From Spirochaetales bacterium (GTDB lineage Bacteria > Spirochaetota > Spirochaetia > SZUA-6 > DRHE01): DNA of 57,520 nt. The first letter of the stretch is position 1. Each line of letters begins with the position of its first letter. A program made the translations under genes and the position numbers. The notes beneath the pieces are model-generated. The model did not search any database. It saw only the letters and a list, made by a program, of their open reading frames with translations, and was not told the DNA's origin. The stretch spans positions 1 through 57,520 of the forward strand of contig JAUWZD010000014.1 in assembly GCA_030615505.1 (NCBI GenBank), written 5' to 3'. Shown here piece by piece: positions 1-57,520 of the stretch.

Positions 1-1060
1 CCGTAAGGGCGGGCCGGAAATGCCCCATGTGATCCGGCTCGCCCCTCCTGGCTGGAAGAAGGAGCATCTTGTACCTTCTGATCCGGAACAATCCTACCCC
101 GAAGAATCACCCTGTTCCGTCTCCGACACAGAGAGCCGATCCATATGGGCAAAGCTCATCGCTAAGGTTTATTCAGGTTATGGTAAAAGGCAACATTCAA
201 GACCCAAAAGTTTTACAGGCGATGGAGCGGTTTGAGACTGAAATCGATAGAATTGAAATACCGGGTAAACCTTCTTCTATATTTAATTTCTTGCGGAAAA
301 CCAACAAGGCACTACATAAGGGAAAACCGGAATATGAAATCCTTCCCGAAACAGAGGAAGAGGTTGCCCAATATCTTCTGCTTCTGTCCATGGGAGGCTC
401 AGATGCGCTGGATAGAGTGCTCTCTTTCGGCTATGACCAGGCGTTAATCCAGGCCAGAGCGGGAGAAAATGATTGAAGAAGTGGAAAAGGTAATTACAAA
501 ACATTTTTCAAGCGATGCCCGTGTTGTATTAACAGACCCGCCGGTAGTGTTTGTCATAATGCAGAAGCTGATAGTAAAGGGTCAACTGCAGAACCTGGCC
601 CTGGCTATTCTGGTGATTTTTATATTAACGGTTATCCTTTCCGGGTCATTAATCTATGGGATGTTTTGTACCATACCGGTTTCTCTCACCGTCCTTTTGA
701 ACTTTGGGATAATGGGCTGGTTTAATATACCCCTGGATGTTGCTTCAGCATTGATTGCCAGTGTTGCCATCGGTATTGGAGTAGATTACGCCATTCACTT
801 CTTCAATCGCTATAAGGAAGAGCTTGCCATCGGAAAAAGCGCCCCTGAAGCAGTAAAAATTACATTATCAAATACAGATCGGGCAATTGTTTATAATGCT
901 GCTGCTGTGGGGCTTGGCTTTTTGGTGCTAGTATTCTCATCCATGCCGCCCTTGGCTCGCTTCGGCCTGCTCATTGTATTGACCATGTTCTTCTCAGGGG
1001 CTGCATCGATGAAAGCCCGGCAGTCCTGCAGGATCATCATGGATGGGAATTTATTGTGAA
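1..1060 (+). pseudogene. RND/MMPL-family exporter, C-terminal part, frameshifted remnant
   Basis: The reading frame that carries family-like sequence runs from about 150 to 476 (periplasmic porter segment) and stops at 474-476. It resumes in another frame at 469 with four hydrophobic segments and the MMPL signature 'ASVAIGIGVDYAIHFFNRY'. The last 20 residues before the stop at 1057-1059 do not continue the usual final membrane helix, and a frame change near 1000 is likely. The region left of about 150 has no frame with recognisable family sequence. Intact members have about 700-1000 residues and 11-12 helices; only the second half is represented here. RND/MMPL proteins export lipids or small molecules with proton-motive force. 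Two independent breaks favour a decayed gene over a sequencing slip, but a sequencing error at 470 cannot be excluded from this window alone. Confidence 0.7.
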
Positions 1061-1066
1061 TTTCCT

Positions 1067-1096
1067 TTGACAAAGAGATATTTGCACCTATATAAT
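1067..1096 (+). promoter_or_regulatory. sigma-70-type promoter for the class III aminotransferase
   Basis: TTGACA at 1067-1072 and TATAAT at 1091-1096 are separated by 18 bases. Both boxes match consensus. The predicted start of transcription is near 1103, leaving a short leader with a purine-rich ribosome site before the GTG at 1132. This suggests that the aminotransferase is transcribed separately from the exporter remnant. Confidence 0.6.
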
Positions 1097-1131
1097 TTTT
1101 CAATGATCTGAAGAAAGGAAAGGGTGACAAA

Positions 1132-2487
1132 GTGAATAAAAAAGGCCACGTCATACCGAGGGATTTTAAGAAAAAAATGTCAAAAGCGGTTCGCGCTGAG
1201 GGAATCTATATTTATGATGATGAGGGCAAAGGCTACATAGACGGATGTTCCGGAGCGCTGATATCAAGTGTAGGGCACTGTATTCCCGAAGTTATTGAAG
1301 CCGTTCATAAGCAGATGCAGACGCTTAACTTCGCTCATCCCTCGCGCTGGCGCAACACGGCCACCGAAGAGGCTGCCGCGGCGATTGCCGAAATCACGCC
1401 TGGAGACTTGAATTATGTTTGGTTCGTATCCGGCGGGAGCGAGGCAATAGAATCCGCAATTAAAATAACCCGCCAGTATTTTATTGAAAGGGACGGACCC
1501 GGATCCTCAAAACATCTGATCGCAGCACGCTGGAACTCTTATCACGGTGCTACTTTGGGTACCATGGCAGTGGCCGGAAACATGTCCAGGAGGCGTATCT
1601 TTGCCCCGATGTTCAAGGAACACCCGAAAATTCCCGCACATTACTGCTACAGATGCTCCTATAAATTAGAATATCCGGTATGTAATCTTCCCTGTGCGCA
1701 TGAGCTAGAAAATCTCATTCAGAGGGAGGGAGCTGATAATGTGGCGGCCTTTATTGCCGAGCCTATTGTCGGTTCAACTGTGGGGGCGCTTGTTCCGCCT
1801 GATGAATATTGGCCGTTAATCAGGGATATCTGCAGCCGTTACGATGTTATTCTTATCGCTGATGAGATTATGACCGGAATAGGCAGGACCGGAAAGGCAT
1901 TCTGCGTCGATCATTGGGATGTGGTTCCTGATATCATTGCATCGGCAAAGGGTATGGCTTCAGGTTATATCCCGACCGGAGGTATCTTTGTAAAAGAAGC
2001 GATAGCTGAAACTATTAAAAAAGGAAGCGGCCATTTCCAGCATGGTTATACGTATAATGCAAATCCTGTAAGCGCTGCTGCAGTGAGTGCGGTTCTTCGT
2101 TATATCAAAAAAAACAACCTGATCGAAAATGCACGAATCCAGGGCGAATTATTAGGCGAAGAGATGGCTCGTCTTAAAGCAGTTCCAATAGTAGGAGAGC
2201 TGCGTGGAAAGGGACTTATGCGAGGCGTTGAGATTGTTGCCGACAGAGAGACCCGAAAACCTTTTCCGCGCAGCCTGGGTGCTTCCGGGGCGGTTACTGC
2301 TGAATGTATTAAAAGAGGCTTAGTTGTATATCCCTCGGGAGGTATGGTGAACGGTGTGGAGGGGGATAACTTCCTTGTGGCTCCTCCTTTGATTGTTACA
2401 GAAGATCAGGTAAGAGAGATTGCAGGCATTCTTGAGCGGGCCCTCTATGCCGCCTCAGACACCTTGTTAAAAGCGGATAACGCTTAG
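1132..2487 (+). CDS. class III (omega/acetylornithine-type) PLP aminotransferase
   Basis: A 451-residue member of aminotransferase class III, fold type I. Such enzymes move an amino group from an omega-amino acid, amine or diamine onto pyruvate or 2-oxoglutarate in the cytoplasm. Visible marks are the cofactor-phosphate Gly-Gly-Ser (101-103, 'SGGSEAIES'), 'SYHGATLG' (136-143), '[13 protein letters not shown]' with the pyridine-binding Asp244, and the Schiff-base Lys273 in '[15 protein letters not shown]'. Residues 172-188 hold four cysteines (C172, C175, C184, C188) that could bind a metal or cluster; this insert is seen in a subset of the family. The start is a GTG with AAAGGAAAGG in front. 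The last four bases overlap the end of sucD on the other strand. The substrate cannot be read from the sequence. Confidence 0.88.
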
Positions 2488-3347
2488 ACAGATTTCAATA
2501 GTTTTACAATATCTTCAGGTTCTCCTGCAACAGGAATTCCTGCGGATTCGAAGGCCCTTATCTTTTCTGCTGCAGTTCCCGTTCCCCTGGAAGCAATAGC
2601 GCCTGCATGCCCCATCCTCTTGCCCGGCGGCGCAGTAAGTCCGGCAATGAAAGCAACTACGGGCTTTGTAAACCTCTCCTTTATATAGGCTGCTGATTCT
2701 TCCTCATCAGTCCCGCCTATCTCCCCGACCAAAACTACTCCCTCTGTCTCTTTATCCTTTTTGAAGAGTTCAAGACAATCTATGAATTTCAATCCTATTA
2801 TTGGATCGCCTCCAATTCCCATACAGGTCGATTCTCCAAGCCCTGCATTTGTGATGTGGTGAACAACCTCATAGGTCAGGGTGCCGCTCCTCGATATAAC
2901 GCCAATTGAACCCTGCTTGAATATCTGTCCCGGGAGTATTCCAACCTTGCTTTTACCCGGCGATATAATCCCCGGGCTGTTAGGCCCGATTAAACTGGTT
3001 CCCCTATCATTCAGAAATGCCACAATCCTGACCATATCGAGAACAGGGATACCTTCTGAGATTGCAATTATAAGTTTAATGCCCGCATCGCAGGCTTCGT
3101 ATAGAGCATCAACTGCGAACTTAGCTGGTACGAACAGTATAGAGGTGTCCGCTCCTGTTTTCTCCACCGCCTCTTTAACAGTATCAAAAACAGGAACACC
3201 TTCGATCTTATGACCGCCTTTTCCGGGGGTTACTCCTGATACAATCTGCGTTCCATATTCAAGCATCTTTTTTGTGTGAAATGAACCGTCCCTTCCTGTT
3301 ATACCCTGGACAAGCACCTTTGTGGATTCATCTATAAGAATACTCAC
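2484..3347 (-). CDS. sucD: succinate--CoA ligase (ADP/GDP-forming), alpha subunit
   Basis: A 287-residue protein with the CoA-binding Rossmann domain at the N-terminus ('[20 protein letters not shown]') and the ligase domain at the C-terminus. The phosphohistidine lies in '[19 protein letters not shown]' near residue 245. Together with SucC it interconverts succinyl-CoA and succinate with formation of ATP or GTP. It lies 8 bases downstream of sucC, with AGGAGGAAAA overlapping the end of sucC as its ribosome site, so the two are translated from one message. Length is normal for the family. The pair is divergent from a CoA transferase that may use succinyl-CoA, which links the two functionally. 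Confidence 0.95.
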
Positions 3348-3355
3348 TTTTCCTC

Positions 3356-4489
3356 CTATTTTCCGGCAATCTCGATGGATTTCCTTGCACCCTCAGCCAT
3401 TGATGAAACGGTAATGAGATCTGTCCGGCTGAGTATCTCTTTAGCCTTTTCTTCATTTGTGCCTGTCAGCCGGATTACGATCGGAAGATCTATATTTAAT
3501 TTTGAGAGTGCTTCAACGATACCATTCGCAACATCATCGCAGCGTGTTATACCGCCGAAGATATTGAAGAATATAGATTTTACATTTTTATCAGAGATAA
3601 GTATATTAAGTGCATTCACAACCTTCAGAGGACTTGAACTTCCTCCTATATCAAGAAAGTTTGCCGGTTCACTCCCGTATTTCTTGATAAGGTCCATGGT
3701 TGCCATTGCGAGTCCGGCGCCGTTTACCACACATCCTATTTTTCCGTTAAGTTTGATATAGGAGAGTCCCTTTGATTTTGCATCGAGTTCCTTTTTCTCC
3801 GCTTCTGTTGAGTCCCGCATTTTTTCAATATCATGGTGCCTGGCCAAAGCATTGTCGTCTATGTTTATCTTTGCATCCGACGTCCAGGTCTCACCGTCCG
3901 ATGTAACAACAAATGGATTTATCTCAGCAAGCGAGGCATCGACCGCGATGAAAGCTTTATAGAGTTTCAGGATAATATCAGCCGCTTTTCTTACAAGCTT
4001 AATATCATCGTATAATTTGAATGCAAGTTCACTTGCCTGGTGGGGAAAGAGCCCATAGAGAGGGTCAATGATAAACCTATGTATCTTCTCAGGCGTTTCT
4101 CTTGCAACCTCCTCTATATCTATCCCACCCGAAGCACTCACCATAACAAGCGGTTTCTTGCTCCTTCTATCAACAATGAAACCGATGTATGCCTCATCTT
4201 TTATATCCAGCGCCTTAGTAACAAGCACCTTGTTCACGATAAGTCCTTTAATATCCATACTAAGTATCTTTGATGCTGCATCTTTTGCCTCTTCAGGTGT
4301 TTTTACAAGTTTTACCCCCCCTGCTTTGCCCCTTCCTCCTGCATGTACCTGCGCCTTTACAACAAGTGGACCGTCCAGTTCATTTGCGATTTTCTCCGCC
4401 TGCTCCGGGGTTGTCGCCACCTTACCGTCAGGCACAGGTATACCGAAGCTCTTGAAAATCTCATTTGCCTGATATTCGTGTATCTTCAT
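3356..4489 (-). CDS. sucC: succinate--CoA ligase, beta subunit (ATP-grasp)
   Basis: A 377-residue protein starting '[19 protein letters not shown]', the normal start of SucC. The open frame extends 23 codons further upstream, but that extension is unlike the family, and AAGGATGGG sits directly before the chosen ATG. Visible are the ATP-grasp segments '[20 protein letters not shown]', '[19 protein letters not shown]' and the C-terminal CoA-ligase part '[18 protein letters not shown]'. The product is the nucleotide- and succinate-binding subunit. It is transcribed from the minus-strand promoter at 4530-4558, which shares an operator with the gene at 4624. Confidence 0.95.
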
Positions 4490-4529
4490 TTTCCCATCCT
4501 TATAATGCGCATAAAGAAGCGCAGGCAAA

Positions 4530-4595
4530 ATTGTAATCTCACAGGAGAATGAAGTCAAGGAATTTCTTGACTTGCAGTACTTTTTAAAATATAGT
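4530..4595. promoter_or_regulatory. divergent promoters sharing a 20-bp palindromic operator
   Basis: AGTCAAGGAATTTCTTGACT at 4553-4572 is a near-perfect palindrome with one mismatched pair. Its right half contains TTGACT (4567-4572), followed after 17 bases by TATAGT (4590-4595): a plus-strand promoter for the CoA transferase. Its left half read on the minus strand is TTGACT (4558-4553), followed after 17 bases by TACAAT (4535-4530): a promoter for sucCD. Each half-site of the palindrome is therefore the -35 box of one of two outward-facing promoters. A dimeric regulator bound here would cover both. Confidence 0.7.
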
Positions 4596-4623
4596 CATTC
4601 TATCAATAATAAAGGAGATAATT

Positions 4624-5844
4624 ATGCAACAACCACTTACCGGTATCCGGGTTATAGCTATGGAACAGTATATGAGCGCTCCTTACTGCACGATGCTTCT
4701 GGCTGATGCCGGGGCCGAAGTAATTAAGATTGAGCGCCCCGGCAAAGGCGACCCCCGCCGATCTATTCCCCCCTTTGCCGAGAGGGAAGGCGTTAAGAAA
4801 GCCGGCGGCTTTATGGCCTATAACCGCAATAAAAAGAGCATGGCCCTGAATTTGCGTGATCCGAAAGCACGGGAAATCTATAAAAAGCTGATAGAAAAAT
4901 CGGATGTTGTTGTAGAAAACCTGCGTCCCGGTTCAGTTAATAAATTGGGACTGGACTATGATGGATTGAAAGATATCAATCCACGTCTGATTTACGCAGC
5001 CATTTCCGGATTTGGGCGCTTGCCCGGTTTCGAGGGTCCCTACGGCAACCGTCCTGCTTTTGACATCGTGGCTGAGGCGATGAGCGGTATTATGCACATG
5101 GTCGGTTTTGAAGACAAGCCTCCTTCATGGACCATTTACGGCATGGCTGATATATATACCGGGCTGGTAACGGCTTATGGTGTTATGCAGGCCCTCTTCA
5201 TGCGCGAAAGGACCGGAGTCGGTCAATATGTTGATTCGGCTATGTATGACAACATGCTTTCTTTTAATGAGCGTATGATTATGCTTTTTTCCATAGCGGG
5301 GCAGTCGCCGCATAGGGGGCGTTTGAAAAACCTTTACCCCAGGGGGGCTTTTAAGACCAAGGATGGCTATATTGCTCTTAATGTGCCTGATGACCTGATT
5401 TGGGGTAGATTATGTAAAGCTATAGGACGAGAAGACTTAATTGATGACCCGCGCAGCAGTAACGGCACTGTCCGTGCTTCAAATAGCCGGTTTTTACAGC
5501 CGATTATCGAAGGGTGGCTGGCTGCTCTTACGCGTGATGAAGCGGTTTCAACACTCAATGAAGCCGGCGTGCCCACCGGACCGGTTCATACTGCAGAGGA
5601 TATCTTTGCCGACCCCCAGGTAGAGGCCCGACAGATGCTCTTGACTATCAGTGACCCCGAGGTGGGTGATTACAAATTTGCGCGTACCCCGCCCCGCCTC
5701 TCAACCGTGCCTGCTCCGCCCACGGTACCCGCCCCAAAGCTGGGCCAGCATACACGATCCATTTTGGAGTCTCTACTGGGATACAGCAGCAGGGAGGTCG
5801 ATGAGCTGGTCGGAGCAGGAGTAATAGAGACAGCAAGCGAGTAG
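4624..5844 (+). CDS. CaiB/BaiF-family (class III) CoA transferase
   Basis: A 406-residue family III CoA transferase. These cytoplasmic enzymes move CoA from a donor such as succinyl-CoA or acetyl-CoA to a carboxylic acid through an aspartyl-CoA anhydride. The N-terminal 'GIRVIAMEQYMSAPYCTMLLADAGAEVIKIERP' and the catalytic Asp176 in 'IYGMADIYTGL' are in place, and the length is normal. AAGGAG precedes the ATG. It is the first gene of a probable operon with a thiolase (78 bases on) and the TAXI-TRAP genes. The arrangement suggests activation of an imported organic acid; the neighbouring sucCD may supply or recycle succinyl-CoA. The acid is not identifiable. Confidence 0.9.
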   Translation: MQQPLTGIRVIAMEQYMSAPYCTMLLADAGAEVIKIERPGKGDPRRSIPPFAEREGVKKAGGFMAYNRNKKSMALNLRDPKAREIYKKLIEKSDVVVENLRPGSVNKLGLDYDGLKDINPRLIYAAISGFGRLPGFEGPYGNRPAFDIVAEAMSGIMHMVGFEDKPPSWTIYGMADIYTGLVTAYGVMQALFMRERTGVGQYVDSAMYDNMLSFNERMIMLFSIAGQSPHRGRLKNLYPRGAFKTKDGYIALNVPDDLIWGRLCKAIGREDLIDDPRSSNGTVRASNSRFLQPIIEGWLAALTRDEAVSTLNEAGVPTGPVHTAEDIFADPQVEARQMLLTISDPEVGDYKFARTPPRLSTVPAPPTVPAPKLGQHTRSILESLLGYSSREVDELVGAGVIETASE

Positions 5845-5921
5845 GCAAAACAAATTTGACATGGAGAATTCAGGATGGTAGAGTTGCTTCTATCGGCGCA
5901 ATATAGCAAGGAGGTACAATT

Positions 5922-7103
5922 TTGCAAAATGCAGTTATTCTAAGCGCCTGCAGAACTGCGGGGGGAAAATTCGGAGGAACCCTTAAGTCAAAGGAGGCAA
6001 GCGATCTCGGTGCAGTTGTAATCGCCGAGGCAGTAAGGCGCCCGGGAATACCCGCAGAAGACATTGAAGAGCTTATAATGGGCAACGGCTGGCAGACCGG
6101 GGTTGGGCCGAACCCGGCACGGATAGCCGCCTGGAAATCTGATCTGCTTAAAGACACACCGGCTTTTACTGTGAACAAACGATGCGCTTCCGGATTACGT
6201 TCGGTAATGCTGATCGCCGACCGCATCCGCCTTGGGGATATTAAGGCAGGAGCAGCTGGCGGGATGGAGAGTACCACAAACACACCGTACATACTGCCCG
6301 ATGCACGCTGGGGGCATACCATGGGAGAGAAAAAAGTTTTAGATGTTCTCCATAAAGACGGTTTTATATGCCCTTTAGCTGATATGTTGATGGGAGAAAC
6401 CGCTGAGCTGCTCGCCGGGGAATACAATATATCAAGAGAAGAGCAGGACGCTTTTGCCTTAGAAAGCCACCGTAAAGCGATTAAAGCGATTGAATCGGGG
6501 AAATTCAAAGATGAAATAGTTCCCGTAACTGTGCGCCTGAAAAAGGAGGAGATCCTTTTCGATACGGATGAAATCCCAAGGCGGGATACCAGTTTAGAAA
6601 AGTTGGGAAGACTTCCCACCATATTCAAAAAGGGCGGTACAGTAACGGCAGGGTCAAGCTCGGCATTATGCGATGCGGGAAGCGCCTTAGTCATTGCAGG
6701 CAATGAGTGGGCTGCAGCAGGCGGATATCAACCCCTGGCAGAGATACTCGGGTATGCAGTTGCAACCGTCAAACCGGATCACATGGGTTTGGGGCCGGTT
6801 AAAGCCTGCCCCAAAGCCCTTGATGCGGCCGGTTTAAAGCTTGAGGATATAGATCTTATTGAGCTCAATGAGGCCTTTGCCGTTCAGGTATTGGCGGTTC
6901 AAAGGGATATGCCCTTTGATATGGAAAAATGCAATGTACACGGCGGGGCGATCGCGCTCGGACACCCTATTGGGGCCACGGGTGCTAAAATTCTCACAAC
7001 TTTAATATATGCGCTTCAAAGCTGCGATAAGGAGCTTGGTCTGGCAACTGCCTGCATAGGGGGGGGGCAGGGTGCGGCCTTCGTGGTAAGGCGTGTTTCA
7101 TGA
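5922..7103 (+). CDS. thiolase family protein (acetyl-CoA C-acyltransferase)
   Basis: A 393-residue thiolase that cleaves a 3-oxoacyl-CoA with CoA, or runs the reverse condensation. Catalytic residues are visible: nucleophile Cys88 in 'VNKRCASGLRSV', His in 'HGGAIALGHPIGATGAK', and the second Cys in 'ACIGGGQGAA'. It starts with TTG at 5922, supported by AGGAGG at 5909-5914 and by the family start 'QNAVILSACRTAGGKFGG'. Next to a CoA transferase and an acid transporter, it probably acts on the CoA ester made by the upstream enzyme, giving acetyl-CoA and a shortened acyl-CoA. Chain-length preference is unknown. Confidence 0.92.
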   Translation: MQNAVILSACRTAGGKFGGTLKSKEASDLGAVVIAEAVRRPGIPAEDIEELIMGNGWQTGVGPNPARIAAWKSDLLKDTPAFTVNKRCASGLRSVMLIADRIRLGDIKAGAAGGMESTTNTPYILPDARWGHTMGEKKVLDVLHKDGFICPLADMLMGETAELLAGEYNISREEQDAFALESHRKAIKAIESGKFKDEIVPVTVRLKKEEILFDTDEIPRRDTSLEKLGRLPTIFKKGGTVTAGSSSALCDAGSALVIAGNEWAAAGGYQPLAEILGYAVATVKPDHMGLGPVKACPKALDAAGLKLEDIDLIELNEAFAVQVLAVQRDMPFDMEKCNVHGGAIALGHPIGATGAKILTTLIYALQSCDKELGLATACIGGGQGAAFVVRRVS

Positions 7104-7166
7104 AATCAAAGAGGCCATAATTCCCCTTTAAGTGGGAGAAAAAATATTTTATATGGAGGTTTTATT

Positions 7167-8141
7167 ATGAAAAAGGTGCTTCTATGCGCACTAATTCTAG
7201 CGTTGAGTGCTGCCTTTGCTTTTGCAGGAGGTGAAAAGGAGGAGGCCGTAAAAGAAGAGAGGAAATTCCTCACAATGGGCACAGGCAGCCCCGGAGGGGT
7301 TTACTATCCCCTCGGCGGCGGAATGGCGGTTATCATTGAGAAAACTGTAGAGGGACTCCGCTGTGCTGCCGAAAGTACCGGTGCTTCGGTTGAGAACTCC
7401 CGTTTAGTAGGGACCGGCGATACCGATATGGGAATGGTTATGGGAAGTGTTGCTTATAAGGCAACAGAGGGCATGGATCCCTTCGAGAAGAAATATCCTT
7501 TGATGGCTCTCTTCCAGATGTATCCGGCGCCGGAGCATATTGTAACAACAGAGCAGTCGGGCATTAAGAGCTTTGCGGATCTCAAGGGCAAAAAGATCTC
7601 TATTGATGTTCCGGGAAGCGGCTGTTCCACTATGGCCAAGGCTATGCTCAAGGAATACGGCTTTGACCTTAAGAAGGATGTCAAGCTTGCCGATCTGACA
7701 CAATCTGAATCCGTGATGGCTCTCAAAGACGGTATTGTTGATGCGTGTTTCTTCAACTTCGCCTATCCTGCTTCAGCGGTGATGGATCTGGCTGCAACCA
7801 GAGATCTCGTTTTAATTCCCGTGGAAAAAGATTTTCTAGACAGGATTCTGAAAAAAAATCCCTACTATGTTGCAGTAACAATTCCAAAGGGAAGCTACCC
7901 CAAAGTGGATTCTGATGTCTTATGCGCCGGAGATTCGAATGTGATGGTTTGTAACGAAGACATGCCTGATGATATTGCATACAATATTGTAAAGGCAATT
8001 TATGAGAATGTTGACCAGGGCAAATATGCCCTTACCAATATTCACCCTATTGCCAAACAACTTACACCTCAAAATGCTGTAAACGCCCCGATACCCGTTC
8101 ATCCCGGTGCTATGAAGTATTTTAAAGAAAGAGGTATGTAG
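7167..8141 (+). CDS. TAXI-family TRAP transporter substrate-binding protein
   Basis: A 324-residue periplasmic binding protein. Residues 1-20 form a Sec signal peptide with cleavage after 'AFAFA', leaving 'GGEKEEAVKEE', a style common in spirochaetes. The mature part has TAXI features: 'MGTGSPGGVYYPLGGGMA', 'CAAESTGASVENSRL' and 'SIDVPGSGCSTMAKAML'. TAXI proteins deliver organic acids such as dicarboxylates or amino acids to a fused TRAP permease. GGAGG precedes the ATG. A hairpin follows the stop codon, so this gene is probably made in excess over the permease genes downstream. The ligand is not predictable but should be the acid handled by the CoA transferase and thiolase upstream. Confidence 0.92.
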   Translation: MKKVLLCALILALSAAFAFAGGEKEEAVKEERKFLTMGTGSPGGVYYPLGGGMAVIIEKTVEGLRCAAESTGASVENSRLVGTGDTDMGMVMGSVAYKATEGMDPFEKKYPLMALFQMYPAPEHIVTTEQSGIKSFADLKGKKISIDVPGSGCSTMAKAMLKEYGFDLKKDVKLADLTQSESVMALKDGIVDACFFNFAYPASAVMDLAATRDLVLIPVEKDFLDRILKKNPYYVAVTIPKGSYPKVDSDVLCAGDSNVMVCNEDMPDDIAYNIVKAIYENVDQGKYALTNIHPIAKQLTPQNAVNAPIPVHPGAMKYFKERGM

Positions 8142-8151
8142 AGATACCCAC

Positions 8152-8192
8152 AGGCTGCGGGATTTCTTACTAGATTTACCCGCAGCCTTTTC
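8152..8192 (+). terminator. hairpin between TRAP binding protein and permease genes
   Basis: The 10-base stem AGGCTGCGGG (8152-8161) pairs with CCCGCAGCCT (8179-8188), followed by a short run of T. It lies between the binding protein and the DUF1850 gene of the same strand and would act as a partial terminator or 3'-end stabiliser, raising the ratio of binding protein to permease. Confidence 0.7.
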
Positions 8193-8203
8193 GATTAGAA
8201 ACA

Positions 8204-8692
8204 ATGCAGTCACAGAAAAGGCCTGCTTTATTGGTTAAAGAGGCGATATATTTTTTTGTATTTTTTTGCCTGCTTGAGTGTGCAAGCGAGCCCTGTTTGT
8301 ATCTTCAGCTCTACAGTACGGATCAAGAAAAAGTTGTTAAAGAGTTCAGGGTAGAAACGGGGGATGCATTTTATCTTGATTATACCCACTCATCAGAAAA
8401 GACGCCCATACACGATGTTTTTGTGATTGATGGGAAGGGGAATATCGTCTTAATTGAGGAACAGTATAACTGGTATGCCGTGGGTCTTGAGTCCAATTCC
8501 GAATATAAAGAGGCCTGTATAATCTTTGACGGAAAAGTCACACGAGTGCTGTTGAATCGTTTATTTCCTGTTTTTTCTTTGAGAGTCGGATGGCTGGCCG
8601 ATCAGGTCCTTACATGCGGGGAAGAAGAGTGCAGGCTTAAAGAGCTGACTGATGGCGGTGACCTGCTTCAAATATCCGTTGTTCAAAAATAG
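8204..8692 (+). CDS. DUF1850-family protein of TAXI-TRAP operon
   Basis: A 162-residue protein with one hydrophobic segment near the N-terminus (about residues 10-26) and then the DUF1850 core: 'FYLDYTHSSEKTPIHDVFVID', 'EQYNWYAVGLES', and a C-terminal strand-rich part. DUF1850 proteins are regularly encoded between a TAXI binding protein and a fused TRAP permease; their function is not established. The gene ends inside the ribosome site of the permease gene, so translation is probably coupled. A cysteine near residue 24 is not in a good lipobox (Glu at -1), so a membrane-anchored periplasmic protein is more likely than a lipoprotein. Confidence 0.75.
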   Translation: MQSQKRPALLVKEAIYFFVFFCLLECASEPCLYLQLYSTDQEKVVKEFRVETGDAFYLDYTHSSEKTPIHDVFVIDGKGNIVLIEEQYNWYAVGLESNSEYKEACIIFDGKVTRVLLNRLFPVFSLRVGWLADQVLTCGEEECRLKELTDGGDLLQISVVQK

Positions 8693-8706
8693 GAGGGGAG
8701 TTAATT

Positions 8707-10656
8707 GTGACAGAAGAATTAAAACTTGAGGAAGACGAAAAGGTTGTAAAAACCGTTTTAGAGAGGTTTGAAAGGAAAAGGGATTTTGAAAAAATAGGAA
8801 AGATAGTTGTTGCGGTTCTTGCGATTGCCGCCTCTTTGTATCATCTTCTTTATGCCTATTTCCATCCATATTTTGCTTTAAACCACAGATCAATACATGT
8901 GATGTTCATGTTTGTTCTTCTCTTTATTCTCTATCCATCTTCAAAGAAACGCTCTCCGCGAAAGAGAGTGAGTGTTTTTGATGTTATCTTTTTAGCCCTA
9001 ACGGCGGGAATCTGTCTGTGGATATTTATTAACTCCAGCGCCATCCTGAAGCGGGCCGGCGCTTTTGTGATTTACGATGTTATTGTCGGGATAGTTATGG
9101 TTCTTCTCGTGCTTGAAGCCGCAAGAAGGGCAACAGGGTGGGCGGTGCCTGCAATAGCTGTGATTTTTATTCTATACGCCTTATTAGGTCCTTATTTGCC
9201 GTATGCTATAGCTCATAAGGGGTACAGTATAAAAAGGATATCCACCTATCTCGCTCTCTCCATGGACGGCATTTTCAGTATCCCGATAGGAGTTTCTTCT
9301 AATTTTATTCTCCTTTTTATCCTCTATGGGGCCATCATGCGCAAAACAGGCGCAGGGCAGTTTTTTACTGATGTTGCCTTTGCCTTAACCGGTGGAGCAA
9401 AGGGTGGGCCGGCAAAAGCCGCAGTCGTTTCCAGCACTTTCTTTGGTATGATATCAGGCAGTTCCGTAGCCAACACGGTAACTACGGGTTCATTTACAAT
9501 CCCTCTGATGAAAAAGACAGGTTATCCAAGTCACTTCGCTGCCGGGATTGAGGCTTCTGCATCAACAATGGGCCAGATAATGCCTCCGATTATGGGAGCG
9601 GCAGCCTTTATCATGGCTGAGTTCCTGGGCATTTCTTATATTAGTGTGTGTATTGCTGCAGCAATTCCCGCTACACTTTCTTTTTTAGCCACCTTTCTGC
9701 AGGTGCATTTCAGAGCGGTTACCCTGGGCCTTAAGGGTCTTCCCAAAGAAAGCTTGCCGAGCATCAAGAAGGCTTTGGCGGCGGGCTGGTATCATATATT
9801 CTCAATATTCTTGCTTATCTTCTTCCTTGTGCAGAACTTTTCACCGGAAAGAGCGGTTTTTTGGGCTATAGTGGCATCCATTGTTTCTTCCTTTATTATG
9901 GCGGTTGTCAGAAAAGAGCCCCTTAAAGAGTTTGGGAAAAAGATTCTTGAGGGCCTTAAAGAGGGTTCTCTCGGAGCGGTGGAGGTTGCCGCTGCATGTG
10001 CGGCTGCAGGAATAATCATCGGCTCAATTACCATGAGCGGACTGGGGATAAAATTTTCCTCATACGTAGTAGATGCCTCGGGCGGCAATCTATTCTTAGC
10101 CCTGCCTTTCACTATGATAGCATGTATTCTTTTGGGCATGGGTGTTCCGACAACAGCACAGTATATTATTATTTCCTCCCTGGTTGCTCCGGCTTTAGTT
10201 AATATGGGAGTACTGGCTATTGGCGCCCATCTTTTTGTCCTCTATTTCGGTACCAGGGCAGATATCACTCCTCCTGTAGCGCTTGCCGCCTACGCCGGCG
10301 CTGGAATAGCCAGATCGGATCCCTGGAAAACGGGACTCTCCGCGTTCCAGCTGGGTATTGCAGGATATATTGTCCCCTTTATGTTCGTCCTGGCACCCGA
10401 GCTTCTCTTGATCGGCAGTTTTCCCATGATAATTTTAAGATTGACTACTGCTATTATCGGTATTTTTGCTCTGGCTGCGGCTGTTCAGAGATGCTGGATA
10501 ATTAAAGCCAGGTGGTATGAGGTAATTCTATTATTCGCTGCCGCCCTTCTAATGATCAGGGCCGGATGGATTACAAATATCAGCGGCCTGGGAATACTTG
10601 CTGTTGTGTATCTAATGCAGAGGGTTAGGAAGCTTAGAATTAAAGCGAGCGCCTGA
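8707..10656 (+). CDS. TRAP transporter permease, fused small (DctQ) and large (DctM) subunits
   Basis: A 649-residue inner-membrane protein with about 16 hydrophobic segments. The first four helices (about residues 28-145) correspond to the DctQ-like part and the rest to DctM, with family motifs 'GGAKGGPAKAAVVSSTFFGMISGSSVANTVTTGSFTIPLM', shown here only as a landmark of the first DctM half, and 'GMGVPTTAQYI' in the second half. It uses an ion gradient to import the ligand delivered by the TAXI protein. It starts at GTG 8707, preceded by TAGGAGGGGA. It is the last gene of the acid-uptake operon; the next gene is on the other strand. Confidence 0.93.
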   Translation: MTEELKLEEDEKVVKTVLERFERKRDFEKIGKIVVAVLAIAASLYHLLYAYFHPYFALNHRSIHVMFMFVLLFILYPSSKKRSPRKRVSVFDVIFLALTAGICLWIFINSSAILKRAGAFVIYDVIVGIVMVLLVLEAARRATGWAVPAIAVIFILYALLGPYLPYAIAHKGYSIKRISTYLALSMDGIFSIPIGVSSNFILLFILYGAIMRKTGAGQFFTDVAFALTGGAKGGPAKAAVVSSTFFGMISGSSVANTVTTGSFTIPLMKKTGYPSHFAAGIEASASTMGQIMPPIMGAAAFIMAEFLGISYISVCIAAAIPATLSFLATFLQVHFRAVTLGLKGLPKESLPSIKKALAAGWYHIFSIFLLIFFLVQNFSPERAVFWAIVASIVSSFIMAVVRKEPLKEFGKKILEGLKEGSLGAVEVAAACAAAGIIIGSITMSGLGIKFSSYVVDASGGNLFLALPFTMIACILLGMGVPTTAQYIIISSLVAPALVNMGVLAIGAHLFVLYFGTRADITPPVALAAYAGAGIARSDPWKTGLSAFQLGIAGYIVPFMFVLAPELLLIGSFPMIILRLTTAIIGIFALAAAVQRCWIIKARWYEVILLFAAALLMIRAGWITNISGLGILAVVYLMQRVRKLRIKASA

Positions 10657-10725
10657 CAGGGTAAAAAGAGCTGATGCCGTCAACGAGTTTATTGAGGTGA
10701 ATATTTTTATATATATAAATACACT

Positions 10726-12336
10726 CTAGCTATCCTGCGTGGATTTAAAGAAGAGTTTATACACTATGGAGAGCAGAACTCCTAATCCGAAGTAGTACCA
10801 GACCCAGAGGGGAAGGCCGGCTACAATAACCGGTGTCCGACTCCAGGCCCAGAAATCATTGCCCAGAATAAAGAGTACGATAAATACAGGCACCCACCTG
10901 AGGCTCTTCTTCTTTATCCCGGATACGATACCTGTATTTTCATTCTCAGCCGGGGTGAGCAGGCTTGCTGCTATGAACACGATTCCAGTTACGGCCATAA
11001 TGGGCACAACGGGCAGAATTCCGGGCACGCGGATAAGGTTGAAATAATAGCCCAGGACCATGGCCTCACCGGTTACGATGCTTAAAAGAGCTCCATATTT
11101 AGTTGCTTTTTTCCAGTATAATCCGCCGATAACCGTTGGAGCCAGTACACTTAGACCGTTGAAAGTTGTCCTGCTTATAAAATCAAGTATGGTCTGTGGC
11201 GGTTTTACAGCTATCAGGAGGCTGAGCAGGCCCAGTATCACGATGGTGATCTTCTGGGTGCGTATCTCATTTTTCCTTATTTTCATGAAGTCCAGGGTTA
11301 TCATGGAACTGATGGTTAAGAGCTGAGAGTCCATAGTGGACATCAGCGCAGCTATACTTCCTGTTAGGAGGAGCGTACTGAGGAAGGTACCGGTATATCG
11401 AGAAAGCAGCAGTGGAAATATATTATCCGTGTGCCCTGATTCGAGCTGAGGAAATGTTAATCTGCCCATCACTCCGATCGATACTGTTAAAAAGAAGAGA
11501 AAAGTTGTAATAAGTGGGTAGAGAACTATGGTTGATTTGAGGGTTTCCTTATCCTTTGCAGCCATAAATCTCTGAAAGAGCTGCGGAAACATGGGATCCG
11601 CGAAAAACCACAGGACCATATATCCAAACCAGATGCCGTAGGGCATGGCATTGCCCTCGCCGGGTCTTGAAAAGAGGAGTGGGGAGGAGTTCTGTATCGC
11701 AGTATGGGTGTGAATGAATCCTCCGCTCCTGTCGGATATGATCAAAAAGGCTGTGAGTGTGAAGCTTATCATCATTATACCCTGCAGAATGTCGGTCCAG
11801 GCTATGGATCTTAAGCCCCCTAAAGTAACATAAGTAACGATAAAGGCCGTGACTAAAAAGGCGCCTGTAAAGTAGGGTATTCCCATCAAAGAATTCAGTG
11901 ATTTTCCGCTGGCAATAGCCTGGATGGAAATATAGGGCAGTGTGAAGATGATCATAACTAAGGAAAATATCTTCTTTAAAACCGGGGAGCTGTATCTATC
12001 GAATATAAAGTCCGAAGGTGTAATATAGTTTCGTGTTTTAGACAGCACAGATATTCTGCTTCCGATAAGGTAAAAAGAGAGTGCCATGAAACCCGTTCCG
12101 AATCCCATAACCGGATAAAATGAATAGCCCATCCTGTAGCCTGCGCCGGAGAAACCGAATATGGTGAAGGCACTGAAATTGGTAGCTGCCATTGTAAAGA
12201 AGAGGGGGATTTTGGATAGATTCCTGCCTGCCAGAATAAACTCAAGGTTACTCTTTTTGGCCTTTTTTCTGAAAAATAAGCCAAACATTAGTGTTAAGAT
12301 CAGATAAGTGATTAAGATAATTATATGAGTGCTCAT
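10726..12336 (-). CDS. sodium:solute symporter (SSS family)
   Basis: A 536-residue membrane protein with about 13 helices. Family marks are 'FILAGRNLSKIPLFFTMAATNFSAFTIFGFSGAGY' near the N-terminus (the sodium-binding unwound helix 1 region), 'GGLRSIAWTDILQGIMM', and 'ALMSTMDSQLLTISSMITLD'. SSS proteins import sugars, amino acids, vitamins or carboxylates with Na+. The start at 12336 is preferred because GGGAGG lies just upstream; the open frame reaches 13 codons further. The message has a leader of at least 30 bases containing a terminator-shaped hairpin (12364-12400). It stands alone, convergent with the TRAP operon. The substrate is unknown. Confidence 0.88.
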   Translation of the reverse strand: MSTHIIILITYLILTLMFGLFFRKKAKKSNLEFILAGRNLSKIPLFFTMAATNFSAFTIFGFSGAGYRMGYSFYPVMGFGTGFMALSFYLIGSRISVLSKTRNYITPSDFIFDRYSSPVLKKIFSLVMIIFTLPYISIQAIASGKSLNSLMGIPYFTGAFLVTAFIVTYVTLGGLRSIAWTDILQGIMMISFTLTAFLIISDRSGGFIHTHTAIQNSSPLLFSRPGEGNAMPYGIWFGYMVLWFFADPMFPQLFQRFMAAKDKETLKSTIVLYPLITTFLFFLTVSIGVMGRLTFPQLESGHTDNIFPLLLSRYTGTFLSTLLLTGSIAALMSTMDSQLLTISSMITLDFMKIRKNEIRTQKITIVILGLLSLLIAVKPPQTILDFISRTTFNGLSVLAPTVIGGLYWKKATKYGALLSIVTGEAMVLGYYFNLIRVPGILPVVPIMAVTGIVFIAASLLTPAENENTGIVSGIKKKSLRWVPVFIVLFILGNDFWAWSRTPVIVAGLPLWVWYYFGLGVLLSIVYKLFFKSTQDS

Positions 12337-12363
12337 AAACCTCCCTTTTAAAAATAGTAAAAT

Positions 12364-12400
12364 AAAAAAAGCCATCCTGACCTCGAGTCTGGATGGCTTT
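12364..12400 (-). terminator. intrinsic-terminator-shaped hairpin in the leader of the symporter gene
   Basis: Read on the minus strand, AAAGCCATCC (12400-12391) pairs with GGATGGCTTT (12377-12368), with an inner GAC/GTC pairing and a five-base loop, followed at once by seven T. It lies 28 bases before the symporter start, and the upstream neighbour on the other side is divergent, so it is not needed to end another gene. A leader attenuator or a short terminated RNA are the two readings. Confidence 0.65.
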
Positions 12401-12533
12401 CACCTAGAGCATAACTCTTTTTTTTGTTTACATTCTATTGTTTTTTATTTATAATCAATTTTTAAATTTAGATCAAGTTAATGTAAGGGAAAAATCAGGC
12501 ATAAAAATACTACTATATATTATAAAAATACAA

Positions 12534-12550
12534 ATACCCATAGGTATAAT
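12534..12550 (+). promoter_or_regulatory. possible -10 box and dyad upstream of the Met/Hdr/Flx operon
   Basis: In the AT-rich 260-base divergent region, ATACC-CATA-GGTAT (12534-12547) forms a short inverted repeat that overlaps TATAAT (12545-12550). No convincing -35 box lies 16-18 bases upstream, which would fit an activator-dependent promoter. The first gene starts at 12597 with TAGGAG as ribosome site. Confidence 0.35.
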
Positions 12551-12596
12551 ACGGTATATTATAAGCATAATAGTCAGAATTAAAAAATAGGAGATT

Positions 12597-13790
12597 ATGA
12601 CTAAATTCCTGATTATCGGGGCCGGTATAAGTGGGTGCACGGCAGGTTTTGAACTCGCTCAGCAGGGAAACGAAGTAGAGATAATTGAATTAAGCGGGTC
12701 CATAGGAGGCAAGGTACTCACATATAGTTGTAAGGCAACTGAGGATTGCAGTAAATGCGGAGTATGTATAGCTCACACACAGCTCAGGGATTCTGTTCAG
12801 CATGAGAAGATTCACATTACAGTCGGCGCATCACTTAAGTCCATTGATTTAAACGGCAGGATCATAACCGCCCGGATCACTCGTTCCAACCCCTATATTG
12901 ATATTAAAAAATGTATTAACTGTGATGCCTGCATACAGGCCTGCCCGAATCAATGTATTACAAAGTACTCAAGGGCCGAGTTTATCCAGTACACTGTAGA
13001 CTACTCCCGCTGTCTCATTCATCAGGGAAAAGAGTGCACAGCCTGTGATGAAGCCTGTCCTGCCGGAGCGATTTTCTCAAGAGAAAAAGAAACAGAGCTT
13101 AAGGTTTCGAGTAATGGCGTTCTTTTAGCCACAGGGCATGAGCCTTTCGACGCTTCCAGGAAGATTCGCTATGGCTACGGCCGCATTCCCAATGTCATTA
13201 CCGGAGTCGAAGCAGAGGAGATCTTAAGCAGAAAGACCTACCTGGATAGTCCTGAAGGCAGCGTCGCTTTCATCCAATGCGTTGGTTCAAGGGACCCGGC
13301 AATCGGACGCAACTATTGCTCCAGTGTCTGCTGCGCATACGCTCTGCGTCTGGCTCGAATCCTCAAATTTCGAAACCCTGAAGCTGAAATCACCATATAT
13401 TACATCGACATCCAGAATTTTGATAAAACCTTTACAGCCCTGCGCGAGGAGATTATAAAAAGCGGGATTCGTTTTGTGCAGGGTATACCCTTCAAGGTTG
13501 AGAAGTCCCATAACGGCAGGTTAAAACTGCTAATGGAGGACAAAAATGGAAATGACTCTATACTTGAGCACGATACCGTAGTCTTATCCGTGGGTCTCGG
13601 ACCAACCACAGACGCTGAAAGGATAGCAAGCCTGTTTAAGCTCAAGCGGGATGAGTTTGGATTTTTTTCTCCGGGAAGTTCATCTTTAAAAAATGTTTTT
13701 ATAAGCGGCACATGCAAAGAACCGCAGAGTATTACTGACAGCATGGCCTCAGCAAGAGCCACAGCACTTGCAATGGGAAAAGTGATATGA
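12597..13790 (+). CDS. HdrA-like flavoprotein, N-terminal-type half (FAD + ferredoxin domains)
   Basis: A 397-residue protein resembling the first half of a heterodisulfide reductase A subunit. It has an FAD-binding 'GAGISG' (8-13), 'SIGGKV', and a Cys-rich segment at C45-C57. A 'CX2CX2CX3C' [4Fe-4S] motif lies at C106-C116, with a further Cys set around C139-C154. The HdrA signature 'IQCVGSRD' has C228, and downstream 'YCSSVCC' has C241, C245 and C246. HdrA flavoproteins bifurcate electrons in the cytoplasm. Its stop overlaps the next start by four bases. With the next gene it reproduces, as two chains, the two HdrA units fused in the 17995 gene, but without the GltD-like insert. It is the first gene of the Met/Hdr/Flx operon. 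Confidence 0.85.
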   Translation: MTKFLIIGAGISGCTAGFELAQQGNEVEIIELSGSIGGKVLTYSCKATEDCSKCGVCIAHTQLRDSVQHEKIHITVGASLKSIDLNGRIITARITRSNPYIDIKKCINCDACIQACPNQCITKYSRAEFIQYTVDYSRCLIHQGKECTACDEACPAGAIFSREKETELKVSSNGVLLATGHEPFDASRKIRYGYGRIPNVITGVEAEEILSRKTYLDSPEGSVAFIQCVGSRDPAIGRNYCSSVCCAYALRLARILKFRNPEAEITIYYIDIQNFDKTFTALREEIIKSGIRFVQGIPFKVEKSHNGRLKLLMEDKNGNDSILEHDTVVLSVGLGPTTDAERIASLFKLKRDEFGFFSPGSSSLKNVFISGTCKEPQSITDSMASARATALAMGKVI

Positions 13791-15403
13791 GAGAAAAAGT
13801 AGGCGTATTTATCTGTGATTGCGGGGGAACTCTGTTTTCAAAAAAAGATATAGAAAATATGGGATCGGGAATATTATGTAATGGAAAAGCCTGCCAGGAC
13901 ATATTCCATTTTTCAACCCTGTGCACAGACCCTGAATTTTCCTCCATAGGGGAATACGTCCGGAAAAGAGGTATCAGTAGAGTTGTTTTTGCCGGTTGTT
14001 CTCCCGTACATAATCAGAAGCTTCTGCTTGAGATGGCTCAGAAAGCCGGGTTCCCCCCAAGTGCCGTTTACGGAGTAAATGTCAGGCAAGAGAAATCCGT
14101 TAATCGGGCAGTATCAGCTATAAACCGGGGAATACAAGCCCTTTCTCTCATGCCCGCTTTCGAGCTTAAAAAAATTCCACTTAACCAGAGTGTTCTGATC
14201 ATTGGAGGGGGAATTGCGGGTATCCAGACTGCTTCAGAGATAAAAGCCTTAGGATATGAAACAACCCTGGTTGAAAGCAGCGAGAAAACAGGCGGCGGAT
14301 TCTTCCGGAGCGAGCGCGCATCTGACGATAGCCTTGCAAGAGCCATTCAAGGCGTAATTATCGACACGGCACATAAGATGCTCCGGGGAGTAAAGGTATA
14401 TACAAACAGTTATATAAAAGACTTGAGTGGGCATATCGGTTCCTTTACAGCCAGGATTCATACCCCAGAGGGTGAAAAATCCTGTACCTTCGGCGCTATA
14501 GTTCTGGCTTCCGGAACTGCTCATGAGGAAAGCTCAAATGGATCAGGCAATCCACTGCATAACAGCAGTTTTATGGTGCCTATGCTTGAGATTAAGGCTG
14601 CTGTTTCCAACCTGCGGAGGAAGAAGGGGGTGCGTCCTATTGGTCTCATCCTTGATATGAACATTGATGAAACCAGGGCGAGCATGGAGATGGCTATGAA
14701 CCTTGCGTTTAGTCTTCAGCAGAGAGGTCGCCAGCAGGTGCATCTCTTCTGCCGGGATGTAAGGGTTTCAGCCCCTGGCCTGGAGAAACTCTATGATAAG
14801 GTTAAAGAGGCCGGTGTAAATATTATTAAGTTTGAGGGCAGGCTTTCATTGGAAGAGGGAGAAGACGGTGTCTTAATCACCTGCCGGGATTTGATCTTAA
14901 GGGAAGAGATAGCTCTGCACTGTGATTTTGTCGGTGTCAGTACGTTCGGTATCGGTTCTGCGGCGGATTCAAGCCTGGCCCGGGTTGTGGGGGTTTCCAC
15001 TGATACACTGGGCCAAATGCAGGATAACAATATTCATCTCTTTCCCGAGCAGACCAACCGCCCGGGGATCTTTGTGGTCGGATCCTGTCGCGGTCAGTAC
15101 TATGTTCCGCAGATCATTACGGAAGCTAAAGCAGCGGCACTGGCCGTTCACTCCCTGCTTGAGAAGGGATATTTGGATCTTGAGCTTTCAGGTCCTGTCG
15201 TGGATCCGGACAAATGCATCCTCTGCTTAACATGTGTAAGAAGCTGCCCCTTCAAAGCTATGCAGGTCGATAGAGAAAAGGGCTCGGCTGTGAGTATACC
15301 GGAGGCCTGCCAGAGATGCGGCATATGTGCTGGCGAGTGCCCGGCCAAAGCCATAGAATTACCGGTATTTTCAGACCAGGTGCTCTTAAGTCAGATTGGA
15401 TAA
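13787..15403 (+). CDS. HdrA-like flavoprotein, C-terminal-type half with two ferredoxin clusters
   Basis: A 538-residue HdrA-like protein. It begins with the small HdrA N-terminal domain ('VGVFICDCGG', 'VVFAGCSPVHNQ' with C71), then an FAD-binding 'GGGIAG' (140-145), and ends with two [4Fe-4S] motifs ('CILCLTCVRSCP' and 'CQRCGICAGECP', about residues 477-517). The Cys-rich VGSRD region is replaced by 'LILDMNIDETRASMEMAMN' with no cysteines, so one cluster or the redox-active site of canonical HdrA is missing. It overlaps the previous gene by ATGA, so both are probably made at a 1:1 ratio. Expected role: electron transfer between the split HdrA, MvhD and MetVF. Confidence 0.83.
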   Translation: MREKVGVFICDCGGTLFSKKDIENMGSGILCNGKACQDIFHFSTLCTDPEFSSIGEYVRKRGISRVVFAGCSPVHNQKLLLEMAQKAGFPPSAVYGVNVRQEKSVNRAVSAINRGIQALSLMPAFELKKIPLNQSVLIIGGGIAGIQTASEIKALGYETTLVESSEKTGGGFFRSERASDDSLARAIQGVIIDTAHKMLRGVKVYTNSYIKDLSGHIGSFTARIHTPEGEKSCTFGAIVLASGTAHEESSNGSGNPLHNSSFMVPMLEIKAAVSNLRRKKGVRPIGLILDMNIDETRASMEMAMNLAFSLQQRGRQQVHLFCRDVRVSAPGLEKLYDKVKEAGVNIIKFEGRLSLEEGEDGVLITCRDLILREEIALHCDFVGVSTFGIGSAADSSLARVVGVSTDTLGQMQDNNIHLFPEQTNRPGIFVVGSCRGQYYVPQIITEAKAAALAVHSLLEKGYLDLELSGPVVDPDKCILCLTCVRSCPFKAMQVDREKGSAVSIPEACQRCGICAGECPAKAIELPVFSDQVLLSQIG

Positions 15404-15409
15404 GGAATT

Positions 15410-15796
15410 ATGAGGGAAAAGAAGAAAATTATAGCTTTCTGCTGTGAAAACTCTTCGCTTAAAGCAGCGTATGCTGTAACCGATCAATCGATCCTGGATG
15501 CGATAGAGATCATACGCCTGCCCTGTTCAGGAAAAGCAGAGATCGGACTGGTACTCAAGTGCTTTGAGAATGGTCACCCCGGTGTTCTGATCCTAGGCTG
15601 CCCGGTTGATAACTGTAAATATCTTACGGGGAATGTGCGCGCCCGGAAGCGAGTCGGCATGGTGAAAAAGGCATTGCGAGAAGCCGGAATCGATGAGAAC
15701 AGGGTGCAAATGGATTTTATCTCATCAGTGGATTCCCATAAATTCATGAATATTGTGAAAGAGATGGAAGAGCGTCTCGCTCCGACTGCTCGATAA
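15410..15796 (+). CDS. mvhD: MvhD/FlpD-type hydrogenase iron-sulfur subunit (first copy)
   Basis: A 128-residue MvhD-domain protein with the usual cysteines: C11 and C12 in 'AFCCEN', C40 in 'RLPCSG', and 'ILGCPVDNCKYLTGN'. MvhD carries a [2Fe-2S] cluster and passes electrons to HdrA in Hdr complexes of methanogens, acetogens and sulfate reducers. The spacing to its neighbours is 6 and 11 bases. It lies between the split HdrA and MetV, as in the metVF-hdrABC-mvhD set of acetogens. A second copy (22533) pairs with the fused HdrA and the Flx proteins. Confidence 0.87.
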   Translation: MREKKKIIAFCCENSSLKAAYAVTDQSILDAIEIIRLPCSGKAEIGLVLKCFENGHPGVLILGCPVDNCKYLTGNVRARKRVGMVKKALREAGIDENRVQMDFISSVDSHKFMNIVKEMEERLAPTAR

Positions 15797-15807
15797 AGGA
15801 GAGACCC

Positions 15808-16479
15808 TTGATTACTGCTGTTCAAAAACCTTTTGACGAAATAAGTGAAATGGTTAAAGGCCATGATAAGCTGCTCATCCTCGGCTGCGGGAGCTGTGTA
15901 ACCGTGTGTATGGCCGGGGGAGAAAAGGAGGTGGGTATCCTCGCCTCGACCCTGCGCCTGTTTAATAAGCAGAATAATATCTCCATGGAGATCATAGAGG
16001 ATACAATTGAGAGGCAGTGTGATCGAGAGTTTTTCGATGCGGTGAAAGACAAGATCCTGCGGGCCGATGCGGTACTCTCAATGGCCTGCGGCGCAGGTGT
16101 GCAATTCTGCGCAGAGGTATTTGAGGGAAAGAGGGTTCTCCCCGCTCTGAACACACGCTTCTATGGGGCTACTGAGCAGCAGGGTATATGGTCCGAGTGC
16201 TGTGCCGGCTGTGGGAGCTGTGTGCTCGATAAGTTCGGAGGAATATGTCCCATAGCCCGCTGCTCGAAGAGCCTGTTGAATGGACCCTGCGGCGGTTCAC
16301 AGGAAGGCAAATGTGAAGTGGATCCGGAGAATATCGATTGCGGATGGCAGCTTATCTATGACCGCATGAAAAGCCTTGGGCTCCTTCACAAGCTCGAGGA
16401 AAACGAGCCTATAAATGATTGGAGCACAGGACGGGACGGCGGTCCCGGAAAAATTATAAGGGAAGATATGGTCCTATGA
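15808..16479 (+). CDS. metV: MetV, methylenetetrahydrofolate reductase zinc/iron-sulfur partner subunit
   Basis: A 223-residue MetV protein. The N-terminal half resembles a corrinoid/Fe-S protein-like alpha/beta domain ('KLLILGCGSCVTVCMAGGEKE'). The C-terminal half has the MetV cysteine set 'CCAGCGSC', 'GGICPIARCSKSLLNGPCGG', 'GKCEV' and 'DCGWQLIYDR'. MetV binds MetF and, in acetogens, connects it to HdrA/MvhD. It starts with TTG at 15808, with AAAGGAGAG in front. Its stop overlaps the metF start (ATGA), which indicates tight coupling of the two subunits. Confidence 0.9.
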   Translation: MITAVQKPFDEISEMVKGHDKLLILGCGSCVTVCMAGGEKEVGILASTLRLFNKQNNISMEIIEDTIERQCDREFFDAVKDKILRADAVLSMACGAGVQFCAEVFEGKRVLPALNTRFYGATEQQGIWSECCAGCGSCVLDKFGGICPIARCSKSLLNGPCGGSQEGKCEVDPENIDCGWQLIYDRMKSLGLLHKLEENEPINDWSTGRDGGPGKIIREDMVL

Positions 16480-17417
16480 GCGAGTTAAAAGCAGGAACAA
16501 ATTTAGAGAAGGTATTCAAAGCTGGACATTTTGCAGTAACTGCTGAGTTGGGTCCACCGAAGAGCGCTGATGTGGAGGTGATAAATAAAAAGGTCCAGTA
16601 TTTAAAGGGGAATGTGGATGCCGTAAACATTACGGACAACCAGACCGCCATTGTGCGCATGTCTTCCATCGCAGCAGGCGCTTTAGTTCTGCAGCAGGGA
16701 TTGGAGCCGGTAATCCAGATAACCTGCCGCGACAGAAACCGGATTGCAATTCAGAGCGATGTACTGGGAGCCTATGCCCTGGGTTTGAAGAACATCCTAT
16801 GCCTGACCGGTGATCATCAGAAATTCGGGAACCATGGGACCTGTAAGAATGTATTCGATCTTGACTCCATCCAGCTCATCCAGGCTCTTAAAACGATGAG
16901 GGATGAAAAGCAGTTCATCTGCGGTGATGAGATAAAGAACAGTAAAAAAGCTCCTATCGTTGAACCCAGGATTTTAATAGGCGCAGCGGCGAATCCATTC
17001 GCTGACCCATTTGAATTCCGCGTAATCCGTCTGGCTAAGAAGGTAAATGCAGGAGTTGATTTTATCCAGACCCAGTGTGTCTACGATATGGAGCGGTTTG
17101 AAGAGTGGATGAAGCAGGTTCGAGAGCGGGGTCTCCATAAGCAGGTAAAGATTATGGCCGGTTTAACACCTCTTAAAGCTGTTGGTATGGCAAAATATAT
17201 GCGTGACAATGTGGCGGGCTTGAGTGTTCCGGATTACTATATCGATCGCCTGTCCGGGGCGGAGGACGCGCCTGCTGAGGGGATAAAGATCTGTGTGGAA
17301 CAGATTAAACGGCTTAAGGAGATCGAGGGCGTGGCTGGAGTGCATATTATGGCCATTGAATGGGAAAGGCGCGTGCCGGAGATTGTTGAAGCGGCCGGTC
17401 TTCTCCCTCGACCGTAG
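16476..17417 (+). CDS. metF: MetF, methylenetetrahydrofolate reductase catalytic subunit
   Basis: A 313-residue TIM-barrel flavoprotein that interconverts 5,10-methylene-THF and 5-methyl-THF. Family segments are 'AVTAELGPPKSADVEVI', 'DAVNITDNQTAIVRMSS', 'ILCLTGDH' and 'VDFIQTQCVYDMERF'. The start at 16476 (MSELKAG) is chosen for coupling with metV and for AAGGGAAG at 16458-16465; the frame is open 19 codons further upstream, inside metV. As in other MetVF enzymes, there is no NAD(P)H site in the chain itself, so electrons must come through MetV and the Hdr/Flx subunits. The stop codon lies in the loop of a strong hairpin that is then duplicated (17405-17453). Confidence 0.93.
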   Translation: MSELKAGTNLEKVFKAGHFAVTAELGPPKSADVEVINKKVQYLKGNVDAVNITDNQTAIVRMSSIAAGALVLQQGLEPVIQITCRDRNRIAIQSDVLGAYALGLKNILCLTGDHQKFGNHGTCKNVFDLDSIQLIQALKTMRDEKQFICGDEIKNSKKAPIVEPRILIGAAANPFADPFEFRVIRLAKKVNAGVDFIQTQCVYDMERFEEWMKQVRERGLHKQVKIMAGLTPLKAVGMAKYMRDNVAGLSVPDYYIDRLSGAEDAPAEGIKICVEQIKRLKEIEGVAGVHIMAIEWERRVPEIVEAAGLLPRP

Positions 17418-17480
17418 GTCGAGGGACTCAGGCCGTAGGTCGAGGGACTCAGGTCGTAGCCAGGAGGCGGGGCCGTAGCT
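17405..17480 (+). repeat. 21-bp tandem repeat with hairpin across the metF stop codon
   Basis: CCCTCGACC (17405-17413) pairs perfectly with GGTCGAGGG (17417-17425) around a GTA loop that contains the metF stop. A 21-base unit starting CCGTAGGTCGAGGG is present twice without change (17412-17432 and 17433-17453). A degraded third copy follows, so that CGTAG recurs at 21, 21 and 19 bases. The block fills the gap before the HdrC gene. Confidence 0.85.
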
Positions 17481-17506
17481 AAAGGGAAATACCGGAGGTA
17501 AGGTTC

Positions 17507-17989
17507 ATGGCAAAAATAGTGATTGATAATAAATTGGATGCGAACTTTAAATATGAAATAGCAGCCAGACCTGGTGGGGAGAATATTAAAAAATGCTTTG
17601 CATGCGGCACCTGCACGGCAGGCTGCCCTGTTTTTCATGTGGAGCATAAGTATAATCCCAGAAAAATTATAAGGATGATTCTCATGGGCCTTCGGGAACA
17701 GGTTTTAAGTTCTAAGGTGATCTGGCTCTGCTCTCAATGCTACACCTGTTCTGCCAACTGTCCACAGGATGTGGATTTTTCAGAAATTATGTTTTCCCTG
17801 CGGCATATGGCGGTTGAAGAGGGTTATGCTCATCCCGACCTCCTGGAAAAGATTGAAAGTATCAGTACTTCAGCAAATGAGTTCCGGAGGGACTGTATCA
17901 ACCTGATCCTGGCTGAAGGAGATGTCTCCAAAGAGCAGATACTTAAAAATGTGGAAAATACCCTCAAACAGATTAAAGTAAACGGATAA
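17507..17989 (+). CDS. hdrC: HdrC-like iron-sulfur subunit
   Basis: A 160-residue protein with two [4Fe-4S] motifs: C30, C33, C36, C40 in 'KCFACGTCTAGCP' and C75, C78, C81, C85 in 'LCSQCYTCSANCP'. This is the layout of heterodisulfide reductase subunit C, a soluble electron carrier between HdrA and HdrB. No HdrB (CCG-domain) gene is found anywhere in the operon, so the partner that receives electrons from HdrC here is not obvious; MetV/MetF or the Flx proteins are candidates. GGAGGTAAGG is the ribosome site. The fused HdrA starts 5 bases after the stop. Confidence 0.88.
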   Translation: MAKIVIDNKLDANFKYEIAARPGGENIKKCFACGTCTAGCPVFHVEHKYNPRKIIRMILMGLREQVLSSKVIWLCSQCYTCSANCPQDVDFSEIMFSLRHMAVEEGYAHPDLLEKIESISTSANEFRRDCINLILAEGDVSKEQILKNVENTLKQIKVNG

Positions 17990-17994
17990 GAAAT

Positions 17995-20900
17995 ATGGCA
18001 GCTAAAAGCGGTGGAAAGACGGCCCGGCATGGAGTGAAGGCCAAAGACGGTATTAGGGCCTCTGGAGGAAACGGCAGAATCGGCTCTGTCATGGTAGTGG
18101 GAGCGGGAATCGCCGGTATTCAGGCATCTTTAGACCTGGCCGAAAGCGGCTTTAAGGTACACCTTGTAGACAAATCCCCAGCCATCGGTGGAATCATGAC
18201 CCAGTTAGATAAAACATTCCCAACCAATGACTGTTCCATGTGTATCGTCTCGCCAAAGCTTGTGGACTGTTCCCGCCATATTAATATAAATCTACTCACC
18301 TACTCCGATGTGGAAGAGGTTTCCGGTGATCCGGGTAACTTTAAGGTTAAAATAAAGCTCCGCACTCGCTATGTGGATGAGTCAAAATGCTCAGGCTGCG
18401 GGGAGTGTGCCAAGGAGTGTCCGGTTATCCGGCCCAGTGAATTTGATCAGGGCCTGGCCGAGAGAAAGGCAATATACAGGCCTTTACCCCAGGCTACGCC
18501 CAATGTCTTTACTATTGAAAAGCAGGGCACCGCACCATGTACGGACGCCTGTCCTGCGGGCTGCAACGCCCACGGCTATGTGGCTTTAATCCGCAGCCGC
18601 AAGTTTAAGGAAGCAATAGAGCTGATCAGGGAAAAGATACCCCTGCCTGCTATATGCGGTCGTGTATGCGGCTTCTGCGAGGATGAATGCAACCGGGCCA
18701 ATGTGGATGAAGCCGTCAGGATAAGGGCTTTGAAACGCTTCGCCGCTGATTACGAGATGAGGCATAGAGATTCTGAAGAAGAGATCAACCAGGTCGGGCG
18801 GGATGAGTCTGAAACCGTCAGGGATAAAGAGAAGGTTGCCATAATCGGCTCCGGACCCGCCGGGCTCACGGCCGCCTATGACCTGGCCAAACAGGGTTAT
18901 AATCCGGTCATATTCGAAGCACGCGAAAAAGCCGGTGGTATGCTGCGCGTGGGTATCCCTGAATACCGCCTGCCCAATGACATTTTGGATTATGAAATTG
19001 ATATCATAAAAAAAGCCGGAGTAGAAATAAAAACCAATACACCGATAAGCAGCGATCTGAGCCTGGAGGCCCTCTTTAACCAGGGATTTAAAGCCGTTTT
19101 TATTGCTGTGGGGACGCATAAGAGCCGTAGATTAAGGATTGAAGGGGAGGATCTGAAAGGTGTTATTCCCGGAGTGGAATTCCTGCGGGAGATCAATAAC
19201 GGCGCCTCTAGAATAAATGTAAAAAACAAGGTAGTTGCAGTGATAGGCGGCGGCAACACGGCCATGGACACGGTCAGATCGGCCTTAAGGATGGGAGCCC
19301 GGGACGCCTTTATTGTGTACAGGCGCTCAAGGGAGCAGATGCCCGTAAGCATGGAGGAACTGGAAGCAGCCGAGGCTGAAGGCATAAAGATCAACTACCT
19401 GTTTTCCCCCATCAGGATAGAGGGCAATGGGGGCGGAGTAACCGAGCTGATCTGCAATCGGATGAAATTGGGCTCTCCCGATGCTTCAGGTAGGCGCCGC
19501 CCACTGCCTATTGAGGGTGAAACCAGATCCTTCAAGGCAGACATCGTTATGCCGGCCCTCGGGCAAACCGTAGATTATTCCTTACTTAATGAGGCGACCT
19601 GTAATCTGGAAACGGAAAAAGATCTGATTAAGGTTGACTCAATTACACTGGAGACTAATATCCCGGGTGTATTCGCAGGAGGCGATGCCACGGGCAGCGA
19701 GGGGTATGTTGTTCATGCCATAGCCCACGGCCACCGGGCGGCAGTTTCTCTGGATCGCTATTTGCGCGGTCAGGATCTGCACAGCGGCCGTGAGGAACCG
19801 GCAGTCAAAATCGCTGAGATGCCGGCTTACCCGGATAAGAAAAAACCTCTTCAAGAAATACCCATTCTTAGTGTAAAGCAGAGGATTAAGAATTTCAGGG
19901 AAATGGAGCTGTGCTTTACCGAGGATCAAGCTGCCCAGGAGGCGAGCCGCTGCCTGGACTGCGGAACCTGCTGCGAATGCCTCCAATGTGAGAAGGCCTG
20001 CGAAGCCAATGCCATCGATCACACCATGCAGGATAAAATAGTAGAATTGAATGTGGGCTCCATACTGCTTTCACCGGGGTGTGAGCTTTCCGATCTTACT
20101 CGACTGCACAGGCTGGGTTATGGAAAACATGAAGACGTTATTACAAGCCTGCAGTTTGAGCGGATACTCTCCGCTTCAGGTCCCTATTCAGGTCATATAC
20201 AGCGTCCCTCGGATGGGAAAGAGCCGAAAAAAATTGCCTTTATTCAGTGCGCGGGCTCAAGGGATTGCGATAACGACTACTGTTCTGCCGTATGCTGTAT
20301 GTATGCCTTGAAAGAAGCGATTATTGCCATGGAGCATGAGCCTGATATTCGCTGTGATATCTTTTATATGGATATAAGGGCTTATGGTAAGGGGTTTGAT
20401 GCCTATTACGAGCGGGCTAAAGACTTAGGCATTAGCTTCATTCGCTGCCGGCCCCGGGAGATTGAAAAGATTGCAGACAGCGGGAATTTACGAATCGGTT
20501 ATGTTGATGATGATGGTTTTTACCGTACTAAAGAGTTTGACATGGTGGTGCTTTCAGCCGGTTTCAAGCCGCTGTCTGATGCTGGAGAGATTGCTCAGAA
20601 GTTCGGAATTTCCTTAGACGATCGTGGTTTTGCGTTAAACAGGGCGCTCGATCCTGTTGCTTCAACCAGGGACGGTATATATGTTTTCGGTCCCTTCTCA
20701 GAGCCAAAGGATATACCTGAAACGGTAATGGAGGCCTCAAGCGCCTCATCCTGTGCCATGGTGTACTTATCCGAATCCCGGGGAACCGAGGTTGAGGAGC
20801 TTAAGCTTCCACCGGAGAGGGATGTATCGGGCGAGCCGCCGCGAATCGGTGTATTCGTCTGTCACTGCGGGAAGAATATCGGGGGTATAGTTGACGTTCC

Positions 20901-22512
20901 TGCTGTAGCGGATTATGCCAAAACCCTACCCCACGTGATTTTCTCAGATGACAATCTCTATACATGTTCTTCGGATACTCAGGTCATCATTAAAGAAAAG
21001 ATTGAGGAGTATAACCTGAACAGAGTGGTCGTATCTTCCTGCTCGCCGCGCACCCATGAGTCCCTGTTCCAGGATACGATTCGGGAAGCAGGACTGAATC
21101 CTCACCTTTTTGAAATGGCCAACATTCGTGATCAATGCTCCTGGGTTCATATGCATGAGAAGGAAGCTGCTACGGAAAAATCAAAGGACCTGGTGCGCAT
21201 GGCTGTTACCAAAGTGGCTCTTACGGAGCCATTGAAATCCATACCCCTCAAAGTGACGCAGAAGGCCCTGGTTGTGGGCGGCGGGGTAGCCGGAATGATA
21301 AGCGCCCTGTCCATTGCTGACCAGGGCTATGAGGTATTCCTCGTTGAGAAAACGGATACACTCGGAGGCATAGCGCTTAAAATCGATCGTAATATTGACG
21401 GCCATGATGTTTCAGGGTATGTAGAGGAGCTTAAAGGGCGTGTCTTAAATCATAAGTTAATTAATGTGTTTACAGATTCACACCTTACAAAAGTGGATGG
21501 CTTTATCGGGAACTTTACATCAACTATCGAGAGAATAAATAGAAAGGGTCCTGCAAAAATTGAAACCCACGAAGTTGATCACGGGGTGGCCATTCTTGCT
21601 ACCGGCGGTGTGGAGAATAAGCCGGATGAGTACCTCTACGGCAAGAGTAGTAGGGTAAAGACTCTTCTTGAGCTGAGTGAAGCCATAGGCTCCAGTGATT
21701 TTAGTGTTCCCGATACAGTGGTCATGATCCAGTGTGTGGGATCGAGAGAACCGGAGCATATGTACTGCAGCCGGGTGTGCTGTTCCGGGGCTATTAAGAA
21801 TGCCATCCGAATGAAAGAGATGAAACCTGAGGCGAATATCATAATTCTCTACCGTGATATCCGTACCTATGGTTTCCGTGAGAAATACTATACCCGGGCG
21901 AGGGAGTTGGGCATCATTTTTATGCAGTACGATCTCGAAAATAAGCCGGTAGTTAGAGAAGAGGGAGATAGAATTGTGATCAGCGCCCGGGACCACATTC
22001 TGGGAGCCGACATCGACATTCCGGCAGATATGCTCGTTTTGAGCAGCAGGATAAATCCCAATTCCGATAATGAAGAATTATCCCGGCTCTTTAAGGTGCC
22101 GATTAACAGTGAGAAATTCTTTCTTGAAGCCCACGTTAAGCTGAGACCCGTTGAATTTGCCACAGACGGTGTTTATCTGTGCGGTCTTGCTCATTATCCA
22201 AAGGATATTAAAGAGACGATTTCTCAGGCAAGGGCTGCAGCAGGAAGAGCGGCAACAATACTGTGCAGAGAGCTCATTGAGGCAGCGGGCAAGATCTCCT
22301 ATGTGAACGAGGCTCGATGCAGCGGCTGCGGGGCCTGTGTTACGGTATGTGCCTATAATGCTATCACTATTGACGAGGAGCGGTGTGTGGCGGTAATTAA
22401 TGAGGTGGTATGTAAGGGCTGCGGGGCCTGTGCAGCTACATGCCGGGGTACTGCCATTAAGCTTCACGGCTTTGAGGATGAGCAAATTCTTGAGATCCTG
22501 GATGCGGTATAG
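17995..22512 (+). CDS. giant HdrA fusion: HdrA unit split by a GltD/NfnB-like NADPH oxidoreductase domain, then a second HdrA unit
   Basis: A 1505-residue protein with three flavin-type nucleotide folds. Residues 32-145: HdrA FAD domain ('GAGIAG' 37-42, 'GGIMTQLDKTFPTNDC') and a [4Fe-4S] motif (C132-C142). Residues 180-600: a complete glutamate-synthase-small-subunit-like module with its Cys-rich head ('CGRVCGFCEDEC'), 'GSGPAGL' (285-291) for FAD, 'GGGNTAMD' (418-425) for NAD(P)H and 'GVFAGGDA'. Residues 650-935: the rest of the first HdrA, with 'CAGSRD' and 'YCSAVCC'. Residues 950-1505: a second HdrA ('IGVFVCHCG', 'GGGVAG' 1095-1100, 'VGSRE', two C-terminal [4Fe-4S] motifs). Canonical HdrA has about 650 residues. 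The first 30 residues are Gly/Lys-rich, so the true start may be slightly later. Proposed role: the flavin core of the complex, taking electrons from NADPH and/or the FlxA NADH site. Confidence 0.88.
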   Translation: MAAKSGGKTARHGVKAKDGIRASGGNGRIGSVMVVGAGIAGIQASLDLAESGFKVHLVDKSPAIGGIMTQLDKTFPTNDCSMCIVSPKLVDCSRHININLLTYSDVEEVSGDPGNFKVKIKLRTRYVDESKCSGCGECAKECPVIRPSEFDQGLAERKAIYRPLPQATPNVFTIEKQGTAPCTDACPAGCNAHGYVALIRSRKFKEAIELIREKIPLPAICGRVCGFCEDECNRANVDEAVRIRALKRFAADYEMRHRDSEEEINQVGRDESETVRDKEKVAIIGSGPAGLTAAYDLAKQGYNPVIFEAREKAGGMLRVGIPEYRLPNDILDYEIDIIKKAGVEIKTNTPISSDLSLEALFNQGFKAVFIAVGTHKSRRLRIEGEDLKGVIPGVEFLREINNGASRINVKNKVVAVIGGGNTAMDTVRSALRMGARDAFIVYRRSREQMPVSMEELEAAEAEGIKINYLFSPIRIEGNGGGVTELICNRMKLGSPDASGRRRPLPIEGETRSFKADIVMPALGQTVDYSLLNEATCNLETEKDLIKVDSITLETNIPGVFAGGDATGSEGYVVHAIAHGHRAAVSLDRYLRGQDLHSGREEPAVKIAEMPAYPDKKKPLQEIPILSVKQRIKNFREMELCFTEDQAAQEASRCLDCGTCCECLQCEKACEANAIDHTMQDKIVELNVGSILLSPGCELSDLTRLHRLGYGKHEDVITSLQFERILSASGPYSGHIQRPSDGKEPKKIAFIQCAGSRDCDNDYCSAVCCMYALKEAIIAMEHEPDIRCDIFYMDIRAYGKGFDAYYERAKDLGISFIRCRPREIEKIADSGNLRIGYVDDDGFYRTKEFDMVVLSAGFKPLSDAGEIAQKFGISLDDRGFALNRALDPVASTRDGIYVFGPFSEPKDIPETVMEASSASSCAMVYLSESRGTEVEELKLPPERDVSGEPPRIGVFVCHCGKNIGGIVDVPAVADYAKTLPHVIFSDDNLYTCSSDTQVIIKEKIEEYNLNRVVVSSCSPRTHESLFQDTIREAGLNPHLFEMANIRDQCSWVHMHEKEAATEKSKDLVRMAVTKVALTEPLKSIPLKVTQKALVVGGGVAGMISALSIADQGYEVFLVEKTDTLGGIALKIDRNIDGHDVSGYVEELKGRVLNHKLINVFTDSHLTKVDGFIGNFTSTIERINRKGPAKIETHEVDHGVAILATGGVENKPDEYLYGKSSRVKTLLELSEAIGSSDFSVPDTVVMIQCVGSREPEHMYCSRVCCSGAIKNAIRMKEMKPEANIIILYRDIRTYGFREKYYTRARELGIIFMQYDLENKPVVREEGDRIVISARDHILGADIDIPADMLVLSSRINPNSDNEELSRLFKVPINSEKFFLEAHVKLRPVEFATDGVYLCGLAHYPKDIKETISQARAAAGRAATILCRELIEAAGKISYVNEARCSGCGACVTVCAYNAITIDEERCVAVINEVVCKGCGACAATCRGTAIKLHGFEDEQILEILDAV

Positions 22513-22532
22513 ACCGGGTGAAAGGAAACTGT

Positions 22533-22961
22533 ATGGAAACAAGTAATTGGGAACCAAAAATCGTGGCCTTTTTATGCAACTGGTGTTCCTATGCCGGTGC
22601 GGATTTAGCAGGTGTGAGCCGCCTGCAGTATGGGCCCAATGTAAGAATTATCCGTGTGCCCTGTTCGGGCAGGATCAACCCCCTTTACATCGTGCGTGCG
22701 CTTCAGAACGGTATCGACGGTGTTCTGGTTTCAGGATGCCATCCCGGAGACTGCCATTACATCAGCGGCAATCTCGTTGCCAGGAGAAAGTTTGCTCTTA
22801 TGAAAAGGCTGCTCACCTATATCGGGATTGAACCGGAGCGAGTGCAATTTTCCTGGGTCTCCGCTTCGGAGGGGAACCGCTTCGCTGCCCTGATGAATAA
22901 GGTCATTGATGATATTAAAAAAATCGGACCGGCGAAAAAGCTTGTAAAGAGTGTTGCTTAA
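22533..22961 (+). CDS. flxD: MvhD/FlxD-type iron-sulfur subunit (second copy)
   Basis: A 142-residue MvhD-domain protein with 'FLCNWCSYAGADLAG', 'RVPCSGRINPLYI' and 'SGCHPGDCHYISGN', the cysteine set for the [2Fe-2S] cluster. ATG 22533 is preferred over the GTG 15 bases upstream because AAAGGA lies at a good distance. It lies directly after the fused HdrA and before three Flx-like genes, so it fits FlxD, which links FlxABC to HdrA in the FlxABCD-HdrABC complexes known from sulfate reducers. Confidence 0.85.
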   Translation: METSNWEPKIVAFLCNWCSYAGADLAGVSRLQYGPNVRIIRVPCSGRINPLYIVRALQNGIDGVLVSGCHPGDCHYISGNLVARRKFALMKRLLTYIGIEPERVQFSWVSASEGNRFAALMNKVIDDIKKIGPAKKLVKSVA

Positions 22962-22965
22962 ATAT

Positions 22966-23964
22966 ATGGAAAGCATGGAAAAGAAGATACGCGAAATAGC
23001 CAGGGAAATTTTCATAAATCAAAAAATAGATTTCTTTTTAGGCTACGAAGAGGGCTCTGTACCCCTTAAGAGCCGGCCCTTTTTTATTCAAGCGAAAGAA
23101 AAGACGCCGGACGGTCTTATTAATAGGCTTGTATGGAATTCTTTCTGCTCGAATAACCTGGCTGTTTTCCTGCCCAAATTTTTTGAACATGATCCGCGCA
23201 AAAAACCGCCGCGCATAGGTATATCGGTCAAGGGCTGCGATCTCCGCTCCATTGTGGCACTGATAAAAGAAAAACAGGTGCCCAGGGAGAATATTGTTTT
23301 AATCGGGGTTCCCTGCCTGGGAATGATCGATAAGACTAAGGTGGAGGCGAACTTCCAGGGCCTGGAAATAATAGGAAGCGAGGAGACGCCCGAAGGAGTC
23401 TTGAATATTACAACTAAGGACGGTAAAAAACACCACCTGAAGAGGGAAGAGTTTCTGCAGGAAGCCTGTATTGAGTGCCGTTTTCCCATGACTGAAGGAA
23501 CAGATTATCTCATAGAGGGGAAGGCCAGGGATCCCGGAGACGGCGGTTATGCACGCATCAAGGCCTTTGAAGACAAACCGCCTGAAGAGCGCTGGGAGTA
23601 TTTTAAACGGGAAATATCAAAGTGCATCCGCTGCAATGCCTGCAGGCAGGCCTGTCCCACATGCTGGTGTAAGGAATGCTTCGCCGAGCAGACCGATCTA
23701 CGCTGGATCGGGGCAAGTATCGATCTTTCGGATACAATGATTTTTCATCTTATCAGGATATTTCACCAGGCGGGAAGATGTGTGGAATGTGATGCCTGTT
23801 ACAGGGCCTGTCCCATGGGAGTAGATTTAAGGATGTTCACTAAAAAGATAGTACAGGATGTGGATGAACTGTTTAGCTATGTTCCCGGCTTCTCTACAGA
23901 AGATACTCCACCAATGTCTACCTTCAGAGAAGAGGACAGCGATAATTTTATTTCTGAACCATAA
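22966..23964 (+). CDS. FlxC-like iron-sulfur protein with two C-terminal [4Fe-4S] motifs
   Basis: About 332 residues. The first part has 'GISVKGCDLRSIVALI' and 'VLIGVPCLGMID', reminiscent of the F420-hydrogenase beta/FdhB family. Next comes 'ACIECRFPM', and at the C-terminus two ferredoxin motifs: 'CIRCNACRQACPTCWCKECF' and 'CVECDACYRACP'. Proteins of this kind are encoded with FlxA and FlxB. The exact start is uncertain: GTG 22951, ATG 22966 and ATG 22975 are all possible, and none has a strong ribosome site. The role is inferred from neighbours: electron relay between the NAD(P)H module and MvhD/HdrA. It might also stand in for the missing HdrB, but nothing in its sequence shows this. Confidence 0.72.
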   Translation: MESMEKKIREIAREIFINQKIDFFLGYEEGSVPLKSRPFFIQAKEKTPDGLINRLVWNSFCSNNLAVFLPKFFEHDPRKKPPRIGISVKGCDLRSIVALIKEKQVPRENIVLIGVPCLGMIDKTKVEANFQGLEIIGSEETPEGVLNITTKDGKKHHLKREEFLQEACIECRFPMTEGTDYLIEGKARDPGDGGYARIKAFEDKPPEERWEYFKREISKCIRCNACRQACPTCWCKECFAEQTDLRWIGASIDLSDTMIFHLIRIFHQAGRCVECDACYRACPMGVDLRMFTKKIVQDVDELFSYVPGFSTEDTPPMSTFREEDSDNFISEP

Positions 23965-23989
23965 AGGGGTTTAAAAGGATTATATAAGA

Positions 23990-25009
23990 ATGGCACAGGG
24001 AGTTATTAAAAAAGAGGATCTGTACAGACTTCTTTCAACTGCCGCCGGAAAGAAGAAGGTGTATGCTCCGATCGATGGTGTAGGGGGTATTGAATTCGCT
24101 GAAATTCATGAACAGAAGGAGATAACCCTTGATTACAGTAATTCAAAACTCTCCCCCAAGTCCATTTTCTTTCCCCAGCGGGAGGTGCTCTGTACCTTTG
24201 CAGACGATGCTTTGGAAGAGGTTCAGACACCTAAGGAGGCTTTGATTGTTTTCGGGATCAGGCCCTGCGATGCCCTCTCCCTGACTTATCTTGATAAGGT
24301 CTTTTCCGATAGTGCCGGAAGGTTCAAAGACCCCTACTACCTCAAGCGAAGGGAGAATGCAGTTATCATTTCACTGGCCTGTAAGGAACCCCGTGCGACA
24401 TGTTTCTGTACATCCGTAGGAGGGAGTCCGTCGGGAAAAGAAGGCGCTGATATCCTGGTTTATGAGCTTGCGGATAAACTGCTCTTTGAATCCTGTTCGG
24501 ACAGGGGGCAGGACTTCATGAAGACCGCTTCGGTCCTCTTTAAACAAGCAGAGGAAGATCATAAAACTGCTGCTAAAGAGCAGGCAGAGAAAGCAAAGGA
24601 CGGTATGCCCGTGCTTAATCTGAATGGTCTGAAAGAGAGAGTCGATAAGGTATTTGAAGATCCGCTCTGGGATGAGATTACCCGCAACTGCCTGGGATGT
24701 GGGGCATGTACCTATCTCTGTCCTACATGCCACTGCTTTGACATTACCGATGAAGAGAATAGAAAGGGGGAGGGATACAGGATCCGCACCTGGGATTCCT
24801 GCCAGTATCCTCTCTTTACTCTTCATGCTTCGGGACACAATCCCAGGGTCAATAAGAAGCAGCGCATGCGCCAGAGAATTATGCACAAGTATTCTTACAC
24901 GGTGGATAATTACGGGGATATATTCTGTGTAGGCTGTGGACGCTGCATACTCTACTGTCCGGTGAACCTGGATATAAGGGACATGCTTAATACGCTTAAT
25001 AAACTATAA
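23990..25009 (+). CDS. flxB: FlxB-like iron-sulfur subunit (AsrA/HydB family)
   Basis: A 339-residue member of the family that includes anaerobic sulfite reductase subunit A and sulfhydrogenase beta. It has 'YAPIDGVGGIEFAEI' near the N-terminus, 'IVFGIRPCDALSL', 'ATCFCTSVGGSP' and two [4Fe-4S] motifs: 'CLGCGACTYLCPTCHC' and 'CVGCGRCILYCPVNLD'. A 20-residue Ala/Lys/Glu-rich stretch around residue 190 looks like a helical linker. Such subunits pass electrons between the FAD/NAD(P)H partner (here the gene at 25032) and the rest of the complex. The distances to its neighbours are 25 and 22 bases. Confidence 0.82.
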   Translation: MAQGVIKKEDLYRLLSTAAGKKKVYAPIDGVGGIEFAEIHEQKEITLDYSNSKLSPKSIFFPQREVLCTFADDALEEVQTPKEALIVFGIRPCDALSLTYLDKVFSDSAGRFKDPYYLKRRENAVIISLACKEPRATCFCTSVGGSPSGKEGADILVYELADKLLFESCSDRGQDFMKTASVLFKQAEEDHKTAAKEQAEKAKDGMPVLNLNGLKERVDKVFEDPLWDEITRNCLGCGACTYLCPTCHCFDITDEENRKGEGYRIRTWDSCQYPLFTLHASGHNPRVNKKQRMRQRIMHKYSYTVDNYGDIFCVGCGRCILYCPVNLDIRDMLNTLNKL

Positions 25010-25031
25010 TGTATAAACTGTGGGGCCGTTA

Positions 25032-25874
25032 ATGGAAAATCCTTACATACCTTATCCGGTAAGCATTGATGCTATTACTATCGAGAATGATGCCAAAGAT
25101 CTTAAAACATTCAAATTAACCTTTGATAGGGAAGAGGATCTGAAGGCATTCACCTATATGCCGGGGCAGTTTGCCGAGATGTCTGTATTCGGGAAAGGGG
25201 AGTCCCCATTCGGCATAGCCTCTTCTCCCACGGAAGAGGGCTATCTGCTTTTTACAGTTAAAAGAACGGGTACGGTTACTAAAGAACTTCATAATTCAGA
25301 GCCCGGGCGTAAGATAGGGGTGAGAGGCCCCCTGGGAAATACTTTTCCATGGGATCGAATGGTGGGAAAGAATATAGTGATTGTATCCGGAGGCTTTGCC
25401 TTTACTACCCTGCGCTCCGCCATTACCTATATGCTCTGTAAAGAGCAGAGAAGTAAATTCGGCAGTATAACGACCGTTTACGGGGCACGCGACCCTGGTG
25501 AGCTGATGTACAAGGATATTCTTAAAAGCTGGGAAGCGAACACTAATATTGATCTCACCCTTACCGTTGACAGAGCCCCGGACAACGGCTGGCATGGGCG
25601 GGTTGGACTGGTTCCCAATGTGCTAAAAGAGGTTAACCCGAGCTCGGAGAACAGTATCGCCTTAGTGTGCGGGCCTCCCATTATGATCCGTTTTACAATT
25701 CCTGTGCTCCTGGAACTTGGCTTCAATAAAGACGATATAATTATCTCGCTGGAAAACCGGATGAAGTGCGGCATTGGAAAGTGCGGCAGATGCAATGTCG
25801 GATCGAAATATGTCTGCATCGACGGTCCTGTGTTTACCTACGCTGAACTCGAGCACCTGCCTGCGGAGTATTAA
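25032..25874 (+). CDS. flxA: FlxA-like FAD/NAD(P)H oxidoreductase with [2Fe-2S] site
   Basis: A 280-residue ferredoxin reductase-like protein of the AsrB/dihydroorotate dehydrogenase electron-transfer subunit family. It has the FAD-binding 'YMPGQFAEMSVFG' and 'SPFGIASSP', the NAD(P)-binding fold beginning 'NIVIVSGGFAFTTLRSAI' and 'VCGPPIMIRFT', and C-terminal cysteines 'CGIGKCGRCNVGSKYVC' for a [2Fe-2S] cluster. FlxA is the NAD(H) entry point of FlxABCD-HdrABC. ATG 25032 matches the family start (ENPYIPYP); a GTG 12 bases upstream is also open. It indicates that the MetVF/Hdr complex is linked to NAD(P)H rather than to a hydrogenase, since no hydrogenase gene is present. Confidence 0.87.
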   Translation: MENPYIPYPVSIDAITIENDAKDLKTFKLTFDREEDLKAFTYMPGQFAEMSVFGKGESPFGIASSPTEEGYLLFTVKRTGTVTKELHNSEPGRKIGVRGPLGNTFPWDRMVGKNIVIVSGGFAFTTLRSAITYMLCKEQRSKFGSITTVYGARDPGELMYKDILKSWEANTNIDLTLTVDRAPDNGWHGRVGLVPNVLKEVNPSSENSIALVCGPPIMIRFTIPVLLELGFNKDDIIISLENRMKCGIGKCGRCNVGSKYVCIDGPVFTYAELEHLPAEY

Positions 25875-25895
25875 GGGGTATTAAGAGGAGAAATT

Positions 25896-26504
25896 ATGAG
25901 TACATCTGATGCCGCACCCTGGAAAGATAAGCTGTGGAAGGAACTGCGGCTCTTAAAGCCGGAAGAATTATGTGACAGGGCATGCGTGAGATTCAGCCAG
26001 GAGGGGTTTTATTCTATGGATTCCATGGGCAGAGAGTATCGTATTTATACAGATGATCAGAGGGTAGAAGAAACAGGCGGAGACCCATTAGCTTCAGATC
26101 CTGATTTCCAGCTGACCCTCCTGTCTTACCTGATCCATGCTAAAGCGATACCCCTAACGGGAAAGTGGGTCTCAGAAAAGGACTTAAAAGGGGGAAGCAT
26201 CTTCTTTCGAGGGCCGCATCAGCTACCCGCTGCTCCCCTGGTAGAAAAGTACGGAAGGAATGCAGATCTGTTCCTGGAGGCAGGTAAGGCCTTGGGCGGA
26301 AAACCTCTGGATTTCGGTGATGTATGCCTGGAGTTCCAGGTGCTCCCGAGGGTCCCTCTGGCCTGTGTGCTGTGGGTCAAAGACGAGGAGTTTCCCGCCA
26401 GGGTGTCGTTTCTCTTCGACTCCTCCATTGAAGCTCATTTAGAGTTAGACGTGATCTTCGCTTTAGTCAGTTCTGTGGTACGGAAGCTGTTGAACAATAC
26501 ATAA
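25896..26504 (+). CDS. DUF3786-family protein
   Basis: A 202-residue cytoplasmic protein that looks like DUF3786: 'FSQEGFYSMDSMGREYRIY', 'DPDFQLTLLSYLIHAKAIPLTGKWVSE', 'GGSIFFRGPHQLP' and 'VLPRVPLACVLWVKDEEFPARVSFLFD'. DUF3786 has no established function but occurs in anaerobes that use folate and corrinoid C1 chemistry. It has no Cys cluster motif or signal peptide. It lies 21 bases after flxA with AGAGGAG in front, followed after 60 bases by folD, so it belongs to the operon. An accessory or assembly role in C1 metabolism is an inference from position only. Confidence 0.7.
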   Translation: MSTSDAAPWKDKLWKELRLLKPEELCDRACVRFSQEGFYSMDSMGREYRIYTDDQRVEETGGDPLASDPDFQLTLLSYLIHAKAIPLTGKWVSEKDLKGGSIFFRGPHQLPAAPLVEKYGRNADLFLEAGKALGGKPLDFGDVCLEFQVLPRVPLACVLWVKDEEFPARVSFLFDSSIEAHLELDVIFALVSSVVRKLLNNT

Positions 26505-26564
26505 ATTGTATTTTATTATCTTTGAGGGCTTGTTAAAAACTATATTATGAGAGAGAGGTAAATA

Positions 26565-27449
26565 ATGGCAGCAGAAATTATTGACGGCAACAGTATTGCA
26601 AAACAGATCCGCGGAGAACTGGAAGAAGAAATCAAGAAATTGAAAGAGGAAAATAATACAACCCCGGGACTGGCGGTGGTTTTAGTTGGTGAGAATCCGG
26701 CCTCCCAGGTTTATGTTCGCATGAAAAACAAGGCCTGTCATGATATAGGCGTATATTCGGAACAGCACAGCTTGAGCAAGGATATTTCTGAGGCTGATCT
26801 CCTTAAGCTTATTGATAAGCTTAACGAAGACAGTAAGATCCACGGCATCCTGGTTCAGCTTCCCCTGCCTGAGCATATTGATGAGAGCAAAGTCTTGTAC
26901 AGAATCAAGCCGGAAAAGGATGTCGACGGCTTTCATCCGGTTAATCTCGGGAAAATGCTTATCGGAGAACCGGGTTTTCTTCCGTGTACTCCCTTTGGGG
27001 TACAGAAGCTGCTCATCTATTCAGGCGTTAATTTGGAGGGAGCACATGTGGTCGTGGTCGGGCGGAGCAATATCGTGGGCAAGCCTGTGGCCAATATGCT
27101 TCTGCAGAAACAGAAGGATGCCAATGCCACTGTAACGGTTTGTCATTCCAGGACCAAGGATCTTGCCTCGATTACCAGGCAGGCCGATGTTCTTATCGCG
27201 GCCATAGGAAGACCTGAAATGATTACTGCGGATATGGTACGAGAGGGTGCTGTGGTTATAGACGTCGGTGTAAACAGGGTTGATGACCCGGGGCGCAAGC
27301 GGGGCTACAAGCTTGTAGGAGATGTTAAGTTCGATGAGGTATCGCAGAAATGCAGGGCCATTACACCGGTGCCCGGCGGAGTCGGTCCAATGACCATCAC
27401 CATGCTACTATATAATACGGTTAAATCGGCCAAGAATTCTGCTGCCTGA
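26565..27449 (+). CDS. folD: bifunctional methylenetetrahydrofolate dehydrogenase/cyclohydrolase
   Basis: A 294-residue FolD with the active-site region 'YVRMKNKACHDIGV' (Tyr and Lys of the catalytic pair), 'GILVQLPLPEHID', 'PEKDVDGFHPVNLGKM', 'PCTPFGVQKLL', the dinucleotide fold 'VVVGRSNIVGKPVANML' and the C-terminal 'PVPGGVGPMTITMLL'. It oxidises methylene-THF to methenyl-THF with NAD(P)+ and hydrolyses this to formyl-THF. Last gene of the Met/Hdr/Flx operon, it provides the step on the oxidised side of MetF, so the operon covers methyl-THF to formyl-THF. Confidence 0.96.
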   Translation: MAAEIIDGNSIAKQIRGELEEEIKKLKEENNTTPGLAVVLVGENPASQVYVRMKNKACHDIGVYSEQHSLSKDISEADLLKLIDKLNEDSKIHGILVQLPLPEHIDESKVLYRIKPEKDVDGFHPVNLGKMLIGEPGFLPCTPFGVQKLLIYSGVNLEGAHVVVVGRSNIVGKPVANMLLQKQKDANATVTVCHSRTKDLASITRQADVLIAAIGRPEMITADMVREGAVVIDVGVNRVDDPGRKRGYKLVGDVKFDEVSQKCRAITPVPGGVGPMTITMLLYNTVKSAKNSAA

Positions 27450-27530
27450 GCTCTTACAGAATATTAAATCACTTTGTTTCTGATTGTAAGTTGACTTATT
27501 ATCATTTTATGTATATCGTTAACTATAATA

Positions 27531-27542
27531 TTGGTCGACCAA
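27531..27542. promoter_or_regulatory. 12-bp perfect palindrome before the antitoxin remnant
   Basis: TTGGTCGACCAA is a perfect palindrome directly downstream of a TATAAT-like box (27524-27529) and 15 bases before the ATG of the antitoxin pseudogene. Position and symmetry suit autoregulation by a Phd/YefM-type antitoxin. No good -35 box is seen at 16-18 bases. Confidence 0.4.
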
Positions 27543-27557
27543 AAAAGAAGGCTATTT

Positions 27558-27808
27558 ATGAGAATATTATCCTTATCCGAAGTAAAAATGAAGCTCAGTG
27601 AGCTCATTGAAAATGTTTATTCTACTGATGAAGAATAGTTATTACAAAAAACGGCAGGCCTCATGCTGTACTGGTAAGCCCTGACGAGTTCGAAAGCTGG
27701 AAAGAAACAATTGAGATTAAATCGGATGCTGATCTTATGAATGAAATTAAAAAAGGCCTTTTATCATTAAAGGGGAAATGCAGGCTTTATGCCCTTGAAG
27801 AGGAGTAA
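27558..27808 (+). pseudogene. Phd/YefM-type antitoxin, frameshifted, toxin absent
   Basis: The frame from ATG 27558 reads 'MRILSLSEVKMKLSELIENV' and stops after 26 codons at a TAG (27636-27638). One base over, the other frame continues as 'VITKNGRPHAVLVSPDEFESW' and runs to the stop at 27806-27808. Together they make an ordinary Phd-family antitoxin of about 83 residues with the typical 'I.KNGRP.AVLVS..EFE' core. A single-base deletion near 27636 explains the break. No RelE/ParE-type toxin frame follows; the next gene, 3 bases on, encodes a secreted protein. An orphaned, inactive antitoxin is the simplest reading. Confidence 0.75.
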
Positions 27809-27811
27809 ATA

Positions 27812-28450
27812 ATGTTCCGAGTAAAACAGCTATTAAAGATTATTATTTTCTGCCTGATAATCTTTATTACATGTACAGCTTTTACTGAAAGTTTTGAAGA
27901 TAAGAATTATGATTTTGGTATTTCATCTGGCATATGGCTGCCTGGTAAAATATCTGCTTCAGATGATCTGTCTGATTCAGATTTTAGCAAAACACTTGAT
28001 AAAAAGGCGACGTTTTTTCTAAGATGCATTGCGGATGCATATGTAGTTCCAAAGCTTGCGCTTGGCGGATATATAAACTACAGCAATGTAGCGCTGGAGA
28101 AGGACGTAATGCTCGGGCACTGGGACGGAGAAGATCATGAGATTCCCGAATCCGGCATAATTATGCTTGAGTTTGGCGGTACAATTAAAGCCCGCTTTAT
28201 AGTCAATCCTAAACTGGCAATTAAGCCCGGTTTAAATATTGGTTATAGACAGACATTTTCAGAAAGTGAAGATGCCCGGTGCAAAGGTCTTGGTATCAAT
28301 GGCAGTTGTGAAATACAATATAGAACACCGATAGATCTTATAATATATGGAGATATAGGATTTTTAACACAACCATTTGGCGGAGTCCATGACGTTGCCT
28401 ATATGCTCTTTTCTCCTATTTTATATGTTGCACTTGGCCTTGGGCTGTGA
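27812..28450 (+). CDS. predicted secreted beta-barrel-like protein
   Basis: A 212-residue protein with a signal peptide (about residues 1-25, 'IIFCLIIFITCTAFTESF') and then alternating hydrophobic/polar strands rich in Gly and aromatic residues, such as 'YDFGISSGIWLPGKI', 'KLALGGYINYSNV' and 'LAIKPGLNIGYRQTF', with a hydrophobic C-terminal end. This pattern suggests a small eight-stranded outer-membrane barrel. I do not recognise a named family. It starts 3 bases after the antitoxin remnant with GAGGAG as ribosome site inside it. Confidence 0.55.
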   Translation: MFRVKQLLKIIIFCLIIFITCTAFTESFEDKNYDFGISSGIWLPGKISASDDLSDSDFSKTLDKKATFFLRCIADAYVVPKLALGGYINYSNVALEKDVMLGHWDGEDHEIPESGIIMLEFGGTIKARFIVNPKLAIKPGLNIGYRQTFSESEDARCKGLGINGSCEIQYRTPIDLIIYGDIGFLTQPFGGVHDVAYMLFSPILYVALGLGL

Positions 28451-28565
28451 GGCATGTACAAGGGAGGCTTACGCCGTTTATTTATCACCTTCCCTGGGTA
28501 AGAAACACATTAACAACCCTTCTATCGCTTTTACTGTGCCTGTATGTGGAATGGAAAGTTCGCAT

Positions 28566-28603
28566 TTGACATCATATTAATGATGATGTATTATTTACAT
28601 CAT
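28566..28603 (+). promoter_or_regulatory. vapBC promoter with three ACATCAT operator boxes
   Basis: TTGACA (28566-28571), 17 bases, TATTAT (28589-28594). ACATCAT occurs at 28569-28575, inverted at 28583-28589 and again direct at 28597-28603, the last overlapping the vapB start codon. The boxes cover -35, -10 and the predicted start of transcription, as expected for autorepression by a ribbon-helix-helix antitoxin. The predicted transcript would begin near 28601, one base before the ATG. Confidence 0.65.
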
Positions 28604-28874
28604 GATAAGAACACAAATCCAATTACCTGATAAGCTTTATCGTCGCTTGAAAGAACTGGCAAAAAGTGAAGAGACCTCGCTTGCAGAGATCATGAGGAGA
28701 GCTGGTGAACATATCTTATTGGTTCATCCCGAGTATGAACTTGCACAAAAGAATTGGCAGCCTCCGGAACCGGAAGATCTTGGCGAATTCCAGAGTCATG
28801 AATCAAACTGGAGGATTCTGGCGAATGCACAGGAATTTGAAGATATTGCATCAAAGGAGGATTCCGGTTCATGA
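28602..28874 (+). CDS. vapB: ribbon-helix-helix antitoxin (VapB type)
   Basis: A 90-residue protein with an N-terminal ribbon-helix-helix domain: 'IRTQIQLPDKLYRRLKELAKSEETSLAEIMRRAGEH' (DNA-binding strand at residues 2-8). The acidic C-terminal tail, rich in Pro, Glu and Trp, is the usual toxin-binding part. The stop overlaps the toxin start by ATGA. No ribosome site is visible before the ATG, and the promoter lies so close that the mRNA may be leaderless. It should bind its toxin and repress the operon through the ACATCAT boxes. Confidence 0.82.
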   Translation: MIRTQIQLPDKLYRRLKELAKSEETSLAEIMRRAGEHILLVHPEYELAQKNWQPPEPEDLGEFQSHESNWRILANAQEFEDIASKEDSGS

Positions 28875-29302
28875 TCTCCTGCGATACTAATCTTTTACTC
28901 CATGCGTATAACAAACAGAGTGCATTGCATATCCCGGCAAAAGATTTTTTCATCAAATATTCGGGGAACAGAGATTTTACAATATGTGAGCTTGTTTTAA
29001 CGGAGTTCTATGTTTTATTACGAAATCCTGCAGTAGTCGAAAAACCACTCAGTGCAGAGAAAGCATTCGAAGTTTGTCAGAGATATCGCCAAAACATAAA
29101 CTGGATAGTTATCGATTACCCTGGCGGTCTCATGAAAGAGATTTGGGAAAGAGCTTCAAGGCCTGATCTCGGCCGCCGTTCTATATTTGATGCACGTCTT
29201 GCATTAACCCTAAGGCATCATGGAGTAAGCGAATTTGCAACACGAAATGTCAGACACTTTCAAGACTATGGATTTAAACATGTATGGGATCCATTAGAGT
29301 GA
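28871..29302 (+). CDS. vapC: PIN-domain ribonuclease toxin (VapC type)
   Basis: A 143-residue PIN-domain protein with the acidic catalytic set: Asp5 in 'ISCDTNLLLHAY', an acidic residue in 'CELVLTEFYVLLRN' (Glu40/Glu45) and Asp107 in 'RRSIFDARLALTLRHHG', followed by 'FATRNVRHFQDYGF'. PIN toxins cut specific RNAs, often tRNAs or the sarcin-ricin loop, and are held inactive by their antitoxin. The pair is intact, in contrast to the broken antitoxin 1 kb upstream. GGAGGATTCCGG before the start, together with the 4-base overlap, gives coupled translation. Confidence 0.86.
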   Translation: MISCDTNLLLHAYNKQSALHIPAKDFFIKYSGNRDFTICELVLTEFYVLLRNPAVVEKPLSAEKAFEVCQRYRQNINWIVIDYPGGLMKEIWERASRPDLGRRSIFDARLALTLRHHGVSEFATRNVRHFQDYGFKHVWDPLE

Positions 29303-30005
29303 TTATCGATACATGCCCGGATTTTTTAAAGAGATGAAGAAATATCCATAGGAAATAGAAACAAAGTTGGCCTTTCAGGTTCAGGCGCGTGATCTGGAGG
29401 GAGCTGAGCAGAGTATTTTCCATCTTGTAGAGTATATTTGCAATAATCAAAGTTCAGATAATTTTGATGAGATAAAATTGCGGATAATACAGGTTTTAAC
29501 TATTGCAAGCCGATCAGCCTATAATGCCGGTGGGAACCCAAATAATTTATTTAGGATCAATCTTTATTTTATTAAAAAAATGCTAATGATTAGAAGCAAA
29601 ACAGAACTCCTGTCTCTGGCTAAAAATATTTTGAAGAAATTAATTTCCATTATACCTGAGAAAAATATCACTAATAAAGCTAAAATAAATACTGCACTTC
29701 AGTATATTCGTGAACACTGTACTTCGAATGTTTCTAGAAATGTTGTATCTGATATTCTTGGTTGCAGCCCATCGCATCTAAGCAGATTGTTCTCAGAGAT
29801 TACAGGTCATACCTTTAAAGAATTTGTGTTGAAATACAGAATGGAAAAGGCAAAAGAACTGCTTCATAATGTACATTTAAATATAATAGAAGTAGCTTAT
29901 GAGGTGGGGTATAATGATCCTAACTATTTTACATCTGCCTTTAAGAGAACGTTCGGTATAACACCCTCCCTATTTAAAAAAAGTATTCCCATTAAGCCTG
30001 ATTAA
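29298..30005 (+). pseudogene. AraC-family regulator, C-terminal fragment with an in-frame stop
   Basis: From the TTG at 29367 to 30005 an open frame of 212 codons ends in a good AraC/XylS DNA-binding domain: first HTH 'VVSDILGCSPSHLSRLFSEITG', second HTH 'IEVAYEVGYNDPNYFTSAFKRTFGITP'. The sequence just upstream in the same frame (29298-29366) still looks like family sequence ('GFFKEMKKYP' then TAG at 29349-29351, then 'EIETKLA'), where a tyrosine codon would be expected. The sensor or N-terminal half is missing and is replaced by vapC. The 212-codon frame could still be translated from TTG as a DNA-binding fragment, but it has no clear ribosome site. Confidence 0.7.
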
Positions 30006-30009
30006 TTCT

Positions 30010-30420
30010 CATTTATCGTTCCCTCATAACTTTTTCAAAGAAAATAATACATTTGTGGCTGATTTTATCGGAGAGGCGAACATTGTTGAGGTTAAGGTTC
30101 TTGATTTGAATGAGAACAGGGCTCAGGTTCAGCTTGGAACACTTAAGATTTCCACACCCTTCCTGAAAAAGCCCGATAAGGATAAAATCGCCAGGCTCAT
30201 AATCCGGCCGGAGGATATCTATATCGGTCAGGCGGATGAGAAGGGTTTGAAAGGGGTTGTAAAATACGCAATGTACCAGGGTGCAACAAACGACTATATT
30301 ATCGACACCGAGGCGGGAGAGTTGAGGATTATCGACTATCAAGCCAAAGGGGTATTACGAGAGCATGGCACCCAGGTCTCCCTTACTTTCAGGGAGGATC
30401 ATATATTTCTATTAAATTAA
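30010..30420 (+). pseudogene. ABC transporter ATPase remnant (C-terminal TOBE part only)
   Basis: The frame ending at 30420 carries the regulatory C-terminus of a PotA/FbpC-type ABC ATPase: 'NTFVADFIGEANIVEVKV', 'IIRPEDIYIGQ', 'KGVVKYAMYQGATNDYIIDT' and a final OB-fold strand. The frame is open back to about 30010, but nothing of the ATPase domain (Walker A, LSGGQ, Walker B) is present; it would need about 240 further residues, and the AraC fragment occupies that place. It is a truncated gene, probably not functional. The family exports or imports polyamines, iron or thiamine-like compounds. Confidence 0.75.
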
Positions 30421-30434
30421 CCAAAAAAGGGGGT

Positions 30435-30692
30435 TTTAAAGAGTGGAGTATTAAGAACAAGGGTCCCTCCGCTGTCTGGATCGTGGCAGCGGGAGAGTCG
30501 GCTGCAGACTTCCCTCACAAGATCGCAGAAGGGGATTCAGTTTCCATAACAACGACCCTGGTGGATCTCTACACCTATATTGTTGTGGACAATGAAGGCG
30601 GCGGCACGACGACTCTAGATGTTAAGGCCAAGGTTGGGGAAACCGATGCCAAGACCGCCCGCGGCAAATATATGAGGATCATCTGGTTCTGA
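30435..30692 (+). pseudogene. short hypothetical frame, apparently without its start
   Basis: From about 30435 the frame reads 'KEWSIKNKGPSAVWIVAAG' and continues with strand-rich sequence to 'ARGKYMRIIWF' before the stop at 30690-30692 (about 85 codons). The only start codons are a GTG at 30483, inside the smooth sequence, and none at the expected 5' end. Composition is more GC-rich than the AraC fragment nearby. No family recognised. It may be the end of a longer secreted or phage-like beta protein; low certainty. Confidence 0.4.
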
Positions 30693-30716
30693 GGTGGGGA
30701 AAGCATCCCCGACTTT

Positions 30717-31271
30717 TTATTGGCCTAAAGACGCTACGATTTCAGCCCAGAACTTTTTTTCATCCAGATCACCGTTTAAGAAGGAAGTGATCAGCACGCG
30801 GGCGGATTCAGGAAGAGCCTTCCAGTACTTGTTAATCCAATCCTCTGGAAGCTCTTTCTCTTCCTCCGCAGGCATTTTTCCCTGTTTATAAGATACAAAT
30901 TGGCTGATCATTGTTATCATAACATCCGGGGGAAGAGGGACATTTTTTTCCGGTGAAGCTTTTCCCCTCCTGGGCAGCCACTTATCCAGTAAAACATCGA
31001 GCTCCCTGTCCGTGATACCGGGTTCCTGTTTGCGAATGATATCAGAGACAATTTGTCTTGAGATTTCACCTACATTAAATGAGGCTCCCAACTGGGATTG
31101 AATTCTTTTAGCCATGCTTTGAGCCATTCCCTTAGGTCCGATCCCTCCCGGTCCTGTAAAGAAATCTTTGGTACGACGGTTGACTGCCCCGGTAATCACC
31201 TCAAGTTCCGAAGAGCTGGCCTGGTTCAGAATATAGTCTAAAACTCGATATAGCTTATCTTCTTTAGACAC
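30717..31271 (-). CDS. hypothetical protein, helical, 184 residues
   Basis: A cytoplasmic protein with no signal peptide, membrane segment or Cys motif. It is predominantly helical with a basic central part ('NRRTKDFFTGPGGIGPKGM', 'LPRRGKASPEKNVPLPP') and a C-terminal 'EDWINKYWKALPESARVLI'. The start is GTG 31271, with AGGGGAG about 14 bases in front. I do not recognise the family. It has normal codon use, which suggests a real gene, unlike the fragments left of it. It is divergent from the glycerate kinase gene. Confidence 0.6.
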   Translation of the reverse strand: MSKEDKLYRVLDYILNQASSSELEVITGAVNRRTKDFFTGPGGIGPKGMAQSMAKRIQSQLGASFNVGEISRQIVSDIIRKQEPGITDRELDVLLDKWLPRRGKASPEKNVPLPPDVMITMISQFVSYKQGKMPAEEEKELPEDWINKYWKALPESARVLITSFLNGDLDEKKFWAEIVASLGQ

Positions 31272-31375
31272 TTAAGTTATGCATCTCCCCTAAAAGTTAA
31301 ACGAGATTTGTGGTTCCATGTACTGATAGTATAGGATAAACTTAAAGGGAGAATCAATGAGTACGTGAGGGAAGA

Positions 31376-32734
31376 ATGACAGTTAAAGATGAGTATTGGG
31401 AGTTAAGAGAGATCTTTATGGCTGCTGTGGCGAGAGTCAATCCATACAGCATGATTTTAAAACATCTGCGAATTGAGAATAATGAGTTAATAATCTCATA
31501 TGAAGGTTTTAAAAAACAGATCGATCTGAATGATTTCAAGCGGATCATTATTCTTGGAGCCGGTAAGGCCACTGCAAAAATGGCCCTGGCCGTAGAGGAG
31601 ATTTTTGGAGAGAGGATCAATACAGGGGTGATTTCTGTGAAGTACGGGCATACTGAAGATCTTAAGAGGATCAGGATTATAGAAGCCGGGCATCCCGTTC
31701 CTGATGAAAAAAGTGTCCAGGCGGCTTCCGAAATTGAGCTCCTGGCCCGGGAGGCTGATGAAGAGACCCTGGTTATTAATTTAATCTCAGGAGGAGGCTC
31801 GGCTTTACTTGCCTCACCCTTAAGACTTCCCGCGGATAATAAAATTCCCCGGATCTTACTGGAGGAAAAACAAGTTACAACCCGTATATTACTCTCCTGC
31901 GGAGCGGCTATCCGGGAAATAAACTGCCTGCGCAAACATATCTCTCAGATTAAGGGGGGCCGCCTGGCTGCAATACTCTATCCCGCAGTTTCGGTAAACC
32001 TGATCCTCTCCGATGTAGTGGGAGATCACCTCGATTCAATTGCCTCAGGCCTTACTGCTCATGATGAAACAACCTATAAGCAAGCGGATGGGATAATAAA
32101 GAAGTACGGCCTGGAGAAGAAGCTTCCCGATAGCGTTTTGAATATCATTCAGATGGGCCTTGAGGGAGAGATTGAGGAAACCCCAAAGCCCGGGGACAGA
32201 GTATTTTCCAAGCTTATTAATATACTGATGGGAACCAATTATACGGGCTTGCAGGCTGCATCTGTTAGAGCAAAAGAACTGGGCTACAATACTGCTGCAC
32301 TTTCATCTCAGATTACAGGTGAGGCCAGGGAGGTGGCCAAAATGTATGCAGGAATTGCCCGGGATATTAAGAAATATGATTGTTTGGAAAAGAAACCTGC
32401 CTGTATAATCGGAGGGGGTGAAACAACAGTGACCTTAAGAGGAAAGGGCAGGGGGGGGAGGAATCAGGAGCTCGCTTTGTCTTTTTTAGAGGAGGTTGAA
32501 GATGGTATTTACTTCCTGTCCGCTTCAACAGACGGCAATGACGGGCCCACAGATGCGGCAGGGGCTTTTGCTTCCCTGGAGATTCTCAATAAAAGCAGGG
32601 AGGCGGGATTATCTCTTACCGAAAGCCTGAAACATAACGATTCCTATCATTTCTTTGATTCGCTGGGCTATCTGCTTAAGACCGGGCCGACAAATACGAA
32701 CGTATGCGATTATCAGATCTGTCTGATTAAGTGA
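31376..32734 (+). CDS. gckA: glycerate 2-kinase (GckA/MOFRL family)
   Basis: A 452-residue type II glycerate kinase that phosphorylates D-glycerate to 2-phosphoglycerate with ATP. It has the N-terminal DUF4147 Rossmann domain with 'ILGAGKATAKMALAVEEIFG', 'LISGGGSALLASP' and 'LRKHISQIKGGRLA', 'LILSDVVGDHLDSIASGLT', and the C-terminal MOFRL domain 'IGGGETTVTLRGKGRGGRNQELALS' with 'STDGNDGPTDAAGAF'. Length is normal. The ribosome site GAGGGAAG precedes the ATG. Function in serine or glyoxylate breakdown is usual; no related genes are adjacent. Confidence 0.93.
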   Translation: MTVKDEYWELREIFMAAVARVNPYSMILKHLRIENNELIISYEGFKKQIDLNDFKRIIILGAGKATAKMALAVEEIFGERINTGVISVKYGHTEDLKRIRIIEAGHPVPDEKSVQAASEIELLAREADEETLVINLISGGGSALLASPLRLPADNKIPRILLEEKQVTTRILLSCGAAIREINCLRKHISQIKGGRLAAILYPAVSVNLILSDVVGDHLDSIASGLTAHDETTYKQADGIIKKYGLEKKLPDSVLNIIQMGLEGEIEETPKPGDRVFSKLINILMGTNYTGLQAASVRAKELGYNTAALSSQITGEAREVAKMYAGIARDIKKYDCLEKKPACIIGGGETTVTLRGKGRGGRNQELALSFLEEVEDGIYFLSASTDGNDGPTDAAGAFASLEILNKSREAGLSLTESLKHNDSYHFFDSLGYLLKTGPTNTNVCDYQICLIK

Positions 32735-33992
32735 CCCTTTCGGACTGCTGCTTTATTTTCAAAGCGGGTAGAAAGGAAAGAAGCAGCAAGCCCATAATAG
32801 CCAGGGCGGTACCCACTCCCAGGATATCGGCAAGAAATCCCATGAGGGGCGACAGCAGAGCAACCAGAATTGTCTTAACCTGAGATTCACCGGACAGTCC
32901 GGAGGCCATCACTCTATTAGAGATTTGCTCACTTAAATATCCAACTGTAAGAGGGCGCCGTAGATTCTGAAGCATGTATACTAAGATAAAGAAGAGAATG
33001 GATACCAGGGGCAGAGAAAGAATCTGAAGGCTGCCTGTAATTAGAATAAATATGCCGCCCAGCAGGAAGGTGCAATTAATCACTTTAGGCAGGGAATGGA
33101 TGCGATTCAGCAGACGTCCGGCTGAGCTTGAGGCAAGGGAGGTCAGGAAGTAGAGAAGAAAATAGATGATACCTGTAAGAATGGCTACCCTCCGGTTACT
33201 GGTAATGTAGAGAAGAATGGGAAAAGCCAGGGCATAGTTTTTAAGGATGGGCTGAATATAGTCTTTGACTGTTTTGAACACGGAATCAAATGATGATGAA
33301 TTAAAGAGAATTTTTAAGAAACGTGGATTCTTGAATATATCAATAAAATCCTTCAATGTGCTTTTGATCTGTTGGAGGGCATCCTTAAATGGATTTCCTG
33401 TATTTTCCTGCCTGACAGTTCCATCGAGACTGCGGGGATAGGAGATCATAAGCAGCAGCGCCAGGATATAGGGGATAACCGAGGCCAAAAAAACAATGCG
33501 ATAGCTTCCGCTGTACAGCACCAATCCCGCAGCAATTAAAGAGGATAAGGCAGATCCCCTCTGAGAACAGGCCCGTGTGTGTCCGTAGTAATCAACTTTG
33601 AGGTCCAGCATATTGCTTAGACGGAGATATTCCAAAATCATGGCCTTGTGTGTTCCTGTCCTGAAGGCCTCACCCAGGCCAAAACATATCATGGCCAGAA
33701 TATAAAAAGCGAAGCTCGGGAGAAAAAAGAAGATGGTAAAGGAGATAATATAGGAGAGGAAGGACAGGATCATCGAACCCCTTCGTCCGAAGGCATCTGC
33801 TATAATTCCTGTGGGCATTTCCATAAGATTGGTGGCAATCTCCCGTATAGAGAAAAGAGTGCCGATTTCTAGAAATGAAAAACCCATTTCTCTGAAAAAT
33901 AGAATAATAAATGGATCGAAGAATTTCAGATTTTTAAGAAACCCATAGAGACAGAATTTATAGTACTGCTTATCTTTTATTATTTTAACCAT
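32727..33992 (-). CDS. MFS transporter
   Basis: A 421-residue membrane protein with about 12 hydrophobic segments and the MFS loop 2-3 motif as 'GIIADAFGRRGSMILSF'. The N-terminus 'FYGFLKNLKFFDPFIILFF' is typical of a subgroup of uncharacterised MFS proteins of bacteria. Substrate unknown. It overlaps the glycerate kinase end by 8 bases on the opposite strand. The tRNA gene lies 18 bases upstream on the same strand, so both may be on one transcript. No clear ribosome site precedes the ATG. Confidence 0.82.
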   Translation of the reverse strand: MVKIIKDKQYYKFCLYGFLKNLKFFDPFIILFFREMGFSFLEIGTLFSIREIATNLMEMPTGIIADAFGRRGSMILSFLSYIISFTIFFFLPSFAFYILAMICFGLGEAFRTGTHKAMILEYLRLSNMLDLKVDYYGHTRACSQRGSALSSLIAAGLVLYSGSYRIVFLASVIPYILALLLMISYPRSLDGTVRQENTGNPFKDALQQIKSTLKDFIDIFKNPRFLKILFNSSSFDSVFKTVKDYIQPILKNYALAFPILLYITSNRRVAILTGIIYFLLYFLTSLASSSAGRLLNRIHSLPKVINCTFLLGGIFILITGSLQILSLPLVSILFFILVYMLQNLRRPLTVGYLSEQISNRVMASGLSGESQVKTILVALLSPLMGFLADILGVGTALAIMGLLLLSFLPALKIKQQSERVT

Positions 33993-34010
33993 GATACAAG
34001 GACAGAAAGA

Positions 34011-34083
34011 TAGCGGCGAAGGGACTTGAACCCCTGACCCAGCGGATATGAGCCGCTTGCTCTGCCATCTGAGCTACGCCGCC
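34011..34083 (-). tRNA. tRNA-Met (anticodon CAT, elongator type)
   Basis: Minus-strand cloverleaf: acceptor GGCGGCG pairs with CGCCGCT (a G-U pair at position 1:72), D-stem GCTC/GAGC, anticodon stem AGCGG/CCGCT around loop CTCATAT, variable GGGTC, T-arm AGGGG-TTCAAGT-CCCTT, discriminator A. CCA is not encoded. The paired G1 and absence of the initiator G-C triplets in the anticodon stem argue for elongator Met. A tRNA-Ile with modified CAT is less likely from the overall sequence. Confidence 0.9.
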
Positions 34084-34143
34084 ATTTATTGAGTGCTATT
34101 AATGTGTATCGACCCATGCAATATATCAATCGCCGATATCTCT

Positions 34144-34210
34144 GTCAAGGCAGCTCCACGTATCTGTACTTACCTGCAGCCTTGACTGGGCAGGGTTTTA
34201 ACTTTAATAT
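34144..34210 (+). promoter_or_regulatory. promoter and inverted repeat for the thioesterase/cyclase gene set
   Basis: TTGACT (34182-34187), 17 bases, TAATAT (34205-34210). GTCAAGGC (34144-34151) is the inverse of GCCTTGAC (34179-34186), whose right end forms the -35 box. The predicted transcript starts about 34217, two bases before the GTG of the first gene. Confidence 0.5.
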
Positions 34211-34218
34211 CTTGTTTT

Positions 34219-34611
34219 GTGGAGACAAAAAGTATTATAACCGTGCGGTCCTATGAATGTGACAGGTATGGGCACGTGAATAATGCGGTATATCTTAATT
34301 ATCTTGAGTTTGCCCGAATGGAGTTTATGAAAACACTGGGTTTGTCCCTGGATGAATTGAGGCAAAATGGATTTGCCCTGGTGATCGCACGCATCTGTAT
34401 AGATTATAAGCGGGAAGCAAGGCAGGATGACATTCTGCAAATTATCACTAAACCGGTTAAAAAGGGAAAGATCAGTGGTATTTTCGGGCAGAGGATTTAC
34501 CGGGACAGCGAGCTGATTGCAGAAGCGGAAGTTACCTATGTCTGTATTGATAAGAACGGGAAGCCGGTAAGATTCCCTGCTGAGCTTAAAATAGAAGAGC
34601 TTGAGTCATGA
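34219..34611 (+). CDS. acyl-CoA thioesterase (4HBT/YbgC-like hot-dog fold)
   Basis: A 130-residue hot-dog thioesterase with the catalytic-site segment 'RSYECDRYGHVNNAVYLNYLEFAR' (Asp15 near the start) and 'DDILQIITKPVKKGKISGIFGQRIY'. It hydrolyses acyl-CoA or acyl-carrier thioesters. It starts with GTG 34219, which gives the normal family N-terminus, but no ribosome site is seen, and the promoter places the transcript start almost on the GTG. Its stop overlaps the cyclase start by four bases. Confidence 0.85.
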   Translation: METKSIITVRSYECDRYGHVNNAVYLNYLEFARMEFMKTLGLSLDELRQNGFALVIARICIDYKREARQDDILQIITKPVKKGKISGIFGQRIYRDSELIAEAEVTYVCIDKNGKPVRFPAELKIEELES

Positions 34612-35525
34612 AAATAAGTAGTCGTTTGGAAAACTATCTTGTAAGCTCACTGTCCCAATCCATGTCAGTACACCTTATGGAGAGGCTCGCCGGTAGAATA
34701 TTTCACAACTACGATCTACACATGCGCACCGGATTTCCCGAATCCATTCCTATTCCGCAGCGCGATGCGGCAAATCAAATCGTCCAGGATGTAAAGCGTG
34801 AAGGCCTTTTAACCAGATTCGTTGAGGTCTTGATCGACGTGGATCGCAATGGCGTTATGGGTCGAGAGATCTCAATCCGCTCCCTGCCCCAGATTATTGA
34901 TGAAATTGAATCTTTAGGGTTCTTATTTAAAGAGGATTATGCGCTTTTTATTGAGGATAACAGGCTTGTAAGGACTAAAGGATGGGGAGTCTTAAGGGAA
35001 GGAGCCAATTACGAATTTTCCTTTTTGAGTCTGGATATTGTGGATAATTCACATCTGGTACGGAATTATTCAAAAAAAAAGGTATTTAAAGCCTACAATG
35101 ATCTACACGGGTTGGTTTCTAAGATAGTAGAGAGGAGGGAGGGACGTATCTGGAACTGGGAAGGGGACGGCGGCCTGGCAGTTTTTTATTTTGGTGATAA
35201 AAATATTAAGGCAACATTAACGGGAATGGAAATTCTGCTGAAGATGTTCATGTATAATTTATTTGACTGCCCCTTTAAGGAACCGCTGAAGCTGCGAATA
35301 GGTGTACACACCGGGCCCTGTCATTTCCTGAATAATTTTGAGGATATTCATGGTGACACTTTAAGGCGTGTCCGGGTCATTGTGTCTCAATATACGCAAG
35401 CGGACTGTTTGACAATTTCCCCTGGCGTATATTCAGACCTGGGCACTAAGCTGGCTGCATTTTTTAAATCTTTTAATATTGAAAAGCGGAAAATACTATA
35501 TGGCTATCGATTAGTCTGGGAGTGA
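34608..35525 (+). CDS. class III adenylate/guanylate cyclase, probably active
   Basis: A 305-residue soluble protein. Residues 1-130 form an uncharacterised helical domain; the C-terminal class III nucleotidyl cyclase domain follows. The two metal-binding aspartates are present: Asp143 in 'FLSLDIVDNS' and Asp187 in 'WEGDGGLAVF', and 'LRIGVHTGP' follows. It makes cAMP or cGMP; the base-selecting residues are not clear enough for me to choose. It is translated by coupling from the thioesterase gene and followed after 4 bases by a degenerate relative, with which it may form a heterodimer. Multiple class III cyclases are typical of spirochaetes. Confidence 0.85.
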   Translation: MKISSRLENYLVSSLSQSMSVHLMERLAGRIFHNYDLHMRTGFPESIPIPQRDAANQIVQDVKREGLLTRFVEVLIDVDRNGVMGREISIRSLPQIIDEIESLGFLFKEDYALFIEDNRLVRTKGWGVLREGANYEFSFLSLDIVDNSHLVRNYSKKKVFKAYNDLHGLVSKIVERREGRIWNWEGDGGLAVFYFGDKNIKATLTGMEILLKMFMYNLFDCPFKEPLKLRIGVHTGPCHFLNNFEDIHGDTLRRVRVIVSQYTQADCLTISPGVYSDLGTKLAAFFKSFNIEKRKILYGYRLVWE

Positions 35526-35529
35526 GCCA

Positions 35530-36531
35530 GTGGATATCATTGTTTTTTCCAATGCCCGTAAGATACGTGACTGTTTTAAAATCTATAGAAAAAGCAGCAA
35601 TTTCTCGGTGCCCCTGTTCCTGCCTGTGGAGGAGATCAATAAGAGTATAAAACAGGTCAGGTCGGGCGCTTTAATCTATATTGATCTTTACGGATTAGAT
35701 GAAAAAGAAATTCCCAGGTATCTTCGACATCTTTCCAAAAAAGAGGATATCTTTTATGGAGTGCTCGATTTCGATGGAAAGATCAAGGATGTGACTGAAC
35801 TATTCCATAACGGTGCTGTGGACTATGTAAGCCGACTCAGTCTGGGGGCCGGTATTACCCCTAAGAGATTGAGCAGGGTTTTACAGTACCTTCAAGCCTC
35901 AAGATATGAAACATTAAAGAGTATTGAAGAGAAACCCAGGGATACTATTCAGAAAGATTATAGGCCTTCCGGTAATGATTGGAAAGAAATAAAATCCGGA
36001 AAAGAATATACATTTTATTTGATGTTTATTGAGCTCGATGATAGTGAGGAAATGGAGAAGAAGTATGGGAGGAAGAACTTGACTGTTGCTCTTTCCTCCT
36101 TCAAGAAGTACGTTGAAGAATCTGTAAATTCTTTTAACGGGCGGGTATGGATATGGTCCAGATTCGGTGGATTAATCCTGTTTCCTTTTAACGAAGATGA
36201 ATTTGCCCCCCTGGAATGCGGATTTCGCCTCATTCTTTTTAAACCTCTCTATGATATTGAAGAATCGTTATTCCCCCATTTTCTGTCTTTCCGGATGGCC
36301 ATACACATCGGTAACATAATCTATTCAAAAATTAATACCGGTAATATTATATCGGATTCTCTGAATACTATTTTCCACCTTGGACAGCAATTTGCAGAAC
36401 CGGGAAATTTCTATGTTACCGAAGATGTACTGCAGTTTGCTCATTCAGCGTTTATGGACTTTTTCCTGGATTCTGGATTTTATGAAGACAGAAAGATATT
36501 ACGGATGCGGCTTCCTCTACATACACAGTGA
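35530..36531 (+). CDS. degenerate nucleotidyl-cyclase-like protein with receiver-like N-terminus
   Basis: A 333-residue protein. Residues 1-120 resemble a receiver fold in layout ('MDIIVFSNARKIRDCF', 'GALIYIDLYGLDEKEIP', 'GAVDYVSRLSLGAGITP'). The C-terminal part aligns by pattern with the cyclase at 34608, but the first metal ligand region is 'MFIELDDSEEM' and the second is 'IWSRFGGLILF' (211-214), where the expected Gly-Asp-Gly-Gly has lost its Asp. It is therefore probably catalytically inactive and may regulate its neighbour. It starts with GTG, 4 bases after the cyclase. Confidence 0.7.
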   Translation: MDIIVFSNARKIRDCFKIYRKSSNFSVPLFLPVEEINKSIKQVRSGALIYIDLYGLDEKEIPRYLRHLSKKEDIFYGVLDFDGKIKDVTELFHNGAVDYVSRLSLGAGITPKRLSRVLQYLQASRYETLKSIEEKPRDTIQKDYRPSGNDWKEIKSGKEYTFYLMFIELDDSEEMEKKYGRKNLTVALSSFKKYVEESVNSFNGRVWIWSRFGGLILFPFNEDEFAPLECGFRLILFKPLYDIEESLFPHFLSFRMAIHIGNIIYSKINTGNIISDSLNTIFHLGQQFAEPGNFYVTEDVLQFAHSAFMDFFLDSGFYEDRKILRMRLPLHTQ

Positions 36532-36546
36532 GTCGAATAATTTAAA

Positions 36547-38658
36547 GTGAAGGAAAAATTATCAATTAAAAGCTATATTTTTTTCAAATGGCGTTTTTTG
36601 CTCTTCTTTTGTATTGCAGTTCTGTTTACAAGCATATCAGGCTTATATTTCATCCGCTTCATGCTCAAACCGAATACCGGTTTAGTCATTAATTTCCCCG
36701 AAGTCGCTATAGTTGAAGGTAAAGTAATTTTTGCCCCCAAAACCCCCTTTTCACCTGCTGTCACAGCAGGTCTGAAGCCCAATATCGATCAATTAATCAG
36801 CATCAAAGGCAGACCGGTCCGGAGTATTCGAGATGTGGTTGTCGCAGATTCGCATATCTGGAATTTCGAGCCCTTTCCCGTTGAGATAAGCAGAGACGGG
36901 AATCCTGTCCAGACAATTTATATCACTCCTGCTATGACCCCATCCAGACTGGACTGGGTATTCGCACTTATTTTCTGCATCGTTTTAGGCTTTACGGTTT
37001 TTTATCTGACTATTAATTTGCCTGAGGATACAGCTTCTAATTTTATTGCTCTAGCCGCTCTATTTTATCTTGTTTTTACATGTGTAAAGCCCTTTTACTA
37101 TGAAAGTTTTTTCTCCAATCTGCTCATCCACCTGGGAAAGCTCACCTCATGGCTCATGGCTTTTTTTGGCTTTTATTTTCCCTCGCCCAAGGGAAAGCGA
37201 TTCACTCGTCTGTCCATTATTGGCTTTATATCCGCTGTGTATCTGATCTTTATCGCTTTCCGCTTGTACTACTTTCATCAGTGGTCCAGCAGCGGACAGG
37301 ACCTCTGGCTGGTGCACTACCGTTTTTTGGGTAAATTAAACAATATTTCAGATGGTATAGCCTTTTTAACCTATTCGTTTCTCCTGATTAGCTCCTATGT
37401 TAGAACATCGTACATAAAGGAGAAACGGCAGATCGAGTGGATTCTGGCTGGTTTTCTTATTGCCATTCCACCGTATTTCTTCTTAGACCAGCTTCCCATC
37501 ATTCTTGGGGAGCCGCTGGGTTTCAGAATCAGTATGGGCAATTTCGCCAATTTATTTTTATTATTTGTACCCCTCTTTTTTATAATTGGTCTAATCAAAC
37601 ACAAGGTATTCAATATAAAATTCTTCGCCAGCCGCTATTTGGTTTACACATTTCTGGCCCTGATTATTCTATCCTTTTTCACAGTGCTTTATGAGCCCGT
37701 GCAAGAGCTGTTCATTCGGAATTACGGTCTTCCAGTCCGCATAGCAGGTTTTTTAGTAACTACCATGCTTTTTATTCTACTTATACCGCTGCGCTCGTTA
37801 TGTATAACATTAGTGGAAAGACTGTTTTACCGGAGCCACTATAAAAAGTCACTTCAGTATTCGGCAAGCCTGGAAAAGAGGAATATGGAGCTGCTGTTAA
37901 TTATTGATGAGTTGAACAGGCAGAACTTGCGCTCTTTTCAGACGGACAAGATGAAAGAACTTAGGGGAATTATTACCGGTATCGCTCACAGAGTTAATAA
38001 TCCGGCAAATTTCATTTCCAGCAGCCTATCTTCTTTAGATAAAAAAATCAAGAGCTTATTCAAGAGTATTAAAGATTCGGATATACCTGAACATGATAGA
38101 TTGAGCAAGCTTAAAGATGAAATTAACTGTTTTATCAATATTGCTCAGGAGGGAGGATTAGTAATTAAGGATTTTGTCCGTAATCTTGTCTCCTTAGTGG
38201 GCTCAAGATCAAATATTCCGGTAAGTGTCAGTACTTCGCATCTACTGAAAAATGCTGAAATTGAAATTCGGCAGAAATTTCCTCAAGCACAACTGCGAAT
38301 GATCATAAATAGCTCAATAAAAATAACCTGTTATCCCGGCGAGCTCATACAGGCATTACATTACCTGCTTGTGAATGCCTTAGAGGCAAGTAGTAATATG
38401 GATGATGAAGTTTTTATTACAGCGGAAGATATGAATAACTGCATCAAGATTGAGATTGAGGATCATGGCCTGGGAATCGAGGATATCAACGTGAAGAAGG
38501 TTTTTGATCCCTTCTTCACCACCAAAGCAGGTCATGAGGGATTAGGATTATACTTCTGCCGCTCCATTGTGGAGCGCAGTTCAGGCTCCATAGAGATCGA
38601 TAGTAAAGCAGGCATTGGAACCAAGGTGACATTACTTCTGGCAGTAACCCATGACTGA
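36547..38658 (+). CDS. membrane sensor histidine kinase with extracytoplasmic PDZ-like domain
   Basis: A 703-residue protein: helix at about 17-37, a PDZ-like domain at 45-128 ('FSPAVTAGLKPNIDQLISIKG'), then about 8 membrane helices (137-420). A coiled segment follows, then a histidine kinase core with His481 in 'GIAHRVNNPANFI', N-box 'HYLLVNALEASS', 'DHGLGIED' and 'FFTTKAGHEGLGLYF'. The seven-helix plus PDZ layout suggests that it senses a membrane or periplasmic signal. No response regulator is adjacent; the cyclase pair upstream may be its output. It starts with GTG 36547 without a strong ribosome site, 15 bases after the previous gene, and overlaps rnhA by 8 bases. Confidence 0.82.
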   Translation: MKEKLSIKSYIFFKWRFLLFFCIAVLFTSISGLYFIRFMLKPNTGLVINFPEVAIVEGKVIFAPKTPFSPAVTAGLKPNIDQLISIKGRPVRSIRDVVVADSHIWNFEPFPVEISRDGNPVQTIYITPAMTPSRLDWVFALIFCIVLGFTVFYLTINLPEDTASNFIALAALFYLVFTCVKPFYYESFFSNLLIHLGKLTSWLMAFFGFYFPSPKGKRFTRLSIIGFISAVYLIFIAFRLYYFHQWSSSGQDLWLVHYRFLGKLNNISDGIAFLTYSFLLISSYVRTSYIKEKRQIEWILAGFLIAIPPYFFLDQLPIILGEPLGFRISMGNFANLFLLFVPLFFIIGLIKHKVFNIKFFASRYLVYTFLALIILSFFTVLYEPVQELFIRNYGLPVRIAGFLVTTMLFILLIPLRSLCITLVERLFYRSHYKKSLQYSASLEKRNMELLLIIDELNRQNLRSFQTDKMKELRGIITGIAHRVNNPANFISSSLSSLDKKIKSLFKSIKDSDIPEHDRLSKLKDEINCFINIAQEGGLVIKDFVRNLVSLVGSRSNIPVSVSTSHLLKNAEIEIRQKFPQAQLRMIINSSIKITCYPGELIQALHYLLVNALEASSNMDDEVFITAEDMNNCIKIEIEDHGLGIEDINVKKVFDPFFTTKAGHEGLGLYFCRSIVERSSGSIEIDSKAGIGTKVTLLLAVTHD

Positions 38659-39163
38659 TAAAAACATAAAAATATATGTGGATGGAGGATGTTCTGGAAA
38701 TCCGGGACCCGGGGCCTGGGCCTTTATTATTCTGTATGACCGATCCCGTATCCGGGCGAGCTGTCCGGTTCCGTCAACCACGAATAACCGCATGGAACTG
38801 AGCGCTGTTATCTCGGCCCTGAAAGAAGCCTGTAAGCATCCTGAATGGCTGAAAGTCCAGACCGTTGGGAAAAAAACCGTCTTAGTGGTTTACACGGATT
38901 CAAGATATGTAGAACAGGGAATCACAGCCTGGATACACAAATGGGAACGCAACGGCTGGCTGAACAGGGGAAAAAAACCGGTTAAAAACCAGGATTTATG
39001 GAAAAAATTAAGAGAACTCTCCAGCTCATTTAACATCAGTTGGCAGTGGCTGCGGGGGCATGCAGGGCATGAATTGAATGAAGAGTGCGACCGGATGGTG
39101 CGGGAGGCTATAAAACAGGTAAAGAAAAACAATGCCCGCGGCAGCGAGCAACCCCGGCGGTAA
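38651..39163 (+). CDS. rnhA: ribonuclease HI
   Basis: A 170-residue RNase HI that cuts the RNA strand of RNA:DNA hybrids. The catalytic acids are in place: Asp11 ('YVDGGCSGNPGPG'), Glu48 ('NRMELSAV'), Asp82 ('VYTDSRYV') and Asp146 ('HELNEECDRM'). It has the basic handle 'KWERNGWLNRGKKPVKNQDLW'. The C-terminus carries an extra basic tail. It overlaps the kinase gene by 8 bases, so it is co-translated with it. Confidence 0.95.
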   Translation: MTDKNIKIYVDGGCSGNPGPGAWAFIILYDRSRIRASCPVPSTTNNRMELSAVISALKEACKHPEWLKVQTVGKKTVLVVYTDSRYVEQGITAWIHKWERNGWLNRGKKPVKNQDLWKKLRELSSSFNISWQWLRGHAGHELNEECDRMVREAIKQVKKNNARGSEQPRR

Positions 39164-39340
39164 AGGAGGTACAAACCCACCGATGAAACTCGCTCACGGG
39201 CATATAATTAAGGAGGAATTCAATTTAAATTCTATCCCATTAAGCTTTAAAAATCCTGTTTTTAAGCCAGAAAAATAATTAAAGCGAATACTTTAAATCA
39301 GCAGAATCATTTTCCCCTTAATATTAATTAGGGGGGAAAG
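39164..39340 (+). other. intergenic stretch with a possible 31-codon frame
   Basis: The gap contains ATG 39183 to TAA 39278 (31 codons), with AGGAGG 12 bases in front, which is rather far. No family is recognised. CCCCTTAAT and ATTAGGGG (39315-39336) can form a weak hairpin next to the comM start. No convincing promoter boxes are seen. Confidence 0.25.
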
Positions 39341-40909
39341 ATGTTATCTGTAATATCAAGTCATGCTCCCCTGGGAATAGATGGTGTACTGATTCAGGTT
39401 GAGGTTGATATTCGCAGGGGACTCCCGGGTGTGGATATTGTAGGGCTTCCGGATAATGCGGTCAGGGAAGCAAGGGAGAGGGTCAGAGTGGCTATTCGAA
39501 ATAGTGGGTTTCGTTTTCCGGCGGATCGGATAACGGTCAATCTTGCACCTGCGGGCATCCACAAGGAGGGGGCTGCTTATGATCTGTCCATTGCCTTAGG
39601 GATACTTATCTCTTCAGGGCAGGTTCCATTAAGCAATGAAAGACTCATGGTACTGGGTGAGGTAAGTCTGACCGGAGCGGTCCGTCCCGTAAACGGAGTG
39701 TTGTCTGCTGTAGGATCTGGATTACAGAATGGAACCGATCTGTTTTTAGTTCCCAGGGAGAACCTACTGGAGGCCAATGCGCTTAAAAGAGGCAGAGTCT
39801 TCGGTATCTCATCATTAAGGCAGGCGGCAGCACTGCTTAAAGATTTAAGCAGTGGAAACTGCGATAATACAAACCACAATGCCTTTTCCCTTGATTCACT
39901 TGATTCAAAGGCAATCGATTTCAATCCTCAAAAAGGATTAGGCGATTTTGCCGATATCAAGGGGCATTGGCTGTTAAAAAGGGCTTTGGAAATTGCTGCC
40001 GCGGGCCGGCACAATGTGCTTCTATTTGGACCGCCGGGAAGCGGTAAAACAATGGCTGCCCGAAGACTACCTACTATTCTTCCGCCTTTGACCTGGGAAG
40101 AATCCCTGACCGTGACCCGTCTCCACTCAATCGCCGGACTCCTCCCGGAGGGAACCGGAATCATTCACCAGCCCCCTTTTCGAATGCCTCATCACTCGGC
40201 TTCCAGTGAAGGTATTATCGGGGGCGGAAAGATCACCAAGCCGGGTGAGGTTTCTTTAGCTCACGAAGGAATTCTTTTTCTTGATGAGGCGGCTGAGTTT
40301 AAAGCCTCGTTACTGCAGAGCCTCAGAGAGCCTGTAGAAGATGGCAGGGTGACCATAGCCAGGGCGGGATTGAGCGTTGATTTCCCCGCTTCCTTTCAAC
40401 TTATACTGGCCGTAAACCCCTGCCCATGCGGGAATCTCGGAAGGCCTAAAGGGGTATGCATCTGCAGTACCACGGAAGTTTACAGGTATTGGAAGAAACT
40501 CGGCGGCGCGCTTCTGGACCGCATCGATATTCGTATACCCTTAAAACCTGTAGAAGCTGAGCAGATGTCCCGTGAAGATGAAGAAACCAGTGCCTCTGTG
40601 CTTAAACGTGTGCAGAGAGCCGTTTCACTACAGCGTGAAAGATTCAGGAAAAACAATTTCTCCAGAAATTGCAAGATTTCCCCGGGTATTCTCAACGGGA
40701 TATGCCGTCTGGACAGCATAAGTTCCGGCCTGCTCAAACGTGCTGTAGAAAAGCTCTCCCTCTCTTCAAGAGCCTACCATTCCATTCTGAAAATCGCCCG
40801 GACAATAGCGGATCTTGATGAATCGGAATCTATAAAAAAAGATCATGTGTTGGAAGCAATACAGCACAGGCGGTATGGGGATGGGGATGTATTCTGGAAT
40901 TACAATTAG
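39341..40909 (+). CDS. comM: YifB/ComM family Mg-chelatase-like AAA+ ATPase
   Basis: A 522-residue protein with the N-terminal ChlI-like domain ('GLPGVDIVGLPDNAVREARERVRVAI'). The AAA+ core follows, with Walker A 'GPPGSGKT' (230-237), Walker B 'GILFLDEAAEF', sensor segment 'LILAVNPCPCGN', and the C-terminal 'SSRAYHSILKIARTIADL'. ComM is a hexameric helicase that promotes branch migration of integrating DNA in natural transformation; in many bacteria it is simply conserved. Length is normal. A GGGGGGA ribosome site precedes the ATG. Confidence 0.94.
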   Translation: MLSVISSHAPLGIDGVLIQVEVDIRRGLPGVDIVGLPDNAVREARERVRVAIRNSGFRFPADRITVNLAPAGIHKEGAAYDLSIALGILISSGQVPLSNERLMVLGEVSLTGAVRPVNGVLSAVGSGLQNGTDLFLVPRENLLEANALKRGRVFGISSLRQAAALLKDLSSGNCDNTNHNAFSLDSLDSKAIDFNPQKGLGDFADIKGHWLLKRALEIAAAGRHNVLLFGPPGSGKTMAARRLPTILPPLTWEESLTVTRLHSIAGLLPEGTGIIHQPPFRMPHHSASSEGIIGGGKITKPGEVSLAHEGILFLDEAAEFKASLLQSLREPVEDGRVTIARAGLSVDFPASFQLILAVNPCPCGNLGRPKGVCICSTTEVYRYWKKLGGALLDRIDIRIPLKPVEAEQMSREDEETSASVLKRVQRAVSLQRERFRKNNFSRNCKISPGILNGICRLDSISSGLLKRAVEKLSLSSRAYHSILKIARTIADLDESESIKKDHVLEAIQHRRYGDGDVFWNYN

Positions 40910-40995
40910 GTATAGATTTTGTACCTTGCGATTGTATTTCCTTTCGATTTATAGGTATATTCACACTGGGGGATTTAAGGAGGATTTAAATAAAA

Positions 40996-42183
40996 GTGAA
41001 ATTGTACAGTAGATTAGAGGTATTGATCTTTACTCTCCTCAGTATAGTGCTTGTGCTTATCATCGCCGGCTTTTTGGGTTTCTTTCATATTCCCCGTTCT
41101 GCAACGACGGAAATCACGGAGTTTGAAACACAGCCGGAGCCGGTTTTCATAGGACAGCCCGTTCAGTTTAACAGCAGCCACTTTGAGGATGAGCAGAACA
41201 ATATTCAAATTTATGAACAATTGAATGAAGCTGTGGTCAATATCACTTCAGTGACATTTGAGTACAACTGGTTTTTAGAACCTGTTCCGAAAGAAGGAAC
41301 AGGCTCGGGGTCCATAATTGACCAGATGGGCCATGTATTAACCAATTATCATGTGATAAAGGACGCCAAAGAGCTAAGCATTACCCTGGCGGACGGAACT
41401 GAATATGGGGGCAGTATCATAGGCACAGATCCTGAGAATGATCTGGCCGTTATCAAATTTGATCCAAAGGGCAAAACCCTAACTACCATTGGATTCAGCA
41501 GTGCGCCGAATCTGTATGTAGGCCAGAAGGTCCTGGCTATTGGCAATCCCTTTGCTTTAGAAAGAACTCTTACGACAGGGATCGTCTCCGGTCTGGGAAG
41601 GCCGGTGAAAACGGAATCCGGTTTAGTAATTAGGGAGATGATTCAGACCGATGCCTCAATTAATCCGGGAAACTCAGGCGGTCCTCTGCTCAATTCCCGG
41701 GGAGAAATGATCGGTATCAACAGCATGATCTTCTCACCCTCGGGGGGCTCGATCGGAATAGGATTTGCGGTACCTGTTGCCACTGCCAGGCGTGTGGTTC
41801 CCGATCTGATTAGGTACGGCAGGGTTCAGCGTGGGTGGATAGATATAACCCCGGTTCAGCTCTTTCCTGCCTTAGTACGCTATGCAAAGCTGCCGGTCTA
41901 TCAGGGTATCCTTGTCTCCAAGATTAAACCCGGAAGTTTTGCTGACAAGGCAGGTCTGAAAGCCGGGGATCATGCTGTGCGTTACGGCAGATCCATTATT
42001 TATCTCGGCGGCGACATTATCATCGAAGTGGATAAGATGCCCGTAAACTCTCTTTACGATCTTTTAGGTGCTTTAGAGGATAATAAGCCCGGGGAGACGG
42101 TGGAAGTCAAGGTCATACGGGGCAGGAAGCAGAAAACCCTATATATAAAGCTCTCAAAACGGCCGAAAAATTTTCAGTGGTAG
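40996..42183 (+). CDS. HtrA/DegP-family serine protease with one PDZ domain
   Basis: A 395-residue protein with an N-terminal membrane anchor (residues 9-29), a trypsin-like domain with His119 ('LTNYHVIKD'), Asp149 ('PENDLAVIKF') and Ser227 ('INPGNSGGPL'), and a C-terminal PDZ domain (about 300-385, 'SFADKAGLKAGDHAVRYG'). It degrades damaged envelope proteins or acts in signalling, facing the periplasm. It starts with GTG 40996; AGGAGG is 12 bases away, longer than normal, so the start is moderately sure. Single PDZ and anchor resemble DegS. Confidence 0.9.
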   Translation: MKLYSRLEVLIFTLLSIVLVLIIAGFLGFFHIPRSATTEITEFETQPEPVFIGQPVQFNSSHFEDEQNNIQIYEQLNEAVVNITSVTFEYNWFLEPVPKEGTGSGSIIDQMGHVLTNYHVIKDAKELSITLADGTEYGGSIIGTDPENDLAVIKFDPKGKTLTTIGFSSAPNLYVGQKVLAIGNPFALERTLTTGIVSGLGRPVKTESGLVIREMIQTDASINPGNSGGPLLNSRGEMIGINSMIFSPSGGSIGIGFAVPVATARRVVPDLIRYGRVQRGWIDITPVQLFPALVRYAKLPVYQGILVSKIKPGSFADKAGLKAGDHAVRYGRSIIYLGGDIIIEVDKMPVNSLYDLLGALEDNKPGETVEVKVIRGRKQKTLYIKLSKRPKNFQW

Positions 42184-42290
42184 CATGATTAATATATAAT
42201 GTTGATTCAGGCGTGTGATGATAATAGGTTAGATCGGTCATTATGCCAAATTAATATTCTATCTCACTTTCTGAAAAAAAATGCAGAGCC

Positions 42291-42321
42291 TTGACATGAA
42301 AAAATATCAGTCGTATATTTT
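42291..42321 (+). promoter_or_regulatory. promoter with overlapping dyad for the IclR/methyltransferase operon
   Basis: TTGACA (42291-42296), 17 bases, TATATT (42314-42319). AAAATAT (42301-42307) is repeated inverted as ATATTTT (42315-42321) around seven bases, covering the -10 box. The IclR-type gene follows directly, so repression by its own product is a reasonable model. Confidence 0.65.
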
Positions 42322-42348
42322 GAGACATTATTTCATATAGAGAGACAG

Positions 42349-43119
42349 ATGACAAAGCTTCTTTCCTCTGTTAAAAAATCCATGAAAGTATTGGATACCT
42401 TCACTGAGGACCAACCGGAGATGAGTCTGACAGAAATAAGCAAGATCCTGCATTCACACAAAAGCTCAATTTCAAGAATCCTGATTACTCTATCGTCTGA
42501 TGGATTTGTTGAAAAGAATCCCCTGAATAACAAATATCGGCTCGGTTTGAAACTGCTCGATTTAGCCAATAGAGTATCGAACCGTTACGATTTAAGGGAG
42601 CATGCGGGCCCGTTTATGGAAAGCCTGGCTGAGAAAATAGGAGAAATCATCCATCTCTCCATTCTGGATGGAAATGAAATTGTTTATCTTGAAAAAAAGG
42701 GACAGGGACAGCCTCTAACCGTGGCTACAAGGGTTGGTGGAAGAAATCCCGCTCACTCATCAGCCATGGGAAAGGTGCTTTTATCCGGACTGTCTAAGAA
42801 AGAGCTGGCCGACGTTCTTGATGTTGGTCCTCTGGTTAAATTTACGCCCAACACCATAACAGAGATTCCGGAGCTGTTAAGAGAGCTTGAGCATGTAAAG
42901 GAGCAGGGTTTTGCACTGGATGATGAAGAATCTTTTCCGGGAATTCGCTGCGTGTCTGCTCCACTGTACAGCCGGGAAGGAAGAATCATCGCAGCCATAA
43001 GCGCCTCGGTTCCAAAACAGAGAATGGGAAACATGAGAATAAGAGAGATTCGCAAACAAGTTATTGAAACCGCTCGCTTGATTTCAGAGCGGATCAGCTT
43101 AAGCGGGTTAAAGGAGTAG
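42349..43119 (+). CDS. IclR-family transcriptional regulator
   Basis: A 256-residue regulator with an N-terminal winged helix ('MSLTEISKILHSHKSSISRILITLSSDGFVEKN') and a C-terminal ligand-binding domain ('SILDGNEIVYLEKKGQGQPL', 'NPAHSSAMGKVLLSGL', 'GFALDDEESFPGIRCVSAPLYS'). IclR proteins respond to small carboxylic or aromatic effectors. It is the first gene of the operon with the aminotransferase, corrinoid protein, methyltransferase and IorAB, and its stop is one base before the next start, so it is probably the local regulator of that pathway. Confidence 0.92.
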   Translation: MTKLLSSVKKSMKVLDTFTEDQPEMSLTEISKILHSHKSSISRILITLSSDGFVEKNPLNNKYRLGLKLLDLANRVSNRYDLREHAGPFMESLAEKIGEIIHLSILDGNEIVYLEKKGQGQPLTVATRVGGRNPAHSSAMGKVLLSGLSKKELADVLDVGPLVKFTPNTITEIPELLRELEHVKEQGFALDDEESFPGIRCVSAPLYSREGRIIAAISASVPKQRMGNMRIREIRKQVIETARLISERISLSGLKE

Positions 43120-43120
43120 T

Positions 43121-44227
43121 ATGAAAGACATGCAGAGATTTATACGAAGAGGAAACACTGAAATTGAACATTACGTGCCTGGTAAGTCTATTGAAGAGGT
43201 TCAGGCCGAACTGGGACTTTCAGAAATTGCAAAGATGGCGTCCAACGAGAATCCATTGGGACCGTCTCCTAAAGCTGTAGAGGCTATGGAAAAGGAACTC
43301 AAGAATGTCAACCTCTACCCTGATGCACCCTGCACATTACTCATTAGGGAGATGTCTGAGAGGCTGAGTATTGATCAGGATATGATCACTTTTTCCAACG
43401 GGGCCGACAACTGCATCAGATTGATAGGCAGTGCATTCATCAATGAAGGGGATGAGATTTTGATGGCCGATCCGACCTTTTTCGTTTACACGACTGCCGC
43501 TAGAATCATGGGGGGACGGCCTGTTTACATCAGCCTTAAGAAGCATGTCCATGACCTTAAGGCTATGCAGAAAAGAATCGGTCCCCGTACGAAGCTGGTC
43601 TTCGTTTGCAATCCGAACAATCCAACAGGGAGCATCGTAAGGAAAGATGAGCTGGACGATTTTGTATCCGAATTACCTGAGAACGCCGTTTTAGTTTTGG
43701 ATGAGGCATATAATGATTTTGTATCGGATGAAGGATATCCTGACGGTTTAGACTATATCAAAAAGGGACACAATGTAATATCCTTGCGCACCTTTTCCAA
43801 GCTGTACGGGATTGCCGGGCTGAGGATTGGCTATGCCCTGGGGCAGAGAGATTTCATTGCTGCATTGAACAGGGTGCGAGAGCCCTTTCCCGTCTCAAGA
43901 GTGGCTCAGGCTGCGGCTTTGGGCGCTTTGAAAGACGAAGAATTCAGAGAAAAGGTTCTAAAGAACAATGAGCAGGGAAAAACCTATCTATGTGAAGAGT
44001 TTGAAAAGATGGCCCTTCCCTATGTTCCTTCATACACCAATTTTGTCTTTGTGGATCTTAAGAGGGACTCAGAGGGGATCAGTCAATCTCTGTTAAGAAA
44101 GGGAATCGTAATCAGACCGGGCTGCCTGTGGAAATGTCCCTCATTCATAAGGGTCACGATCGGTACCACGGAAGAAAACAAAAAATTCATAAATGCCCTC
44201 AGGGAATGTATTGGATACGGCCCGTAA
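43121..44227 (+). CDS. HisC-like class I/II aminotransferase
   Basis: A 368-residue PLP enzyme of the histidinol-phosphate aminotransferase family: 'MASNENPLGPSPKAVEAM' (about 39-56), 'NPNNPTG' (164-170), 'VLDEAYNDF' with Asp194, Schiff-base Lys227 in 'LRTFSKLYGIAGLRIGY', and a C-terminal Arg in 'SFIRVTIGT'. Relatives accept aromatic and imidazole amino acids as well as histidinol phosphate. No histidine biosynthesis genes are near. Placed before an indolepyruvate oxidoreductase, it most likely turns an aromatic or heteroaromatic amino acid into its 2-oxo acid. Confidence 0.88.
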   Translation: MKDMQRFIRRGNTEIEHYVPGKSIEEVQAELGLSEIAKMASNENPLGPSPKAVEAMEKELKNVNLYPDAPCTLLIREMSERLSIDQDMITFSNGADNCIRLIGSAFINEGDEILMADPTFFVYTTAARIMGGRPVYISLKKHVHDLKAMQKRIGPRTKLVFVCNPNNPTGSIVRKDELDDFVSELPENAVLVLDEAYNDFVSDEGYPDGLDYIKKGHNVISLRTFSKLYGIAGLRIGYALGQRDFIAALNRVREPFPVSRVAQAAALGALKDEEFREKVLKNNEQGKTYLCEEFEKMALPYVPSYTNFVFVDLKRDSEGISQSLLRKGIVIRPGCLWKCPSFIRVTIGTTEENKKFINALRECIGYGP

Positions 44228-44279
44228 ATAGGGAATTAACCTTATAAAAGCAAAGTAAATAAGAGAGGAGGAGGTGCAT

Positions 44280-44912
44280 ATGTTACTGAAGGAACTAAGC
44301 GATGCAGTGGAATCGGGTGACAGGGACAGAAGCGAGATCTTAGCCGGAAAGCTGATGGATGAAGGAGCCGATCCCCTTCAGACGATCTCATCCCTGACAG
44401 AGGTGATGGGCGGGATTGGGGAAAGATTTTCCCGCCTTGAAATCTTTCTTCCTGAGATGATGCAGTCGGGAGAAGCCATGGCCGCTGCTGTAGCGGTTTT
44501 TACCCCAAAACTAAAGAAGGAGGAAGGCGGGAGTTCAAAGGGAAAAGTGGTCTTAGGCACTGTAAAGGGCGACCTGCATGAGATTGGTAAAAATATTGTG
44601 AAGCTGATGCTCGAAGCCAATGTCTTCCAGGTCAAAGACCTAGGGGTCGATGTGGATCCGCTGAACTTTATCAAGGAGGCTGTGGCTATGGATGCGGATG
44701 TTATTGCTGCTTCCTCGTTGATGACCACCACAATGCCCCATCAGAAGGAGATAATCGAGATTCTTAAGGATAAGGGCATGAGAGACAAGTACAAAGTTGT
44801 AATCGGCGGAGCCCCCACCACACAGGAGTGGGCTGATGAAATCGGGGCGGACCTTTACTGTCCCGATGCGGGTTCTGCTTCTCAGAAGATAACGGAGATC
44901 TTGAAAAAATAA
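44280..44912 (+). CDS. methyltransferase cognate corrinoid protein (MtmC/MtbC/MttC type)
   Basis: A 210-residue corrinoid carrier: helical cap ('SDAVESGDRDRSEILAGKLMDEGADPL', about residues 7-33) and the B12-binding Rossmann domain. His100 of 'GDLHEIGKNIV' is the lower cobalt ligand; 'ASSLMTTTM' and 'VVIGGAPTTQEWADEIGAD' complete the motif set. It carries the methyl group as methyl-Co(III) between two methyltransferases. ATG 44280 is preferred over GTG 44274 because of GAGGAGGAGG. It lies directly before the MtmB-like gene, so the two should be partners. Confidence 0.93.
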   Translation: MLLKELSDAVESGDRDRSEILAGKLMDEGADPLQTISSLTEVMGGIGERFSRLEIFLPEMMQSGEAMAAAVAVFTPKLKKEEGGSSKGKVVLGTVKGDLHEIGKNIVKLMLEANVFQVKDLGVDVDPLNFIKEAVAMDADVIAASSLMTTTMPHQKEIIEILKDKGMRDKYKVVIGGAPTTQEWADEIGADLYCPDAGSASQKITEILKK

Positions 44913-44960
44913 GTGATACAGATAACACAATAATGAAGCTTTTAGACAAGGAGGTATTGA

Positions 44961-46343
44961 ATGTCAAATCCGTATCGTCTCTGGGAGATTCAACAACGCT
45001 CAAATACCGGTCCATATTGCGATGAAGACGATTTTCTCCCCAAGATATTTACACCAAAACTGAAAGGTATTATCAAAAAGTACGAGATTAAATACGATCC
45101 GGAAAGACTAATTCCGGTTGATGACGATCTTGCCGATCGTGTATGGCAGGCAGGGTGGGAGCTTTTCCGGGAAGTGGGCCTTTACAACACGGATACCCAC
45201 CGGATTATAAAGGTCTCTGACGAAGAAATAAAAGAAGCCCTCTATATGGCCAGTGATCGATATTGGGTAGGGGCGGGAAAAGACGCTGTATTGTGGAAGC
45301 ACCGCCGGGTTGAGGACACTGAGCCGCCGTTTTGCTTATTCAGCCCGGACTGTACCTGCTCCGAGGAGCTCCACTACTCCATGTGCTTAGCCTTTTTGAA
45401 GGAACCGCTCCTCGATGGTTTTTGTGCACCTATTCTAGAAAATTCCATAGGCCTGAAGATTCGCTCCGCCTCCCCATTTGAGATAAACGGCTGTACACAG
45501 CATATCTACAACCTTCGCTTAGCCGCCAGGCAGGTCGGCCGACCCGGTGTTTTCCTTGTGGCCGTGGGAACGGCGGAACATGACAGCGGGCAGATCGCGG
45601 TATCCAATAATGAATGGGGAGTCCGGACAACCGATGCACGCATTATCGGAACACTTACAGAGTTTAAAACTGCAGATACAATGCTCAACCGTGTGGTTCA
45701 CTGCTGCCAGTATGGATGCTACTCCGGAAACTTAACAGGTCCTATCTACGGCGGATGGTGCGGGGGATCAGAAGGGATAGCAGTCGCCTTAGTGGCGTAC
45801 AGTCTCAACGGTCTGTGTATATACGGTTCCATTTTCAATCAGCACTTCCCCTTCCACTTAAACTGGGGATCCAATACGACCCGGGAGCTCTTGTGGCCAA
45901 TTGCTTCGGCCGGCCAGGCCATGGCCAGGAACAGCAAGCTTCTCTATACATCCAATGGATTCTCAAATGCAGGCCCTATGACCGAGATGGTTTTTTACGA
46001 AACGGCCTGCCATGCCTTAGTCAGTACTGTGACAGGCTGGCACCTTTGGGAGATGGCATCAGCCCGGAATAAATACAGGAACAGGGCAACACCTTTGGAA
46101 GCACGAATCGGCATGGAGGTAGGTCATGCAGCGGCACGCCAGGGTATGACAAGAGATAAGGCAAATGAAATTGCCTTAAAGCTTTTAGTTAGATACGAAG
46201 ACAGGGCGGCGGATGCTCCAATGGGTAAGGAATACCAGGAGTGTTACGATGTCGCCACGGCCCTTCCAACCCAGGAGCATTTCGATATGTACAGGCGGGT
46301 CAAGGATGAGCTATCCGATATGGGAATAGAATTTCCTTATTAA
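44961..46343 (+). CDS. MtmB-family methyltransferase lacking pyrrolysine
   Basis: A 460-residue protein that matches the length (458) and block order of archaeal monomethylamine:corrinoid methyltransferase MtmB: 'GLYNTDTHRIIKVSDEEI', 'VGAGKDAVLW', 'VGRPG', 'WGSNTTREL', 'SNAGPMTEM', 'LEARIGMEVGHAAA' and 'APMGKEYQECYDVATALPT'. In MtmB an in-frame UAG encodes pyrrolysine-202 shortly after 'GRPG'. Here the frame is unbroken and the aligned residue is about Val200 in 'GRPGVFLVAV'. Methyl transfer to the corrinoid protein at 44280 is therefore likely, but from a substrate other than free methylamine. The match rests on my recollection of the family, not a database search. AAGGAGG precedes the ATG. 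Confidence 0.85.
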   Translation: MSNPYRLWEIQQRSNTGPYCDEDDFLPKIFTPKLKGIIKKYEIKYDPERLIPVDDDLADRVWQAGWELFREVGLYNTDTHRIIKVSDEEIKEALYMASDRYWVGAGKDAVLWKHRRVEDTEPPFCLFSPDCTCSEELHYSMCLAFLKEPLLDGFCAPILENSIGLKIRSASPFEINGCTQHIYNLRLAARQVGRPGVFLVAVGTAEHDSGQIAVSNNEWGVRTTDARIIGTLTEFKTADTMLNRVVHCCQYGCYSGNLTGPIYGGWCGGSEGIAVALVAYSLNGLCIYGSIFNQHFPFHLNWGSNTTRELLWPIASAGQAMARNSKLLYTSNGFSNAGPMTEMVFYETACHALVSTVTGWHLWEMASARNKYRNRATPLEARIGMEVGHAAARQGMTRDKANEIALKLLVRYEDRAADAPMGKEYQECYDVATALPTQEHFDMYRRVKDELSDMGIEFPY

Positions 46344-46357
46344 ATAAGGGGCAAAGC

Positions 46358-48226
46358 ATGAAGCGTATGATCAGCGGCAATCAGGCAGTGGCTTTTGCCG
46401 CTTTGGAAGCAGGAATAGAGCTGGCTTCAGGATATCCGGGAACCCCTTCCACGGAAGCTTTAACTGAGATTTGTAATTTCTCAAAAATAAACGATCCCTC
46501 TCCTTATGTTGAATGGAGCACGAACGAGAAAGTGGCCTTTGAGATAGCAGCCGGAGCGGCGTGGGCCGGAAAGAGGGCCTTAGTAACCATGAAGATGTCC
46601 GGAGCTAATGTTGCTCTGGATTCCATTGTGTCCGTGGCCTACTCAGGGACAATCGGCGGCCTGGTCATCTATATGGCCGATGACCCCGGTGCAGAAGCAG
46701 GAATGCCGGAGCAGGATTCAAGATACTTTGCTCTTCTTGCGGGACTGCCTCTGCTGGATCCCTCAAGCCCCGGGCGGGCATTTCATTTAACAAAGTATGC
46801 TTTCAAGCTCTCTGAAGCTGTTGAGCTGCCGGTCATACTCAGAGCCGTTACTTCGGTTGCTCATACTAAGGAGATAGTAGAGGCGGATTACAGATATCAT
46901 CCCCTTGCCAGGAAACCGGAATTCAAAAGGGACATATTGCGATTTACCAAGGCGGGGTCTGCGATTTGTGTTGATCAGCATAAGACTCTATTAGATAGAC
47001 TCAAGCTTTCTAAAGATGTTATGCACACCCATAAGATAAATCAGATTCATCTGAACGGCGGGAATGAGAAAAGAGGATTATGCGTAATAAGCTCCGGGGT
47101 TTTAAATCATGATGTTGATGAAATCTTAAGTTCACGACCCGGGATCTCCTCCCTTAAATTGGAAGCAATTTACCCCCTCGATGAAGATAATATAACCGGG
47201 GTGCTGAAGAACTCCGAAGGGATCGTCATATTCGAAGAGCTTGAACCTGTAGTAGAGATGCTCGTGCGGAGCCTGGCATCCGGGCTGAACTGGAAGGGGA
47301 GAATCATCGGTAAACTAGACGGTGTTCTACCCAGAACCGGAAGATACTCCTCTAAGGAGATACTGAAAGGGATAAATGAGCTTGAGGGAAACGAGAGGCA
47401 GGAGGAGGTCGGAACAAAGACACAAACCTACAAGCATCCTATTACCTTTTGTGCCGGATGTCCCCACAGGGGAACATATGTAGCACTTAACCGTGTGCTT
47501 AAGAGACTTAAACTCAAGAAAGAGGAGACCGTTGTTACGGGCGATATAGGCTGTACGATCCTCGGTATGAACCCGCCGATCGATTCCTGCTGGACAGAGG
47601 TTTCCATGGGCTCGAGTATAGGTCTTGCCCAGGGTCTTGCATTAAGCGGCCTAAAAGCTCCTGTAATTGCCACAATCGGGGATTCAACTTTTTTCCACGC
47701 CGGTATTCCCCCGCTTATAAATGCAGCTCAGCATAATTCAGATATATTGGTGATTATTTTGGATAACGGCTGGACCAGCATGACCGGTTTCCAGATCAAT
47801 CCCGGTACGGAAGAGATGCTCCAGGGCGGTAATAACAGGAGGGTTGATATTGAAAAGATCGTAAGGGCCATTGGTGTGGATTACCTGGAGATAATAGACC
47901 CGTTCAAACAGGAAGATTCCGTAGAAGCAATCAGTAAAGCAATTCAAGCAGGTGGCGTGAGAGTAATAATTGCTAAGAGAGAATGTGCTTTGACTGCATT
48001 GAGAAGGGAAGGGCGGGAAATAAAATTTCGAATTTACCATGAGAAGTGCACTTTCTGCAGATCATGCATGAGAGAAACGGGATGCCCGGCCCTTGAAGTT
48101 AAGACTATCCGGGATAAGCAGGTTATGAGCATTGATGCAGACCAGTGCACGGGCTGCGGACTATGTGCAACGTGCTGTTCATTTGGGGCGATTAACCCGG
48201 CTGATCAGTCCGGACAAGGAGCTTAA
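46358..48226 (+). CDS. iorA: indolepyruvate ferredoxin oxidoreductase, alpha subunit
   Basis: A 622-residue IorA: N-terminal pyrimidine domain ('SGYPGTPSTEALTEI', 'VEWSTNEKVAFEIAAGAAWAG'), TPP-binding domain ('VVTGDIGCTILGMNPP', 'IGDSTFFHAGIPPLINA', 'ILDNGWTSMTG') and a C-terminal ferredoxin-like part with two cluster motifs ('CTFCRSCMRETGCP', 'CTGCGLCATCCSFGAI'). With IorB it converts aryl pyruvates and CoA to aryl-acetyl-CoA, CO2 and reduced ferredoxin. Cytoplasmic. It lies 14 bases after the methyltransferase gene, in the same operon. Confidence 0.94.
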   Translation: MKRMISGNQAVAFAALEAGIELASGYPGTPSTEALTEICNFSKINDPSPYVEWSTNEKVAFEIAAGAAWAGKRALVTMKMSGANVALDSIVSVAYSGTIGGLVIYMADDPGAEAGMPEQDSRYFALLAGLPLLDPSSPGRAFHLTKYAFKLSEAVELPVILRAVTSVAHTKEIVEADYRYHPLARKPEFKRDILRFTKAGSAICVDQHKTLLDRLKLSKDVMHTHKINQIHLNGGNEKRGLCVISSGVLNHDVDEILSSRPGISSLKLEAIYPLDEDNITGVLKNSEGIVIFEELEPVVEMLVRSLASGLNWKGRIIGKLDGVLPRTGRYSSKEILKGINELEGNERQEEVGTKTQTYKHPITFCAGCPHRGTYVALNRVLKRLKLKKEETVVTGDIGCTILGMNPPIDSCWTEVSMGSSIGLAQGLALSGLKAPVIATIGDSTFFHAGIPPLINAAQHNSDILVIILDNGWTSMTGFQINPGTEEMLQGGNNRRVDIEKIVRAIGVDYLEIIDPFKQEDSVEAISKAIQAGGVRVIIAKRECALTALRREGREIKFRIYHEKCTFCRSCMRETGCPALEVKTIRDKQVMSIDADQCTGCGLCATCCSFGAINPADQSGQGA

Positions 48227-48229
48227 AAT

Positions 48230-48835
48230 ATGTCTGAAAATCTGTTTGTTACCGGCGTGGGGGGTCAGGGAACCATTACGCTCTGCAATTTGATTGCTGA
48301 GCATGCATCGGATCATGGCTTTAGAACCTCTTTTTTCCAATCAAGGGGTATGGCTCACAGGGGAGGAAGAGTGACCGGTGAAATAAGGATAGCAGAGAAT
48401 GAAGATGAGAGCTTCGGCCCGCGCATTTCTCAAGACGGCGCGGATATTCTTATTGGAATGGAGATTGCCGAGTTGATCAATTCCTATTCCTATTTGAAAG
48501 AGGGAGGAATCGTAATAATAGTTAACTATTCCTATATACCGTCAGAGGTAATTCTTAAGAAGAAAGAGTTTCCCTCCCTACAGCAGGCAGTTGAGCTTTT
48601 CTCTAAAAAAACAAAGCAAATCTATTCAGCCGTCGAGCAGGTCAATCCGGTTAATCTCTTTACTTTAGGCTTATTTTCTGCAGTAAAGAGCTCTTTTAAG
48701 GTTGAGTCTGATATTTTTTCCTGCATCAGTTTAGAAAAAACAATAATGAATAAAATGAAAAGAAATAAGGAAGAGAACATCAAGGCCTTCAGGCTGGGAT
48801 ATGAGTATGGAAAAAAAACTAAAGAGATCTTTTGA
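48230..48835 (+). CDS. iorB: indolepyruvate ferredoxin oxidoreductase, beta subunit
   Basis: A 201-residue gamma-domain subunit of 2-oxoacid:ferredoxin oxidoreductases: 'FVTGVGGQGTITLCNLIAEHA', 'SFFQSRGMAHRGGRVTGEIRI' and 'ADILIGMEIAEL'. It pairs with IorA (3 bases between the genes). The C-terminal 'AFRLGYEYGKK' is usual. Its end overlaps the start of the acyl-CoA synthetase gene by 35 bases. Confidence 0.92.
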   Translation: MSENLFVTGVGGQGTITLCNLIAEHASDHGFRTSFFQSRGMAHRGGRVTGEIRIAENEDESFGPRISQDGADILIGMEIAELINSYSYLKEGGIVIIVNYSYIPSEVILKKKEFPSLQQAVELFSKKTKQIYSAVEQVNPVNLFTLGLFSAVKSSFKVESDIFSCISLEKTIMNKMKRNKEENIKAFRLGYEYGKKTKEIF

Positions 48836-50864
48836 GAGTTTATTCTATCCCGGAAAAGTAGCCGTATTCGGCTCAGTTAAAGAGAAAAAAATCGGAAATC
48901 AGGTTATTACACAGATGTTAAATGGCAATTTCAAAGGAGAGATATTTGCCGTAAATCCTAAGGGTGAGAAACCTGAAGGCTATCCATCTATTCCGGGCAT
49001 GCCGGATATAAATGAGGTTCAGGGCGGAATTGATCTGGCCATTATTACCGTACCTGCCCGATTTGTTGCAGAAACCCTTGAGAAATGCGGTTCAGGCGGA
49101 GTGCCCATTGCCGTGGTATTGAGCTCAGGTTTTTCCGAGGTGGGTAATATTGAAGGTGAAAGAAGGATAACTGAAGTTTCCAGGGAATTTGGGATAAGGG
49201 TAATCGGTCCCAACTGCGCCGGTATTATGAATACTAAGAGCTCGCTCTTTGCAAGTATTGAGGTCAAGGCCCTGCCGGGAAGCACAGGATTTATCACTCA
49301 AAGCGGAGCGGTGGGCGGAGCTGTACTGGCCATGGCTGAAAACAGGGGCATCGGATTCTCTAAATTCGTGAGTTACGGGAATAGGGCGGATATTGGTGAA
49401 TTGGAGCTTTTGGAGTATCTGGCTGATGATGAAGATACGGATGTTATTGCCATGTATATTGAAAGCATTGATAGGGGGTTTGAGTTTCTCCGTATCGCCG
49501 GAAGCGCTGCTCAAAAAAAGCCTTTTATACTCATCAAATCGGGCAGGAGCGGCTCCGGTATGAGGGCGGCCAGTTCACATACCGGCTCCATGGCAGGAGC
49601 GGATGCTGTTTTTGATGTGGCATTTAAACAACTCGGGATTATTCGGGCTGCAGGAATAGAAGAGATGCTTGATCTATGTGACGGGTTCAATCATCTTCCC
49701 CGGCTCTCAGGCAGAGATATTGCAATAATTACAAACTCAGGCGGACCTGGAATTTTAACCGCCGACCGCGCCGAAGAGTTCGGGCTTTCTGTGCCGGAGC
49801 CTGGTCTTAAATTGAAGAGCAGACTAAGGAGCTTTCTATCCGAAAATTGCTCCCTGGGCAACCCTGTAGACCTGACGGTAGAAGGCTCCGGCCTGAATTT
49901 CAAAAGAGCCATAGATGCCATGATCGAGGATAAATACAGCGGCGTAATCGCGATTAATGTTGCAACACCCTTTTTAGATTCCCTGGAACTTGCCCGGGGC
50001 ATAACCGGGGCAGGCAGAGGGCTTAAGGTCAAAAAGCCTGTTGCCGCTGTTTTTATGGCCGGTGAAATCGTGGAAGAGGCTGTAGAATTCCTTAAACAGA
50101 ACAATGTTCCCGTATTTCCCACAGGGGAGAGGGCTGCTTTTGTTTTCTCAAAGCTCTTCGAGTATTACTCTCATAAACATAGGGCCAAAGAGACAGAGGA
50201 AGCCGGAGAAAAGGAACTGCCCCTAACCGCACCTGTTTTGGAGCCGGAAGCCGCCGCTTTCCTAAAAGAGCATGATTTTCCTGTACCCGAATGCATCCAT
50301 ATCAAGTCCAAAGATGAGCTTGAGCATAGAGCCGGGGATTTAAGTTTTCCTTTAGTCATGAAGGTCGTTTCACCAGAGATTATTCATAAAAGTGATTCAG
50401 GCGGAGTTGTGCTGAACATTGAGAGCATGAATCGGCTCCGGGATGTCTATCCGGAGATAGAGAGAAAGTTCTCTGACCGTGGGTTCAGAGGAGTCCTGCT
50501 GTATGAGCAGATCCTTAAGGGTGTTGAGACAATAGTGGGAATGAAACGGGACCCACTGTTCGGGCCAGTTATCATCGCAGGAGCGGGGGGAGTTTTAGCA
50601 GAGCTTATCAGGGATATATCAATAAGAATTGCACCGGTGGATAAGCTTGATGCTGAAGAAATGATATCCGCTCTTAAAATAAACAAGCTCTTATCCGGCT
50701 TCCGGGGAGGTCCTGAATGCAACAGGAAAGCACTGGCTGAGTTAATAGTGATGCTGTCTCAGTTATCTTTGGAGTATCCCTCCCTATTGGAAATAGATCT
50801 TAACCCTGTTTTCGTATCTGAAAAGGATGTAGTAATAGCCGATGTGCGGATAATAGTGGAATAG
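48801..50864 (+). CDS. acyl-CoA synthetase (ADP-forming), alpha-beta fusion
   Basis: A 687-residue ADP-forming acetate/aryl-acetate--CoA ligase. The CoA-binding domain comes first ('FYPGKVAVFGSVKEKKIGNQV'), followed by the ligase domains with phospho-His260 in 'AASSHTGSMAGADAVFD'. The ATP-grasp beta part follows from about residue 470 ('FPLVMKVVSPEIIHKSDSGGVVLNI', 'IAGAGGVLAELIRD', 'LEIDLNPVF'). It makes ATP from an acyl-CoA plus ADP and phosphate. After IorAB it completes the peptide-fermentation sequence 2-oxo acid to acyl-CoA to acid + ATP. Starts at 48801 and 48807 are both possible. Confidence 0.92.
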   Translation: MSMEKKLKRSFESLFYPGKVAVFGSVKEKKIGNQVITQMLNGNFKGEIFAVNPKGEKPEGYPSIPGMPDINEVQGGIDLAIITVPARFVAETLEKCGSGGVPIAVVLSSGFSEVGNIEGERRITEVSREFGIRVIGPNCAGIMNTKSSLFASIEVKALPGSTGFITQSGAVGGAVLAMAENRGIGFSKFVSYGNRADIGELELLEYLADDEDTDVIAMYIESIDRGFEFLRIAGSAAQKKPFILIKSGRSGSGMRAASSHTGSMAGADAVFDVAFKQLGIIRAAGIEEMLDLCDGFNHLPRLSGRDIAIITNSGGPGILTADRAEEFGLSVPEPGLKLKSRLRSFLSENCSLGNPVDLTVEGSGLNFKRAIDAMIEDKYSGVIAINVATPFLDSLELARGITGAGRGLKVKKPVAAVFMAGEIVEEAVEFLKQNNVPVFPTGERAAFVFSKLFEYYSHKHRAKETEEAGEKELPLTAPVLEPEAAAFLKEHDFPVPECIHIKSKDELEHRAGDLSFPLVMKVVSPEIIHKSDSGGVVLNIESMNRLRDVYPEIERKFSDRGFRGVLLYEQILKGVETIVGMKRDPLFGPVIIAGAGGVLAELIRDISIRIAPVDKLDAEEMISALKINKLLSGFRGGPECNRKALAELIVMLSQLSLEYPSLLEIDLNPVFVSEKDVVIADVRIIVE

Positions 50865-50935
50865 CCTGTCGTTTTTTCTTTTTCCCTTCACTTAAACTAA
50901 AAAAACTAATATCATAACACTAGTCAGGGCAGTTT

Positions 50936-53002
50936 ATGAAATTTTATTTTATAAAGATACGATATCGCATATTTACCTTTTTTATAGTAATCAGTTTGAT
51001 TGAAGTTTTCTTTTTATTCTTTGTGACCACTACTTTTTTAAAAAGAGATAGTATTAACTCAATAAAGAAGGATCTGTCTACCTCTGCTGAAGATACTCTT
51101 AAGCAATTAGAAGATAGAAAAGGATATTTAAGGAGTTTACTTGTAGAGGCTTCGCTTTTTTTAGATCCTGAAAGATTGGAATTGAACGTCAATTTCAAAT
51201 CAGATCATTTTGAAAAAGTCTATTTTGTTCATTTGTATGGTAAAATTGTTTTATTACAAGGAAAAACAGAATTCGATAGAATATTTTTCTGTACTGAATA
51301 TTCCGAAGTATATTCGGATTATTTTATTGAACAGGGGAATTTAAATATTGTAAATGTCTGTCCCGTTTATTTTAACAAGAAGGATAGTTTGAAAAGAATA
51401 TTTTCAGGAAGCCTTGTAGGGATAACAAAATTAAATAATTATGATTTAAGAGAGCTTGCCAAAAAGAATAATATTGATATTGCTATTACTTATTACAACC
51501 GTTCAATATTATCGAGTTTTGCCGAGTTTTCACATAAAAGCTTAAAATCTATGGGAGATGCATCATTGCTTATTATACAGGGTATGCCTTACTTGATAGA
51601 AAAGAAAGCATATTCCGATAATGTGATGCTTTTATACAGTTCTGAAGTTTTTTTTGCAAAGAGTTTTTTACCTGTTTTAGGCCAAATTAATAGAATTACA
51701 AATAATATAATAATCTTTTTTTTAGTATTTATATTGCTGCTGTTCATTGCTGCAATAGTTATTTCTTGGCAGACAACCAAACCGATATCAAATCTTATTA
51801 ATGCTATTCAGAAAGTAGGTATTGGTGATTATGAAGCAAGAGTTAATGTGAGGGTAAAAGATGAGATTGGGATTTTAGCGTCTGAGTTTAATAAGATGAT
51901 AAAAAAGATAGCATCTGCACGCGAATCCATGATCAAGTATACAGAAGATATTAAGCTTCTTCAATTATATAATTACTATATTATTGAATCTATACCGGAA
52001 CCATTGCTTACATCTGATAAAACATTAAAAATAGAATATTTCAATAATGCATCTAAAAAATTATTCGGACAGATAAAAGACAGAACCGATTTAAAGACAT
52101 TATTCTTAAAAGTATTTAAGAATGACGACTATAATGAAATTATTAATGCAGTAAAAACTGAAAGAGAGATATTTAAGAAGAATATTATATTAAAAAACAA
52201 TCATATCTATAATATTTCTACTCATATTGTTAAGTTACAGAATAAAGATCTCAATAAATCCATTATATATTTTCAAGATATAACTGATATTATTAAAATG
52301 GAATCAAGAATACTGCAATCAGAAAGGCTTTCATCCCTTGGCATATTAAGCGCAGGGATCGCGCATGAAATAAATAATCCTCTTGGGGCTATTCTAAGCC
52401 ATGTACAGCTATTAAAGGAGGATACGAATATAAGTGATGCAGGGCATGAGTCGTTAAAATGGATTGAATCGGAGACAAGAAGGATCGATGGTATTGTTAC
52501 AAAGCTGCTTAATTTTGCCTCTATAGATTCAGATAATAGCAATGAAAGCTGTAATCCCGAAACTGCATTAAGATTGACGCTTGATTTTATAAGCCATTTT
52601 GCTAAGAGAAATAAAGTACTTTTCGAAATAGAACTGTCCGATGAAGATATTTCTGTTATTACGGGCATTGAAGAGCTAAAACAGGTTTTTTTAAATTTAT
52701 TTTTAAATTCAATTACAGCAATGGAAAATAGCACTGAAAAAAATATAAAGATAGTATCCAGCGTATTAGACAAAAACTGGCAGGTCATTATTTCGGATAC
52801 AGGATGCGGTTTCAAATCTGAAGACAGCTTAAAGATATTTGATCCATTTTTTACTACAAGACAGGGAAGAGGAGGGACAGGATTGGGTTTATCCTTATGT
52901 TTTCGAATAATTAAGAAAGCAGGTGGGAGTATTGAAGCTATGCCAATCGATTATGGCGCAAGGTTTGTAATTTTAATGCCAATAAACGGAAGGAAAAAAT
53001 GA
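50936..53002 (+). CDS. NtrB-like sensor histidine kinase with HAMP and PAS domains
   Basis: A 688-residue membrane protein: helix 12-34, a periplasmic sensor domain (35-255), second helix 256-278, HAMP (280-325). A PAS domain follows (about 343-455, 'SIPEPLLTSDKTLKIEYFNNAS'), then the kinase core with His477 in 'SAGIAHEINNPLGAILSHVQLL', 'LNLFLNSITAME' (N-box), 'DTGCGF' and 'GGTGLGLSL'. Much more AT-rich than the operon before it. It overlaps the response regulator gene by four bases. It probably senses the ligand-bound lipoprotein encoded at 54375. Confidence 0.9.
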   Translation: MKFYFIKIRYRIFTFFIVISLIEVFFLFFVTTTFLKRDSINSIKKDLSTSAEDTLKQLEDRKGYLRSLLVEASLFLDPERLELNVNFKSDHFEKVYFVHLYGKIVLLQGKTEFDRIFFCTEYSEVYSDYFIEQGNLNIVNVCPVYFNKKDSLKRIFSGSLVGITKLNNYDLRELAKKNNIDIAITYYNRSILSSFAEFSHKSLKSMGDASLLIIQGMPYLIEKKAYSDNVMLLYSSEVFFAKSFLPVLGQINRITNNIIIFFLVFILLLFIAAIVISWQTTKPISNLINAIQKVGIGDYEARVNVRVKDEIGILASEFNKMIKKIASARESMIKYTEDIKLLQLYNYYIIESIPEPLLTSDKTLKIEYFNNASKKLFGQIKDRTDLKTLFLKVFKNDDYNEIINAVKTEREIFKKNIILKNNHIYNISTHIVKLQNKDLNKSIIYFQDITDIIKMESRILQSERLSSLGILSAGIAHEINNPLGAILSHVQLLKEDTNISDAGHESLKWIESETRRIDGIVTKLLNFASIDSDNSNESCNPETALRLTLDFISHFAKRNKVLFEIELSDEDISVITGIEELKQVFLNLFLNSITAMENSTEKNIKIVSSVLDKNWQVIISDTGCGFKSEDSLKIFDPFFTTRQGRGGTGLGLSLCFRIIKKAGGSIEAMPIDYGARFVILMPINGRKK

Positions 53003-54387
53003 AAAAGGTATATATTATTGACGATGAGGAATCAATTAGATCGGCATTGGATATAACCATAAAAAAGATGCGGATGCAGGCGGTATTGTTTGATAATGCA
53101 GAAGATGCTTTTTTAGAATATGAAAATCAAAATGACGCAGATCTTATTATTACAGATCTTGTACTTCCCGGCTGGGACGGTATGAAACTGATTTCAAAAA
53201 TGAAAAGCATTTATAATTCCCCACCAATAATTGTAATAACTTCTTACGGAACAATTCCTAAAGCTGTAAGTGCAATAAAAATGGGAGCCTTTGATTTTAT
53301 TACAAAACCTTTCGAGATTGAACGTATTAGAACCAGTATAGGAAATGCACTTAAATTAAGAAAAATCGAGGGCGAAAATAAAAGATTAAAGGCCGCATTG
53401 GAGATATTCCAAACGCATCCGGAAATATTATATAGAAGCAAAGCAATGCAGAATATAATTGATACAGTTAATAAAATAAGCTGTGCAGAAGTACCTGTTC
53501 TTATTTCCGGTGAAACCGGAACTGGAAAAGAACTACTTGCAAAGGCCATTCATAATAAGAGCAATAGGAGTTCAAATCCTTTTATAGCGGTCAATTGCTC
53601 TGTTTTATCCGGTTCTCTGCTTTTAAGTGAACTCTTTGGCCATGAAAAGGGGGCCTTTACAGGCGCTGAAAATGCTCGCATTGGTAGATTTGAGCTTGCA
53701 GATAAAGGAACGTTATTTTTTGATGAGATTGGTGACATGGAGCTGGATGTGCAGTCCAAAATATTGAGAGTTCTGGAAAACGGATGCTTTATGAGATTGG
53801 GCGGAGAAAGACTGATAAAAGTTAATGTCAGAGTAATTTCTGCAACCAATAGGGATTTAAAACGCCTGGTGGTCGAAGGAATATTCAGAGAGGATCTTTA
53901 TCATAGATTAAAAGTTATAGAGATAAAACTTCCACCTTTAAGTGAGAGAGAAGAAGATTCTTTGCTTATTGCTAAAGAGTTCATAAAGGAGTTTTCTATC
54001 AAATACGATAAGAAAGGTCTTTATCTTAGTAGAGAAGCTGAAAAAGCCATTAAATCTTATATATTTACAGGAAATATAAGGGAATTAAAAAACAGGATTG
54101 AAAGAGCTGTATTATTAACGGATAAGCCATTGATAGAAAGGAATTTCCTTTTTGAATCTGATGAGTGTGATAGAGGAAGTATTGATAGCGGATATAATGA
54201 ATCAATTAACGAACAGAATCTTAGATATGCTGTAAAGGCTTTAAAAGCCGATTTTGAAATACAAAGAATAAGAAATGCGCTTAAAATATGCAGGGGCAAT
54301 AGAACGGAAACCGCTAAATATCTTGGTCTTTCGCGTAAAGGATTAAGGGAAAAGATGATTAAATACAATATCACATGGCAAAAATAA
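52999..54387 (+). CDS. NtrC-like sigma-54-dependent response regulator
   Basis: A 462-residue activator: receiver domain with phospho-acceptor Asp53 ('LIITDLVLPGWDG'), AAA+ domain with Walker A 'GETGTGKE', the sigma-54 contact motif 'GAFTGA' in 'GHEKGAFTGAENARIGRFE', Walker B 'GTLFFDEIGDM', and a C-terminal Fis-type HTH ('GNRTETAKYLGLSRKGLREKM'). It activates sigma-54 RNA polymerase when phosphorylated by the kinase upstream. A GG-N10-GC promoter at 55810-55823 is a likely target. Its end overlaps the lipoprotein gene by 13 bases. Confidence 0.95.
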   Translation: MKKVYIIDDEESIRSALDITIKKMRMQAVLFDNAEDAFLEYENQNDADLIITDLVLPGWDGMKLISKMKSIYNSPPIIVITSYGTIPKAVSAIKMGAFDFITKPFEIERIRTSIGNALKLRKIEGENKRLKAALEIFQTHPEILYRSKAMQNIIDTVNKISCAEVPVLISGETGTGKELLAKAIHNKSNRSSNPFIAVNCSVLSGSLLLSELFGHEKGAFTGAENARIGRFELADKGTLFFDEIGDMELDVQSKILRVLENGCFMRLGGERLIKVNVRVISATNRDLKRLVVEGIFREDLYHRLKVIEIKLPPLSEREEDSLLIAKEFIKEFSIKYDKKGLYLSREAEKAIKSYIFTGNIRELKNRIERAVLLTDKPLIERNFLFESDECDRGSIDSGYNESINEQNLRYAVKALKADFEIQRIRNALKICRGNRTETAKYLGLSRKGLREKMIKYNITWQK

Positions 54388-55598
54388 GACCTTTTATAAT
54401 TATCAGCTTTATTCTATTGTTTTCGGCCTGTTTTTCAAACGAAAGAAAGTCAGAACAGGTAATTATTAGTTACTGGACAACTTCAAATCAAGATACCAAG
54501 CAACTGGAATTGGAATTAATAATGGAGTTTCAGAAGAAGTATCCATACATCTCTGTAATAAGAAGAGATTACAATACAAGCGATTATGCTAAAATATTAT
54601 ATAATGCTTTTAATTCAAATAATGCCCCTGATATTTTTACTCTTAATGCAGCATTCAGTATGCCACTAATTACTGATGGGCATTTAGAGCCTCTAAATAT
54701 TTCATTGCTTGAATATGAGAATGTGTATGAATTAATAGAAAAATATATTCCCGGGAGCTTGCTCGGCGCAACCTATTGGAATCAGATATTTGGATTGCCG
54801 GTGGAAACAAGTAATCTGTGCCTTGTGATAATAAATGATTCCTTTAAAGGCAATATTAAGACATTTGAGGAACTGCTTGAATATTCTAAAATAAATTCCA
54901 TGGTAAAAAATATAGATAAGAATATCATAGTTTATTTTAATATTAATGACGACCAGCCTGTCTTATGGTTTTCGGCAATGCTTTCCCAGTTGGGAGGGAA
55001 ACTGGTAATTCCGGAATTAAGAAGAGCCTCGATCAATAATAAGGCCGGAAGGTATCTTTTTAAATATCTATCTGAATTCAGAGACAGGGGTCTTGAGAGT
55101 CCATTTATTTTTTTCAACAACTCAACTGCATTTTTTTGCAGTATGCAGCAGATTTTTCAGGCAATAAAAGCAAATCCCGATAATATTAATAAGATTAGTG
55201 TATTTAAATTTCCTCGTTTTAAAACCAGAATATTTGACAATGGTTCCGATCTTTATCTTAAGTATTTTTATGTAAATAGTCATTCTGATTTGGTAAAAAG
55301 AAAGGCCGGCTGGATGCTTGCTGATTGGTTAACTTCACATCCATTTAAATATCTTAAGAATGCAGGTGTTATACAGCCTAATAAAAGGCTTTTTAAGGAT
55401 TATTTTAAAGATCCAATTCCTTTTTGCGATATATTTATTGAAGATATAGAGAATTGCCGGTTTCCACAATTTCTCCCTGAATTTAAAAAGATAAACAGGA
55501 CAGTTATAGATTTTATTAGCTATTTCTTTAATTCAGAAATTACACCTTCTAAGGCTGCGGAGATGCTGCAGGCTGAAATTGATAATATCCTGAAATAG
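54375..55598 (+). CDS. solute-binding lipoprotein, ABC family 1, coupled to the two-component genes
   Basis: A 407-residue lipoprotein: signal peptide with lipobox 'LFSAC' (Cys19), then a family-1 extracellular solute-binding fold ('ISYWTTSNQDTKQLELELIMEF', 'APDIFTLNAAFSMPL', 'IFGLPVETSNLCLVI'). It is a paralog by pattern of the transport binding protein at 55861 ('VYWTHEDPNRTLLEEAYIEEF', 'LYGLPLEITNWCIFM'). It has no permease of its own and overlaps the response regulator gene, so a sensing role for the kinase is more likely than transport. No SD outside the upstream gene. Confidence 0.82.
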   Translation: MAKIRPFIIISFILLFSACFSNERKSEQVIISYWTTSNQDTKQLELELIMEFQKKYPYISVIRRDYNTSDYAKILYNAFNSNNAPDIFTLNAAFSMPLITDGHLEPLNISLLEYENVYELIEKYIPGSLLGATYWNQIFGLPVETSNLCLVIINDSFKGNIKTFEELLEYSKINSMVKNIDKNIIVYFNINDDQPVLWFSAMLSQLGGKLVIPELRRASINNKAGRYLFKYLSEFRDRGLESPFIFFNNSTAFFCSMQQIFQAIKANPDNINKISVFKFPRFKTRIFDNGSDLYLKYFYVNSHSDLVKRKAGWMLADWLTSHPFKYLKNAGVIQPNKRLFKDYFKDPIPFCDIFIEDIENCRFPQFLPEFKKINRTVIDFISYFFNSEITPSKAAEMLQAEIDNILK

Positions 55599-55606
55599 AT
55601 AATGTT

Positions 55607-55640
55607 ACCCAATGGTTCCATAAATGTAACCATTGGGTTT
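55607..55640 (+). terminator. terminator after the two-component/lipoprotein operon
   Basis: ACCCAATGGTT (55607-55617) pairs with AACCATTGGGT (55628-55638), an 11-base stem with a 10-base loop, followed by only two T. It lies 9 bases after the stop codon; a weak U-run makes it a modest terminator. Confidence 0.6.
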
Positions 55641-55765
55641 CAAAACCAGTCGTTTTTTTAAAAGCTAAAGCTAAAATTGAAATTGACATAATTTATATAT
55701 AAGATTGTATACTTCTTTTTGTAATTAATTATCTTATAAGACATTATAAAATTAGTACGAGATTT

Positions 55766-55785
55766 TACCCATACACGTATAGGTA
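55766..55785. promoter_or_regulatory. 20-bp dyad, candidate activator site
   Basis: TACC-C-ATAC-AC-GTAT-A-GGTA is symmetric except for one pair. It is centred about 47 bases upstream of the sigma-54 -12 element. The Fis-type activator encoded at 52999 would bind a dyad of this kind; the distance is shorter than usual for enhancers. Confidence 0.5.
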
Positions 55786-55807
55786 ATTAATTATGAAAAT
55801 GTGTTGA

Positions 55808-55824
55808 TTGGCATGTTAATTGCT
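55808..55824 (+). promoter_or_regulatory. sigma-54-type promoter for the sugar ABC transporter
   Basis: TTGGCATGTTAATTGCT matches the -24/-12 consensus, with GG (55810-55811) and GC (55822-55823) separated by exactly ten bases. The first gene starts at 55861 with AAGGAGG. A sigma-54 activator gene lies just upstream. Confidence 0.75.
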
Positions 55825-55860
55825 ATGAATTATATAAAAATACTCTAAAGGAGGGCGTGT

Positions 55861-57156
55861 ATGAAAGCCGCTAAGTCTTTGATTATATTAATTTTTCTTA
55901 CTGGTGGATTGGTTTTGGCTTTTGCCGGTGGGCAGGCTGAAAAGGAAAAGCCGATTAAACTGGTTTACTGGACCCATGAAGACCCCAACAGGACACTACT
56001 TGAGGAAGCTTATATTGAGGAGTTTAAAATAGAAAATCCTCAAGTATTAGTTGTAAGGGAGACAACTCCTTCAAAAAAGATGAAGGAAAAGATATTAACG
56101 GCGTTTGCTGCAGGAAAGGGGCCTGATATCTTTAACAGGGATTCTGATGAGGAGTTCCAGTACATTGTAAACGGAAGGGTGGCTCCTGTTAATATTTCTG
56201 CACTTGGATATAAAAACCTCGATGCTTTAATAAAAGATTATCTGCCAGGAACCTTCGACGGCGCAATATATAAGGGAAAATTGTACGGGCTGCCGCTTGA
56301 GATTACCAACTGGTGCATATTCATGAATAATAGATATTTTAAAGAGGTAGGGCTTGATCCTGGAAAAGATCATCCAAAGACCTGGGAGCAAATGGTTAAT
56401 GTTGCAGAAAAGCTCACAATAAGGGATGGCGAAGTAATTACAAGAAGAGGTTTTGATTTCAGATATCCGTACTATTTCCAGTTCTTAGTGCCCATGGTCA
56501 ATCAATTAGGCGGTACCGTATTATCCAAAGATAGAAAAACCGCAGCAATCGATTCTCCTGACTGGATTAAGGTATTGGATTATATGCAGCAGTGGGGGCC
56601 GAACGGTCTGAATCTGGGTACTCCGACCTACAAGAATGCACGAAGAACTTTTAATAAGGATGACAACTCAGTTGCCATGTGTACTACAGGATTATACCAG
56701 GTGGCGAGAATAAGGAAAGAAAATCCCGATTTGCTTAACTATATTTCAATAGTTCCATATCCAAGATTTAAAGATGCCGTTAATGATAACGGTTGCGCTA
56801 TTTACGGCCACTATCTGATGGTAAACTCCCAGGCTTCAAAAGAAAATCAGGAAGCTGCCTGGAAGTTGATCATGCATATGGTAAGCCATGTTGAAGATTA
56901 TGTGGAAAAGTGCGGGCTCATCATTCCCAGTAAAGAGCTTTTAGCGAGTGCTAAGTTCAAATCAATAAAATGGGCAGATGTATTTACCGGCGATCTGTCA
57001 AAATCGAATTTTGTATTCCTGCATAAAGATGGGCAGAGGATACAGGAAGTGATAAGGGAGCTTGTTGAAGCAGTAATGCTTACAGAAGCTCAGCCGGCAG
57101 ATGCAGCGGGGAAGGCAAAAGCGAAGATTAATGAAATCTTAAAAGAAAGCTTATAA
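55861..57156 (+). CDS. ABC sugar transporter substrate-binding protein
   Basis: A 431-residue periplasmic binding protein of family 1. The signal peptide 'LIILIFLTGGLVLAFAGGQAEKEK' cleaves before 'GGQAE', without a lipobox. The mature part has 'VYWTHEDPNRT', 'GPDIFNRDSDEEFQYI', 'YGLPLEITNWCIFMNNRYFKEVGLDP', 'PKTWEQMVNVAEKL' and 'NDNGCAIYGHYLMVNS'. It delivers a sugar or oligosaccharide to the permease encoded next. The gene is separated from the permease by a terminator-like hairpin, so it is probably made in excess. Expression probably needs sigma-54 and the regulator at 52999. Confidence 0.92.
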   Translation: MKAAKSLIILIFLTGGLVLAFAGGQAEKEKPIKLVYWTHEDPNRTLLEEAYIEEFKIENPQVLVVRETTPSKKMKEKILTAFAAGKGPDIFNRDSDEEFQYIVNGRVAPVNISALGYKNLDALIKDYLPGTFDGAIYKGKLYGLPLEITNWCIFMNNRYFKEVGLDPGKDHPKTWEQMVNVAEKLTIRDGEVITRRGFDFRYPYYFQFLVPMVNQLGGTVLSKDRKTAAIDSPDWIKVLDYMQQWGPNGLNLGTPTYKNARRTFNKDDNSVAMCTTGLYQVARIRKENPDLLNYISIVPYPRFKDAVNDNGCAIYGHYLMVNSQASKENQEAAWKLIMHMVSHVEDYVEKCGLIIPSKELLASAKFKSIKWADVFTGDLSKSNFVFLHKDGQRIQEVIRELVEAVMLTEAQPADAAGKAKAKINEILKESL

Positions 57157-57173
57157 AAGTCGAGTTTAGAAGT

Positions 57174-57221
57174 CTTCCGGATGTCTTCTAAAAAAAGGCA
57201 TCCGGAAGTTATTTTTATTTT
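57174..57221 (+). terminator. hairpin between sugar-binding protein and permease genes
   Basis: CTTCCGGATG (57174-57183) pairs perfectly with CATCCGGAAG (57199-57208), followed by a T-rich tract to 57221. Partial termination here would lower permease expression relative to the binding protein. Confidence 0.75.
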
Positions 57222-57233
57222 GAGGGATAAAAG

Positions 57234-57520
57234 ATGAATGTAAAAAGCCATCAGAAATGGGGATGGTTTTTTGTGCTTCCTGCAGTTCTGTTTTTCGCTA
57301 TATTCAGATATATGCCCATGCTGTATGCGTTTTTTGCAAGTTTTCATTTTAAGGATATAATCTCTTTAAATCCACCGGTATTCGTTGGTTTTAAAAACTA
57401 TATACAGATATTTACAAGCACTGATTTTTTAAATTCTATAAAAGCAACTTTAATATTTGCCTTAGGATGTTTTTGTCCTTTGGTTTCAGTTTCTCTTTTT
57501 CTTGCAGTTTTAATTGTGGG
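57234..57520 (+). CDS. ABC sugar transporter permease (MalF/UgpA type), partial
   Basis: The first 95 codons of a permease. They start 'MNVKSHQKWGWFFVLPAVL', followed by 'FRYMPMLYAFFASFHFKD' and 'PPVFVGFKNYIQIFTSTDFLNSIKATLIFA', the standard N-terminus of binding-protein-dependent sugar permeases. It runs off the end of the window. GAGGGAT is the ribosome site. Confidence 0.9.
   Translation, partial: MNVKSHQKWGWFFVLPAVLFFAIFRYMPMLYAFFASFHFKDIISLNPPVFVGFKNYIQIFTSTDFLNSIKATLIFALGCFCPLVSVSLFLAVLIV

Follow-up and report, generated by a model that had tools for sequence, protein, structure and literature searches.

A non-pyrrolysine MtmB homologue linked to an amino-acid fermentation module in a spirochaete operon: a candidate route for methylated amino acids

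Why should a methyltransferase of the MtmB type be encoded together with enzymes of amino-acid fermentation, and which substrate could engage both? The question is raised by a 57,520-nucleotide stretch from the genome of a Spirochaetales bacterium (contig JAUWZD010000014.1; hereafter the window), in which seven plus-strand genes are tightly packed between positions 42,349 and 50,864. The original prediction had placed here, head to tail, an IclR-family regulator, a HisC-type aminotransferase, a corrinoid protein, an MtmB homologue without pyrrolysine (Pyl), IorA, IorB and an ADP-forming acyl-CoA synthetase (ACS). This was borne out, as all seven open reading frames are present and profiles match their families. 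The intergenic gaps are, in gene order, 1, 46, 48, 14, 3 and −35 nt, the last being an overlap of ACS with IorB, and a purine-rich stretch resembling a ribosome site precedes five of the six internal starts, that of ACS being the exception. The first gene (42,349–43,119, +) encodes the regulator (IclR_C PF01614, 168 bits; PF09339), relatives of which (58–68%) adjoin the same MtmB clade in L007, L008, L027 and L030. Upstream, a candidate sigma-70-type promoter (42,291–42,319, +; TTGACA-17-TATATT, a consensus match of 11/12) ends 29 nt before the IclR ATG; it is the best match of the region in a scan whose total of 18 sites is hardly above chance (shuffles: mean 13.2, sd 3.5). A sensor kinase gene on the plus strand starts 71 nt past the last gene and was left out of the operon. 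With moderate confidence, we regard the seven genes as a catabolic operon that would be controlled by the IclR protein.

The methyltransferase gene (44,961–46,343, +) encodes a non-pyrrolysine MtmB homologue, a predicted substrate:corrinoid methyltransferase, which scores 312.7 bits against PF05369 (cut-off 25) and whose AlphaFold model (pLDDT 91.3) matches MtmB 1l2q with a TM-score of 0.95. In fold and in its corrinoid partner it resembles the Pyl-dependent MtmB/MtmC of Methanosarcina, but it is 28% identical to that MtmB in a structural alignment and differs in gene context and at the Pyl site. That the enzyme is free of Pyl, as originally predicted, is supported by its open frame, by Val at the aligned Pyl202 column and by the absence of a PylS match at E ≤ 0.001 in the host genome, which is 93% complete; none of the three MtmB and nine MttB matches of this genome (one of the latter a fragment at a contig end) has an in-frame stop. 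The columns of Glu229 and Glu259, which we take to contact Pyl in MtmB, and that of Gln333, presumably a further polar residue of the site, hold Ile, Leu and Asn. For comparison we used a census of 24 MtmB loci, made up of the window and 23 of 26 relative loci (L010 and L012 belong to one genome; L029, at 55% and cut by a contig end, and L031 and L032, at 30–38%, were omitted). In 23/23 aligned proteins (that of L030, with 150 residues only, was omitted), Val occupies the Pyl site, Ile/Leu and Leu stand at columns 229 and 259 instead of Glu, and column 333 is Asn (one Gly). The putative methyl acceptor, a corrinoid-binding protein of the MtmC/MtbC type (44,274–44,912, +; B12-binding and B12-binding_2 domains), scores 193.6 bits against TIGR02370, under the cut-off of 215.3, and contains DLHEIG, which we take to fit the DxHxxG motif of corrinoid-binding proteins. 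In 22 of the 24 loci its gene precedes MtmB by no more than 200 bp; the other two are cut by contig ends.

The genes downstream of MtmB encode a putative 2-oxoacid:ferredoxin oxidoreductase and the synthetase. The IorA-like large subunit (46,358–48,226, +) combines POR_N, TPP_enzyme_C and a C-terminal 4Fe-4S domain (Fer4) which, together with a separate POR gamma-type subunit, make the IOR domain set complete; it scores 578 bits against TIGR03336 (IOR alpha), under the cut-off of 650.9. The IorB-like small subunit (48,230–48,835, +; PF01558, 82 bits) reaches 80.9 bits against TIGR03334 (IOR beta; cut-off 205.8), and its best NCBIfam models are those of indolepyruvate oxidoreductase beta, all under cut-off. 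ACS (48,801–50,864, +) is a fused alpha-beta protein with CoA_binding, Succ_CoA_lig and ATP-grasp_5 domains. Its best matches among solved structures are the ADP-forming CoA ligases 8wzu and 9y43, followed by 2csu and 4xyl, and every NCBIfam model matched scores under its cut-off.

Is the joining of these two halves peculiar to the window? The original prediction had proposed a search for conserved adjacency in other genomes, and the outcome was mixed. Within 10 kb of MtmB, the same five of the 24 loci (window, L007, L008, L009 and L030) have both an aminotransferase and IorA, IorB and ACS; in the other 19, neither was seen within 10 kb, ten of these loci having less than 5 kb on one side (L013, L014, L015, L016, L017, L019, L020, L025, L026 and L028). 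The chance of such an exact match is 2.4e-5 on the assumption of independent and complete loci, which is true only in part. The window IorA falls in a clade of its own, found near MtmB genes. Its close orthologues (59–68%) are confined, among 26 genomes of the order, to the family with MtmB genes, and an MtmB-family gene is found no more than about 6 kb from them in 6/6 judgeable loci (window, L007, L008/G399, L030/G400, G397:C29 and G398:C142; G396:C346 and G398:C366 were omitted, their contigs being too short for a neighbour). The eight further IorA copies of these family genomes, of lower identity (35–41%) and not part of these loci, lie on contigs without an MtmB match or, in G399, more than 300 kb away from it; as most of these genomes are drafts, nearness across contig ends is possible for them. 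The predicted linkage of the methyltransferase with the fermentation genes is supported by both counts.

This link is real but lineage-limited. Seventeen Desulfobacterota/deltaproteobacterial loci of the same MtmB clade (70–83% identical), eight of them with 6 kb or more to either side, show no HisC, IorAB or ACS in the available DNA of up to 10 kb, and the Anaerolineae locus L027 (MtmB 90% identical), which extends 10 kb to either side, lacks aminotransferase and IorAB-ACS alike. Within the five positive loci, HisC, IorA and ACS of L009 (Aminicenantes) do not fall in the same clades as their window counterparts, and the aminotransferase of L007 (a spirochaete) belongs to class I and differs in type from the window HisC, which indicates that the combination arose more than once. 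In the genome of L026, the end of another contig (L141) carries a corrinoid fragment 71% identical to that of the window, an IclR gene and a 40% HisC, and contig C29 carries a close IorA-IorB-ACS set. In eight Desulfobacterota/deltaproteobacterial loci, MtmB is followed by a protein of 232–270 aa, which presumably resembles a corrinoid-activation protein and gives no clue to the substrate.

The operon shares features with several known systems. The quaternary-amine enzymes of the MttB superfamily (MtgB, MtcB and MtyB) are likewise non-Pyl TIM-barrel methyltransferases with a corrinoid protein, but MttB is a different family (PF06253). MtpB also belongs to quaternary-amine demethylation in this superfamily, and we know of no case in it of neighbouring genes that ferment the demethylated product. 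In a 2026 study, 1,061 Pyl and non-Pyl MtmB sequences were placed in one tree, and an excerpt of it describes MtqB of Methanococcoides methylutens Q3c, which uses tetramethylammonium and choline, as the first non-Pyl MtmB to have its function demonstrated (PMC13044021). Compared by description, MtqBC shares with the window a non-Pyl MtmB homologue with an adjoining corrinoid gene; it differs in being archaeal and in feeding methanogenesis, and the excerpt does not mention aminotransferase, IorAB or ACS. Thermococcales degrade His, Phe, Tyr and Trp by a route of aminotransferase, 2-oxoacid:ferredoxin oxidoreductase and ADP-forming acyl-CoA synthetase, including an imidazoleacetyl-CoA synthetase for histidine (PMC9986279, PMC3942289). 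The three enzyme classes and the energy logic are the same here, whereas the excerpts of these sources do not mention corrinoid demethylation and have the histidine-branch oxidoreductase as not known. Our best reading is that the operon combines a non-Pyl MtmB with a module of the Thermococcales type; we recognised no published description of this gene set among the titles and abstract openings returned by searches of open-licence PMC papers.

On this best reading, the methyl donor would be a cationic ('onium') methylated compound of amino-acid type, from which the MtmB homologue would pass a methyl group to the corrinoid protein that is its partner; the cell could then channel the methyl into its tetrahydrofolate/Wood-Ljungdahl route. 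The host genome has a CdhC (acetyl-CoA synthase) match and, on contig C39, a RACo-like gene that adjoins MttB and corrinoid genes. The HisC-type aminotransferase would convert the amino acid to a 2-oxo acid, IorAB would oxidise this to acyl-CoA and reduced ferredoxin, and the synthetase would free the acid from acyl-CoA and make ATP. We assume that demethylation comes first, but methyl removal could come later. That the operon couples corrinoid demethylation to amino-acid fermentation in this way appears to us somewhat probable. If true, sediment anaerobes would combine methyl-group metabolism with amino-acid fermentation in a single operon, and there would be an anaerobic way of breaking down a class of methylated amino acids. 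The operon also offers a contextual clue for another non-Pyl MtmB clade, its link to a complete amino-acid fermentation module. A named strain, Desulfocicer vacuolatum DSM 3385, encodes one member of the clade (L017), so that the methyl donor is directly testable.

As transamination requires the alpha-amino group to be free and the operon encodes only one methyltransferase, we think that it is the side chain that bears the methyl group. The substrate class that fits best is that of cationic amino acids methylated on the side chain, e.g. N-methylhistidine. Within the best reading N-methylhistidine itself is a possible, tentative choice, the remainder being S-methylmethionine, trimethyllysine and other side-chain-methylated amino acids. 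According to an excerpt, none of ten ACS enzymes of P. furiosus used a lysine-derived acid (PMC3942289), which speaks against trimethyllysine. The more specific proposal of a methylated (hetero)aromatic substrate gained no support, as the HisC pocket residues are those of ordinary HisC of the order, IorA and IorB score under the IOR cut-offs, and the 17 Desulfobacterota/deltaproteobacterial loci showed none of the fermentation genes in the available DNA of up to 10 kb. It also follows from these loci that the methyl donor of MtmB need not be the aminotransferase substrate.

The aminotransferase (43,121–44,227, +; subfamily I-beta, PLP-dependent) could be an ordinary biosynthetic HisC in an accidental position. 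It scores 337.4 bits against the hisC equivalog TIGR01141 (cut-off 276.55), retains the catalytic Lys and Arg and is the sole homologue in the genome above that cut-off, the others including a CobD-like protein and a 224-bit match. Since HisB is also present, on contig C153, a biosynthetic role is possible, and the operon HisC may also serve histidine synthesis. Its pocket residues are Asp, Phe, Val and Phe, and Asp/Phe/x/Phe is also found in most HisC of the order and in Listeria HisC; this resemblance to generic HisC agrees with a biosynthetic role and makes the pocket uninformative on the substrate. By comparison, an excerpt gives Asn, Tyr, Met and Tyr for the dedicated histidinol-phosphate enzyme of M. 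tuberculosis, HspAT (PMC4703992). The window gene is not in a histidine operon, its neighbours being methyltransferase and IorAB genes, and among 26 genomes of the order its close orthologues (54–59%) occur only in G398, G399 and G400, each time beside an MtmB-family gene. G399 and G400 have an additional HisC at 41% (the G400 copy with one stop in the matched frame). We consider an accidental position highly improbable.

Other alternatives concern the methyl donor. The MtmB homologue might be an MtqB-type quaternary-amine methyltransferase (for choline, tetramethylammonium or similar), with HisC, IorAB and ACS fermenting an unrelated amino acid and the two halves sharing only regulator and lifestyle. 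By its authors' account, no non-Pyl MtmB other than MtqB has been tested for function (PMC13044021, excerpt), an MttB gene lies within 10 kb in 13 of the 24 loci, and 19 loci showed no fermentation genes. This alternative is nevertheless unlikely in our view, given the co-occurrence in five loci, the modules of non-orthologous source in L009 and L007, and the IorA orthologues that also adjoin a second MtmB clade. Moreover, SBP_bac_3-type binding proteins lie near MtmB in six of the 24 loci (one by Pfam, the rest by similarity); with the peptide-type SBP_bac_5 of G400 and the SNF symporter and M19 dipeptidase of L009, such transporters fit an amino-acid-like substrate. A sulfonium substrate appears less probable still: S-methylmethionine (for the second clade, 4-dimethylsulfonio-2-hydroxybutyrate) would be demethylated, and methionine or the hydroxy acid would pass via 4-methylthio-2-oxobutyrate and 3-methylthiopropionyl-CoA to 3-methylthiopropionate and ATP. 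Pyrococcus ACS enzymes use 3-methylthiopropionate (PMC3942289, excerpt), a D-2-hydroxyacid dehydrogenase accompanies the second MtmB clade (host contig C81, G397 and G398), and a GlcD-like flavoprotein adjoins IorA in G396 and G397, so that an amino acid and a 2-hydroxy acid could feed one 2-oxo acid. However, no sulfur-metabolism-specific gene was recognised among the scanned neighbours, and the best-fitting IorA model is of the indolepyruvate type, though under cut-off. Very unlikely, finally, is an alpha-N-trimethylated amino acid (a histidine or aromatic amino-acid betaine) demethylated in turn by several methyltransferases before transamination. The nine MttB and three MtmB matches of the genome would suit it, as would the MttB that lies no more than 52 bp past MtmB in L008, L026 and L028, but the window operon is without MttB, and the known M. 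barkeri methyltransferases for tri-, di- and monomethylamine contain Pyl (PMC9842639, excerpt), for which the host genome has no PylS match.

The window-type and C81-type MtmB are sister clades; an Aminicenantes locus has both in tandem, together with HisC. An extension of the preferred reading, speculative and in our view rather doubtful, is that the two clades demethylate the two N-methylhistidines, or other side-chain-methylated amino or hydroxy acids, with the product fermented by aminotransferase, IorAB and synthetase. If true, this would amount to an anaerobic 'methylotrophic amino-acid fermentation', with methyl for Wood-Ljungdahl and ATP from the carbon skeleton. Genes of about 556 aa near IorA or on C81 were considered as urocanase and rejected, as they encode GlcD-like flavoproteins (G396 and G397) and a CsgG/LpoB-like protein (C81). 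Xanthine-dehydrogenase-like genes occur in L009 and L027, and carbamoyltransferases in L027 and on C81; a link to purines was considered and set aside, the two of three carbamoyltransferases that were scored both being ordinary aspartate carbamoyltransferase. In L007, a ureohydrolase (below cut-off) stands beside ACS, and the closest model for the aminotransferase, likewise below cut-off, is one of the guanitoxin pathway; these genes give a weak lead towards arginine as substrate.

The seven forward-strand genes of the original prediction were all recovered at 42349-50864 (an IclR regulator, a HisC-type aminotransferase, a corrinoid protein, an MtmB homologue, IorA, IorB and an ADP-forming acyl-CoA synthetase, ACS), and Pfam and NCBIfam agree with the gene classes then proposed. 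Successive intergenic gaps are 1, 46, 48, 14, 3 and -35 nt, and 29 nt ahead of the first start codon is the region's top promoter-like match (11/12), from a scan whose overall yield hardly rises above chance. As to names, the aminotransferase deserved its HisC-like label in NCBIfam (337.4 bits, above the hisC cut-off of 276.55), but IorA and IorB remain below the indolepyruvate equivalog cut-offs (578 bits versus 650.9 and 80.9 bits versus 205.8, respectively). The MtmB homologue is indeed pyrrolysine-free: its frame is open, the pyrrolysine column holds Val, and the genome, 93% complete, gave no match to the pyrrolysine marker PylS. Its AlphaFold model (pLDDT 91.3) superimposes on MtmB 1l2q with a TM score of 0.95 and an rmsd of 1.5 Å at 28% identity. 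Directly 3' of the operon, positions 50936-57156 encode a sensor kinase and sigma-54 response regulator pair, then two SBP_bac_1/8 solute-binding proteins. Upstream, a gene at 17995-22512 encodes a 1505-aa multi-domain flavin/iron-sulfur oxidoreductase that is presumably HdrA-like.

A contig scan of genomes yielded 26 loci with MtmB relatives, 23 of which, together with the window, formed a census of neighbours within 10 kb (n = 24; by record titles, five spirochaetes including the window, one Aminicenantes, one Anaerolineae and 17 Desulfobacterota/deltaproteobacteria). A corrinoid gene lies at most 200 bp from MtmB in 22 loci, and the remaining two end at a contig edge. The predicted adjacency was conserved in part. 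An aminotransferase shares the neighbourhood of MtmB with IorA, IorB and ACS in five of the 24 loci (the window, the spirochaete loci L007, L008 and L030, and the Aminicenantes locus L009), the aminotransferase being of class I in L007 and of HisC type in the others. Neither aminotransferase nor IorA, IorB or ACS was seen in the other 19, ten of which extend less than 5 kb to one side. These 19 include the Anaerolineae locus and all 17 Desulfobacterota/deltaproteobacterial loci, some ending at a contig edge and one (L017) coming from Desulfocicer vacuolatum DSM 3385; nine of the 19 have at least 6 kb on both sides, among them the Anaerolineae locus, whose MtmB is 90% identical. The exact coincidence of the two gene sets in the same five loci has a chance probability of 2.4e-5 if loci are independent and complete, which they are not, so that this figure overstates the case.

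The linkage is also visible from the side of the fermentation genes. Within the order, close IorA orthologues (59-68%) are confined to the window's family, and all six loci that can be judged from their contigs (the window, L007, L008 in genome G399, L030 in genome G400, and contigs G397:C29 and G398:C142) have an MtmB-family gene no more than about 6 kb from the close IorA; in G397 and G398 that gene belongs to a second MtmB clade. Eight lower-identity IorA copies of the family (35-41%) lie outside these loci. In G399, whose genome is a single contig, the distance from the MtmB matches exceeds 300 kb; in the other genomes the copies are on contigs other than those with MtmB matches, a separation to be read in the light of the draft state of these genomes. 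Close HisC orthologues (54-59%) were found in the order only in G398, G399 and G400, each adjoining an MtmB-family gene; the remaining HisC proteins share 42% identity or less with that of the window, including a 41% copy about 27 kb from MtmB in G399 and a 40% copy about 2 kb from a corrinoid fragment in G397. Besides its orthologous pair, L008 carries downstream, still within the operon region and after a gene of the methyltransferase family MttB, a second, divergent IorA-IorB pair (13019-15484; IorA about 41-43% and IorB 26% identical to those of the window).

In phylogenetic trees, IorA of the window, L007, L008, L030, G396 and G397 form one clade, as do HisC of the window, L008, L030 and G398. 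Since L009 falls outside both clades and the L007 aminotransferase belongs to a different class, the gene combination was probably assembled more than once. The second MtmB clade is represented in the window's genome on contig C81, where MtmB and its corrinoid gene accompany a D-2-hydroxyacid dehydrogenase and a sodium/solute symporter (NCBIfam scores below cut-offs); this dehydrogenase and its counterpart next to IorA in L008 share 63% identity. The same set adjoins IorA, IorB and ACS in G397, with a GlcD-like flavoprotein; one contig of G398 holds HisC, IclR, symporter, dehydrogenase and an MtmB fragment; and L009 has both MtmB clades in tandem, followed by HisC. These arrangements suggest a single 2-oxo acid supplied from both an amino acid and a 2-hydroxy acid form.

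We lean, with moderate confidence, towards corrinoid demethylation coupled to an amino-acid fermentation module. Both halves of the operon are already known kinds of machinery; a description of their union in one operon was not recognised in searches of open-licence papers. Several observations count against joining demethylation to transamination, IorAB oxidation and ATP formation: the module-free MtmB loci; the presence of HisB in a genome whose sole homologue over the hisC cut-off is the operon's own (the next best being a CobD-like protein and a 224-bit match); and a HisC pocket (Asp, Phe, Val and Phe at mArAT positions 86, 110, 112 and 246, residues taken from PMC4703992) that is common to generic HisC. 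So do the substrates of MtqB, tetramethylammonium and choline, MtqB being the only non-pyrrolysine MtmB tested according to PMC13044021. The MttB genes within 10 kb in 13 of the 24 loci likewise point to quaternary amines instead.

Under the coupled demethylation and fermentation reading, N-methylhistidine would most economically unite HisC-type aminotransferase, IorAB, ACS and a polar amino-acid transporter. It stays a guess, and rather a doubtful one, suggested by the analogous Thermococcales route: according to PMC9986279 and PMC3942289, aromatic amino acids pass there through an aminotransferase, a 2-oxoacid:ferredoxin oxidoreductase and an NDP-forming synthetase in turn, and histidine is tied to a synthetase dedicated to 2-(imidazol-4-yl)acetate; in the latter source Pyrococcus furiosus ACS4 takes imidazole-4-acetate and the lysine-derived acid is reported as used by no ACS. 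By our own reasoning, a pyrrolysine-free enzyme is chemically conceivable here because protonated N-methylimidazole is a better leaving group than methylammonium. As for transport, amino-acid-type systems accompany window-clade MtmB: an SBP_bac_3-type binding protein in six census loci (recognised by Pfam in one and by similarity in the others) and its ATPase in seven. In the PDB the binding protein is best matched by the family 3 periplasmic subunit 9e2b, followed by the ancestral reconstruction AncCDT-1 and by 3k4u; the nearest NCBIfam models, all below cut-off, are cystine, lysine/arginine/ornithine and glutamine systems. An SBP_bac_5 peptide-type system lies near the MtmB locus of G400, and L009 carries an SNF symporter and an M19 dipeptidase. 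Three hydrolase families each directly adjoin ACS in relatives: phosphotriesterase-like (L132:1513-2520), Amidohydro_2 (L129:538-1332) and ureohydrolase (L007:1300-2286).

The genome to which the window belongs, as contig C111, spans 4.44 Mb in 171 contigs. It has matches to MtmB (three), MttB (nine), pterin-binding domains (three) and the acetyl-CoA synthase CdhC (one), and at L072 a RACo-like gene neighbours MttB and a corrinoid gene. On the strength of these matches, methyl groups plausibly reach the Wood-Ljungdahl pathway in this host. MtmB matches occur in seven of the 26 genomes searched in the order, exactly the seven of the window's family, and in nine of 392 genomes sampled across the phylum, the best apart from the window genome's own being 53%. 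The family seems divided in pyrrolysine use, the window's genome being without a PylS match and G401 having a real one (L154, contig C49:20844-21554; 281.5 bits, cut-off 178.15). A third MtmB clade belongs to a set of MttB, ornithine-cyclodeaminase-like dehydrogenase, corrinoid protein and MtmB on contig C8 of the window's genome (L066:1579-6123), kept also in G401 (L143) and G400 (L144); it is a putative further locus for a methylated compound. In Desulfobacterota and spirochaetes, a formate-dehydrogenase-like molybdoprotein, a small ferredoxin-like protein and a PadH-like flavoprotein travel with MtmB loci (L131:1586-5429, L139:3204-7047, L021:8501-12492). Finally, in eight Desulfobacterota/deltaproteobacterial loci MtmB is followed by a 232-270 aa protein (L021:7777-8475 and seven relatives), of which one member was scanned and had no Pfam match. 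It carries an invariant C-terminal KCxxC...CQxR motif, and we take it to resemble B12-dependent methionine synthase activation proteins.
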